Shown: positions 1 through 29,738 of the stretch, piece by piece
Layout of the letters: every line of letters begins with the position of its first letter
Position numbering within the stretch: the first letter of the stretch is position 1
Source of the DNA: a virus
DNA length: 29,738 nucleotides
Virus record (IMG/VR): IMGVR_UViG_3300045135_001303
Span: 1-29,738 of that record
Reading direction: 5' to 3' (one strand)
Program-made: the position numbers and the translations under genes
The notes under the pieces: generated by a model
The model's input: the letters and a program-made list of their open reading frames with translations, nothing else
Told to the model about the DNA's origin: nothing
Databases searched by the model: none

Positions 1-94
1 TGGCGGAAGCGTAGGGATTCGAACCCTAGGACGACATCACTGCCGTCGCTGCTTTTCAAGAGCAGTGCAATAAACCTGACTCTGCCACGCTTCC
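1..94 (-). tRNA. tRNA-Ser (anticodon TGA)
   Basis: Class II tRNA with a long variable arm. The 7-bp acceptor stem GGAAGCG/CGCTTCC, T loop TTCGAAT, anticodon loop CTTGAAA and an encoded CCA end are all visible. It is the last tRNA of the array inside the window; the array may continue beyond base 1. Confidence 0.95.
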
Positions 95-99
95 ATTAT

Positions 100-175
100 T
101 GGCGCTCCCGGAAGGACTCGAACCCTCAACCTACTGATTAGAAGTCAGTTGCTCTATCCATTGAGCTACGGAAGC
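100..175 (-). tRNA. tRNA-Arg (anticodon TCT)
   Basis: Full cloverleaf: acceptor GCTTCCG/CGGGAGC with one G-U pair, anticodon stem ACTGA/TCAGT around loop CTTCTAA, T loop TTCGAGT, encoded CCA. A second TCT-anticodon tRNA lies at 4740-4816. It would decode AGA/AGG. Confidence 0.95.
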
Positions 176-181
176 ATTGTT

Positions 182-257
182 TGGCTCCCAAGGACGGGCT
201 CGAACCGCCGACCCACTGATTAACAGTCAGTTGCTCTACCTACTGAGCTACTTGGGA
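182..257 (-). tRNA. tRNA-Asn (anticodon GTT)
   Basis: Acceptor TCCCAAG/CTTGGGA, anticodon loop CTGTTAA, normal T arm and encoded CCA. It is the first tRNA downstream of the long structured leader at 260-510 and the promoter at 517-545. Confidence 0.95.
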
Positions 258-259
258 AT

Positions 260-432
260 AAACTCTATTTACAACGACATACTGTTACTCTATCGTCAGT
301 CGGTATCTTCGGTGATAAAGTCGAAGAATCCCAACCTATTGTCGAAAGCGTTTGACCCAGCTGTTTCACATAAGAATCACCAAATGTTACTTGGCCGCGT
401 TACTACCCAATATGTCTGTGAAAATAGAGTTT
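260..432 (-). ncRNA. Structured leader RNA of the tRNA operon (candidate)
   Basis: The 300 bases between tRNA-Asn and the next gene hold no convincing ORF. Read on the minus strand they hold an 11-bp helix joining 422-432 to 260-270 (AAACTCTATTT with AAATAGAGTTT), which encloses about 150 nt. A hairpin inside has a 6-bp stem (TCTTCG/CGAAGA). The 3' limit abuts tRNA-Asn. The same bases around 422-429 can pair instead with 443-449 (CTCTATT on the + strand), so two alternative folds are possible. Function unknown: it may be a stable small RNA, as T4 makes from its tRNA cluster, or an attenuating leader. Confidence 0.4.
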
Positions 433-475
433 CTATTTCCATCTCTATTATCGGTTTAAACCTAAGAGAAATTTT

Positions 476-491
476 AAATTATCAAAGAGCG
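476..491 (-). promoter_or_regulatory. boxA-like antitermination element
   Basis: On the minus strand this reads GCTCTTTGATAATTT. That differs at two positions from the rRNA-leader boxA GCTCTTTAACAATTT of gammaproteobacteria, which loads NusB/S10. It lies about 25 nt downstream of the -10 box at 517-522 and ahead of an untranslated tRNA transcript, where such an element would be expected. A short GATC-loop-GATC inverted repeat precedes it. Confidence 0.4.
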
Positions 492-516
492 TGATCTTGT
501 TTGATCTGATATAAGT

Positions 517-545
517 ATATTAACATATCTATATATCGTTGTAAA
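517..545 (-). promoter_or_regulatory. Promoter of the distal tRNA operon
   Basis: TTTACA (540-545), 17-bp spacer, TAATAT (517-522), with the AGGGG extension before the -35 that recurs at the other promoters of this window. It would transcribe the leader and tRNA-Asn, -Arg and -Ser. Confidence 0.75.
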
Positions 546-567
546 CCCCTAAATTGAGTTTTTTGAA

Positions 568-774
568 TTATTTTGCAAGTTCACGATCTACAAGAAGGTC
601 AAAGCATTCATCAATATAATTACTATTATATGTTTTACCCAAATCCATGTGCATGTCCGAAGATACCCAGTCCCAGATAATACCCGCATCCGGTGCATTT
701 TCTGGATTAGCAAAAGCATTTTTAAAGGACTCGATTACGTCTTTTTTGATTTGTGTTCCGCAAAGTGTAAGCAT
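568..774 (-). CDS. Hypothetical phage protein, 68 aa
   Basis: Unrecognised small acidic protein (starts MLTLCGTQIKK), predicted soluble, with no membrane segment. An AGGAG Shine-Dalgarno lies 7 nt before the ATG and a strong promoter (799-827) directly upstream, so it is very likely expressed. It is followed by the next promoter at 517-545, so it appears to be a single-gene unit, possibly with read-through into the tRNAs. No functional motif seen. Confidence 0.75.
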   Translation of the reverse strand: MLTLCGTQIKKDVIESFKNAFANPENAPDAGIIWDWVSSDMHMDLGKTYNSNYIDECFDLLVDRELAK

Positions 775-798
775 AATATATCTCCTTTTGATATAACT

Positions 799-827
799 GT
801 TATACCATAGCCAAATACAGATGTAAA
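799..827 (-). promoter_or_regulatory. Promoter for the 68-aa gene at 568-774
   Basis: TTTACA (822-827), 17-bp spacer, TATAAC (799-804), preceded by AGGGG. The Shine-Dalgarno AAGGAG follows within 20 nt of the -10, so the mRNA leader is very short. Confidence 0.8.
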
Positions 828-839
828 CCCCTGAATGAA

Positions 840-1325
840 TTAATTTTCACTTTTTTCTGTTCTACCATGAGCAACACCATCAGCACCGAAACTTGCTGCC
901 CAACTATCAGGCTTAAGCTTAGGTGTGATACCTGTCATACCTAGAACATAACCAGCTGCTTCACTTGCAGCACAGTTTGAACCATGAATAGGATCAGTGT
1001 TAATATCAAGGTGAATCTCAATATCAAACTCATCAATGAAAGCGCCAATCTGTGTATACAATTCACAGACCTTTTGAACTTCTTTCATCATCCGCATTTT
1101 AGGACGATTAGCTTTCATATCGTAATCAGGCTCGTGTGATACATTTGAAAAGATTTTACAACCTTTATTGCCGTTCTTATGAACAATGGCAACAGTAGCA
1201 AATCTGCCCCAAAATCTATCACCCTTGACATAGCGAACTGAGTCACAACCAAGGTAAACCTTTGTATCTTCATTACAGTCAATTAGTAGATCAACCATGT
1301 CTGTAATTTGTTTCTCAGTAAGCAT
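840..1325 (-). CDS. RNase H-like YkuK/DUF458 family protein
   Basis: 161 aa. Residues 23-30 read VYLGCDSV, the first RNase H-fold strand with its catalytic-type Asp. Later come a DIN motif near residue 107 and a C-terminal WAASFGAD segment, the pattern of the YkuK family (RNase H-like fold, predicted nucleic-acid processing). The substrate is unknown. The start has AAAGAG upstream and lies 17 nt downstream of tRNA-Glu, so it is probably co-transcribed with the tRNAs before it. The family call rests on motif reading and length; specific function is not established. Confidence 0.7.
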   Translation of the reverse strand: MLTEKQITDMVDLLIDCNEDTKVYLGCDSVRYVKGDRFWGRFATVAIVHKNGNKGCKIFSNVSHEPDYDMKANRPKMRMMKEVQKVCELYTQIGAFIDEFDIEIHLDINTDPIHGSNCAASEAAGYVLGMTGITPKLKPDSWAASFGADGVAHGRTEKSEN

Positions 1326-1342
1326 ATCATTCTCTTTTATAT

Positions 1343-1417
1343 TGGTAGCCCCAACGGGTATCGATCCCGTTCCTCCGCCTTGAAAGGGCAGTGATCTAGC
1401 CAGTAATCTATGGGGCC
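1343..1417 (-). tRNA. tRNA-Glu (anticodon TTC)
   Basis: Acceptor GGCCCCA/TGGGGCT (G-U first pair), anticodon stem CTGCC/GGCGG with loop CTTTCAA, T loop TTCGATA-type (TCGAT), encoded CCA. It sits between two protein genes with only 4-17 nt on each side. Confidence 0.93.
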
Positions 1418-1421
1418 ATTA

Positions 1422-1721
1422 TTATGCAGTAAAGTAGTCAATATCTCCAATCACTTCAAGTGATTCATATCCATCGTATTCGGTAATACGAAAATCGGTA
1501 CCTTCATCAATCCATTCAATTTCAGCATCGCGCAATCCACCAGCATAGGGAGCAGATTTTTCATAGTGATCTAAAGGTGGATCACCGACTTTACCACCTT
1601 CAATCCATTTTACAATAATAGGATCAAAGCAAATTTTGCTTTCATTCCAAGTTGACCAACCAGCACCATATCCTGGAGATACGATTACTGCTACTTTTCC
1701 GTCACGAACTACTTTTTCCAT
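1422..1721 (-). CDS. Hypothetical phage protein, 99 aa
   Basis: Reads MEKVVRDGKVAVIVSPGYGAG at the start and is rich in Gly, Trp and acidic residues. It resembles small conserved proteins of T4-like phages, but I cannot name a function. The reading frame can start three codons earlier (1730), but there AAAGG touches the ATG; with the start at 1721 the same AAGG is 9 nt away, so 1721 is preferred. It lies between tRNA-Ile and tRNA-Glu and probably shares their transcript. Confidence 0.75.
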   Translation of the reverse strand: MEKVVRDGKVAVIVSPGYGAGWSTWNESKICFDPIIVKWIEGGKVGDPPLDHYEKSAPYAGGLRDAEIEWIDEGTDFRITEYDGYESLEVIGDIDYFTA

Positions 1722-1734
1722 TACATACATCCTT

Positions 1735-1808
1735 TGGTTGTCCTAGGAAGAATCGAACTTCCATCTAACGATTATCAGTCATTTGCTCTACCGTTGAGCT
1801 ATAGGACA
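1735..1808 (-). tRNA. tRNA-Ile (anticodon GAT)
   Basis: Acceptor TGTCCTA/TAGGACA perfectly paired, anticodon stem AATGA/TCGTT with loop CTGATAA, T loop TTCGATT, discriminator A, encoded CCA. Confidence 0.93.
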
Positions 1809-1815
1809 TTTAATT

Positions 1816-1893
1816 TGGTCTCTCAGGCTGGATTTGAACCAGCGATCTCTTCCTTCCAAGGGAAGCAGCTTAACCAGACTTGCCCACTGAGAG
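1816..1893 (-). tRNA. tRNA-Pro (anticodon TGG)
   Basis: Acceptor CTCTCAG/CTGAGAG perfectly paired, anticodon stem CTTCC/GGAAG with loop CTTGGAA, T loop TTCAAAT, encoded CCA. Confidence 0.93.
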
Positions 1894-1899
1894 TTATTT

Positions 1900-1976
1900 T
1901 GGAGTAGATGACTGGACTCGAACCAGCATAATTCGGATTTGCAATCCGACCCCTAACCAATTCGAGGCACACCTAC
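1900..1976 (-). tRNA. tRNA-Cys (anticodon GCA)
   Basis: Acceptor GTAGGTG/CATCTAC, anticodon stem TCGGA/TCCGA with loop TTGCAAA, T loop TTCGAGT, discriminator T as usual for Cys, encoded CCA. A second GCA tRNA with an odd variable region lies at 3107-3190. Confidence 0.93.
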
Positions 1977-1982
1977 ATTATT

Positions 1983-2060
1983 TGGTGGAGTGGATGAGGA
2001 CGTGTAGTCTCCTCATTCTCTGGCATTCCCAGGCCTCCCTTAGACACACAAGGCCACCCC
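1983..2060 (-). ncRNA. tRNA-sized CCA-ended RNA, not a normal tRNA
   Basis: The element fills exactly one tRNA slot between tRNA-Cys and tRNA-His, with 6- and 8-nt spacers. On the minus strand it has a perfect 7-bp acceptor-like stem (GGGGTGG with CCACTCC, one G-U), one unpaired A and CCA. Directly stacked on it is a 7-bp stem ATGAGGA/TCCTCAT with a 9-nt loop. Two more hairpins, CCTT/AAGG and CTGG/CCAG, occupy the D and anticodon positions. There is no TTCGA T loop and no 7-nt anticodon loop with U33. Either a dedicated tRNA mimic or a highly diverged tRNA; the intact pairing argues against simple decay. Confidence 0.6.
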
Positions 2061-2068
2061 ATAACTTT

Positions 2069-2143
2069 TGGTACTAGCGGATAGACTCGAACTATCTCCT
2101 ACATGGTCCACAACCATGTGTGCTGCCATTACACCACACTAGC
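2069..2143 (-). tRNA. tRNA-His (anticodon GTG), A73 type
   Basis: Acceptor GCTAGTG/CGCTAGT, D stem GTGT/GCAC, 6-bp anticodon stem with loop TTGTGGA, T stem CTATC. The discriminator is A and the base before position 1 is T, so the usual bacterial G-1:C73 pair is absent. This state is known from a large group of alphaproteobacteria. Confidence 0.93.
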
Positions 2144-2148
2144 ATTAT

Positions 2149-2224
2149 TGGCACTCCCTCGAGGATTCGAACCCCGGACCTACTGGTTCGTAGCCAGTTG
2201 CTCTGTCCACTGAGCTAAGGAAGT
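2149..2224 (-). tRNA. tRNA-Arg (anticodon ACG)
   Basis: Acceptor ACTTCCT/AGGGAGT, anticodon stem ACTGG/CCAGT with loop CTACGAA, T loop TTCGAAT, encoded CCA. The wobble A would need deamination to inosine by host TadA to read CGC and CGA. Confidence 0.94.
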
Positions 2225-2225
2225 A

Positions 2226-2381
2226 TTATGCTTCACAATCGTATAGAATACCTTCATCTTCGTCTTCAACATCAAGATTAATATCAATACCCATGGAGTC
2301 GAAGAAGCGGGTAAGTGTTTCGTCAGAGATTTCCATTACCATTTTTACATATGGGTCAAGTGGGTCAAAAGAAAGTGTCAT
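2226..2381 (-). CDS. Small acidic protein, 51 aa
   Basis: Short ORF MTLSFDPLDPYVKMV... ending DEDEGILYDCEA, strongly acidic near the C-terminus. A GAGGAT Shine-Dalgarno lies 6-7 nt before the ATG, and the gene packs tightly between the 52-aa gene upstream and tRNA-Arg downstream (stop 1 nt from the tRNA). No recognised family. Likely translated because of spacing, ribosome site and coherent composition. Confidence 0.7.
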   Translation of the reverse strand: MTLSFDPLDPYVKMVMEISDETLTRFFDSMGIDINLDVEDEDEGILYDCEA

Positions 2382-2384
2382 AAT

Positions 2385-2543
2385 TTAATCCTCAATTACT
2401 ACATAGTCATCTTCGAGACGGATACCGTCGGCACGCAAGGGGGATTGGTATTCATCGTTCATAGCTATTTGAACAAGAGCATCTTGGTCGGGCAAAGCTT
2501 TTAAAATATCAATCAATTCTGATACTGTAATCATTGGTTCCAT
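2385..2543 (-). CDS. Hypothetical phage protein, 52 aa
   Basis: Reads MEPMITVSELIDILKALPDQ..., with ITVSELIDILKALP-D-A-V, a pattern seen in many small phage and bacterial proteins of unknown function. The frame is open further upstream through the promoter, but the AAGGAG Shine-Dalgarno 8 nt before 2543 fixes the start. It is the first gene of the unit from the promoter at 2568-2596, followed 3 nt later by the 51-aa gene. Confidence 0.75.
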   Translation of the reverse strand: MEPMITVSELIDILKALPDQDALVQIAMNDEYQSPLRADGIRLEDDYVVIED

Positions 2544-2567
2544 TTGTAGTCTCCTTTTGATATATCT

Positions 2568-2596
2568 GTTATAGCATAAGCAAATAACGATGTCAA
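2568..2596 (-). promoter_or_regulatory. Promoter, near-consensus
   Basis: TTGACA (2591-2596), 17-bp spacer, TATAAC (2568-2573). This is the closest match to the sigma-70 consensus -35 in the window. It drives the two small genes at 2226-2543 and probably the tRNAs below. Confidence 0.85.
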
Positions 2597-2614
2597 CCAT
2601 TAAATGAACTTTTT

Positions 2615-2689
2615 TGGTGCATATGGATGGAATCGAACCACCGACACTCTGGGCTTCAACCAGATGCTCTACCCCTGAGCTACATATGC
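2615..2689 (-). tRNA. tRNA-Phe (anticodon GAA)
   Basis: Acceptor GCATATG/CATATGC perfectly paired, anticodon stem TCTGG/CCAGA with loop TTGAAGC, T loop TTCGATT, discriminator A, encoded CCA. Confidence 0.93.
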
Positions 2690-2696
2690 AAAATAA

Positions 2697-2772
2697 TGGT
2701 GAATCCTCTGAGGTTCGAACTCAGGGCCTTCCGATTAAAAGTCGGATGCTCTACCAGCTGAGCTAAGGATTC
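2697..2772 (-). tRNA. tRNA-Lys (anticodon TTT)
   Basis: Acceptor GAATCCT/AGGATTC perfectly paired, anticodon stem TCCGA/TCGGA with loop CTTTTAA, T loop TTCGAAC, discriminator A, encoded CCA. Confidence 0.95.
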
Positions 2773-2778
2773 ATTTGT

Positions 2779-2852
2779 TGGCGAAGGTACAAGGAATCGA
2801 ACCCTGATCTACGGAGTTGGAAGCCGTCGTGTTACCATTACACCATACCAAC
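2779..2852 (-). tRNA. Irregular tRNA: Trp (CCA) or Gly (TCC)
   Basis: T arm, D stem (GTGT/ACAC) and CCA end are normal. The acceptor stem GTTGGTA/TACCTTC has two adjacent U-U mismatches. The anticodon stem is ACGG/CCGT around the 9-nt stretch CTTCCAACT. If the closing C-U mismatch is accepted, the loop is TTCCAAC and the anticodon CCA (Trp); by similarity to phage tRNA-Gly loops (CTTCCAA) it would be TCC with one extra base 3'. Its 5' end overlaps the 3' end of the gene at 2838-3086. It may be decaying or non-functional. Confidence 0.6.
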
Positions 2853-3086
2853 ATATTGGCTGGAAGGGCAGGACTCGAACCATTCATCTACAGTGTAAAA
2901 CTCTGGAAGGTTCGCAAACTTATAAAACTTTTTTCCACAAAATTCAAACTCGTTATCAGCTTCTTCGTTAAGTTTTTCAAAGTCTAGCAAAGCTGCTTCT
3001 GGCGAAGAATACATAATTGGATATGATTCTGTAGAAAAATAAGTACAATCATCAGTAAATTCACAAACCATAACAATTCGTTGCAT
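2838..3086 (-). CDS. Hypothetical protein with a tRNA-derived C-terminus, 82 aa
   Basis: Starts MQRIVMVCEFTDD; soluble, acidic, unrecognised. AAAGG lies 9 nt before the ATG. The body ends with TVDEWFE, a common terminal motif of such small phage proteins. After that the frame runs on through a tRNA 3' fragment (2857-2880) and stops inside the 5' end of the tRNA at 2779-2852, so roughly the last dozen residues are translated tRNA sequence. This suggests that the original stop was lost in a recombination event that also removed a tRNA 5' half. Confidence 0.7.
   Translation of the reverse strand: MQRIVMVCEFTDDCTYFSTESYPIMYSSPEAALLDFEKLNEEADNEFEFCGKKFYKFANLPEFYTVDEWFESCPSSQYVGMV
2857..2880 (-). 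pseudogene. tRNA 3'-end remnant
   Basis: Carries the CCA, discriminator G, acceptor 3' strand CCTTCCA, T-stem 3' strand CCTGC and T loop TTCGAGT of a tRNA. The T-stem 5' strand no longer pairs beyond two bases, and no D arm, anticodon arm or 5' acceptor strand is present. Upstream sequence is the coding region of the 82-aa gene, whose last codons run through this remnant. Confidence 0.75.
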
Positions 3087-3106
3087 ATTATCGTACCTTT
3101 GTATTT

Positions 3107-3190
3107 TGGAGGTCGGTGCGTGAATCGAACACGCTACTTTTCAGTGCTATGGATTTGCAATCCAACCCCTTACCATCCGGGCCACCGACC
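3107..3190 (-). tRNA. tRNA-Cys-like (anticodon GCA) with extended variable region
   Basis: Acceptor GGTCGGT/ACCGACC perfectly paired, anticodon stem TGGA/TCCA with loop TTGCAAA, T stem GCGTG/CACGC with TTCGATT, discriminator T, encoded CCA. The variable region is about 14 nt and can form ACT-GAAA-AGT. Position 8 is G instead of U and the D stem is only 3 bp. Unlike the standard tRNA-Cys at 1900-1976, this is an intermediate between class I and class II. Confidence 0.85.
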
Positions 3191-3205
3191 AATTCTATTT
3201 TCAGC

Positions 3206-3303
3206 TGCACTACTTGTGGACTCGAACCACGGTTGCCCGTCGGCAAATGAGGACCACCTCACGAACGGAATCGAACCGTCTACCTCCCATTATTCATAGT
3301 GCA
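3206..3303 (-). ncRNA. 98-nt multibranched RNA with two T-loop hairpins
   Basis: On the minus strand: closing stem TGCACTA/TAGTGCA (7 bp); a 17-nt linker; hairpin ACGG-TTCGATT-CCGT; hairpin TGAGG-TGGT-CCTCA; hairpin TTGCC-GACG-GGCAA; hairpin GTGG-TTCGAGT-CCAC; 3 nt; closing stem. All stems are fully paired and separated by only 1-3 nt. Two hairpins carry tRNA T-loop sequences, yet there is no anticodon arm and no CCA. It lies in the tRNA array between tRNA-Cys-like and the promoter at 3460-3488. Probably a stable phage small RNA, perhaps tRNA-derived; function unknown. Confidence 0.6.
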
Positions 3304-3459
3304 TGTGAAAACAGAATTAACTGTTTCTTCTGGGATTTTTCAGCTTACGCTTCCATCCTCCAGGACGCCCATTTGAGTTTGTTTAGAGTGGTTACTCGCA
3401 GTCTCGTTCCGCACATCCACTTTTGAGAAGATTGATATTATCTCTTCGTTCTCATATAC
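3304..3459 (-). other. Untranslated leader between promoter and RNA genes
   Basis: About 150 nt transcribed from the promoter at 3460-3488. The only ORF of note is 23 codons (3345-3416, starts MCGTRLRV) with a poor ribosome site, which I do not call. A short inverted repeat AAACAG/CTGTTT lies at its 3' end. No other structure recognised. Confidence 0.4.
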
Positions 3460-3488
3460 ATCCTAACACAAAAAAGACAGGATGTAAA
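3460..3488 (-). promoter_or_regulatory. Promoter for the RNA cluster below 3450
   Basis: TTTACA (3483-3488), 17-bp spacer, TAGGAT (3460-3465). The -10 is weaker than at the other promoters, and the AGGGG extension is missing. It would transcribe the 98-nt RNA, the Cys-like tRNA and the 82-aa gene. Confidence 0.55.
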
Positions 3489-3499
3489 CAACTATTTTC

Positions 3500-3571
3500 T
3501 GGTAGTAGCAAAAAGATTCGAACTTTTCCTAGACGCTTATGAGACGTCCGTCTAGACCAACTAGTGCTACC
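3500..3571 (-). tRNA. tRNA with CAT anticodon (Met or Ile2), short
   Basis: 72 nt. Acceptor GGTAGCA/TGCTACT (G-U first pair), anticodon stem GACGT/GCGTC with loop CTCATAA, T stem AAAAG/CTTTT, encoded CCA, short D arm (TAG/CTA). It is not an initiator, because position 1 pairs. Without lysidine information Met and Ile(CAU) cannot be told apart. A terminator ends only a few bases before its 5' end. Confidence 0.88.
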
Positions 3572-3576
3572 ATATT

Positions 3577-3609
3577 AAAAAACCCTCCGAATCTTTCGAT
3601 TGGAGGGTT
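3577..3609 (-). terminator. Rho-independent terminator
   Basis: On the minus strand: stem AACCCTCC / GGAGGGTT (8 bp) with an inner AATC-GAAA-GATT extension, followed by TTTTTTAA. It ends the microprotein gene at 3639-3743 and lies 5' of the CAT tRNA, which would need read-through. Confidence 0.85.
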
Positions 3610-3638
3610 ACTAAAATCAGACTTTTTAAAATGTCTTC

Positions 3639-3743
3639 TTAAAATACCCTCTCGTGAATATCAATATTCCATCCACCCATGGCAAAGCATTCGCGCGCTT
3701 GCACGTTCTTTGTCGGGAGTGAATATGTGGAATGGATAGTCAT
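3639..3743 (-). CDS. 34-aa microprotein in its own transcription unit
   Basis: Reads MTIHSTYSLPTKNVQARECF and ends IDIHERVF. It has AAAAGGAA 9 nt before the ATG, a promoter about 30-60 nt upstream (3772-3802) and a strong terminator 30 nt after the stop, so the gene forms a complete mini-operon. No homologue recognised; one Cys, no membrane segment. Such short isolated early genes in T4-like phages often act on host proteins, but nothing here identifies a target. Confidence 0.65.
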   Translation of the reverse strand: MTIHSTYSLPTKNVQARECFAMGGWNIDIHERVF

Positions 3744-3771
3744 TGAAGTTGTATTCCTTTTAATCTATAGT

Positions 3772-3802
3772 ATTATATATACGTTTTTTCTCGGGATTTT
3801 AA
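3772..3802 (-). promoter_or_regulatory. Promoter of the 34-aa microprotein gene
   Basis: TTAAAA (3797-3802) after an AGGGG extension, 17-bp spacer to TATATA (3774-3779); a perfect TATAAT overlaps at 3772-3777. Same architecture as the other AGGGG-type promoters. Confidence 0.65.
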
Positions 3803-3824
3803 CCCCTAAATGAATTTTTTTTTT

Positions 3825-3901
3825 TGGTAGTTCGTCGGGGAATCGAACCCACGTCCTGAAGCGTTATGAGCGCTTTGTGCTAACCATTACACCAACGAAC
3901 C
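3825..3901 (-). tRNA. tRNA with CAT anticodon (Met or Ile2)
   Basis: Acceptor GGTTCGT/ACGAACT, D stem GTGT, anticodon stem AAGCG/CGCTT with loop CTCATAA, T loop TTCGATT, encoded CCA. Second CAT tRNA of the array; one of the two may be the lysidine-modified Ile2 species, as found in T4. Confidence 0.92.
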
Positions 3902-3906
3902 AAATT

Positions 3907-3939
3907 TGGTACTCCCACCCGGATTCGAACCGGGACGAG
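3907..3939 (-). pseudogene. tRNA 3'-half remnant
   Basis: An intact T arm (CCCGG/CCGGG with loop TTCGAAT), acceptor 3' strand TGGGAGT, discriminator A and CCA, but the next tRNA's CCA lies only 8 nt upstream. The whole 5' half (acceptor 5' strand, D arm, anticodon arm) is gone. Probably a deletion between tRNA genes. Confidence 0.8.
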
Positions 3940-3946
3940 TATTTAT

Positions 3947-4023
3947 TGGTAGGCGCGGTGGGACTCGAACCCACAGAACCAACATTTTAAGTGTTGTACG
4001 TATACCTATTCCGTCACGCGCCC
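3947..4023 (-). tRNA. tRNA-Leu (anticodon TAA) lacking the long variable arm
   Basis: Acceptor GGGCGCG/CGCGCCT, Leu-type D arm (TGACGGAATAGG), anticodon stem CAACA/TGTTG with loop CTTAAAA, T stem GTGGG/CCCAC, encoded CCA. The variable loop is about 5 nt; bacterial Leu tRNAs normally have a class II arm of 12 or more. Its 5' end overlaps the 3' end of the HNH gene at 4006-4434. Confidence 0.88.
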
Positions 4024-4434
4024 AATATTTTTTCCTCTATAAGTTTCAGTTTGTGCATGGCAATTCGGACAAAGTATTTTTAGATTTTCTAATCGATGAT
4101 CATTACTTATCCCATTTACATGATCAACTTCTAAACTTATAGGATTGTTTAACCATTCTTTATTTCCACAACATTCACATTTATGTTCCTTCACGCCTTC
4201 TTCAATCAAACGAATACGCAATTTATTTGATTGATATTGTGGATGTAAACCTTCCAGAATTTCTGTTAATGGTATTTTAGAATTATTCGGTTTTAATGTA
4301 CCCTTGCCACCTTGATTTGGTACATATAATCCTAATTTAATCGCTTTTCTTTTAAACGTTGAAAAAGGCATGTTAAGTAATTCTGCTGCCTTATTCATTG
4401 TATCTGTAGATTGTATGGCTTCTTCTATATTCAT
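4006..4434 (-). CDS. HNH homing-type endonuclease
   Basis: 142 aa. The N-terminal 1-45 looks like a helix-turn-helix (AAELLNMPFSTFKRKAIKLG). The HNH domain spans about 84-130: zinc pairs C86/C89 and C122/C125, catalytic D104-H105, N107, N117 and H126. It would cut or nick DNA and promote its own spread. The C-terminus GRVTE and stop lie inside the 5' end of tRNA-Leu, so the insertion joint is at the tRNA. The start region carries a 9-bp inverted repeat (4435-4471) that would place the AAAGAG ribosome site in a hairpin loop. Free-standing homing endonucleases next to tRNA genes are well known in T4-like phages. Confidence 0.88.
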   Translation of the reverse strand: MNIEEAIQSTDTMNKAAELLNMPFSTFKRKAIKLGLYVPNQGGKGTLKPNNSKIPLTEILEGLHPQYQSNKLRIRLIEEGVKEHKCECCGNKEWLNNPISLEVDHVNGISNDHRLENLKILCPNCHAQTETYRGKNIGRVTE

Positions 4435-4471
4435 GGTAAACGCTCTTTTTTATTTTATTTATGCGTTTACC
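4435..4471. repeat. Inverted repeat before the HNH start codon
   Basis: Perfect 9-bp arms GGTAAACGC and GCGTTTACC separated by 19 AT-rich bases. In the mRNA the 3' arm ends directly at the ATG and the ribosome site sits in the loop. It may hold down translation early in infection, as shown for some T4 homing endonucleases. Confidence 0.6.
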
Positions 4472-4504
4472 ATTTTCTACCGTTCCACCATGGGAGCAAA
4501 ACTT

Positions 4505-4723
4505 TTATTCAGAAAGAACTTTCCTTACAAGGTCATCGATCTGATCTTGTTGAGATTCGTGATTACTTTTATCTCGGGCGGAAACCGCTGCGTGAGATCC
4601 TGCAAGTGTCAAAAAGTCAGCTTGAATCTGGCTAATTTCAGAATTCAGATTAACGATTTCTTTTTTATTTTCTGCGTTTTCATTTAACAATGCAATGCCA
4701 AAAATAAGTGCTACAAGTTCCAT
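4505..4723 (-). CDS. Hypothetical protein, short hydrophobic N-terminus and coiled coil, 72 aa
   Basis: Residues 1-13 (MELVALIFGIALL) are hydrophobic; the rest is polar, Glu/Gln/Asn-rich and helical, probably a coiled coil. GGAG lies 6 nt before the ATG. It sits between tRNA-Arg and the HNH gene. Function unknown; perhaps a small membrane-associated protein. The hydrophobic stretch is too short to assert a full transmembrane helix. Confidence 0.65.
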   Translation of the reverse strand: MELVALIFGIALLNENAENKKEIVNLNSEISQIQADFLTLAGSHAAVSARDKSNHESQQDQIDDLVRKVLSE

Positions 4724-4739
4724 TTCATTCTCCAGTATA

Positions 4740-4816
4740 TGGCACTCCCGGCAGGACTCGAACCTGCAACCCCCGGTTTAGAAGACCGGTGCTCTATCCA
4801 GTTGAGCTACGGAAGC
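4740..4816 (-). tRNA. tRNA-Arg (anticodon TCT), second copy
   Basis: Acceptor GCTTCCG/CGGGAGT, anticodon stem CCGGT/ACCGG with loop CTTCTAA, T arm GCAGG/CCTGC, encoded CCA. It has the same anticodon as 100-175 but a different anticodon stem, so it is a diverged second gene rather than a recent duplicate. Confidence 0.95.
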
Positions 4817-4824
4817 ATTAACCT

Positions 4825-5301
4825 TTATTTATTAAAATCTATTCTATATCTTTTTCCGTTCAATGTAAACACTAAAGTTGAAAAATCATAAACTTTTTTT
4901 GGCTTATTGACATATGTTACTACGTCTGTGCAAGATTGTTCACGACGGTATCCTTTTACATATTGTTCAGTCTTAGGCTTGCTGCCTTTATCTGCACCAA
5001 TTACTCCACCCATAATAGCACCAGCAGCAGCGCCTTTATCGTCACCGGTAATACCTTTACCGATAGCGCCACCAAGGATCATACCAAGTAGTGCATTACC
5101 ACCTGCCCCACCGTTACGATCTACCTGACGTGTACCATACACAGGAACATCTACCATTTCACATTGTCTGTCAACAACCTCTACGGTATCATAGATTGTT
5201 CTGTAATGGTGCCGTACCTCGCCACTGACTTGTTCACCAGCCGTAGCGACAGTTACACTTGTCAGTGTTAGAATAGTGGAAATCAATAAAGGAGTTTTCA
5301 T
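4825..5301 (-). CDS. Glycine-zipper periplasmic or outer-membrane protein
   Basis: 158 aa. N-terminal Sec signal MKTPLLISTILTLTSVTVATA, likely cleaved before GEQ. A glycine-zipper 2TM-type segment (about 70-105; GGNALLGMILGGAIGKGITG then AAAGAIMGGVIGADKG) resembles the 17-kDa surface antigen/SlyB family. Several Cys flank it. It would be exported to the host envelope; superinfection exclusion or envelope modification is possible but unproven. The start chosen (5301) makes an ATGA overlap with the upstream gene, implying translational coupling. A promoter-like sequence lies inside its last codons (4841-4869). Confidence 0.8.
   Translation of the reverse strand: MKTPLLISTILTLTSVTVATAGEQVSGEVRHHYRTIYDTVEVVDRQCEMVDVPVYGTRQVDRNGGAGGNALLGMILGGAIGKGITGDDKGAAAGAIMGGVIGADKGSKPKTEQYVKGYRREQSCTDVVTYVNKPKKVYDFSTLVFTLNGKRYRIDFNK
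4841..4869 (-). promoter_or_regulatory. Possible internal promoter for tRNA-Arg and the genes below
   Basis: TTTACA (4864-4869), 17-bp spacer, TAGAAT (4841-4846), inside the final codons of the glycine-zipper gene and about 25 nt before tRNA-Arg. It matches the spacing used at every other promoter here but lacks the AGGGG extension. Confidence 0.45.
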
Positions 5302-5504
5302 GTTAATTTCCATTCAACCATTTCAGAGATTGCATATTCTACCCCCTGGAGATAGTCACGATCTTCTTCACTTAAAACTGACCAAAACTTACGTACAGAA
5401 TGATATAGATCCATAACATATAAGGTCTCGTATAGATGTGCGTTATGTTCCATACATCGCTGAAGTTCATCCATACGCTTCTGGATCTTATCTTCGATTT
5501 TCAT
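5298..5504 (-). CDS. Hypothetical phage protein, 68 aa
   Basis: MKIEDKIQKRMDELQRCMEH..., an all-helical, charged small protein with no recognised motif. AAGGAG lies 8 nt before the ATG, and the promoter at 5528-5556 is immediately upstream. It is translationally coupled (ATGA) to the exported glycine-zipper protein, suggesting the two are made together. Confidence 0.75.
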   Translation of the reverse strand: MKIEDKIQKRMDELQRCMEHNAHLYETLYVMDLYHSVRKFWSVLSEEDRDYLQGVEYAISEMVEWKLT

Positions 5505-5527
5505 GATTATCTCCTTTTGATAAGAGC

Positions 5528-5556
5528 AGTATAAACTATATATGGTAGGTTGTAAA
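5528..5556 (-). promoter_or_regulatory. Promoter for 5504-4825
   Basis: TTTACA (5551-5556), 17-bp spacer, TATACT (5528-5533). The -35 lies inside the small palindrome AGGTT-GTA-AACCT (5547-5559), a possible but unproven operator. Confidence 0.75.
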
Positions 5557-5559
5557 CCT

Positions 5560-6717
5560 TTATATCAGAATATTTTCAATCTTTTCTTCCAGAGCGGCAT
5601 GATAGCTATCATCTGCAATTAGCGGTGACGTGAGCTTCAGAACATAAGGTCGGTATTTTGTGCTTAGTCCGCCAGACATATATTTTTCGTGAGGTATATC
5701 TTCATGGAAATCGATTGCTAAGAAACAGCCAACAGACCTGTATCCAGCAATGCGATCGCCTAATCTTTGGCACATTTCTATGTTTTTTCTCTCTACGGTA
5801 TTACTGTGTTCTAGTAAGTTATCCCGCTTAATAATATCCGTGGTTTTATTCATAGCAGCAACAGCACCCATTGAAGGGTTCCAAGCATGGCCGTACATAA
5901 ACATTGGAACCCGACTAAAAACTTTTTCGTTCCAGACAGTAAGTCCAAACGGAGCATGACCAGCTGCGATAGATTTACCAAGAGCACTGATATCAGGCTT
6001 TACGCCGTCGCCAATCCCGGTAAAACTCTGCCATGTACCAACCTTACCCCAACAAGCAGTAATGTCGTCCAGAATCATAAGAACGTCATACTTGTCGCAA
6101 AGTTCTCTCAATCTATGCCACCAATTTTTACTGAAAGGCATAACTCCATTAAACCAAGCAACGGGGTTAAATATCACCCCGCCAACATCACCTTGTTTAA
6201 AATACTCTTCGGTGTCTGCTAATGCGCGTTCTTCTTCTAGATCGCGATCCTCGTACTTAAGCCAATTTGGCGTATCTACGTTTAAGATCCTAGATGAATT
6301 CAGAACATTTTGTTTTAAATTATTTAATCCACGAGTAATATAAGTGGTACCATGCCAAACTGGAGTATAAGAAAGAATCTTGGTCTTTCGCGGATCTTCC
6401 TTGGCCCAATACTCATCATGAGCAGCAATAGCCGCTTCGACCGCGCTTGTTCCTGAAGTCATAAACTTCATAGCTCGCCAGTTATCGTTGCCTGATCCGT
6501 AGACAGATTGTCTTAACTTTTCAATCTCAGGATGGCTTTCATCCCAGTATGGAATAACACGAGACACCGATTTAAGTTGCTCCGCCATAGCATCAATAAT
6601 TTCATGATTAGAGAACCCCAGAGTATATGCGCTCTGGGAACACTCTACATCTAGAGCCTTCGATCCATCGCTGTAATGGATCCACCATTTTTCCGTTTTT
6701 ACAATTTCTCTTGACAT
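5560..6717 (-). CDS. Class III PLP-dependent aminotransferase
   Basis: 385 aa, slightly short for the family (about 420-450). Visible class III landmarks: TSGTSAVEAA (87-96, phosphate binding), WHGTTY (121-126, the YHG-type stacking segment), ILDDITACWGKVG (215-227, pyridine-N aspartate), and LGKSIAAGHAPFG (246-258) with the Schiff-base Lys at 248. It would move an amino group onto a keto or aldehyde substrate, perhaps a glycan building block. It is the last gene of the glycan operon; its ATG overlaps the TAA of the gene before it. Enzymes of this class are unusual in phages. Substrate cannot be deduced; glutamate-1-semialdehyde aminomutase-like enzymes are the nearest style by motif. Confidence 0.85.
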   Translation of the reverse strand: MSREIVKTEKWWIHYSDGSKALDVECSQSAYTLGFSNHEIIDAMAEQLKSVSRVIPYWDESHPEIEKLRQSVYGSGNDNWRAMKFMTSGTSAVEAAIAAHDEYWAKEDPRKTKILSYTPVWHGTTYITRGLNNLKQNVLNSSRILNVDTPNWLKYEDRDLEEERALADTEEYFKQGDVGGVIFNPVAWFNGVMPFSKNWWHRLRELCDKYDVLMILDDITACWGKVGTWQSFTGIGDGVKPDISALGKSIAAGHAPFGLTVWNEKVFSRVPMFMYGHAWNPSMGAVAAMNKTTDIIKRDNLLEHSNTVERKNIEMCQRLGDRIAGYRSVGCFLAIDFHEDIPHEKYMSGGLSTKYRPYVLKLTSPLIADDSYHAALEEKIENILI

Positions 6718-7310
6718 TATTTATTCACAATCTCTACATTATCTGGTTTCGGAAATTTAAGATTACCATGCTTATGGTGAAGAATGAATTGGGTATCTGA
6801 AAACTCTTCAAAAAGATTTTTCCAAATTGGTCTCCAGTTATTCATAAGACGGTGATTGTTTGTATCACCGCGATCCGAATTAAGATAAAAATCAGTACAG
6901 CTACGCAAATTAGGGTCAAACATAGAATCGAATCCATAGAGGTGAATCTCAGATCCACCAATTTTATTTGCCGCATAATGGGTGCACATATGACCACAGT
7001 TAAAGTTAGTATATCCATTGGCATAAGCTGGAAGAGTTAAATAAAACTCTTTAATATTCTGAGCCCATTTTAATCTAAATTCAGGATATTTTTCTAAGAA
7101 TTTTTGTGGTCTAAATCCTAAGATCCATTGACCTGGCGGAAATACACTACCTTCACGCATAGCATGCATCATTTTAAAATCTACAATGCATGTTGCATAT
7201 GCACCTTCGACAGCAAACGGGGGAAGGTTACACGTTAACTTAACCCCCTTGCTTGGCTTGTACATACCAGCATTGTCGCCATTTCCAATTACATGAACTA
7301 CTCTACCCAT
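6717..7310 (-). CDS. DUF115/GT42-like protein of the glycan operon
   Basis: 197 aa. Starts with a Rossmann-type strand-loop VVHVIGNGDNAG (4-15), like the GNG-S motif of DUF115 and of GT42 sialyltransferases, and later has HLYGFDSMF (123-131), also typical of them. It may be a sugar-transfer or sugar-phosphate enzyme. It overlaps the upstream glycosyltransferase by 8 nt and the aminotransferase by 1 nt. The family assignment rests on two motifs only and could be wrong. Confidence 0.55.
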   Translation of the reverse strand: MGRVVHVIGNGDNAGMYKPSKGVKLTCNLPPFAVEGAYATCIVDFKMMHAMREGSVFPPGQWILGFRPQKFLEKYPEFRLKWAQNIKEFYLTLPAYANGYTNFNCGHMCTHYAANKIGGSEIHLYGFDSMFDPNLRSCTDFYLNSDRGDTNNHRLMNNWRPIWKNLFEEFSDTQFILHHKHGNLKFPKPDNVEIVNK

Positions 7311-7941
7311 TCATTAACTTCCTAATATGTTCCTTACCTACTCTGCCAGTCCAATGATACACCAATGGATCTTTTGGCAACGTTTTATCTATATGCTGTA
7401 AACGAAGCACATTATAGCGATTAGGAATATCCTCAATAAACTGCATACGCTTAAGTGGGGAATCATCCATCATTATATGTAAGACTTCTTGATCGCCTTG
7501 CATGGGAGCTGTTGTACAAGATGTTTCCCAATCCGTTAAGATTGATGGTGTACCTTTATAAGCCACTACGCCAGAATTATGCCACATTGTACCGCGGCGA
7601 GAAGTCCAAGGTTTATCTATGGCCATCGAAAGTTTTTGTTGATGGACATAGTCGAAAATACCACTTAGATCACCAAGAACCTCACAGTCGGTGTCTAACC
7701 AACACACCTGTTCTGCAAATGCTGATGCAATTCTCATGGCCTTAGGTTTTTTAAACCAACCTCGTTCACTCCCGCGCACGCTCTTGCGTATGTCCGCGTA
7801 CGCGCTCGTCTCCATACCAAAGTCCATAATCATAAGCGGGGTGTCATTGTGCTTACGATACGTCTCTACAAACCACGGCAGCATCCATTCTGTAGATGCA
7901 TCACAGCCTGTAATAAACAGTTTAGAGGATTTTATATTCAT
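7303..7941 (-). CDS. GT-A glycosyltransferase, GT8-like
   Basis: 212 aa. DxD motif D83-T-D85 in CWLDTDCEVLGDL, preceded by KPKAMRIASAF, the layout of metal-dependent GT-A enzymes; a later NSGVVAYKGTP matches the acceptor-side loop and H-W near 190 the C-terminal metal ligand region. It transfers a sugar from a nucleotide-sugar in the cytoplasm; donor and acceptor unknown. Its start overlaps the upstream gene by 20 nt. Confidence 0.8.
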   Translation of the reverse strand: MNIKSSKLFITGCDASTEWMLPWFVETYRKHNDTPLMIMDFGMETSAYADIRKSVRGSERGWFKKPKAMRIASAFAEQVCWLDTDCEVLGDLSGIFDYVHQQKLSMAIDKPWTSRRGTMWHNSGVVAYKGTPSILTDWETSCTTAPMQGDQEVLHIMMDDSPLKRMQFIEDIPNRYNVLRLQHIDKTLPKDPLVYHWTGRVGKEHIRKLMNG

Positions 7942-8566
7942 TATTAAATTTGTGCTTCGACCAGCACCCTTCTATTTTCTGGATTGTTGTAAACGTATCT
8001 CGTGCCTGTACTGGCCACGGATAATACTCCTCTAACCAGGGAAAGCGACCTTTGTGTAGAAATACATCTGTCGGTCCAGCATCTACGTGAGCCCGTTCAA
8101 TAAAAGCTCTAGCACCAGCAGGTTTAATCATATAAGCATGTGCACCGGGAAAGTATTGTTTGGACGTTAGTGGATTAACGCCAAGCTTCATAGGAGCCTG
8201 TGCTTTACCATAACTTGGCTGCCCGATATTAATGGCTTTGTCGTACTGCATAAACACATTGACTTGATCTACAAAATATGCGTCATGTTCTAGTATCATA
8301 TAAGACGTGTTATCTTTTACACACTTCTCCCACAAAGAGTAGTGGGAAAGGAATGCAGACACACAGTTTTCAAATCGGGAGTAGGTCTCTTCAAATCCCT
8401 TTACCGGTATATTCTTTTTTCGAGCATACCAAAGTGGATCTTTGTCGGGCGTAATAGCTGGGAACTTTTCTACCGTAATACCATATTTGGCCGCAGACTT
8501 AATACACCGTTCTGCAGCTTTTACGGACTCGGGATTTTCCATAATTGTGATTACAAATGATTTCAT
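7922..8566 (-). CDS. GT25-type glycosyltransferase
   Basis: 214 aa from the ATG at 8566, which overlaps the upstream TGA as ATGA; the frame is open further upstream but that would overlap the neighbour. Motifs: SAFLSHYSLWEKC (70-82) and ILEHDAYF (91-98), the SH..LW and EHDA signatures of LPS-type GT25 transferases, where the acidic pair stands in for DxD. GPTDVFLHK follows in the C-terminal third. Paralogue of the next gene upstream (8563-9261). Confidence 0.82.
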   Translation of the reverse strand: MKSFVITIMENPESVKAAERCIKSAAKYGITVEKFPAITPDKDPLWYARKKNIPVKGFEETYSRFENCVSAFLSHYSLWEKCVKDNTSYMILEHDAYFVDQVNVFMQYDKAINIGQPSYGKAQAPMKLGVNPLTSKQYFPGAHAYMIKPAGARAFIERAHVDAGPTDVFLHKGRFPWLEEYYPWPVQARDTFTTIQKIEGCWSKHKFNNEYKIL

Positions 8567-9261
8567 AGTGATGTTGTCGAGCCGAAGCCCAACACCTTTG
8601 TATAATATTCTTTTGTAATGCCAAGAGTCGGAACAAGCTGCCGACACATAAGAGCGTCATTTGGCCATAGACCATATTCATCAACCAAATCTAACATCTT
8701 CTTAGCACCGCTTGGTTTCATTATATATGCACTATTTCCAGCAATACCTTGTGGAATACTTAGATCATCAATTACCGGAGGTCTTTGAAGTACATCTTTG
8801 TTTTTTTCAACTGCAATAAAATAGTCACGTGCTTTTCTTGTCGCGTCTCTTGGATCATTAATACCAATTATATCATATTTTGATTCAAGAATATACTGGT
8901 AATTTAATGTCTTAGTAAAAACTGCGTCATGTTCAAGGACCAAAATAGGCTCATCTTCATAATAACATTTTTTCCAAAGAGCGTAATGACTAAGAGCGCA
9001 GGCAATTCTAGCTTTTGGATTTCGGGTTGGATACGGGCTTTTAAGTAATCCAGAAGCCCAGTCAAGCTCTGCTTTTTCCCACGGATAATTCCATTTGATC
9101 TTATATGAATCCATAATAGAGTCTAGATTGTCATCGTATGTAATAGCAGCAAATCGTTTTAGTGGAAACGATTGCATAGATGATTCCCAGCTCTGTTTTA
9201 GCTTATTAAAACCATTCTTAGAACCTTCATGGTCCCACATTGTAATTGCAAAAGCTCTCAT
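8563..9261 (-). CDS. GT25-type glycosyltransferase, paralogue
   Basis: 232 aa. ACALSHYALWKKC (87-99) and LVLEHDAVF (107-115) match the downstream paralogue and GT25 enzymes; GNSAYIMKPSGAKKML matches that gene's HAYMIKPAGARAF. ATGA overlaps at both ends show tight coupling. Two different GT25 enzymes in a row suggest two sequential linkages, or acceptors, in one glycan. Confidence 0.82.
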   Translation of the reverse strand: MRAFAITMWDHEGSKNGFNKLKQSWESSMQSFPLKRFAAITYDDNLDSIMDSYKIKWNYPWEKAELDWASGLLKSPYPTRNPKARIACALSHYALWKKCYYEDEPILVLEHDAVFTKTLNYQYILESKYDIIGINDPRDATRKARDYFIAVEKNKDVLQRPPVIDDLSIPQGIAGNSAYIMKPSGAKKMLDLVDEYGLWPNDALMCRQLVPTLGITKEYYTKVLGFGSTTSL

Positions 9262-9767
9262 TTCTTTAACTCATTCAAATGGGGAAATTCATTCATATCA
9301 GTTTTAACTCCTAAGAATTGTGCAAGCTTTTGCGGGGATTCGCCTGCAATAATATCTATAGTTAGCATACGATCACCAAACCAGGTACGTACATCTACAT
9401 CATGTCGATCCCACGCTTTACTTGCTTGATCACGGCTCGGAAAGGGATTCCCGTATAACATCCGGCGAACGTTCACTTGTCCCTGGGATTGTTGCCATTG
9501 TCTTTTACGTTCAAGATAAGGAACAATAGAATTTAACCATTGTCCCTTATCTCTTACTGTATACACAAACTTCGATCCGGGAAATCTTAAATCTAATTCC
9601 CGAAAGTTTAAAGCTGCGGGAATATCTGTAGCGCCATGACTTTTTGGATCCCAGAGTTGCTGCTCATTAGGGTAGTGAATGGTGTTCCACCCCCATTGGT
9701 TCAGGACATTATTTAAAGTAGTTGTTCCTGTTCGGGATAGTCCAATACCAAATACCTTAAATGTCAT
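9258..9767 (-). CDS. Sulfotransferase (P-loop, PAPS-binding)
   Basis: 169 aa. GIGLSRTGTTTLNNVL (7-22) is the 5'-phosphosulfate binding loop; FVYTVRDKGQW (67-77) has the Arg-Asp typical of the 3'-phosphate binding strand. It would transfer sulfate from PAPS, which the host must supply. A GTG start at 9782 is possible, but the ATG at 9767, with GAGG and GGGG just upstream, is preferred. Lies between a GT-A and a GT25 gene, so the acceptor is probably the glycan made by this operon. Some proteins of this fold are annotated only as sulfotransferase-like, so activity is inferred. Confidence 0.75.
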   Translation of the reverse strand: MTFKVFGIGLSRTGTTTLNNVLNQWGWNTIHYPNEQQLWDPKSHGATDIPAALNFRELDLRFPGSKFVYTVRDKGQWLNSIVPYLERKRQWQQSQGQVNVRRMLYGNPFPSRDQASKAWDRHDVDVRTWFGDRMLTIDIIAGESPQKLAQFLGVKTDMNEFPHLNELKK

Positions 9768-10575
9768 AACCCCAGTCCTCACGTGGTAGGTTTACTACTT
9801 TGAGTAGCTGTTCTTCACCCATATCATCTGCACCAGGGAACTGACAGTGCACCAACTTAGTGTTCTCATCACGCCAATCTACAATACGACGTACGGGATT
9901 AATCTTATCTTTTGTGCCATGGATATAGGTATTCCAACCAGCATCCATAATCTGTACATCGAATCCCTTAGCAAACATCATTGCATGCAAATAAGGCTGA
10001 TCACACGTATAGAAGCTATCTAATCCAGCTGCACGTATAAGCTTTACGTAACTGTCAAATTGAACAAAATCCTTTTGTGCTTTCTTGCGTCCAGCAGCAG
10101 AGTATAGTACCATCCCAGTATTATAGACCCGGACCAAACCATCCTCTGTACGTGGCATAGGCACACCGTAGGCGCGCTCAACGGTCTTTGCCCATAGGTT
10201 ATCTGCTTCTGATGTGATGCGTCCTAGCGTGATTGTACGTTGCTTAGGCTGGAATGGCTCTTCACAGATACCGATCTCTCCGTGGAAAGCATCAAAGATA
10301 TTTTCTTCTAGTCCATCAACTGCAAACACATCTGTGTCTGCAAATAGAATCTTGTCATACTGATCCCACGCCGGATCGTACAGTGGCTTAAACGCCCCGT
10401 AGTGTGGCGAGTATTTACCGAAGTCCATTTTCTTCGCAGTTCGTAACCAATTTGGATTATCTTCGAACAAATAGTCTGCACCGATACGATCAGCATAGGC
10501 TTTCATGTTGTTGACGCCGGCGTGCACGCTCGCGCGAACATTACCATCCCAATATTGATAGATTGCTGTCTTCAT
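9757..10575 (-). CDS. GT-A glycosyltransferase (paralogue group A, 1)
   Basis: 272 aa. DxD at D80-T-D82 in ILFADTDVF; YNTGMVLYS about 130-138 is the following acceptor loop, and a His near the C-terminus (LVHCQFPG) fits the third metal ligand. Its N-terminus, IYQYWDGN...NNMKAYADRIGADY, is shared with the genes at 12174 and 13515, so these three are paralogues. Donor sugar unknown. ATGA overlap with the FkbM gene. Confidence 0.82.
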   Translation of the reverse strand: MKTAIYQYWDGNVRASVHAGVNNMKAYADRIGADYLFEDNPNWLRTAKKMDFGKYSPHYGAFKPLYDPAWDQYDKILFADTDVFAVDGLEENIFDAFHGEIGICEEPFQPKQRTITLGRITSEADNLWAKTVERAYGVPMPRTEDGLVRVYNTGMVLYSAAGRKKAQKDFVQFDSYVKLIRAAGLDSFYTCDQPYLHAMMFAKGFDVQIMDAGWNTYIHGTKDKINPVRRIVDWRDENTKLVHCQFPGADDMGEEQLLKVVNLPREDWGYDI

Positions 10576-11249
10576 TCTTCTCTCACAAATATATCGTCAA
10601 CGACAATAGTCTTGACTAGTTTATAACCAAGATCCTCTAAGAATTTTTGAGGTTCTTCGCTATGCGGTACGCCTCTTTCTAACTGTATAACAGGAGAACA
10701 TCTTTTAAGGGTCTGCTGCATACCAAGCAGCGGTTCCATGTTATAACCTTCGGTATCTATCTTAATAAAATCAACTACTGGTAGCGAGAACTCGTCGATA
10801 GTAACACACTGAACCTCGATTGGTTCTTGTTCTACGAAATTAGTTCTCTTTTCATTGTTCCAGCGGGTGTCAATAATATGCTGGGTAGCCTCTGACTGAA
10901 CCACGTTTGCACCACTGTTTTGTGGATTAATGTAGATCGTAACTTTTTTATGTTCGTTACCAACGGCAAAGTTAAAGATCTCGATGTTGTCTATGTCTTT
11001 GGTGTTATATTCTAAACATTCGAATAGATCTGGAATCGGTTCAAATGATATGACATGCTCAAATAACTGTGAGAATCGAAGTGCAGTAGTACCAACGTGA
11101 CCGCCAAAGTCTAAGCAGACTCTCGTTTGTTTGAATAGATTTTTACAATATTCCCATTGTGTAATATCATGTTTGTCAGGCTGGAGAAACATCTTTCCAG
11201 CCTGATTCTGATAGTCAGGATACGCTATGCCATTCTTGTTAAATATCAT
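10572..11249 (-). CDS. FkbM-family methyltransferase
   Basis: 225 aa. SAM-binding motif I CLDFGGHVGTTAL (45-57), motif with ISFEPIP (67-73), and the FkbM signature VDFIKIDTEGYNMEPLLGM (158-176). FkbM enzymes O-methylate sugars or polyketides with S-adenosylmethionine. Here the likely acceptor is a sugar of the glycan. ATGA overlap downstream and an 11-nt overlap upstream place it firmly in the operon. Confidence 0.87.
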   Translation of the reverse strand: MIFNKNGIAYPDYQNQAGKMFLQPDKHDITQWEYCKNLFKQTRVCLDFGGHVGTTALRFSQLFEHVISFEPIPDLFECLEYNTKDIDNIEIFNFAVGNEHKKVTIYINPQNSGANVVQSEATQHIIDTRWNNEKRTNFVEQEPIEVQCVTIDEFSLPVVDFIKIDTEGYNMEPLLGMQQTLKRCSPVIQLERGVPHSEEPQKFLEDLGYKLVKTIVVDDIFVREE

Positions 11250-12177
11250 AGTACTCTTTATACCACTCTACAAAGTTACGTACACCATCAGAAACGTCGG
11301 TGGTGGATGCATAACCAAGTTTCTGGATCTTGGTAGTATCGCTCCAGGTTTCTTTTGCATCAGCTGGATGCGCCGGCTGGAAGTCGTAGGTAGCTTGACC
11401 ATTGCCCACGTTCTTTTCAATCTCGTGGATAAAGTCCATGAGATTTACTTGTTTACCGTTACCAATACAGTATGTGTCACGCGGGGTCATGTTCTGTGAC
11501 ACCAACCAAATGCCTTGAACAATATCATCTACGTAAGTAAAGTCCCGCTTCATATCACCGTTATTATAAACGATAATCGGCTTATCCTCAAGAATGTTTT
11601 TGGTGAACGTAAACAGTGCCATGTCTGGTCGACCGTATGGACCGTACACAGTAAAGAAACGGAGGCAAACCGCATTCTTAATCTTTGACACATGGAACTG
11701 ATGTTCGTTAGTCAGTTTGGTGTATCCATACGGACTTAGCTGTGCACCTACTTTATCAGACTCGTTCCAAGGTAAAGGATTGCCTTCCATGGTGCAAGAT
11801 GTGGATGCGTAGATTACATTGTCTACACCGGCTGTCTCGCACGAGTTAATTACACATTGTGTACCGTGAATATTGTTGTCGATATACTGTAATGGTTCTT
11901 CAAGTGATACACGCACACCCGCACTTGCTGCAAGATGAATAACTAGATCCGGTTGCACCTCTAGCATATAGGCAGTAAGATCCTTAGAGCGAATATCCAT
12001 GTTAATAACATTAATATCGTTTTTCCAAAGAATCTCTTTCCTAGACTCTTTTAGAGATGGGTCATAGTAGGAATTAAAATTATCAACCCCCTGTACTTCC
12101 CAGCCATTTTCTCTATACTTAAGTGCTGTATGGAATCCAATGAATCCTGCAATACCAGTAATGAATACCTTTTTCAT
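11239..12177 (-). CDS. NAD-dependent nucleotide-sugar epimerase, UDP-glucuronate 4-epimerase-like
   Basis: 312 aa, a full-length extended SDR. GIAGFIG (8-14) binds NAD; D32 after the second strand selects NAD; the catalytic triad is S125/T126, Y150 and K154 (YGYTK). FFTVYGPYGRPDMA (about 174-187) is diagnostic for the UDP-GlcA 4-epimerase/CapI group rather than GalE. It would make a C4-epimerised donor, such as UDP-galacturonate, for the neighbouring transferases. It is the only clear donor-sugar enzyme in the window. Confidence 0.88.
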   Translation of the reverse strand: MKKVFITGIAGFIGFHTALKYRENGWEVQGVDNFNSYYDPSLKESRKEILWKNDINVINMDIRSKDLTAYMLEVQPDLVIHLAASAGVRVSLEEPLQYIDNNIHGTQCVINSCETAGVDNVIYASTSCTMEGNPLPWNESDKVGAQLSPYGYTKLTNEHQFHVSKIKNAVCLRFFTVYGPYGRPDMALFTFTKNILEDKPIIVYNNGDMKRDFTYVDDIVQGIWLVSQNMTPRDTYCIGNGKQVNLMDFIHEIEKNVGNGQATYDFQPAHPADAKETWSDTTKIQKLGYASTTDVSDGVRNFVEWYKEYYDI

Positions 12178-12842
12178 ATTAGTCCTCTTTCAACCAAAGC
12201 CTTATAGTTTTCGATCTTGGCTTGCTTTGGTCCGCCTTGTTTAATCTTTGTACGTATATGCACTATGTATGAGTCTTCTACGTTTTCTTCGAAGCTGCTC
12301 TTGTTCCACATATCACGGGTTAAATAATTCGCTTTATGGTTCTTAATACCAGCAAGAACTGCAAGACGATGCATGATGCCTTCATCCTCATAGTTACCAC
12401 TGAATTGAATTACCTCATTACACCGTATTTGCTCACGGAGTTTAACCCTCATTGTACGGTCTAATCGATAAATTGATCCACCCCAGTAAGCATAGTTTGG
12501 ATCGCCAAGCAGGGGGAATCTTCGCGTTAGATTACGCACTAGAGTTTCTTGGATATTATAATGTCGCCCTACCCCCGTCTCATCGCGAAAGATATCCTTG
12601 TCGATATTCTTCCGTACAAACATATCCGGATCCATCATAACAACGGTATCATATTCGTCGAACTGAGGATCTAGCATAATAAGTTTTTGGCATGGGCTCG
12701 TAAGACCTTGCTGAAAAGGCTGACCCCGAATTAAGCGATGATCAGCCCCAAGTGAGTGTGCATAATTTTTTATATTAGAAACGGAAAGGCGGGCAAGTTC
12801 ATCTAGGTCTCCGTCCCAATGTTGTAGTATAATATTATTCAT
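12174..12842 (-). CDS. GT-A glycosyltransferase (paralogue group A, 2)
   Basis: 222 aa from ATG 12842, which forms an ATGA overlap with the upstream sulfotransferase; a TTG three codons earlier is less likely. DxD at D71-P-D73 in VVMMDPDMFV; WGGSIYRLD later is the acceptor-side loop. N-terminus IILQHWDGD...NIKNYAHSLGAD matches the paralogues at 9757 and 13515. Confidence 0.8.
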   Translation of the reverse strand: MNNIILQHWDGDLDELARLSVSNIKNYAHSLGADHRLIRGQPFQQGLTSPCQKLIMLDPQFDEYDTVVMMDPDMFVRKNIDKDIFRDETGVGRHYNIQETLVRNLTRRFPLLGDPNYAYWGGSIYRLDRTMRVKLREQIRCNEVIQFSGNYEDEGIMHRLAVLAGIKNHKANYLTRDMWNKSSFEENVEDSYIVHIRTKIKQGGPKQAKIENYKALVERGLI

Positions 12843-13522
12843 GGTGTCCAATAATTTTTAGTTGCAGGCCCCTCAAAAGTAAAACCCCAACGGGCGATAT
12901 CAGTTTTGAACCAGTCAGCAATAATATTTGCAGTTTTTTCATTATAGTAAGATCTATAGTCGTCTTCGTAAATCCCCTTATTTACTACAGGTATTTGTAC
13001 CTTTTTTCCTAGATAGTTAGTAAGATCTTCTTGTAAGTTTTCATATCTCAGGACGTCCGCTTTGTATGCATAATTTTTTCCGTCTACTACCCAGTCTGAT
13101 TGACAAGCCCATTGATCGTAGGGAAAGGCCCGATAGAATCCCGGGGTCATTTTAAATTTTAATCTGCGATCTAAAAATTCTTCGAACGAAATCTTACTTT
13201 GATTGTACCATTTATCATTTATCAGCGCCCGGATCCTGTCTGCATAATTATATAAAGAAACCGCCCGGGACCATGGGTTTCTTACTACAGTAAACACCGA
13301 ATCAAATCTGCCTAGTACCGATCTATCTAAATAAGAATAAGGTAAGTGTTTAAAGAATGGCGGTATAGGCCGGATTTCCATAACATAATTCGGATCCATC
13401 TCTTCGATTGATTTCATCTTATTGTTAATATATCTAACACTAACAGGCAGCGCCGAATTAGACTGGACAATTGCTCCTCCTGCTGTTTTAGGTATATGTA
13501 TGAAAAGAGGGGGTCTAGACAT
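12839..13522 (-). CDS. Carbohydrate sulfotransferase (family 2 type)
   Basis: 227 aa. FIHIPKTAGGAI (7-18) is the PAPS 5' loop of the sulfotransferase-2/Gal-3-O type, and FTVVRNPWSRAVSLY (77-91) the 3'-phosphate site with R81 and S85. WACQSDW and DVLRYENLQEDL follow the family layout. It is more clearly a carbohydrate sulfotransferase than the one at 9258. Works in the cytoplasm with host PAPS. Second sulfotransferase of the operon, flanked by two GT-A genes. Confidence 0.85.
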   Translation of the reverse strand: MSRPPLFIHIPKTAGGAIVQSNSALPVSVRYINNKMKSIEEMDPNYVMEIRPIPPFFKHLPYSYLDRSVLGRFDSVFTVVRNPWSRAVSLYNYADRIRALINDKWYNQSKISFEEFLDRRLKFKMTPGFYRAFPYDQWACQSDWVVDGKNYAYKADVLRYENLQEDLTNYLGKKVQIPVVNKGIYEDDYRSYYNEKTANIIADWFKTDIARWGFTFEGPATKNYWTP

Positions 13523-14300
13523 CCATCATTAACTCTTGTACGTTTTCACCTTTGCCGGGGAGTTTATCTTTTAAAAAGAAATGAATGAAATGTGCCTGTT
13601 TAATATGATCGTCCCGTACGCCTTTATATAAGGCATTAAATTTCCAGTCAAGGTTTTTGACTTTCATCTTAGATTCTTTTACGAACACGTTTAGGAGTGT
13701 TTGATCGGTACTCCACTTCCATGCACCCATACCATCAATGAATGGTTTAAACTCTGGGCGCCGAAGAAACTGTAATGGAGTTTCACCATTCAGGTATTGA
13801 TTAAACGATTTGTTTAAAACCATAATACCCATATTGTAGAAGTCTGCACCTGCATCATTCCAATCAAAGAGTTTGTTTAGCGGTGCCATGCCGTACTGCA
13901 TACGAGAGTAGTTTATAATCTTTGCCTTATACTGCGGCGTGATCGGCATAGATCTTTCTAGAACCCCACCAAAGCTATAATCAGAAGGTAGCTCATCAAA
14001 GATAGATGGAGCGTCATCCCTAATATAACAGTCAGCATCGATAATCGCCACTTGGTCGTACTCTCTAAGATAGGCGAACGCATTCTCCTTTTCGTAGATC
14101 GGTAAGAAACCGCCGTGTTTCTCATAGCTTTCTTTGCTCCTGTTTGTCATGAATACATCAGGCTTAATCATAAGAATAGGAGTACGCTGAACAACGTACT
14201 CCGCACCAATACGTTTTGCATAGGCCTTTACACTTGCCGTGCAGTGATCGTATAGCTTAGATTTCTTTCCAAGATATACTTGATAGACTAGTTTTTTCAT
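13515..14300 (-). CDS. GT-A glycosyltransferase (paralogue group A, 3)
   Basis: 261 aa. DxD at D88-A-D90 in VAIIDADCYI; NMGIMVLNKS (about 155-164) is the acceptor loop, and HFIHFFLKDK near the end holds the expected C-terminal His. N-terminus LVYQVYLGK...SVKAYAKRIGAEY matches 9757 and 12174. ATGA overlap with the 63-aa gene upstream. Confidence 0.82.
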   Translation of the reverse strand: MKKLVYQVYLGKKSKLYDHCTASVKAYAKRIGAEYVVQRTPILMIKPDVFMTNRSKESYEKHGGFLPIYEKENAFAYLREYDQVAIIDADCYIRDDAPSIFDELPSDYSFGGVLERSMPITPQYKAKIINYSRMQYGMAPLNKLFDWNDAGADFYNMGIMVLNKSFNQYLNGETPLQFLRRPEFKPFIDGMGAWKWSTDQTLLNVFVKESKMKVKNLDWKFNALYKGVRDDHIKQAHFIHFFLKDKLPGKGENVQELMMDV

Positions 14301-14488
14301 TTTGAGTTTTCTACAATTCGTTCAGCAATTTCCATAGCTTCGGCCCAGCCTTCTTTAAATCGGTTACTCTTATAACTATGTTCAATAAAGGATTTAAGGC
14401 CTGAGATAGAACTATCTATATCAGTATTTAGATTCCGTGCCAGTTCTTCCCATTGACTACGAAGATTTAGAATTTCAAATACGCTCAT
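14297..14488 (-). CDS. Hypothetical protein, 63 aa
   Basis: MSVFEILNLRSQWEELARNL..., all-helical, no recognised motif. Its stop overlaps the ATG of the next glycosyltransferase (ATGA), so it is made as part of the operon. Function unknown. Confidence 0.7.
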   Translation of the reverse strand: MSVFEILNLRSQWEELARNLNTDIDSSISGLKSFIEHSYKSNRFKEGWAEAMEIAERIVENSK

Positions 14489-14504
14489 GCTTTATACCTT
14501 TTCA

Positions 14505-15155
14505 TTAAATTCTTTGCCAAGTTCCCCGTTCATTGCTCCACGGTACGTCAAAATCAAATACTTTTACCTCTTTAGAAAAACTATCTAAAACGTCTTTCCA
14601 ACGGATGATGGGGATATGGACTTTTAAGATCATTCGTTCTTCATCAGAATTATTTACTACGCCGTGGAATTCATGAACATTAAGGAGAATAGGAGAGGTG
14701 TAATGGTGATTATCGATATAATCTCCTGCTACATGTGGGTCTTCCGTGCTATCCTCATATAGGTCGATTATCGTTTTTCCTCGAAGAGGAACGTTTACAC
14801 TCGACATAGCACGGATAAACGACGCAGTATGCGGTGGCAATACACCGTGAGGAGGCATGCGAATAAAAGTATATTTCAATGTATGTTTGAATTCGTTAAA
14901 GTCCAAACTAGAGCCCATATTCTTCATCAGCTGCTCGAATATATTAGTCAGCTCAATCCAATGCTTCATTTCGGAAATATTACCGTAATCAATATGATAA
15001 GTGGTTTGTCCACCAGTGACATTTTTATATTGATCGTTGTCTATTTCTTTATCAAAGAAATCGTTGATTGCTTGAATTTCTGAAGTAGCATCATAGTCAA
15101 TTTCAGCTAGTCGATTATCAAATACCTTTTTAAATTTATCCAATAACATATTCAT
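14505..15155 (-). CDS. Aspartyl/asparaginyl beta-hydroxylase-like oxygenase
   Basis: 216 aa. MPPHGVLPPHTASFIRAM (100-117) and EFHGVVNNSDEERMILKVHIP (162-182) give the cupin pattern H109...H164...R174 of 2-oxoglutarate/Fe(II) oxygenases. The usual HxD acid is replaced by Ala111 (HTA). The AspH family also lacks that acid and works with two His, so activity is still possible. NVPLRG (121-126) is typical of AspH-like domains. Substrate unknown: a protein side chain or a glycan lipid chain are both conceivable. Second gene of the operon. Confidence 0.65.
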   Translation of the reverse strand: MNMLLDKFKKVFDNRLAEIDYDATSEIQAINDFFDKEIDNDQYKNVTGGQTTYHIDYGNISEMKHWIELTNIFEQLMKNMGSSLDFNEFKHTLKYTFIRMPPHGVLPPHTASFIRAMSSVNVPLRGKTIIDLYEDSTEDPHVAGDYIDNHHYTSPILLNVHEFHGVVNNSDEERMILKVHIPIIRWKDVLDSFSKEVKVFDFDVPWSNERGTWQRI

Positions 15156-15711
15156 AGACCTCTTTCCAGTTTTTCATAAGGGGGACTCCGTCATAGTGCA
15201 TATTATGCCCGTGTTCAATAAGAATAGAGTCTAGATTATAGTCAACTCCAAGTTCTGCATTCTCGATCTTGTCTTCAATCCATACATCAAACGAATTAAT
15301 GTATGGCTCAAGAGCTTCATCTTTATCTGCTCCGGTGTCGCAATAAACAAACTTTTCAAATACCGTTTCACCGAACAGTTTCTTGAGGTTTTGTTCACGA
15401 AGCATCTGTGCATTACGATCAAGTGAAAGAGAAGTAATCACGTGAAATACATAGCCATGCTCTTCGTGTAGCTTGCGAACATAATGAATAGCATCACGCA
15501 AAGGAGGAAGGAATCCAATTGCTGCAGACTCATTAAACATTTTAATTAGCTTACGTTTCTTTTTGTCTGAAATTCCATAGCGAGTACCCATGTCATATTC
15601 ACTCGAGACCAAAGAAAGATCTTCTTCATAGCCGTGGCTTTTCATCCATACGTTAAAAGCATATTCCCAGTTCAGAAGTACTCCATCAACATCAGTCAAA
15701 ATTCTCATCAT
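15136..15711 (-). CDS. HAD-superfamily phosphatase, 5'-nucleotidase-like
   Basis: 191 aa. Motif I DVDGVLLNW (8-16) with the nucleophile and acid aspartates, motif II VITSLS (about 91-96), and a late acidic motif DVWIEDKIENAE. This fits HAD phosphatases near the 5'(3')-deoxyribonucleotidase/NT5C type. It could dephosphorylate nucleotides, or sugar phosphates in view of the operon. GGAG lies 5-7 nt before the ATG, and the promoter at 15733-15761 is directly upstream, so it leads the long operon. Confidence 0.75.
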   Translation of the reverse strand: MMRILTDVDGVLLNWEYAFNVWMKSHGYEEDLSLVSSEYDMGTRYGISDKKKRKLIKMFNESAAIGFLPPLRDAIHYVRKLHEEHGYVFHVITSLSLDRNAQMLREQNLKKLFGETVFEKFVYCDTGADKDEALEPYINSFDVWIEDKIENAELGVDYNLDSILIEHGHNMHYDGVPLMKNWKEVYEYVIG

Positions 15712-16015
15712 ATTCTCCTTTATATACTAATGATTGTACCTCATTTTCATATTGTTGTAAATATCTTTTTCCTGATTTTCGGATATTTTTTCCGGTGTAC
15801 CAGTATAACCAGCTATGAAGACAATGGTCTACGTCACGACGAATAATGAAATCTATAAGCCAACAGATGTTCCATCTGCCAGATCTTTTCCATCCGTAAT
15901 TCCTAGCGGAAAAGGTCTGGTTAGCCGATCCGCCAAGAATTACGTTAACCAAGACGGATAGGGCAATACCTACCCTAAGAAGATACTGGCTCGTCCGTAT
16001 CTTTAGCCACTTCAT
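15692..16015 (-). CDS. Conserved small phage protein with hydrophobic N-terminus, 107 aa
   Basis: The residues LLRVGIALSVLVNVILGG form one hydrophobic segment, followed by NQTFSARN, and later DHCLHSWLYWY, a combination I associate with small uncharacterised proteins of large phages. The start is uncertain: the ATG at 16015 overlaps the upstream 63-aa gene by 41 nt, and no strong ribosome site is seen. Its 3' end contains the promoter of the next operon (15733-15761). Function unknown. Confidence 0.65.
   Translation of the reverse strand: MKWLKIRTSQYLLRVGIALSVLVNVILGGSANQTFSARNYGWKRSGRWNICWLIDFIIRRDVDHCLHSWLYWYTGKNIRKSGKRYLQQYENEVQSLVYKGEYDENFD
15733..15761 (-). promoter_or_regulatory. Promoter of the glycan operon
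   Basis: TTTACA (15756-15761), 17-bp spacer, TACAAT (15733-15738), inside the last codons of the 107-aa gene and about 20 nt before the HAD start codon. No other promoter of this type is seen down to 5556, so it may drive all fifteen genes, with read-through from above. Confidence 0.7.
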
Positions 16016-16166
16016 CCACAATAACCCACTCAAGCTGTGTGCCTTTATATTTGTGAATTTGTTTCGTATCATCTGCATCGCGAATTCTAACATCCTTACC
16101 AAGTGAACGAAACTTGTTGCGTCCATTCTTTTTATTGCGTGGGTCGTATCGTGAATATTTAGCCAT
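15975..16166 (-). CDS. Hypothetical basic protein, 63 aa
   Basis: MAKYSRYDPRNKKNGRNKFR..., a very basic N-terminus followed by a mixed domain. Its start overlaps the stop of the oxygenase gene by 8 nt. Resembles conserved orphan proteins of T4-like phages; possible nucleic-acid binding through the basic tail, without proof. Confidence 0.65.
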   Translation of the reverse strand: MAKYSRYDPRNKKNGRNKFRSLGKDVRIRDADDTKQIHKYKGTQLEWVIVDEVAKDTDEPVSS

Positions 16167-16713
16167 TTTTTATTACCGCTAAGCTAGTTCTGCTTCCTTT
16201 TTTAATTTCTGTAACACCATGTAGGGTATCTCCATCCCAGTAAATACAGTCGCCTATATCTGGGTTTATTACTTCAAGGGGTTTACGATTCATATTGGCT
16301 TTTACCCCAAAATAATCCCAGAGTTCCCAACAATCTCCTATAACTACCTCGCCACCTTCCAGGTCATCGGTTTTATCCAGTGTTATGGTAGTTACATGAA
16401 GTGAGAATTTACTCTCACCATTAAAAAATTCTTCTTTCGATTGTAAAACATTATCTATATGAAGATTAAAAAAGTTACCTTTACTATAAATGTTTCCACG
16501 AATAGTGTGTATAGGATCTCCATACGGATAAGTGTTATCCTCCAGATATTTTATTAAATCCTCACCTAATACTTCTTTCCATACAGGTAACCCCATTTCG
16601 CCCTTAGGTACACCGATACTCGCAGCACCGCCGTAAGGTTTAAACCTAATTTGAGGATTGTTACGTAGAGCTTTAAGAAGTAGTTCTACCTTTTGGAGAT
16701 CTAGCTTTTTCAC
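16159..16713 (-). CDS. 2-oxoglutarate/Fe(II) oxygenase, prolyl-hydroxylase type
   Basis: 184 aa from a GTG at 16713 that overlaps the phoH stop (GTGA) with GGGGAT 6 nt upstream; an upstream ATG would lie deep inside phoH. Iron ligands HID (85-87) and H165; 2OG-binding R175 in GSRTSL. YWDGDTLHGV (158-167) is the usual second-His strand. It would hydroxylate a protein, nucleotide or small molecule. 2OG oxygenases are abundant in marine T4-like phages, mostly without known substrates. Confidence 0.82.
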   Translation of the reverse strand: MKKLDLQKVELLLKALRNNPQIRFKPYGGAASIGVPKGEMGLPVWKEVLGEDLIKYLEDNTYPYGDPIHTIRGNIYSKGNFFNLHIDNVLQSKEEFFNGESKFSLHVTTITLDKTDDLEGGEVVIGDCWELWDYFGVKANMNRKPLEVINPDIGDCIYWDGDTLHGVTEIKKGSRTSLAVIKNG

Positions 16714-17399
16714 TTGATCCCCAACATTTCTTTTGTCATAATATAGTCTCGTACAAATCCTGAACGTACAATATCTTTCCAAGTAAACTCTGTAATCTCA
16801 AATCGTGCCATGTCTTCCACAATACGCATGAACTGAAGAATACCATTTTTCTCGTCGGCATCATCGAAGTCTGACTGGTAGTAGTCTCCGGACATAATCA
16901 TACGACAGTTATTACCTACACGTGTAGCAACAGTATCAAGCTCGTGGAAGTTTAAGTTCTGCATCTCATCTACTAGGATAATAGCATTGTGATAGGATGT
17001 ACCACGAAGGAACGATGTAGGTTCAAATGTCACGCGTCCAGCTTGTTCCAGTTTACCCCACGCTTCTTTGTTATTAAAGATCTCGGTCATAAGCTGCTGA
17101 TAAGGCTTCTTATATGGATCCAGCTTTTCTTCCATACCGGGAAGAAAGCCAATGTCGCGCGAGGGCACGATCGAGCGAACGATCACCAGTTGTTCATAGG
17201 GACTTTCTTTATCGAGCACCGCTTCCATAGCAAAGCGAATACCCATATAAGTTTTACCGGTACCAGCAGATCCAGAAAGTACAAGATGATTACGTTCATC
17301 CTTCCAGTCTTCGTATGCTTTACCTTGATTAGGGGTTAATGCTTCGAATGGTTTAAGATGCTCGACTCGAATAGCATTCGATGAATATGATCTAGACAT
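16710..17399 (-). CDS. phoH: PhoH-like ATPase
   Basis: 229 aa. Walker A GSAGTGKT (43-50), RSIVPSRDIGFLPG (about 75-88), Walker B AIILVDEMQN (about 138-147) and a sensor-type MIMSGDYYQSD follow the PhoH family exactly. It is a cytoplasmic P-loop ATPase related to helicase cores and thought to act in RNA metabolism or stress; the phage role is not settled. Common in marine phages. Coupled by GTGA to the oxygenase gene. Confidence 0.93.
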   Translation of the reverse strand: MSRSYSSNAIRVEHLKPFEALTPNQGKAYEDWKDERNHLVLSGSAGTGKTYMGIRFAMEAVLDKESPYEQLVIVRSIVPSRDIGFLPGMEEKLDPYKKPYQQLMTEIFNNKEAWGKLEQAGRVTFEPTSFLRGTSYHNAIILVDEMQNLNFHELDTVATRVGNNCRMIMSGDYYQSDFDDADEKNGILQFMRIVEDMARFEITEFTWKDIVRSGFVRDYIMTKEMLGIK

Positions 17400-17631
17400 T
17401 AACGGTATTGCCCTTTCCTGAGCCTTTTTTAACTTTGTTTTTTAGCAGATCCTTGAACCCGTCTGGTACTTTTAGATCGTTGTTTCCCATTCGGCTGCTT
17501 ACTATCTTTGGAGCTGACAGTACGTGCTTTACGTTTGGTTGTTCGCTTAGCATTGTCTGTAGTTCGTCCCAGCTGCACGTCACGTCGTGTCTCTGCTTCG
17601 TTTTTAGATCTTCTATCGTGTATACGGGCAT
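17392..17631 (-). CDS. Conserved phage protein, FmdB-like layout without zinc cysteines, 79 aa
   Basis: Start chosen at MPVYTIEDLKTKQRHDVTCS because this MP-Y beginning and the end VPDGFKDLLKNKVKKGSG match a family of small phage proteins resembling FmdB-type regulators; the zinc Cys pairs are absent. A longer start at 17661 is possible. It overlaps phoH by 8 nt downstream and, in another frame, about 200 nt of the gene at 17429-17821. Confidence 0.65.
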   Translation of the reverse strand: MPVYTIEDLKTKQRHDVTCSWDELQTMLSEQPNVKHVLSAPKIVSSRMGNNDLKVPDGFKDLLKNKVKKGSGKGNTVNV

Positions 17632-17821
17632 GTGTCGCTTTCCATTTAAGCCATTCTTCATTTACATTGTACATATGCATGTTGTTCCATTGCTTAGATA
17701 AACCGGACCAACATTGTATATATCGTTTACCTGACTCAGATTCAGTTAAGCGAAGGTGTGTACCTTTATCCCCAAATTGTATTTCTTCAAGAACTTTAAA
17801 GGTCGCTTGCGAGAAAAGCAT
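17429..17821 (-). CDS. Conserved phage protein with long overlapping basic tail, 130 aa
   Basis: The N-terminal part (1-70: MLFSQATFKVLEEIQFGDKG and a Trp-rich WNNMHMYNVNEEWLKWKATH region) looks like a genuine conserved domain. The C-terminal 65 residues are a low-complexity Lys/Arg/Ser/Thr tail that coincides with the other-frame gene at 17392-17631. The tail may be real dual coding or may be the chance continuation of the frame after loss of the original stop. The start overlaps the SprT-like gene by 26 nt. Confidence 0.6.
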   Translation of the reverse strand: MLFSQATFKVLEEIQFGDKGTHLRLTESESGKRYIQCWSGLSKQWNNMHMYNVNEEWLKWKATHARIHDRRSKNEAETRRDVQLGRTTDNAKRTTKRKARTVSSKDSKQPNGKQRSKSTRRVQGSAKKQS

Positions 17822-18329
17822 CTGCTGGTCGCCAGCTGTCGCACGCTTTGGCTTGGATGTACTTCTCGATCGCCGGGTCTTTTTCTCTGACGTAGGCGTA
17901 GATTTCGTCTTCGAGCGCATGTGCTTCTAACTCCCAGGGTCTGTCATCGTAGTCGACGTCGCTGGAAGTGTAATGATCCCTCCCAAATCCGATTCGAAGT
18001 GGACCAGATAGATGATAGAGCCTACGAGTAGCAAACTGAGCAACATGTATGAGTTCATGACATAATACCTTTATTAGTTGACCAAACGATTGTACACCAG
18101 AATAGTTCAATCGTATATCAAAAAGTTTAGGCGAGCGCGAATCATCATCGACGCACATATCACCCCAAACTTTGGTTTCTTTGTAGAGATCTTTTTCAAT
18201 CGTTATACAGATCTCAAGCGTGTTCTTCATACGCTTCGATACCAAACAATCCACAGCGTGACTAGCAGCACTGCGGATCATTTGTTTTTGTACATTCGAA
18301 AGAGGATAGCCTCTGATATCAATCAGCAT
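17796..18329 (-). CDS. SprT-like zinc metalloprotease
   Basis: 177 aa from the ATG at 18329 (GGAAAAAAG upstream). The zinc motif CHELIHVAQF (HExxH) lies near residue 93, preceded by IKVL, as in SprT/Spartan-type domains, with a later His-containing segment. Family members degrade DNA-crosslinked proteins or are uncharacterised. Phage role unknown, perhaps clearing proteins from host or phage DNA. It overlaps the 68-aa gene upstream by 11 nt. Confidence 0.75.
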   Translation of the reverse strand: MLIDIRGYPLSNVQKQMIRSAASHAVDCLVSKRMKNTLEICITIEKDLYKETKVWGDMCVDDDSRSPKLFDIRLNYSGVQSFGQLIKVLCHELIHVAQFATRRLYHLSGPLRIGFGRDHYTSSDVDYDDRPWELEAHALEDEIYAYVREKDPAIEKYIQAKACDSWRPADAFLASDL

Positions 18330-18525
18330 CTTTTTTCCAGTTACGGATCCGCTCGTTAGCTTTTTCCTGTTCCCACTCTGCTTGCTTATCCCAAGAACGA
18401 ACCATTGCCCATTCACCGGAGTTAGCAAAGTCTTTGTGCATTTTCTTAGACTCTGCTTCACTCAGACCGGAAAGGTAAAAGTAGTCAACATTCTCACCAA
18501 AGTTCTTTGCTTCAACGGCCCACAT
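18319..18525 (-). CDS. Hypothetical phage protein, 68 aa
   Basis: MWAVEAKNFGENVDYFYLSG..., helical and highly charged, rich in Trp, Lys and Glu; no recognised motif. TAATG-type coupling with the gene upstream and overlap with the SprT-like gene downstream show it is part of the 18937-promoter operon. Confidence 0.72.
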   Translation of the reverse strand: MWAVEAKNFGENVDYFYLSGLSEAESKKMHKDFANSGEWAMVRSWDKQAEWEQEKANERIRNWKKDAD

Positions 18526-18911
18526 TATGCTGCCTCCTTATAGAGTTTGTAGATTTTTTGACGGTCGGTGTAGCCAAGACCACGGTCCCAAAGGAAGTAA
18601 TCGAAGTCTTGTTCGTAAGTATTGTAACCAACCTCATGGCCTTCTGCAACCATCAGGTGACGAACTGCATCGTACCATTTGCACGAGACCAGATCCATAA
18701 CCTGACGAACCTCTGCACGGAACTCGTTAAGAGCTTCTGCTTCTGCTTTTTCCTGAGCAGCCATATTAACTTCCAGCGAATGGCAAACGTAATCCCAAAT
18801 TTCCTGTTTGCGATCAGGAGTGGCATCATAGAATTCATGCGCACGGGGACGAAAGCCATAAGCGTCTTTGTGCAGATCCGAGAAAAGTTCTTCTGAGAAG
18901 GTATAAGCCAT
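18525..18911 (-). CDS. Conserved T4-like phage protein, 128 aa
   Basis: Opens MAYTFSEELFSDLHKDAYGF; the FSDLHKDAYGFRPR segment recurs in an uncharacterised family of large phages. Helical, acidic, no catalytic motif. AAGGAG lies 9 nt before the ATG; first gene after the promoter at 18937-18965. Function unknown. Confidence 0.78.
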   Translation of the reverse strand: MAYTFSEELFSDLHKDAYGFRPRAHEFYDATPDRKQEIWDYVCHSLEVNMAAQEKAEAEALNEFRAEVRQVMDLVSCKWYDAVRHLMVAEGHEVGYNTYEQDFDYFLWDRGLGYTDRQKIYKLYKEAA

Positions 18912-18936
18912 CGGGTATCTCCTTGTTGATATAACT

Positions 18937-18965
18937 AATATAAGCTATTTCAAATCAAATGTAAA
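18937..18965 (-). promoter_or_regulatory. Promoter of the 18911-15692 operon
   Basis: TTTACA (18960-18965), 17-bp spacer, TATATT (18937-18942), with a GGGGG extension. Nine genes from the 128-aa gene to the 107-aa gene lie below it without another promoter. Confidence 0.8.
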
Positions 18966-18969
18966 CCCC

Positions 18970-19527
18970 CTATGCACACTTTTTTTCAAACCATTCTGGA
19001 ATATCCCGCTTAGTCCAATCCATAGCAAAGCGATCTTGCTTGGTCTGATAGAATGCACGATACGAACCAACAGGATCGTGTGGATTGATGCACTCTGGTG
19101 CTGCACCCATAGCAAGTTTGAATGGCGTAAGGTAATGTACTGGAATATTACGCGGTGGTGTCTTAAGAATATCTTTAAGATCTACCCACGATTTATGCTG
19201 TTTACCATAACGATACTCAAACTCTTCTGCAAGAGCTGCAAAGTGTATGTAATGCCAGTTGTAGTTGTTATTGGATTCCATAGTCCATACAGTGCACGGA
19301 TGGCCAACGTGTACAGCCTTATAGATAACATCGTCGTGATGATCCAATTCCCAATGCTTAACCATAGTCTTACCAGACTTAGAAGGAATCTTAGTAAGCT
19401 TACCATCTAGTACACGATGTGCAGTCGATAGCATCTGTGCTGATTCTAGCACCATTTTGACTACGTGCTTGTCGCATTGTAGTTGTGCTGCTTTCACAGG
19501 ATCAGAATCTAATATAAAAATATTCAT
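18970..19527 (-). CDS. Conserved phage protein, MNIFxLDxDP family, 185 aa
   Basis: Starts MNIFILDSDPVKAAQLQCDK followed by HVVKMVLESAQML. This opening belongs to an uncharacterised family widespread in T4-like marine phages. Many conserved His, Asp and Trp residues suggest an enzyme, but no known catalytic pattern is recognised. Single gene from the promoter at 19561-19589. I have seen related proteins loosely labelled as DNA glycosylases, but nothing in the sequence supports that. Confidence 0.75.
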   Translation of the reverse strand: MNIFILDSDPVKAAQLQCDKHVVKMVLESAQMLSTAHRVLDGKLTKIPSKSGKTMVKHWELDHHDDVIYKAVHVGHPCTVWTMESNNNYNWHYIHFAALAEEFEYRYGKQHKSWVDLKDILKTPPRNIPVHYLTPFKLAMGAAPECINPHDPVGSYRAFYQTKQDRFAMDWTKRDIPEWFEKKCA

Positions 19528-19560
19528 CTTTGTGCTCCATAAAGATCCAGATTTGCATAT

Positions 19561-19589
19561 ATACTATTATATAATCAAAAGAAAGTAAA
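19561..19589 (-). promoter_or_regulatory. Promoter of the 185-aa gene
   Basis: TTTACT (19584-19589), 17-bp spacer, TAGTAT (19561-19566), with the AGGGGA extension. The divergent HNH start codon on the + strand begins only 6 bases beyond the -35, so the HNH ORF abuts this promoter. Confidence 0.6.
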
Positions 19590-19595
19590 TCCCCT

Positions 19596-20213
19596 ATGTG
19601 CAAATATTTAGATAGATACCGCAAACTTATATCACATTATAAACTGAACCCTACAGGAGGGTTTACGGAATCACATCATATAATTCCTAAATGTATGGGC
19701 GGTAAAGACAATAGCGATAATTTAGTAAATCTTCCCCCTAAAGCACATTTTATAGCACATTATCTTTTGGTTAAAATCTATCCGGATAACAGAAAGCTTA
19801 AGCATGCTTTTGCTATGATGGGGGTTTCAAATCAACACCAAAATCGTAAGCAGACCGGCAAACTATATGAATTAAGTAAAAAAGCTAGAAGTCATGCGTT
19901 AAAGGGAATACCTAGATCAGAAGAGACTAAGAAAAAAATAAGTGAATCCAAAAAAGGAATATCTAGCCCTTATACGGGGAATACCAATGCAAGAGGTAAC
20001 AAAGGGAAAACTTTTATGAGATCGAATGATCATCAGACAAAATTAGTAGAATCCCAAAGATGGTATCAAGAACAAAGAACAAAAGACATGCTAGAAAAGG
20101 CTAAACATTATCAAAATCTTTGGTTACAATATAACGGATCTAAAGCTTCATTTGCAAAAAAACAAAATATTCCATGGCCTACGATGAAGAAGTACCTTCT
20201 TGTTTCCGTTTGA
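19596..20213 (+). CDS. HNH homing endonuclease with NUMOD3 repeats, antisense to the genome
   Basis: 205 aa; the only confident + strand gene. HNH core ESHHIIPKCMGG (25-36) with H27/H28, N42 (DNLVNL) and H51 (AHFIAH). Then NUMOD3-like DNA-binding repeats around 102-118 (GIPRSEETKKKISESKKG) and weaker ones after, with a basic C-terminus ending in a helix-turn-helix-like segment. It would cleave intron- or gene-less recipient DNA and copy itself. No clear + strand promoter is seen. Its 3' end overlaps a small broken ORF at 20179-20328. Confidence 0.9.
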   Translation: MCKYLDRYRKLISHYKLNPTGGFTESHHIIPKCMGGKDNSDNLVNLPPKAHFIAHYLLVKIYPDNRKLKHAFAMMGVSNQHQNRKQTGKLYELSKKARSHALKGIPRSEETKKKISESKKGISSPYTGNTNARGNKGKTFMRSNDHQTKLVESQRWYQEQRTKDMLEKAKHYQNLWLQYNGSKASFAKKQNIPWPTMKKYLLVSV

Positions 20214-20328
20214 AAAATCTTACTGTTTCTTCATAAGGATCTTTATCTGATCCTATTTTATCTAACTGATCTTTTATAACATCATACATGTTCTAGAATT
20301 TAACTGGATCTACATCTATATCCGACAT
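20179..20328 (-). pseudogene. Small ORF interrupted by an in-frame amber codon
   Basis: From a promoter at 20362-20390, ATG opens MSDIDVDPVKF, then TAG at codon 12, after which the same frame continues NMYDVIKDQLDKIGSD and ends FFKRKQEGTSSS at a second TAG. The two parts look like one 49-residue protein broken by a point mutation. The last codons overlap the 3' end of the antisense HNH gene. Alternatively the downstream piece starts at its own ATG (20289), but that has no ribosome site. Confidence 0.5.
20236..20254 (+). terminator. Weak terminator-like hairpin after the HNH gene
   Basis: AGGATC-TTTATCT-GATCCT followed by ATTTTAT, 22 nt after the HNH stop. The stem is only 6 bp and it also codes for the small minus-strand ORF, so this is tentative. 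Confidence 0.3.
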
Positions 20329-20338
20329 AGTATATTAT

Positions 20339-20377
20339 CCCGTCCTAGTATTGACAATAATATTATACCAGGACGGG
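20339..20377. repeat. 13-bp palindrome over a promoter -10 region
   Basis: CCCGTCCTAGTAT and its near-perfect inverted copy, one G-U in the transcript, flank 13 AT-rich bases. The -10 (20362-20367) sits inside the arm. In the transcript the downstream arm lies just before the ATG at 20328. Possible operator or 5' hairpin. Confidence 0.6.
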
Positions 20378-20390
20378 ACAGGATTGTAAA
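20362..20390 (-). promoter_or_regulatory. Promoter before the broken small ORF
   Basis: TTTACA (20385-20390), 17-bp spacer, perfect TATAAT (20362-20367), with the AGGGG extension. One of the strongest promoters in the window, yet it leads only to a broken 49-codon ORF and the antisense of the HNH gene. Confidence 0.85.
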
Positions 20391-20394
20391 CCCC

Positions 20395-20571
20395 TTAAGC
20401 TGCCTTTCCTATAATTGTTTCTTCGATTTCAGCTATATGATCGTCGAGGTATGCTTTTTTCATTAGCACCTTTCGTAATCGATCTGTTTTACCTTGTTTT
20501 CTATATCGTGTCGCTGCCCATTCTAGGTTACGTGAGTCTTTTTTTAAGCGGTCGATAGTTGCTGAAACCAT
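20395..20571 (-). CDS. Hypothetical protein, 58 aa
   Basis: MVSATIDRLKKDSRNLEWAA..., helical and basic, with no known motif. Start at 20571 preferred: GGGAG lies 9-10 nt upstream, whereas the longer frame (20601) would be translated through a terminator hairpin. It must be reached by read-through of that terminator. Confidence 0.6.
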   Translation of the reverse strand: MVSATIDRLKKDSRNLEWAATRYRKQGKTDRLRKVLMKKAYLDDHIAEIEETIIGKAA

Positions 20572-20590
20572 ATATCTGTTCTCCCAAAGA

Positions 20591-20624
20591 AAAAGGTGCA
20601 TCGTCCAAGGACGTGCACCTTTTA
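20591..20624. terminator. Terminator, possibly bidirectional
   Basis: Stem GGTGC/GCACC extended by CGTCC/GGACG across a small internal mismatch with a 2-nt apex, flanked by TTTT on one strand and TTTTTCTTT on the other. It ends the rnh operon (minus strand) and lies only about 20 nt before the start of the 58-aa gene. Confidence 0.8.
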
Positions 20625-20660
20625 TTAGTTATTGTTTATTATTGTTAGGGTTGGGTATCG

Positions 20661-21080
20661 TCATAAAAGTTCGGGAAATGCCTCCTGTGCTATTTTAACG
20701 GTAAGTCCTTTTACTGGCAGCTTCTTGTTAATCATAGCGCATACCAGTTCTGCATCCTTAGGATGGATTGACTCTACAATCCCAAGGAAAATCTTTTCGC
20801 GTTTAATTGACGGCATTTGCATTCCTGCACCGCCTTTTACAACGTAACGAAAATCTTTATTCTTTCTGAGAAGTGACGAGGGAGTGCTGTGCTCCTCACA
20901 CGCCGTGTAAGGTACTTCACCCTTTGGGAGTAACCACTCGATTTTTGGATCAAGCGCACCTTTGATTACATCTTTCAGTGCCCATGATTCATGCTGCTTC
21001 AGTACATCAATTTTCTCTTTACGAGTCTTTGCTTTCTCAAATAGTTCAAAGACCTCATAAACATCCAATGTTCTAGCCAT
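20661..21080 (-). CDS. DUF6433-like conserved phage protein, 139 aa
   Basis: LDVYEVFELFEKAKTRKEKI (5-24), a middle ...PSSLLRKNK-FRYVVKGGAG, then ESIHPKDAEL and KGLTVKIAQEAFPELL match, by memory, an uncharacterised family found next to replication genes in T4-like phages (DUF6433). Soluble, helical. It begins 1 nt after the rnh gene ends, so the two are co-transcribed. Function unknown; a role with DNA replication or repair is suggested by context only. Confidence 0.8.
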   Translation of the reverse strand: MARTLDVYEVFELFEKAKTRKEKIDVLKQHESWALKDVIKGALDPKIEWLLPKGEVPYTACEEHSTPSSLLRKNKDFRYVVKGGAGMQMPSIKREKIFLGIVESIHPKDAELVCAMINKKLPVKGLTVKIAQEAFPELL

Positions 21081-21081
21081 A

Positions 21082-21933
21082 TTAAAAGAATTCCTCTACT
21101 ACTTCAACCAACAAGCGAGCCTGCTTCGAGATAAGATATGGGAGCACCTTATTACGTGCAGGAACTTCTTGTTGTTCGAATTTATTTATAATTTCTTGTT
21201 TTACAGAATCAGGGCATTCTGACTCTTCTGTGAGCACAATCATCTTTTTATTACGAAGATAGTTACGATACACCTGTTCACCAAGTGCACGTGGATCTTC
21301 TAATAGTGCTTCTTTCTTCTTCTTAGATAGTACGTTCTGACGCTTACCCTCTACAAGAAAAGTATCATCATCAGATAGTACGTTAGGTACACCATCACCA
21401 GAACAACCTTTTAGAATGTGTTCCATCTGATAGAGACGTGGGTTATCTTCTTTAACCAGCTTTTTAGTAACAGGTGAGAACTGTTCCACGTTGTCGAACT
21501 TCTGCAATTGCTTAAAGTCGTGATCCGCAGACACAATCATTACCTTTTCATAGTTACCAAACTCTTGTGTCCACTTGGTGATTTCTGCAATAGCATCATC
21601 TGCTTCACATCCCCACTGGTGAATAACCTTCCATGGCATATTCTCTTTGATCTCTTCAAGTACCATGTTGATGTTCTTGAATGCACGATCCCAATCGATC
21701 TTAGACTCTTCACGATTGGACTTACGTTTACCTTTGTACTCAGGGTAAACGTCTTTGCGCCAGTTACCACCGGCATCTGCTACGATAACCATTTCACCAT
21801 AGTCTTTGAACTTCTGGCGGTACATGCGTACAGAGTTTAGAATCATGTGACGAATAAGGTTTTCATCATCATATTTAGCTTGACCCATTACAATAGGTGC
21901 AATGGAAATGCCGCTAAAGTCCAGTAAAATCAT
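21082..21933 (-). CDS. rnh: T4-type ribonuclease H / 5'-3' flap exonuclease
   Basis: 283 aa. FEN-1/T4 RNase H layout: an N-terminal LLDFSGI with the first metal Asp, VADAGGNWRKDVYPEYKGKR (51-70) with Asp and the KGKR clamp, GCEADDAIAEI (108-118) with the central Glu-Asp-Asp, and SADHDFKQLQ (about 135-144), followed by CSGDGVPNV (helix-hairpin-helix region). It removes RNA primers and flaps on the lagging strand. The promoter at 21959-21987 is directly upstream. A T4 late-promoter-like octamer lies inside at 21183-21190. Confidence 0.92.
   Translation of the reverse strand: MILLDFSGISIAPIVMGQAKYDDENLIRHMILNSVRMYRQKFKDYGEMVIVADAGGNWRKDVYPEYKGKRKSNREESKIDWDRAFKNINMVLEEIKENMPWKVIHQWGCEADDAIAEITKWTQEFGNYEKVMIVSADHDFKQLQKFDNVEQFSPVTKKLVKEDNPRLYQMEHILKGCSGDGVPNVLSDDDTFLVEGKRQNVLSKKKKEALLEDPRALGEQVYRNYLRNKKMIVLTEESECPDSVKQEIINKFEQQEVPARNKVLPYLISKQARLLVEVVEEFF
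21183..21190 (-). promoter_or_regulatory. Possible T4-type late promoter inside rnh
   Basis: Exact TATAAATA octamer, followed by AATT, about 100 nt upstream of the DUF6433-like gene. Could give late expression of that gene; chance occurrence in AT-rich coding sequence is also plausible. Confidence 0.3.
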
Positions 21934-21958
21934 AGTGTACTCCTGTTAATTTGAAACC

Positions 21959-21987
21959 ATTATACATCATCTAGCAGGTAATGTAAA
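21959..21987 (-). promoter_or_regulatory. Promoter of the rnh operon
   Basis: TTTACA (21982-21987), 17-bp spacer, perfect TATAAT (21959-21964), AGGG extension. It overlaps the last codons of the GIY-YIG gene. Confidence 0.85.
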
Positions 21988-22394
21988 CCCTTAACATGAC
22001 TTCTATGGATTCTACAGTTAACTATTCCATTATAATATCGATCATCTAACAGCACATGTCGATCGAACTGCTCTTTGGCTTCGAGGTAACCAAGCTCACC
22101 TTTCGATCTGCCGAAATATAATATCTCACGATGAAAGTTCTGCTCTCCATGTTCGAGGAGCAGTTGCTTGACGAGGTCGCTGGATCCATAGTACTTCTTC
22201 CAGTCGGACTCGACAATCGATCTTCGTTTTCGGGTTTTGCCTTTAAGTGGGGGTAAGGTCTTTTTCGACCAGAATTGCTTCTTGCCGACATACATTTTGT
22301 TATTGGACTTATCCGTAATAACATATACGAACCCTACCCACTCTTTTAGTTCTTCTTCAGTCGGCTCGTAAGCCTCACCTTTATAGTACCACAT
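21960..22394 (-). CDS. GIY-YIG nuclease-domain protein
   Basis: 144 aa. VGFVYVITDKSNNKMYVGKK (20-39) gives the two strands of the GIY-YIG fold (VYV...YVG), followed by a basic KTRKRR helix with candidate catalytic Arg, WKKYYGSS, and LEAKEQF with the metal-binding Glu. It is probably a homing or DNA-processing endonuclease, or a related structure-specific nuclease. No separate DNA-binding domain is evident. Lies below the RNR operon; a 59-nt gap upstream holds no promoter of the usual type. Confidence 0.78.
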   Translation of the reverse strand: MWYYKGEAYEPTEEELKEWVGFVYVITDKSNNKMYVGKKQFWSKKTLPPLKGKTRKRRSIVESDWKKYYGSSDLVKQLLLEHGEQNFHREILYFGRSKGELGYLEAKEQFDRHVLLDDRYYNGIVNCRIHRSHVKGLHYLLDDV

Positions 22395-22453
22395 AGTTTA
22401 ACGTCTCTTCAATTACACGTAATGTTGCTTTACGTTAATATCTATAGACGTTA

Positions 22454-23008
22454 TTAGGTCCACTTTTCTACAATCTGAGCTGCTTCTTCTACGTCTCTAG
22501 TTTTAAAGTATAAACTAGCTAGAACTCTATACTCATCATCGTCGTTGATCCAAGAATGGGGAAGTCCTGTGTTAATAAAGATGGGGTTATCCATCTTAAT
22601 ATTCTCGAAATAATTTTCATCATAATCAAACCTTAATCCTGTTTTACCTTCGAGTGTAAATGCTTCAGGTTCTGGGTAGTCCGATAAGGATTCAAATTTT
22701 CCCGCGACGTAATCACCTTTATTTACGTTGACCCTAATAGGAATATTTAAACAAAAGTCTCTAGATTTATCTGTATGAGGTATTCCCATACCGCTATTAG
22801 GATCTGATATTAAGAATATAACAAATGGATCGAATTCAGGAAGACCTAGGTCTATATTAAACCCCACCATTTTAAGGTGGGGTTGTATAGACGAAATTTG
22901 ATTATCGCAAGTTGCGACACGGTCATCTCCGATCTCTTCATCGTATTTCTGTAACAACAAATCCGTTACTCTCTGAGGAAAGTTAGGAAGTTTTTTATAT
23001 CTAGTCAT
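22454..23008 (-). CDS. 2OG/Fe(II) oxygenase-like protein (HxD...H...R)
   Basis: 184 aa from the ATG at 23008, which overlaps the stop region of the zinc-ribbon gene. H78-T-D80 (GIPHTD), H151 (GLPHSWIND) and R161 give a complete 2OG-oxygenase ligand set. The strand after H151 (FINTGLPHSW) resembles AspH/phytanoyl-type oxygenases. Substrate unknown; its position after nrdA suggests a link to nucleotide or DNA metabolism, but this is only context. Confidence 0.7.
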   Translation of the reverse strand: MTRYKKLPNFPQRVTDLLLQKYDEEIGDDRVATCDNQISSIQPHLKMVGFNIDLGLPEFDPFVIFLISDPNSGMGIPHTDKSRDFCLNIPIRVNVNKGDYVAGKFESLSDYPEPEAFTLEGKTGLRFDYDENYFENIKMDNPIFINTGLPHSWINDDDEYRVLASLYFKTRDVEEAAQIVEKWT

Positions 23009-23156
23009 CGCTATCTTCCTCACCATCTAAAAATGCATGACCGGATTCCTGACCGCACATACTACAGAACAGTGGTTCTTCTCTTTCGTTAAACACCACG
23101 ACTCGGGTTTCCGAGCCGCAGTATTCACATTCGCAGCTATACTCTGCTATTCTCAT
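23001..23156 (-). CDS. Zinc-ribbon microprotein after nrdA, 51 aa
   Basis: MRIAEYSCECEYCGSETRVV... with C8, C10, C13 and, after a short hairpin, C31-x2-C34, then an acidic tail. This is a small zinc-ribbon pattern. The ATG overlaps the nrdA stop (TAATG), so it is translated with the reductase. Perhaps a redox or regulatory accessory protein of ribonucleotide reductase, or a general nucleic-acid binder; no direct evidence. Confidence 0.72.
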   Translation of the reverse strand: MRIAEYSCECEYCGSETRVVVFNEREEPLFCSMCGQESGHAFLDGEEDSDD

Positions 23157-24799
23157 TATGCCTCACAAGATACGCAAGTCATGATATCACGTACAAATTC
23201 TTGTGCAGGGTTTGATGATCGTTGATAATAGAATGTTTTCACGCCTAGTCTCCATCCTTCGATAATTAAAGCATTAATATCTTTTACCGGAGCTTCATGT
23301 GGAATCATTAAGTTTAAGCTCTGGCTTTGATCTATATATGCCTGTCGAGCAGCTGCTTGTTGTACAACATTAAGCGGGGAAATTTCAGAGAATGTCTTGA
23401 ACACATTGCGTTCATTCTCAGTCAAGAAGTCGAGATGTTGTACCGATCCTTTGTGGATAAGAATATCATCCCACGTACTATCGTCATTCTTACCGTGTGC
23501 TTCTAGTACTTCTGTAAGCCATGGGTTTTTATATGTGAACACGCCTTTTGCAAGATCTTTTACAAAGTAGTTAGATGCTAGGGGTTCAATCGATGGTGAT
23601 ACTTGACCAAGGATAAAGCTAGAAGATGTAGTAGGTGCAATGGCACAACGTGTAAGATTACGTTCTCCGTAGCCTTTCATACCCTCTGGCTCGCCGTAGA
23701 TATCAGCCATTTCTTTCGATGCGGCAAGTGATCGCTGATCGATAAATTCACTGATCTCTTCAGCAAGTTCAAGCGCATCGAATGACTCAAACGGCATCAT
23801 CTTAGAGTGAAGCAACGAATGCCAACCGAGTTGACCAATACCAAGAGCACGCCAGTGTTTAGCAAAGTTGTGTGCAGTTTCCATGAACCGTACACCTTTG
23901 GTCTTCTTAATATACTCTTCCATGACAGCATCAAGGAAGTAAGTCATAGTTTCAACTGCGTCTGTGTCTTTCCATTCGTCCCATGTCACAAGGTTCATAG
24001 ATGATAGGTTACAAACAAATGTCCAATCTTTGCTAGATGGTAGTGCAATCTCAGAACAAAGATTTGATGCCCAGATAGGATAGTTGTGATCCTTGAGCAC
24101 TTTTGGTTTGTTATTGTTAACTGTATCACTAAAGAACAAATATGGGTAACCAGTTTCTTTACGCTTACGGAGAACCTTTGCCCATATTTCACGCTTAGGT
24201 TTATCACCGGTAATCATATCCTCCATCCATTCATCGCTGATAGTTACACCGATCGAGATGTTTTGGATAGTTGCACCAGGTTCACGGATTTCTAGGAATT
24301 CGAGGATATCAGGGTGATCAATGTTAAGATAACCAGCAAAAGCCCCGCGGCGAGTTGTACCTTGAGAAATAACGTCAGTGCCAGTATCATATAGCCGCAT
24401 ATAATGAACAGGGCCATCAGCCTTCCCTCCGCCACGAATAGTTGTCCCGCGCGGGCGAAGTTCTCCGAAGTAACCGGAAGTGCCCGCACCGAGTTTTGTT
24501 TGTACGCCTACCTCTGCCATTTTTTGCAGAATTTCTTCGATAGAATCTTCGACCTTTACTCCATTACAGGAAATAGGAAGTCCTCGATCTGTACCGAAGT
24601 TTGACCATACTGGTGACGACAAACTGTAGTATCCAGCAAGCATATACTTGCTGAACTTCCTAGCAAACCCGGGTTTATTTAAAATCTTTTCAGCAGCTTG
24701 AGCAATTTCCTCAATACGATCTTCTGCTGATACGCCATCCTTCAGATAGCCACGCGATAGAAAGGTGCGTGAGTCCTCGTTTAGCCATTCAAATGCCAT
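23156..24799 (-). CDS. nrdA: Ribonucleotide reductase class I, large (alpha) subunit
   Basis: 547 aa against about 750 for E. coli NrdA. Reduces ribonucleoside diphosphates to deoxy forms for phage DNA synthesis. Seen: C78 (PISCNG), N246-x-C248-x-E250 (NLCSE, active-site Asn/thiyl Cys/Glu), C263, the paired radical-path tyrosines in TFYYQRSS near the end, and the C-terminal thiol pair CVSC (542-545). The N-terminal ATP-cone is absent, so dATP feedback inhibition would be lost. AGGAG before the ATG; 12 nt downstream of nrdB. Confidence 0.95.
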   Translation of the reverse strand: MAFEWLNEDSRTFLSRGYLKDGVSAEDRIEEIAQAAEKILNKPGFARKFSKYMLAGYYSLSSPVWSNFGTDRGLPISCNGVKVEDSIEEILQKMAEVGVQTKLGAGTSGYFGELRPRGTTIRGGGKADGPVHYMRLYDTGTDVISQGTTRRGAFAGYLNIDHPDILEFLEIREPGATIQNISIGVTISDEWMEDMITGDKPKREIWAKVLRKRKETGYPYLFFSDTVNNNKPKVLKDHNYPIWASNLCSEIALPSSKDWTFVCNLSSMNLVTWDEWKDTDAVETMTYFLDAVMEEYIKKTKGVRFMETAHNFAKHWRALGIGQLGWHSLLHSKMMPFESFDALELAEEISEFIDQRSLAASKEMADIYGEPEGMKGYGERNLTRCAIAPTTSSSFILGQVSPSIEPLASNYFVKDLAKGVFTYKNPWLTEVLEAHGKNDDSTWDDILIHKGSVQHLDFLTENERNVFKTFSEISPLNVVQQAAARQAYIDQSQSLNLMIPHEAPVKDINALIIEGWRLGVKTFYYQRSSNPAQEFVRDIMTCVSCEA

Positions 24800-24811
24800 T
24801 ATATACTCCTA

Positions 24812-25780
24812 TTAAAATAAATCGTCTGCTGATACACCCTGGCCACGAGCGTAATCAACTGGCCGGCCATGGAAAAAGTCTACCATGTTTGAACCGTATA
24901 GACCTTCGTCAAACCATTTTGTAAGTTTAATCTGTTCTTTGTCATAAGTGATATCGTGATCGAATCCGATTTGTTCAAGACTATCTACCATTCTTTTTTT
25001 AATGAATTCAATGAGAAGCCCACTAGAAAGACCAAGTTCTTCATAATCACCCATAATCCATTTAATTACTTCTGATTCGTAACCAATGGCTGCTTCAATT
25101 TCTTCTGCGATACGTGCTTCAAGCTCTGCATCAAACAATTCAGGATATTCTTCACGCATTGTGTTAATGAGCTTAATACCACACTGTGCGTGTAGCATTT
25201 CTTCATTGCGAGTGTATTTAACTTGTTGTGCTGTATCTTTTAGAATTGCTTTGTTTTTATTCATGTGGAGGATAATATAGAACTGGCTGAATAGCGAAAC
25301 GTTTTCTACAAACAAAGTGAAAAGGGTAATTGCATAGATGTATTGTTTCCGTTCGTCTTTATATACACCTTTGCTATATCTACGAAGGTAATCTACACGA
25401 CCGGCAATAATAGGATTTTCAAGGTTGCGCTCGAAAATATCAGTAAGACCTAAAACATCAAGAAGTTTTTCATATGCCATATTATGAATAACTTCCGAGT
25501 TACCCATAGCGTATCCCAGATCACGAATAGATGGATGTGGTAGGTTGTCGCCTAAGTTTGCCCAGAAGGTCTTAACAGCAACCTCGATCTGACCAATAGC
25601 AGAAAGAGCTCGAACAAGCACCTCACGTTCCTGAGGTGTCATTTCACTTTTAAACTGGGAATAATCCGAAGTAAAATTAAACTCATCAGGTGTCCAAAAG
25701 CCACTCCATATGGCATCAATGAATTCTTTTGTCCAGGGGTAAAGGTCTGGCTTACGTGAAATTTGTTCTTCGAATAGCAT
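24812..25780 (-). CDS. nrdB: Ribonucleotide reductase class I, small (beta) subunit
   Basis: 322 aa from the ATG at 25780 (GGAGAG 6 nt upstream); a GTG four codons earlier is possible. Metal ligands by position: E66, E96, H99, E159, E194, H197. The radical Tyr is Y103 in EVIHNMAY. The first ligand is Glu where E. coli NrdB has Asp84. It builds the diiron (or other dimetal) radical cofactor for NrdA. The order nrdB-nrdA is reversed relative to most bacterial operons. The leader has a hairpin at 25807-25834. Confidence 0.93.
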   Translation of the reverse strand: MLFEEQISRKPDLYPWTKEFIDAIWSGFWTPDEFNFTSDYSQFKSEMTPQEREVLVRALSAIGQIEVAVKTFWANLGDNLPHPSIRDLGYAMGNSEVIHNMAYEKLLDVLGLTDIFERNLENPIIAGRVDYLRRYSKGVYKDERKQYIYAITLFTLFVENVSLFSQFYIILHMNKNKAILKDTAQQVKYTRNEEMLHAQCGIKLINTMREEYPELFDAELEARIAEEIEAAIGYESEVIKWIMGDYEELGLSSGLLIEFIKKRMVDSLEQIGFDHDITYDKEQIKLTKWFDEGLYGSNMVDFFHGRPVDYARGQGVSADDLF

Positions 25781-25806
25781 ATATCTCTCCACAATGCGTA
25801 CAGCAC

Positions 25807-25834
25807 AAGCCTATTGACCCGAATGATCAGGCTT
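25807..25834 (-). promoter_or_regulatory. Hairpin in the nrdB mRNA leader
   Basis: AAGCCT and AGGCTT arms, extended by TGA/TCA, lie between promoter and ribosome site. There is no following T run, so it is not a terminator; it may stabilise the mRNA or regulate translation. Confidence 0.4.
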
Positions 25835-25872
25835 TCTGTTTTATAGGTTAGTTGATTATCTTAATTGGTAGT

Positions 25873-25901
25873 ATTATATATGATTAGCAGAAGCTTGTAA
25901 A
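25873..25901 (-). promoter_or_regulatory. Promoter of the nrdB-nrdA operon
   Basis: TTTACA (25896-25901), 17-bp spacer, perfect TATAAT (25873-25878). It lies about 90 nt before the nrdB start; the genes down to 21960 have no other promoter of this type. Confidence 0.82.
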
Positions 25902-25943
25902 CACTATATTTCGTATGTTTGAAATATTTTTTTACTATATGTG

Positions 25944-26339
25944 CTATTTTTCTTCAGGCTCTGGTGTCACGGCCTTTTCATAATAGACTATGATTTCTTT
26001 TTGCTGATCAATGTATCGCTGAAGGTCAGCGATATTTAATGAAAGGTTTTCATAGTCCCGCATCGATAGTGCAACGTATGCTACCTCGCCATACGTCTTT
26101 TTAAAGTCTTCAATGAATGCTTCTAAGTTTTCTTCTGTGACTACCCAAACACGAGTGTCATTCAGCTGAATTGGTTTCGGTCGTGCTACTGTCGGGATCG
26201 ACGCTTGTTCCACCTTCGTTACCACTTTCACTTCCGTTTCCGGTTTCATCGCCATTCCGCAACCACTCAGGGAGAGGCCTAATGTCAGAATTACCAGTGG
26301 CTTCCATAAAGTTCCGCCATAGTTTTGCAGTTGCACCAT
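25944..26339 (-). CDS. o-spanin (Rz1-like outer-membrane lipoprotein)
   Basis: 131 aa. Signal sequence with a lipobox LSGC and lipidation Cys27. The mature part has a Pro-rich stretch near 50 and a conserved LNDTRVWVVTEENLEAF...YENLSLNIADLQRYI segment common in T4-like phage o-spanins. It would sit in the host outer membrane facing the periplasm and bind the i-spanin to fuse both membranes at lysis. The first 60 codons lie in another frame over the end of the i-spanin gene, the classical nested spanin arrangement. Confidence 0.8.
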   Translation of the reverse strand: MVQLQNYGGTLWKPLVILTLGLSLSGCGMAMKPETEVKVVTKVEQASIPTVARPKPIQLNDTRVWVVTEENLEAFIEDFKKTYGEVAYVALSMRDYENLSLNIADLQRYIDQQKEIIVYYEKAVTPEPEEK

Positions 26340-26664
26340 TCATCTTTCCTTCCAGCTTATAAGAGTCTCTCAGAGCATCCTGTACAAGGTTCAGTCGAGA
26401 AAACTTGGATCTTAATTCGTCAGTGTATGCTTCAGCAGCTTGTAGATCACTCTGAAGCTTCTTATTAAGTTTATTCGTCTTTTCAACAGTTGCCTTCATT
26501 GTTTCAAGGCTTGCTGTGGCAGTTTCTAGTGCTACCTCTAGCTTTGCATTGTTCTCTCTCAGAGTAGCAATCGTTGCTTGGGTAGATGTGTAGTAGAAGT
26601 ATATACCGCCTGAAACGGATCCTACCATAGCAAGGATAAAGAGTGCGATATAGATTTTAGTCAT
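26158..26664 (-). CDS. i-spanin (Rz-like inner-membrane protein)
   Basis: 168 aa. One N-terminal transmembrane segment (4-26, IYIALFILAMVGSVSGGIYF), a long periplasmic coiled coil (about 28-105), and a low-complexity Gly/Ser/Glu tail where the gene overlaps the o-spanin. Length and topology fit an i-spanin. Works with the o-spanin at 25944-26339 in the last step of lysis. No endolysin or holin is seen nearby. Confidence 0.8.
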   Translation of the reverse strand: MTKIYIALFILAMVGSVSGGIYFYYTSTQATIATLRENNAKLEVALETATASLETMKATVEKTNKLNKKLQSDLQAAEAYTDELRSKFSRLNLVQDALRDSYKLEGKMNGATAKLWRNFMEATGNSDIRPLPEWLRNGDETGNGSESGNEGGTSVDPDSSTTETNSAE

Positions 26665-26667
26665 GAT

Positions 26668-27419
26668 TCATCCCGGATAGATATAAACTTGTTCCTTCTT
26701 ATCTATAATATTTTTCTTATTAAACTGTAGTGGAACGTTATTTAATATAAAATTTTCTAGGGACTCTGCCAAAAATGAATGTGCATCTTCTAAGAAATGT
26801 TGATCTTTCCCACGAGAAAATTCATGCTCATCCAGGCAATTCTCCATGCCAATAAATGGACTGTTGAAAAAGTTTTTGGTATTGCATTGTGCTAGTAGAG
26901 ATTGAATAATTGGATTATTTTTAATTATTCTACTACTAGGAAAAAACATATGCACAGGTCTTATATCGTTAAAGGATAAAAACGTATCGAGTAATATAAC
27001 TTTATATAAAAAAGAATTAATTGCATTTATTTTATTCTTATCCAGGAACTCATAAAGTATTTCATTTTCCTCGCCCATAGACGTTTGACCATACGGGGAA
27101 TACTGTTTCCATTCAAGTTCTCTTAGTCTATGTTTTTCCCAGTTTGATGTCGTACCAACAGGATCTTTTATAAGTAAGGGTGTCTCAAATCTATCATAGT
27201 AGCTCCATTGAATAATTGCTACATCTGGTTTATAATCCATAGAGGAAATATCTTCTACGGTAGTCCGAGCTATCCTATCATTAGAAGATCTTGGGAAAGC
27301 CGAATTATTAAAATCTGCATTTAATTTACTAGATAGCTTATAAGGATAAGTTTGCTCTATATTATGTAAATCACTACACACCCTACGGTATGTGAACATC
27401 CATTAAAATAAAGTTTCAA
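26668..27419 (-). CDS. SGNH-like hydrolase, apparently frameshifted
   Basis: In the main frame a 243-aa protein starts at 27399, but this misses the conserved N-terminus. A second frame, from a TTG at 27419 that overlaps the preceding stop (GGAAG upstream), reads KLYFNGCSHTVG, an SGNH block I. One missing G in the GGG at 27381-27383 would join it to the main frame as ...HTVGVCSDLHNIEQTYPY. The C-terminal DQHFLEDAHSFLAESL carries the block V Asp and His. Such SGNH proteins in phages are putative esterases or deacetylases. As written, the gene is broken unless ribosomes slip -1 here. Confidence 0.65.
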
Positions 27420-27934
27420 TTGTCTTCCATATACTTTCTGAATCGTTTTAGTACAACAGGATGCTTATCTTTACGTCGGCGACGGTCTGTAACATTCTGT
27501 GCTTTAAAGCGTGGTCCCATAGCTGTCTTTGCAGGATTCGGGATAGAGGTAGTGTTTACCGCGGGCGCGCCTTCAGCTTCTTCATGCATCACAGATTCAG
27601 ATTGGAATGTTGAAGAATAATCAGCCACCTTTTTACCTCTTTTATCATATTGTCCCATTCTCATCACATTCTCCTTGGCATACCATTTTGGACTGTAAGT
27701 CTCAACCCATTCCCAATCGCCCTTTACCCATTCTTTAACCATCCATTCACCTTTATGACGCTCGTTATGGTCAAGCTGCTTTTCGACTTTGAATCTACGG
27801 CCGGTCGGAAATTTAATTTCTAATTCACCATTTGGTCCGGCTCTTTTCCATTTAGGTGCGTTTACTGCTTCTATGAGGCAGTCCTTACAGAATTCTGATC
27901 CCCATTCTACACAATCTTTACATTCGGGTGTCAT
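27416..27934 (-). CDS. Conserved phage protein with N-terminal Cys cluster, 172 aa
   Basis: MTPECKDCVEWGSEFCKDCL has two CxxC pairs (5/8 and 16/19), a probable zinc-binding knuckle. The middle has repeated Trp-Lys-rich strands (WMVKEWVKGDWEWVETY), and the C-terminus is very basic (RRRRKDKHPVVLKRFRKYM). Unrecognised; typical of marine T4-like structural or packaging neighbourhoods, but that is only context. A TATAAATA octamer about 65 nt upstream may be a late promoter. Confidence 0.7.
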   Translation of the reverse strand: MTPECKDCVEWGSEFCKDCLIEAVNAPKWKRAGPNGELEIKFPTGRRFKVEKQLDHNERHKGEWMVKEWVKGDWEWVETYSPKWYAKENVMRMGQYDKRGKKVADYSSTFQSESVMHEEAEGAPAVNTTSIPNPAKTAMGPRFKAQNVTDRRRRKDKHPVVLKRFRKYMEDN

Positions 27935-28515
27935 CTAATCAACTCCAGTGATGTTACATAGACCTTCTGCCGAGATCTCATGTGTGTTGCTTCGTAAATA
28001 TTTATACCAAACATCTCACCAATAGGCATACACTCTTCGCCAACTAAGACTTTTTCGTTTGGTAAGAATGTAAGATCTACCGTATGTGCTTCTTTTTCAT
28101 GACGTAGCTTATATACGCCAGGACTAAGCTGACCACTTTCTAGCACGAACCAGTTGCTTTCTTCTGCGAGTAGATCCGTTGGATCGATACCAGCTTCGCT
28201 CAGTGACTTAAGAATCTTTTTTTCTGATACAGAGTAGTTTTCTTTAATTAGAAATAATGCTGCAGCGTAAGAAGCCAGTCTGCTACTACCACCGGGTGCT
28301 TTTGCCATTAGTCGCTTTATATTGAACACAAGTCTGTGAAACGGGGTGTAGTATTCCCTATACGCTTCGCTGTCCTTACTAACGGATTTAATACGTTTAC
28401 CGTTAGCATCAATAATACCAGTTTCATAGGCTTTGGTCTTGTCAAATGGGGTGACAAGTAAGGTAAGAAATCGGAATGTATAGACTAAATCGCCTGCTCG
28501 TTTAATTAACCCCAT
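27931..28515 (-). CDS. Conserved T4-like phage protein, 194 aa
   Basis: MGLIKRAGDLVYTFRFLTLLVTPF... and later YTPFHRLVFNIKRLMAKAPGG resemble an uncharacterised protein family of marine T4-like phages. No membrane segment or catalytic motif is certain, though the first 25 residues are amphipathic. ATGA overlap with the next gene and 1-nt overlap with the previous. Perhaps virion-related; unproven. Confidence 0.7.
   Translation of the reverse strand: MGLIKRAGDLVYTFRFLTLLVTPFDKTKAYETGIIDANGKRIKSVSKDSEAYREYYTPFHRLVFNIKRLMAKAPGGSSRLASYAAALFLIKENYSVSEKKILKSLSEAGIDPTDLLAEESNWFVLESGQLSPGVYKLRHEKEAHTVDLTFLPNEKVLVGEECMPIGEMFGINIYEATHMRSRQKVYVTSLELIR
27999..28006 (-). promoter_or_regulatory. Possible T4-type late promoter
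   Basis: Exact TATAAATA on the minus strand, inside the 194-aa gene and about 65 nt upstream of the 172-aa gene. T4 late promoters consist of this single -10 octamer. An isolated 8-mer can occur by chance. Confidence 0.4.
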
Positions 28516-28886
28516 TATATCCTCTTTAGCTTTTCTATCACTTCCATATTAGCTTGTATATTTGCTAGATCATATGGACGTACATAATTTAAGTATTGCA
28601 AGAAAGGCTTCATTACCTCCCAGTGCTTGTCTTCTAATCTTAAGCCGAGCAACTTTAATGCACCGTAGTTACCGAACACATTAAAGATAACTATGCTATG
28701 ATTTAGTATTAAGCGCTCTGATAGATTACCTGTTTCCAAGTATCTGTTCACCAAGCGCTTAATATATTTAAACCGTTTTAAATCATTATAAAATTCTTCA
28801 GGATCGATCTTACCCTTTGGAGAGTAATAATGTTTCGCTGCAAACTTTACCAGATCTTCTTCCAGTAAATCATCATTATCTTTCAT
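28515..28886 (-). CDS. Conserved T4-like phage protein, 123 aa
   Basis: MKDNDDLLEEDLVKFAAKHYYSPKG..., all-helical. Residues RLILNHSIVIFNVFGNYGALKLL look like a conserved core shared with uncharacterised proteins of marine T4-like phages. Overlaps the next gene by 1 nt. Function unknown. Confidence 0.7.
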   Translation of the reverse strand: MKDNDDLLEEDLVKFAAKHYYSPKGKIDPEEFYNDLKRFKYIKRLVNRYLETGNLSERLILNHSIVIFNVFGNYGALKLLGLRLEDKHWEVMKPFLQYLNYVRPYDLANIQANMEVIEKLKRI

Positions 28887-28887
28887 A

Positions 28888-29223
28888 TTACTTATTGATC
28901 AATGATGTTACTTGATCTAGCAGTTTTTTCTTAGATACCCTACGATCCAGTTCTACGCCATGTTCACGACCGAGTTCTTCGAGTTCAACTTTGGACATAG
29001 AAGCAAGATCCTCAGGTACGGCAACATCTTCCACAATCGGCTCAACCACTGGCTCTGGTGTAGGAACTACCGGTGCCGGTTCTTCTACTACCACACCAAA
29101 GAACTCATCTAATTGATCTTGACTGTGACGAGTAGCTTTTAGCAGCTCGTTGGTTTTAGGATGGTGCCATCCCTTCAATGAAGGGACAGCGTCTTTTTGA
29201 AATGTAGGAGCTTGAATAGCCAT
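28888..29223 (-). CDS. Phage protein with Pro-Val-Glu linker and SAP/LEM-like C-terminus, 111 aa
   Basis: A short globular N-terminus (MAIQAPTFQKDAVPSLKGW), a low-complexity linker rich in Pro, Val and Glu (45-72), and a C-terminal helix-extended-loop-helix (MSKVELEELGREHGVELD then KKKLLDQVTSLI) like SAP/HeH domains that bind DNA or other proteins. Such linker-plus-SAP tails occur in phage head or head-completion proteins. Position supports a virion role only weakly. Confidence 0.7.
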   Translation of the reverse strand: MAIQAPTFQKDAVPSLKGWHHPKTNELLKATRHSQDQLDEFFGVVVEEPAPVVPTPEPVVEPIVEDVAVPEDLASMSKVELEELGREHGVELDRRVSKKKLLDQVTSLINK

Positions 29224-29254
29224 TAATTATTTCCCTGTTTTTGGATTAAAACGC

Positions 29255-29738
29255 TCAATGTACTTCAGGATGAATTTCTTTTGCATCCTCCGCTGAACCG
29301 TAATGCTTAGCTAAATACTTTTGAAGATCTTTCTTTTTGCCTGAGGCATCGTGAGAATAATCAGTACCTTTGTTTTTCTTAAGAGTAATGTTATGCTTTT
29401 TAGCATCAGGATCATGATCACCTGTGTGATCAATATCTACAGTATGGGATTTTATCCATATCTTCTTTAACTTGAGTAGCAGAAGGCTTAATATTCTTTT
29501 CGCCCGCAGCGTTATCATTAGTTCTCATTGGTGCTTTTTTGGCAGAAGCTCTCATAGCATCAAATGTCTTTTTATTTACCATATTAGCATCAAATGCATC
29601 TGATGGCGCAGGTGTTTTCTTAGCCAGCTGATCCTTTGCTGATGGAGAAAGACCTTCACCTGCTGGAGAAGCTACGCCTGGTTTATGGGTTGCCGCTTCT
29701 TCAACTGATTCTTTTCCAAGAACTTTACCAGCAATCTT
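29255..29738 (-). CDS. Lys/Ala-rich phage protein, frameshifted and cut by the window edge
   Basis: From 29738 the frame reads KIAGKVLGKESVEEA... and continues to KEDMDKIPYCRY, stopping at 29430-29432. A second frame, open over 29255-29518, continues with HTVDIDHTGDHDPDAKKHNI and ends AEDAKEIHPEVH. Removing one base in the AAAA/CCC runs near 29448 would join them as ...EDMDKSHTVDIDH. Low-complexity, charged composition; perhaps a prohead core or DNA-associated protein. The start lies outside the window. Confidence 0.6.

Follow-up and report, generated by a model that had tools for sequence, protein, structure and literature searches.

A two-T-arm RNA in a viral tRNA cluster is probably one of the interchangeable cargoes carried in phage RNA cassettes

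The window analyzed here is a 29.7-kb viral fragment (29,738 nucleotides) whose 17 tRNA genes all lie on the minus strand, and the question raised by this locus is what is encoded by the 98 nt at positions 3206-3303, which lie between tRNA-Met (3500-3571) and tRNA-Cys (3107-3190). The first-pass annotation had described this stretch, without stating a strand, as a closing stem with four hairpins, two of them T-loop-like. All of these elements are present on the minus strand, on which we read the feature because of the tRNA genes, the polarity of the T-loop UUCGA, and the orientation of a promoter-like site. The 98-nt extent contains the elements but stops short of a 2x2 loop and, beyond it, a 13-bp outer helix; the full unit is 128 nt (3318-3191, minus strand), comprising the outer helix, the 2x2 loop, and an 8-bp inner helix. 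Within the inner helix, the order from 5' to 3' is TGCACTAT, a 15-nt segment containing AUGGGAGG, T-arm 1, two hairpins, T-arm 2, AA, and GUAGUGCA (Table 1). The 3' end of the 128-nt unit touches the first base of tRNA-Cys.

The description of the 98 nt as far from random did not stand for that stretch by folding energy (z of -1.86 on the plus strand and -1.65 on the minus strand, with 10 to 11 of 200 shuffles folding equally well), but it did stand for the 128-nt unit, which has an MFE of -48.2 kcal/mol (z -4.56; 0 of 200 shuffles as good), and by covariation. Using the DUF458/YkuK-like neighbor protein (840-1325) as a query led to 27 related contigs, and a protein query with the 385-aa neighbor returned no relatives. 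Five contigs (L318-L322) carry the 98 nt in a form identical to that of the window, though their DUF458/YkuK-like protein is only 87% identical; the copy in L323 is 82% identical. Further homologues (L382/L405, L351, and L347) were retrieved by a covariance model. Beyond this family, a covariance model gave nothing better than weak matches in 98 other loci (best E of 0.027). From a plain MAFFT alignment of five distinct homologues, made without knowledge of the structure, RNAalifold recovered 38 pairs, which make up the two closing helices, the two T-arms, and the two hairpins, and 16 of these pairs show two-sided compensatory changes. A hand structural alignment of three distinct sequences, drawn up with the structure already in mind, comprised 43 pairs; 120 of its 129 cells are paired, and compensation is seen at 12 pairs, which are spread over all six helices. 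Inner-stem changes in this alignment include A-U/G-C/C-G and C-G/U-G/U-A. The outer helix of L351 has a wholly different sequence and, as read by eye, is still paired at 12 of 14 positions; thus, the frame sequence is replaceable while the helix is kept. These comparisons make it almost certain that the structure of closing helix, two T-arms, and two hairpins is real.

Neither ARAGORN nor the tRNA model RF00005 matched a tRNA at 3206-3303, even at E values up to 10. The window RNA resembles tRNA in its canonical T-loops, its 7-8-bp closing stem, its location in a tRNA cluster, and its D-loop-like GG segment. In contrast to tRNA, it has two T-arms (UUCRANN loops) and lacks a D stem and an anticodon arm, the T-loops being its only 7-nt loops, with N/U at the equivalents of positions 37/38; the acceptor-type stem is present but extended by the 2x2 loop and the 13-bp helix, and CCA is absent from the DNA. 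The absence of an anticodon arm and CCA, noted in the first pass, is borne out.

The helices that close the window RNA recur in other phage tRNA clusters. A helix-loop-helix frame search of all fetched loci yielded ~62 distinct cassettes at ~65 loci, with the frame consensus TTCTRTTTTCA-CA-TGCAC... ...GTGCA-GY-TGAAAAYAGAA, in which the TTTCACA and G.TG positions are nearly invariant. The window RNA shares this frame, with an outer helix ending in UUUUCA/UGAAAA, a CA/GY 2x2 loop, a 6-8-bp inner helix, and the strand of the tRNA genes. T-arms were counted in a set of 62 cassettes and genomic contexts in a set of 63 that includes a probable chance match (L208). The finder requires TTTCA and misses frame variants such as that at position 7539 of L351; some loci came from T-arm-biased scans, and most cassettes came from frame or neighbor searches. 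Cassettes occur in one to three copies per locus (the window contains a second one), and 61 of 63 have tRNA genes on their own strand no more than 1.5 kb away; none has tRNA genes on the opposite strand only. The pattern TTTTCACATGN70-100GCAGYTGAAAA matched 34 stretches among viral contigs, and the same pattern had 21 matches in 257 Gb of prokaryote genomes (85,000), none of which passed the stem test. We also considered a short leader peptide starting at a conserved ATG in the frame and rejected it, since the reading frames are scattered in length (1 to 43 codons, or open) and the ATG is thus not coding.

TABLE 1 Positions of the RNA elements and neighboring features in the window
Feature	Coordinates	Strand	Evidence or remark
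Predicted sigma-70-like promoter upstream of cassette, TTTACA-17 nt-TAGGAT, extended -10	3460..3488	-	Consensus match only
Predicted transcribed leader, conserved element CGAAGAGATAAYATCAATCT...GGGCGTCCTGGAGGATGGAAGCGTAAGCTGAAAAATCCCAG	3319..3455	-	Core identical in 10 viral contigs
Outer stem, 5' strand, AATTCTGTTTTCA	3306..3318	-	Paired to 3191-3203, with covariation between the strands
2x2 internal loop, 5' side (CA)	3304..3305	-	CA in 98-100% of cassettes
Inner (acceptor-like) stem, 5' strand, TGCACTAT	3296..3303	-	Perfect 8 bp with 3206-3213
5' single-stranded segment, D-loop-like, GAAUAAUGGGAGGUA	3281..3295	-	GG invariant in five homologues
T-arm 1, GACGG UUCGAUU CCGUU	3264..3280	-	Stem covaries; loop TTCRANT in five homologues
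Hairpin 1, GUGAGG UGGU CCUCAU, GG in loop	3247..3262	-	Three compensated pairs
Hairpin 2, UUGCC GACG GGCAA	3233..3246	-	Loop sequence the same in five homologues; one compensated pair
T-arm 2, GUGG UUCGAGU CCAC	3216..3230	-	Three compensated pairs; loop TTCGANT, exception L347
Inner stem, 3' strand, GUAGUGCA	3206..3213	-	Pairs with 3296-3303
2x2 internal loop, 3' side (GC)	3204..3205	-	First base G in all cassettes, second mostly T or C
Outer stem, 3' strand, TGAAAATAGAATT	3191..3203	-	Adjoins tRNA-Cys
tRNA-Cys(GCA), next gene	3107..3190	-	tRNA gene call
rRNA-type boxA-like site upstream of second cassette, CGCTCTTTGATAATTTA	475..491	-	Sequence motif
Second cassette, upstream of tRNA-Asn, with another, T-arm-free cargo closed by GACATA/UAUGUC	261..431	-	33.7 bits, E of 3.8e-5

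Inside the constant frame, the interiors fall into ~35 types when grouped by shared 8-mers. A comparison of L317 with the window illustrates the exchange: the leader is 94% identical and the tRNA-Cys flank 100% identical, and the cargo is 39% identical (shuffled mean, 40%). The tRNA-Cys site is occupied by 12 cassettes with at least eight cargo types, types recur across contigs, and four cargoes (c1, c4, c10, and c11) are each found before different tRNAs. Covariation extends to other cargoes, including the one-arm cargo c1 (8 of 28 pairs) and a three-arm cargo (L316, L463, and L338). As judged from these sequences, the window RNA is very probably one of the exchangeable cargoes that phages carry in such a cassette; the initial reading was right about a structured non-tRNA RNA but missed the much larger family of interchangeable cassettes.

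Among the 62 cassettes, there are 33 hairpins with a 7-nt T-loop, versus 0.02 expected in shuffles, and only one anticodon-like loop. No T-arm was found in 41 cassettes, one in 12, two in 6, and three in 3. In the multi-arm cargoes, a UGG-bearing segment or loop precedes nearly every T-arm (i.e., AUGGGAGG and GGUGGUCC in the window cargo and UUGGUAAGG, CUUGGUGAC, and UUGGUGUAGC in the three-arm cargo). In tRNA, the GG of the D-loop docks on the T-loop, and for this reason we read the UGG segments and T-arms as serial elbow modules in which T-loop and GG may dock into putative elbows. Since two-thirds of the cassettes carry no T-arm, elbow mimicry cannot serve the whole class.

Promoter-like sites of the TTTACA/TTGACA-17 nt type were recognized by eye at the equivalent place in L316, L317, L318, and L323. 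The window-type leader stands before cassettes carrying six different cargoes; it folds unremarkably (z -0.44), has no Rfam match, and is possibly an antitermination or processing leader. An rRNA-type boxA-like leader occurs 50-150 nt upstream of 20 of the 63 cassettes and in none of the shuffles; the window cassette at 3191-3318 has the conserved leader and no boxA. Comparison of the NrdA and DUF458 proteins places phages of Ruegeria and Rhodobacter (~149 kb) as the nearest cultured relatives found, with Ruegeria pomeroyi DSS-3 as a host, and the cassette-bearing contig L338 encodes an alphaproteobacterial tmRNA, which together make alphaproteobacterial hosts plausible.

Other unusual tRNA-like RNAs were observed in the window and in related loci. 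A separate, second class has an acceptor AGUCAGG/CCUGACU, a Leu-type D-arm, a T-arm, and a hypervariable middle (total, ~50-190 nt), mostly without an anticodon arm. It comprises 146 distinct elements at 114 loci (L031, L039, L120, L175, L202, L213, L252, and ~107 others), with up to 5 per locus; 114 elements have a D-arm-like start, 26 are called as tRNAs by ARAGORN, and only 6 have a canonical anticodon arm. This class looks like a natural tRNA scaffold with variable RNA inserts. Outside the frame, L034 (9940-10102, minus strand) contains four T-arms within one closed 211-nt unit; in L112 (1966-2024), an additional T-arm domain comes after a tRNA-Met, ahead of the acceptor-strand closure; and L113 (430-527) has a tRNA-like RNA with three T-arms. 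A 122-nt tRNA-Gln annotated in the cultured Ruegeria phage RpAliso (OR257569.1, 1101-1222; L494) has two T-arms inside one acceptor stem. Two cassette cargoes (L374, 2750-2863; L425, 950-1056) resemble a circularly permuted tRNA, with the T-arm first, the D-arm last, and the frame stem in the place of the anticodon stem. Directly after tRNA-Leu, a lone tRNA 3' half (T-arm, acceptor strand, and CCA) is present in the window (3905-3946, minus strand) and in L316 (~3208-3246), and the T-stems of the two differ by a compensatory change; a split tRNA was rejected here, as there is no 5' partner nearby. A tRNA-Val-like 3' fragment (2856-2900, minus strand) overlaps the end of an 82-aa open reading frame (2838-3086).

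An Rfam search of the window at relaxed thresholds returned the flanking tRNAs only, with no match for the window RNA, in line with its first-pass description as a possible new family. No cassette overlapped the Rfam matches listed (150 of 194) for 15 other loci. Likewise, BLAST searches found no relatives of the region among phage records and no match to twelve concatenated cargoes among 50,697 cultured-phage records, and no description of the cassettes appeared in the literature searched, which covered neither preprints nor most subscription journals. We regard the cassette family as undescribed so far. Because tRNA finders, open reading frame callers, and Rfam all pass over the cassettes, they are invisible to automatic annotation.

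Several known systems share parts of this design. The stable non-tRNA RNAs of T4, species 1 and 2 (rnaC and rnaD; 119-139 nt), are encoded where a phage tRNA cluster ends, and the last element of species 1 is a T-arm (CCGGG UUCGAAU CCCGG), with no anticodon arm evident. The suggestion that the window RNA is their analogue holds for its non-tRNA nature and its location in a phage tRNA cluster on the same strand but fails for structure, as species 1 has a single T-arm, species 2 has none, and neither has the frame or the 2x2 loop; no sequence similarity to rnaC or rnaD was detected. GOLLD and ROOL are structured phage RNAs of several hundred nucleotides that are often located near tRNA islands and form nanocages (PMC12286853); they share the niche but are far larger. 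Bacterial pre-rRNA combines boxA with a leader-trailer helix, and the 27-bp helix of 23S leaves an 8-bp H1 (PMC10250234). The cassettes resemble it in the long helix formed by complementary flanks, the short closing helix, and the boxA-like leader found in a third of them, whereas their cargo is tiny, phage encoded, and exchanged, and their processing is proposed by analogy. Phage tRNAs, including some with altered anticodon loops, counter tRNA-cleaving defenses, and T5 tRNA-Tyr acts against retron-Eco7 (PMC11555353, PMC10264068). These, too, are encoded in phage tRNA clusters and act against tRNA-attacking host systems, but they are functional replacements for the cleaved tRNAs, unlike the window RNA, which cannot decode.

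Our main reading, to which we assign a probability of about 0.45, is that the window RNA is a small structured non-coding RNA acting as an elbow mimic that interferes with host proteins binding the tRNA elbow, since an anticodon-less RNA with two elbows can compete only for proteins that grip the elbow of tRNA. The cassette would be transcribed at the head of the tRNA operon, and the boxA-like leader, where present, would give antitermination, as in an rRNA operon with its leader-trailer helix. Cleavage of the outer helix by RNase III-like enzymes and by those that process tRNAs would leave a stable RNA that the inner helix closes, with RNase P, acting at the 5' end of tRNA-Cys, releasing the cassette's 3' end; we infer such high, antiterminated expression and release by RNase III and RNase P from the rRNA analogy. 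Each T-loop would then dock on a nearby GG loop, producing two elbows and no anticodon (three elbows in relatives), and these would occupy elbow-recognizing host proteins, for example enzymes that modify or process tRNA or defense nucleases that target it; docking and occupation are the least certain steps. The fast swapping of cargoes may reflect an arms race, which would be expected to produce quick exchange of conserved cargoes within a fixed frame. The more far-reaching proposal that the phages maintain an exchangeable arsenal of elbow-mimicking RNAs in an rRNA-like processing frame, disabling tRNA-dependent host defenses or tRNA-handling enzymes, is possible but doubtful.

Some alternatives assign the cassette a role without elbow mimicry. 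It could be a cis-acting maturation or insulation element whose helix and T-arms recruit RNases III, P, and Z to cut the leader from the first tRNA, the released RNA having no function. The position between leader and tRNA, adjoining the latter, the boxA-like leaders, and the frame being the most conserved part all fit this explanation, but pure processing does not need ~35 unrelated interiors conserved with covariation, most tRNAs of the same clusters have no cassette, and T-arm-free interiors are no rarer than T-arm-bearing ones; we consider it unlikely. A regulatory RNA that acts by base pairing or protein binding (e.g., a sponge, an antisense RNA, or a translation regulator), with T-arms serving only for stability or nuclease protection, is a still less likely candidate: varied interiors with unpaired segments would suit it, as would the stabilizing modifications that T-arms would draw, yet the unpaired segment here is short (15 nt) and, unlike a changing guide, conserved in several distinct homologues. 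Improbable, too, is a mobile RNA cassette in which the inverted-repeat frame is a substrate for recombination or retro-homing that spreads between tRNA sites with a selfish or neutral cargo. The single frame at many tRNA sites, the exchange breakpoints at the frame, and the variable copy number per locus agree with mobility; compensatory changes inside the cargo, however, indicate selection on RNA structure, and homologous recombination through the conserved flanks suffices for exchange.

The other alternatives derive the feature from tRNA itself or from chance. In an unusual tRNA-Ser(CGA) or tRNA-Leu(CAA), the first hairpin would be an anticodon arm that reads UUCGANU by coincidence. Arm 1 does occupy the position of an anticodon arm, and ARAGORN calls some two-arm matches tRNA-Ser or tRNA-Leu. 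Nevertheless, the window RNA itself is called by neither ARAGORN nor the Rfam tRNA model, it has no D stem, its closing stem continues for 13 bp further, and relatives carry three such arms. Anticodon loops of tRNAs have a purine at position 37, whereas the homologues have U, C, or A at that position and always U at position 38, and we hold this origin to be highly improbable. The idea that the feature represents two decayed tRNAs, as the first-pass annotation had considered, or mere chance draws on the half-tRNAs present in the cluster (3905-3946 and 2856-2900) and has next to no probability, as compensatory changes in the homologues maintain the closing helices, the hairpins, and the T-arms. 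The 21-bp closing helix is intact, the 16 compensated pairs refute decay by covariation, and identical copies persist in relatives with a diverged neighbor protein.

The cassettes bear on why phages carry tRNA clusters and on what role the non-tRNA RNAs of these clusters play, those of T4 included. The ~62 related loci combine a constant frame with ~35 exchangeable, structurally conserved interiors, and in several of these the elbow of tRNA is multiplied and the anticodon dropped; they make the question directly testable. The cassettes suggest an unrecognized, fast-changing viral RNA toolset aimed at the host tRNA machinery.

What the first reader, a model, noticed from the sequence alone, without database searches (positions are those of the whole stretch)
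5560..15711. Fifteen-gene phage glycan operon
Almost every gene boundary is an ATGA or short overlap, so these genes are translated as a unit. They encode at least six glycosyltransferases, a UDP-glucuronate 4-epimerase-like enzyme, two sulfotransferases, an FkbM methyltransferase, a class III aminotransferase, an AspH-like oxygenase, a HAD phosphatase and a DUF115/GT42-like protein. This exceeds DNA-glucosylation or simple O-antigen conversion modules. It could build a decorated oligosaccharide on virion proteins, on modified DNA, or on the host surface.
Basis: partly seen in the sequence, partly recalled or inferred. Interest (0 to 1): 0.85.

Follow-up and report, generated by a model that had tools for sequence, protein, structure and literature searches.

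The report
Swappable glycan-building locus in marine phages
An uncultured T4-like virus of marine bacteria carries a dense run of about a dozen soluble sugar-handling genes, and the same locus, with fixed end genes and a swapped middle, recurs in hundreds of related viruses, so these viruses seem to change a decorated sugar chain much as bacteria change their surface serotype.

Summary
Fifteen same-strand ORFs fill 5560-15711; 13 of 14 junctions overlap and one has a 16-nt gap. Six GT-A-type glycosyltransferases, two sulfotransferases, an FkbM methyltransferase, a UDP-glucuronate 4-epimerase-like SDR and a class III aminotransferase are supported and keep catalytic motifs. "AspH-like" found no database support and "DUF115/GT42-like" only weak fold support. 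Middle genes evolve under purifying selection (dN/dS 0.04-0.08).

Between them lies a 1.3-7.9 kb centre drawn from 44 gene families. Near-identical phages carry different centres. It resembles an O-antigen locus but encodes almost no predicted membrane protein, no flippase and no polymerase.

Most likely it assembles a strain-variable, sulfated and methylated oligosaccharide in the cytoplasm. I favour a virion protein as acceptor (about 0.5), then host LOS/LPS core (0.3), then DNA (0.07). The acceptor is inferred, not shown. GT-rich islands in marine T4-like phages are known (pelagimyophages); the fixed-edge/swapped-centre architecture at a different genome position is a new variant.

The parts
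15136..15711 (-). HAD-superfamily phosphatase-like (phrog_420); left border, present in 28 of 58 loci
   Evidence: PF06941 23.7 bits (cut-off 24.8), phrog_420 3.8e-34; DVDGVL motif I
14505..15155 (-).
   Evidence: no Pfam, no PDB hit; conserved LPPHxASFIRA and HGVVN...ER motifs
14297..14488 (-). 63-aa helical-looking small protein, ATGA-coupled to GT8; possible adaptor
   Evidence: present upstream of GT8 in 42 of 58 nonredundant loci, alignment
13515..14300 (-). GT8-like retaining GT-A glycosyltransferase; left constant border, invariant DAD motif
   Evidence: PF01501 0.0018; 103 relatives in IMG/VR; 76% mean column identity
12839..13522 (-). sulfotransferase (ST2), PAPS loops PKTAGG and RNPWSRAVSLY; variable centre
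   Evidence: PF00685 2.8e-06, phrog_3347 galactose-3-O-sulfotransferase 6e-12
12174..12851 (-). GTc, GT-A glycosyltransferase (DPD motif) related to GT8/GTb; variable centre
   Evidence: single-linkage cluster with GT8/GTb ORFs; alignment
11239..12177 (-). UDP-glucuronate 4-epimerase-like SDR; variable centre
   Evidence: PF01370 4.5e-50; PDB 5u4q 1.4e-69, 6zl6/6zla 1.7e-50, MoeE5 8e-34; phrog_540 nucleotide-sugar epimerase
10572..11249 (-). FkbM-type methyltransferase; variable centre
   Evidence: PF05050 1.1e-19, phrog_8156 3.4e-31
9757..10575 (-). GTb, GT-A glycosyltransferase (DTD motif); variable centre
   Evidence: cluster with GT8/GTc; 87-89% identical in L002/L003
9258..9782 (-). sulfotransferase (ST4), 5'-PSB loop SRTGTTTL; variable centre
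   Evidence: PF17784 4.1e-20
8563..9261 (-). GT25b, right constant border, EHD motif
   Evidence: PF01755 9.7e-16; at least 585 relatives in IMG/VR
7922..8566 (-). GT25a (likely ATG at 8566; mechanical ORF starts GTG 8647), EHD motif
   Evidence: PF01755 3.1e-12; 53 of 53 loci downstream of GT25b
7303..7941 (-). GTa, glycogenin-like GT-A glycosyltransferase (DTD motif), right constant border
   Evidence: AF2 pLDDT 93.9; Foldseek to glycogenin 1.6e-10, TM 0.6-0.7
6717..7310 (-). DUF115-like protein (GNG motif at N-terminus), right constant border
   Evidence: AF2 pLDDT 90; BFVD match to a DUF115 protein 2.1e-4; PF01973 0.09; no PDB fold match
5560..6717 (-). class III PLP aminotransferase; accessory, 32-36% relatives in a few loci at the same side of the cassette
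   Evidence: PF00202 4.5e-44
16710..17399 (-). PhoH-like ATPase; conserved flank of the locus
   Evidence: PF02562 4.1e-41; 41 of 58 loci
4825..5313 (-). exported glycine-zipper-type protein following the right border in 21 of 51 loci; link to the glycan unproven
   Evidence: signal-like N-terminus and G-rich repeats

Best explanation
A glycan-type locus of lytic marine T4-like phages. A constant set of soluble glycosyltransferases (GT8, GT25b, GT25a, GTa, DUF115-like) lays down a shared stem on a conserved acceptor. A swappable central block supplies donor sugars (here a UDP-glucuronate to UDP-galacturonate epimerase; elsewhere UDP-galactopyranose mutase or a DegT + Gfo/Idh + hexapeptide-acyltransferase set), further GTs (GTb, GTc) and decorations (two sulfotransferases, FkbM methyltransferase), so each phage lineage makes a different chain. 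In this phage the product would be a uronic-acid-containing, sulfated and methylated oligosaccharide. Since nearly all enzymes are soluble and no lipid-carrier transferase, flippase or polymerase is encoded, assembly is in the infected cell's cytoplasm directly on the acceptor. I propose that the acceptor is a virion protein (fibre or head decoration) and that the variation serves escape from recognition or altered attachment. Shown: gene families, motifs, selection, synteny, centre swapping, near-absence of membrane proteins. Inferred: enzyme order, donor identity, acceptor, benefit.
For: Fixed borders in two independent recruitments: 47 loci with GT8..GT25b; among loci recruited by GT25b alone, 53/53 have GT25a, 52/53 GTa, 53/53 DUF115, 48/53 in exact order, and 42/50 have GT8 upstream. 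Centre swapping: L072 vs L038 share 88-97% DNA identity on both sides, but a 2.9 kb centre is replaced by 6.5 kb; same for L031 vs L033; GT8 98-99% identical with centre-content Jaccard 0.23. The window is itself a mosaic: GT8-GTc-Epim-GTb-ST4 82-92% to L002/L003, but HAD 98%, small protein 97%, PhoH 91%, GT25b 88% to L116. Centre families are sugar-nucleotide and decoration enzymes. 249 of 254 centre ORFs lack a hydrophobic segment. Purifying selection. GTa resembles glycogenin, a protein-priming GT. GT8 is 76% conserved across loci, which fits a phage-borne constant acceptor. In cyanophages and one cassette-bearing phage, a GT25 + GT_PLOD + lysyl-hydroxylase-like protein co-occurs with collagen-like GXKG fibres, precedent for GT25 domains working on virion fibres.
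Against: No glycoprotein has been measured and no acceptor gene is known to co-segregate with the cassette. The cassette body is depleted of the late promoter TATAAATA (0.015/kb against 0.097/kb overall), so it is probably not expressed with virion genes. GT25, GT8 and GT42-like enzymes also build bacterial LOS cores. The locus lies beside PhoH and gp32, not beside fibre genes. Published authors favour host O-chain modification for GTs in related pelagimyophages (PMC7029224).
Confidence: 0.5

Rival explanations
1. The enzymes extend the host's own LOS/LPS core in the cytoplasm before it is flipped by host MsbA, changing the infected cell's surface to exclude competing phages or stop progeny re-adsorbing to debris.
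For: GT25 and GT8-type enzymes are classic LPS/LOS outer-core enzymes and need no phage flippase (established knowledge; PF01755 is described as LPS biosynthesis); variation resembles bacterial surface loci; no late promoter in the cassette body; authors of PMC7029224 argue this for pelagimyophage GTs.
Against: Border enzymes are rather constant for host-specific core acceptors; no gtr-type or other membrane component seen; nothing links the set to a host gene.
Confidence: 0.3
2. The locus glycosylates hydroxymethylated or otherwise modified DNA bases, with variation driven by restriction enzymes.
For: Phage GTs often modify DNA; a thymidylate-synthase-type protein exists in 2 of 12 contigs and G001 has a hypermodification-like module at 33.9-40.8 kb.
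Against: Ten of 12 contigs, including the nearly whole G003, show no PF00303 match; Tet_JBP and C5-methylase 0 of 12 (the Tet control did not ring, and several contigs are fragments). Sulfotransferases and a six-GT chain are unlike known DNA glucosylation modules (own knowledge).
Confidence: 0.07
3. Not one pathway but a loose accumulation of auxiliary sugar genes in a recombination hot spot, without one product.
For: High turnover of the centre (44 families in 47 loci); accessory genes such as the aminotransferase occur in few loci.
Against: Conserved order of four border genes in 48 of 53 loci, purifying selection, near exclusivity for sugar-related functions among identifiable centre genes.
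Confidence: 0.08

Closest known systems
Hypervariable host-recognition cluster with glycosyltransferases in pelagimyophages (Zaragoza-Solas et al. 2020, PMC7029224)
   Same: Marine T4-like phages, hypervariable island, several GTs with GT8 most common
   Different: That island lies between VrlC and gp14 with tail fibres; this one lies between exo/PhoH and gp32 and has fixed GT borders. GT8 here has no tblastn match in cultured phages.
Bacterial O-antigen, capsule and LOS loci
   Same: Fixed flanks, swapped centre of GTs, sugar-nucleotide and decoration genes
   Different: No initiating transferase, flippase, polymerase or ligase; almost all soluble; constant border genes are themselves GTs; in a phage
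Mycobacteriophage virion glycosylation (Freeman et al. 2023, cited in PMC12619734)
   Same: Phage-encoded GTs; glycan on virion proteins there, proposed here
   Different: Shown there, not shown here; here many GTs plus sulfation and methylation
Giant-virus fibril glycan clusters (Megavirinae, PMC10117803)
   Same: Virus-encoded clade-specific sugar pathways decorating the particle; GT25-type enzymes (PDB 9crz R655 is the best GT25b profile match)
   Different: Eukaryotic host and unrelated virus
Phage DNA glycosylation clusters (T4 gt; Pyle et al. 2024, cited in PMC12619734)
   Same: Phage GTs
   Different: No base-hydroxymethylating partner in most contigs; sulfotransferases present

Membership tests
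Pelagimyophage host-recognition cluster | position between VrlC and gp14, with tail fibres | tested here: not met
   in G001 and G003 the cassette lies between exo/PhoH and gp32 (gp32 at the start of the linear G003 record); L110, L156, L163 and L173 also have gp32 downstream
Bacterial O-antigen/capsule locus | membrane initiating transferase, flippase, polymerase | tested here: not met
   249 of 254 centre ORFs without KD>1.6 segment; none of the Pfam-scanned centre families is a membrane transporter; KD cut-off is crude
Phage DNA hypermodification | nucleotide or base hydroxymethylase (PF00303-type, or TET plus C5-methylase) | tested here: not met
   0 in window; 2 of 12 contigs PF00303; 0 of 12 PF12851 and PF00145; fragments limit this
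Virion glycosylation system | glycan on virion proteins | not testable with these tools
   needs glycoproteomics
GT25 | PF01755 above curated cut-off and ExD motif | tested here: met
   47.2 and 58.7 bits over 24; EHD in both (alignment)
GT8 | PF01501 above cut-off, DxD | tested here: inconclusive
   18.4 bits under 24.3, DAD invariant or nearly so
Carbohydrate sulfotransferase | Sulfotransfer domain above cut-off and PAPS loops | tested here: met
   PF17784 73 bits; PF00685 27.3 bits over 22; loops present in the sequence
DUF115/GT42 | PF01973 or GT42 domain or fold | tested here: inconclusive
   PF01973 13 bits under 34.6, 5 of 14 members match weakly; no PDB fold; viral DUF115 model 2.1e-4
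AspH-like oxygenase | Asp_Arg_Hydrox or related domain | tested here: not met
   no Pfam or PDB match

The most novel reading that the evidence does not exclude
A phage serotype system: T4-like marine phages switch the sulfated oligosaccharide coating of their particles by recombining whole centre cassettes between fixed glycosyltransferase borders, analogous to O-antigen switching in bacteria but on virions.
Probability: 0.4. Interest if true: 0.82.

Novelty: new variant of a known kind. Interest (0 to 1): 0.62.

Why it matters
Glycosyltransferases are scattered through phage genomes with no agreed purpose. A locus with a constant frame and a swapped centre, whose border gene is found in hundreds of contigs, points to selection for a glycan that varies, and makes the acceptor question directly testable: one constant border enzyme set and one acceptor should serve all these phages. 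If the acceptor is on the virion, phages have serotypes, which bears on host recognition, phage competition and how hosts or grazers recognise particles.

Tried and rejected
DNA-level megablast of the cassette against cultured phages: no match. Aminotransferase in viral contigs: pattern search returned nothing. AspH relatives by pattern in viral contigs: none, although three lie in loci fetched otherwise. PDB profile searches for GT8, GTc and DUF115 gave nothing usable. Late-promoter idea: nine loci have TATAAATA 440-770 bp upstream of GT8 (4.2 expected), but those I could place lie inside the small upstream gene, so I do not read them as promoters. Sigma-70 scan is at chance level (59 found, 52 expected). 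DUF115 in bacterial genomes: of the six hits, four carry the same phage cassette, so they look like binned phage contigs, and do not name a bacterial donor. Collagen-like fibre as the acceptor in cassette phages: only G003 has GXKG repeats, so not general. The small 63-aa gene as a peptide acceptor was considered: no variable core or Cys, rejected as unlikely.
Full report
What is there. The window is a fragment of an uncultured virus record. Fifteen minus-strand ORFs fill 5560-15711 exactly as stated. Thirteen of fourteen junctions overlap; the exception is a 16-nt gap after the 216-aa gene. The next gene (15692-16126) also overlaps, and 16159-16782 overlaps PhoH, so the unit is not closed at 15711. 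Such packing is ordinary for T4-like phages.

Gene identities. Pfam supports a class III aminotransferase, two GT25 enzymes, two sulfotransferases, an FkbM methyltransferase and an NAD-dependent epimerase. The closest solved structures for the epimerase are 5u4q (annotated dTDP-glucose 4,6-dehydratase), 6zl6/6zla and MoeE5; the latter two are, from my own knowledge, UDP-glucuronate 4-epimerases. GTa has a confident model (pLDDT 93.9) with the glycogenin fold. GTb, GTc and GT8 group together by BLAST. All six GTs keep a DxD or ExD metal motif and both sulfotransferases keep PAPS loops (sequence). The protein called DUF115/GT42-like has a confident model without a PDB counterpart, but with several viral relatives, one named DUF115. 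The protein called AspH-like has no database support. Genes are under purifying selection: dN/dS 0.04-0.08 for GT8, GTc, Epim, GTb and ST4 against L003; several other genes have saturated dS.

Host virus. Contigs carrying the relatives encode T4-type gp23. Two nearly whole ones (152.7 and 151.3 kb) carry the T4 core in order and are nearest to phage C48C1, Kyanoviridae. The cassette sits between the exonuclease/PhoH region and gp32. Cultured phages lack the border GT8; GT25b has only partial matches in cyanophages and DUF115 only one good relative, in C48C1.

Architecture. Mapping shows constant borders. In the GT25b-recruited set, 48 of 53 loci with enough sequence keep GT25b-GT25a-GTa-DUF115 in order, and 42 of 50 have GT8 upstream. 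Between GT8 and GT25b lie 1.26 to 7.86 kb with 254 ORFs in 44 single-linkage families. Pfam identifies methyltransferases, a DegT aminotransferase with a Gfo/Idh oxidoreductase and a hexapeptide acyltransferase in one block, UDP-galactopyranose mutase, an HAD-nucleotidyltransferase fusion and a radical SAM-B12 protein. Only 5 of 254 ORFs have a segment of membrane-like hydrophobicity.

Swapping. L072 and L038 are 88-97% identical on both sides but differ in a 2.9 versus 6.5 kb centre; L031 and L033 likewise. Below about 90% GT8 identity, shared centre content is low (mean Jaccard 0.15-0.21). The window is itself mosaic: its GT8 and centre match L002/L003 (82-92% for GT8, GTc, Epim, GTb and ST4; FkbM 69-72%), whereas HAD, the small gene, PhoH and GT25b match L116 (88-98%). 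ST2 is absent from L002/L003.

How it works. With no lipid-carrier, flippase or polymerase genes, the chain must be built in the cytoplasm on its final acceptor or on something the host exports. The near-constant border GTs argue for a constant acceptor; the variable centre argues for selection on the outer structure. A virion protein fits best; host LOS core is the main rival; DNA is disfavoured because hydroxymethylating enzymes are absent from most contigs, with the caveat that many are fragments and the Tet control did not ring. The cassette body is poor in late promoters, which suggests expression before the structural genes, a point against a virion target but not decisive.

Known context. 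PMC7029224 reports GT-rich hypervariable islands in pelagimyophages and argues for O-chain modification. The present locus shares theme and phage type but not position or fixed borders. Literature searches found no description of this arrangement; the library is open-access only.

Side finding. G003 and cyanophages S-8S53, S-8S56, S-CAM9 and S-PRM1, plus the unrelated roseophage CRP-6, encode a protein with GT25, GT_PLOD and 2OG-oxygenase domains (domains scanned for G003 and S-8S53, the rest by full-length tblastn). In all six, a collagen-like fibre with 8-26 GXKG sites, the hydroxylysine glycosylation pattern, is encoded; in five it lies within a few kb of the enzyme and in G003 some 13 kb away in the same fibre region. 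No such run occurs in 2.85 Mb of other loci fetched. This suggests phage-encoded collagen-type lysine hydroxylation and glycosylation of tail fibres, and deserves its own study.

Limits. ORF calling was mechanical; many contigs come from overlapping samples; families are BLAST clusters; the hydrophobicity cut-off is crude; no biochemical data exist.

Noticed in passing
L100:844-2781 (G003 60844-62781); OQ504982.1 15762-17627; MH629685.1 129960-131804; KU686205.1 34413-36257; MK613348.1 33029-34798: PLOD-like phage proteins (GT25 + GT_PLOD + 2OG-Fe(II) oxygenase) co-occur with collagen-like tail fibres rich in GXKG motifs (8-26 sites) in six of six adequate loci and nowhere else in 2.85 Mb fetched; suggests phage hydroxylysine glycosylation of fibres.
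   Followed up: partly
1-4816: 17 tRNA genes clustered within 4.8 kb, interspersed with small ORFs.
   Followed up: no
L090:13905-20000 (G001 33.9-40.8 kb): Thymidylate-synthase-type protein, dCMP-deaminase-like ORF, PLP enzyme and unknowns between primase and UvsX: looks like a DNA hypermodification module.
   Followed up: partly
G003 94236-96055; L107:35326-37226: UDP-glucose dehydrogenase and epimerase pair inside the replication module between primase and UvsX, a donor supply outside the cassette.
   Followed up: no
L002:18809-19405: Signal-peptide protein with 29 collagen-like triplets and a YadA-anchor-like C-terminus in a close relative of the window phage.
   Followed up: no
4825-5313: Exported glycine-zipper-type protein after the right border in 21 of 51 loci; could be an outer-membrane partner.
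   Followed up: partly
19596-20213 and 4006-4434: Two HNH-endonuclease-like ORFs, the first being the only sizeable plus-strand gene in the window; probable mobile endonucleases (by motif only).
   Followed up: no
23156-25792: NrdA/NrdB pair; NrdA nearest (58-60%) to roseophage and rhizobial phage enzymes, hinting at an alphaproteobacterial host.
   Followed up: no
L110-L115: Phage contigs with this cassette or its DUF115 gene appear inside bacterial MAGs (Rhodobacteraceae, Flavobacteriaceae and others), likely binning artefacts or infection.
   Followed up: partly
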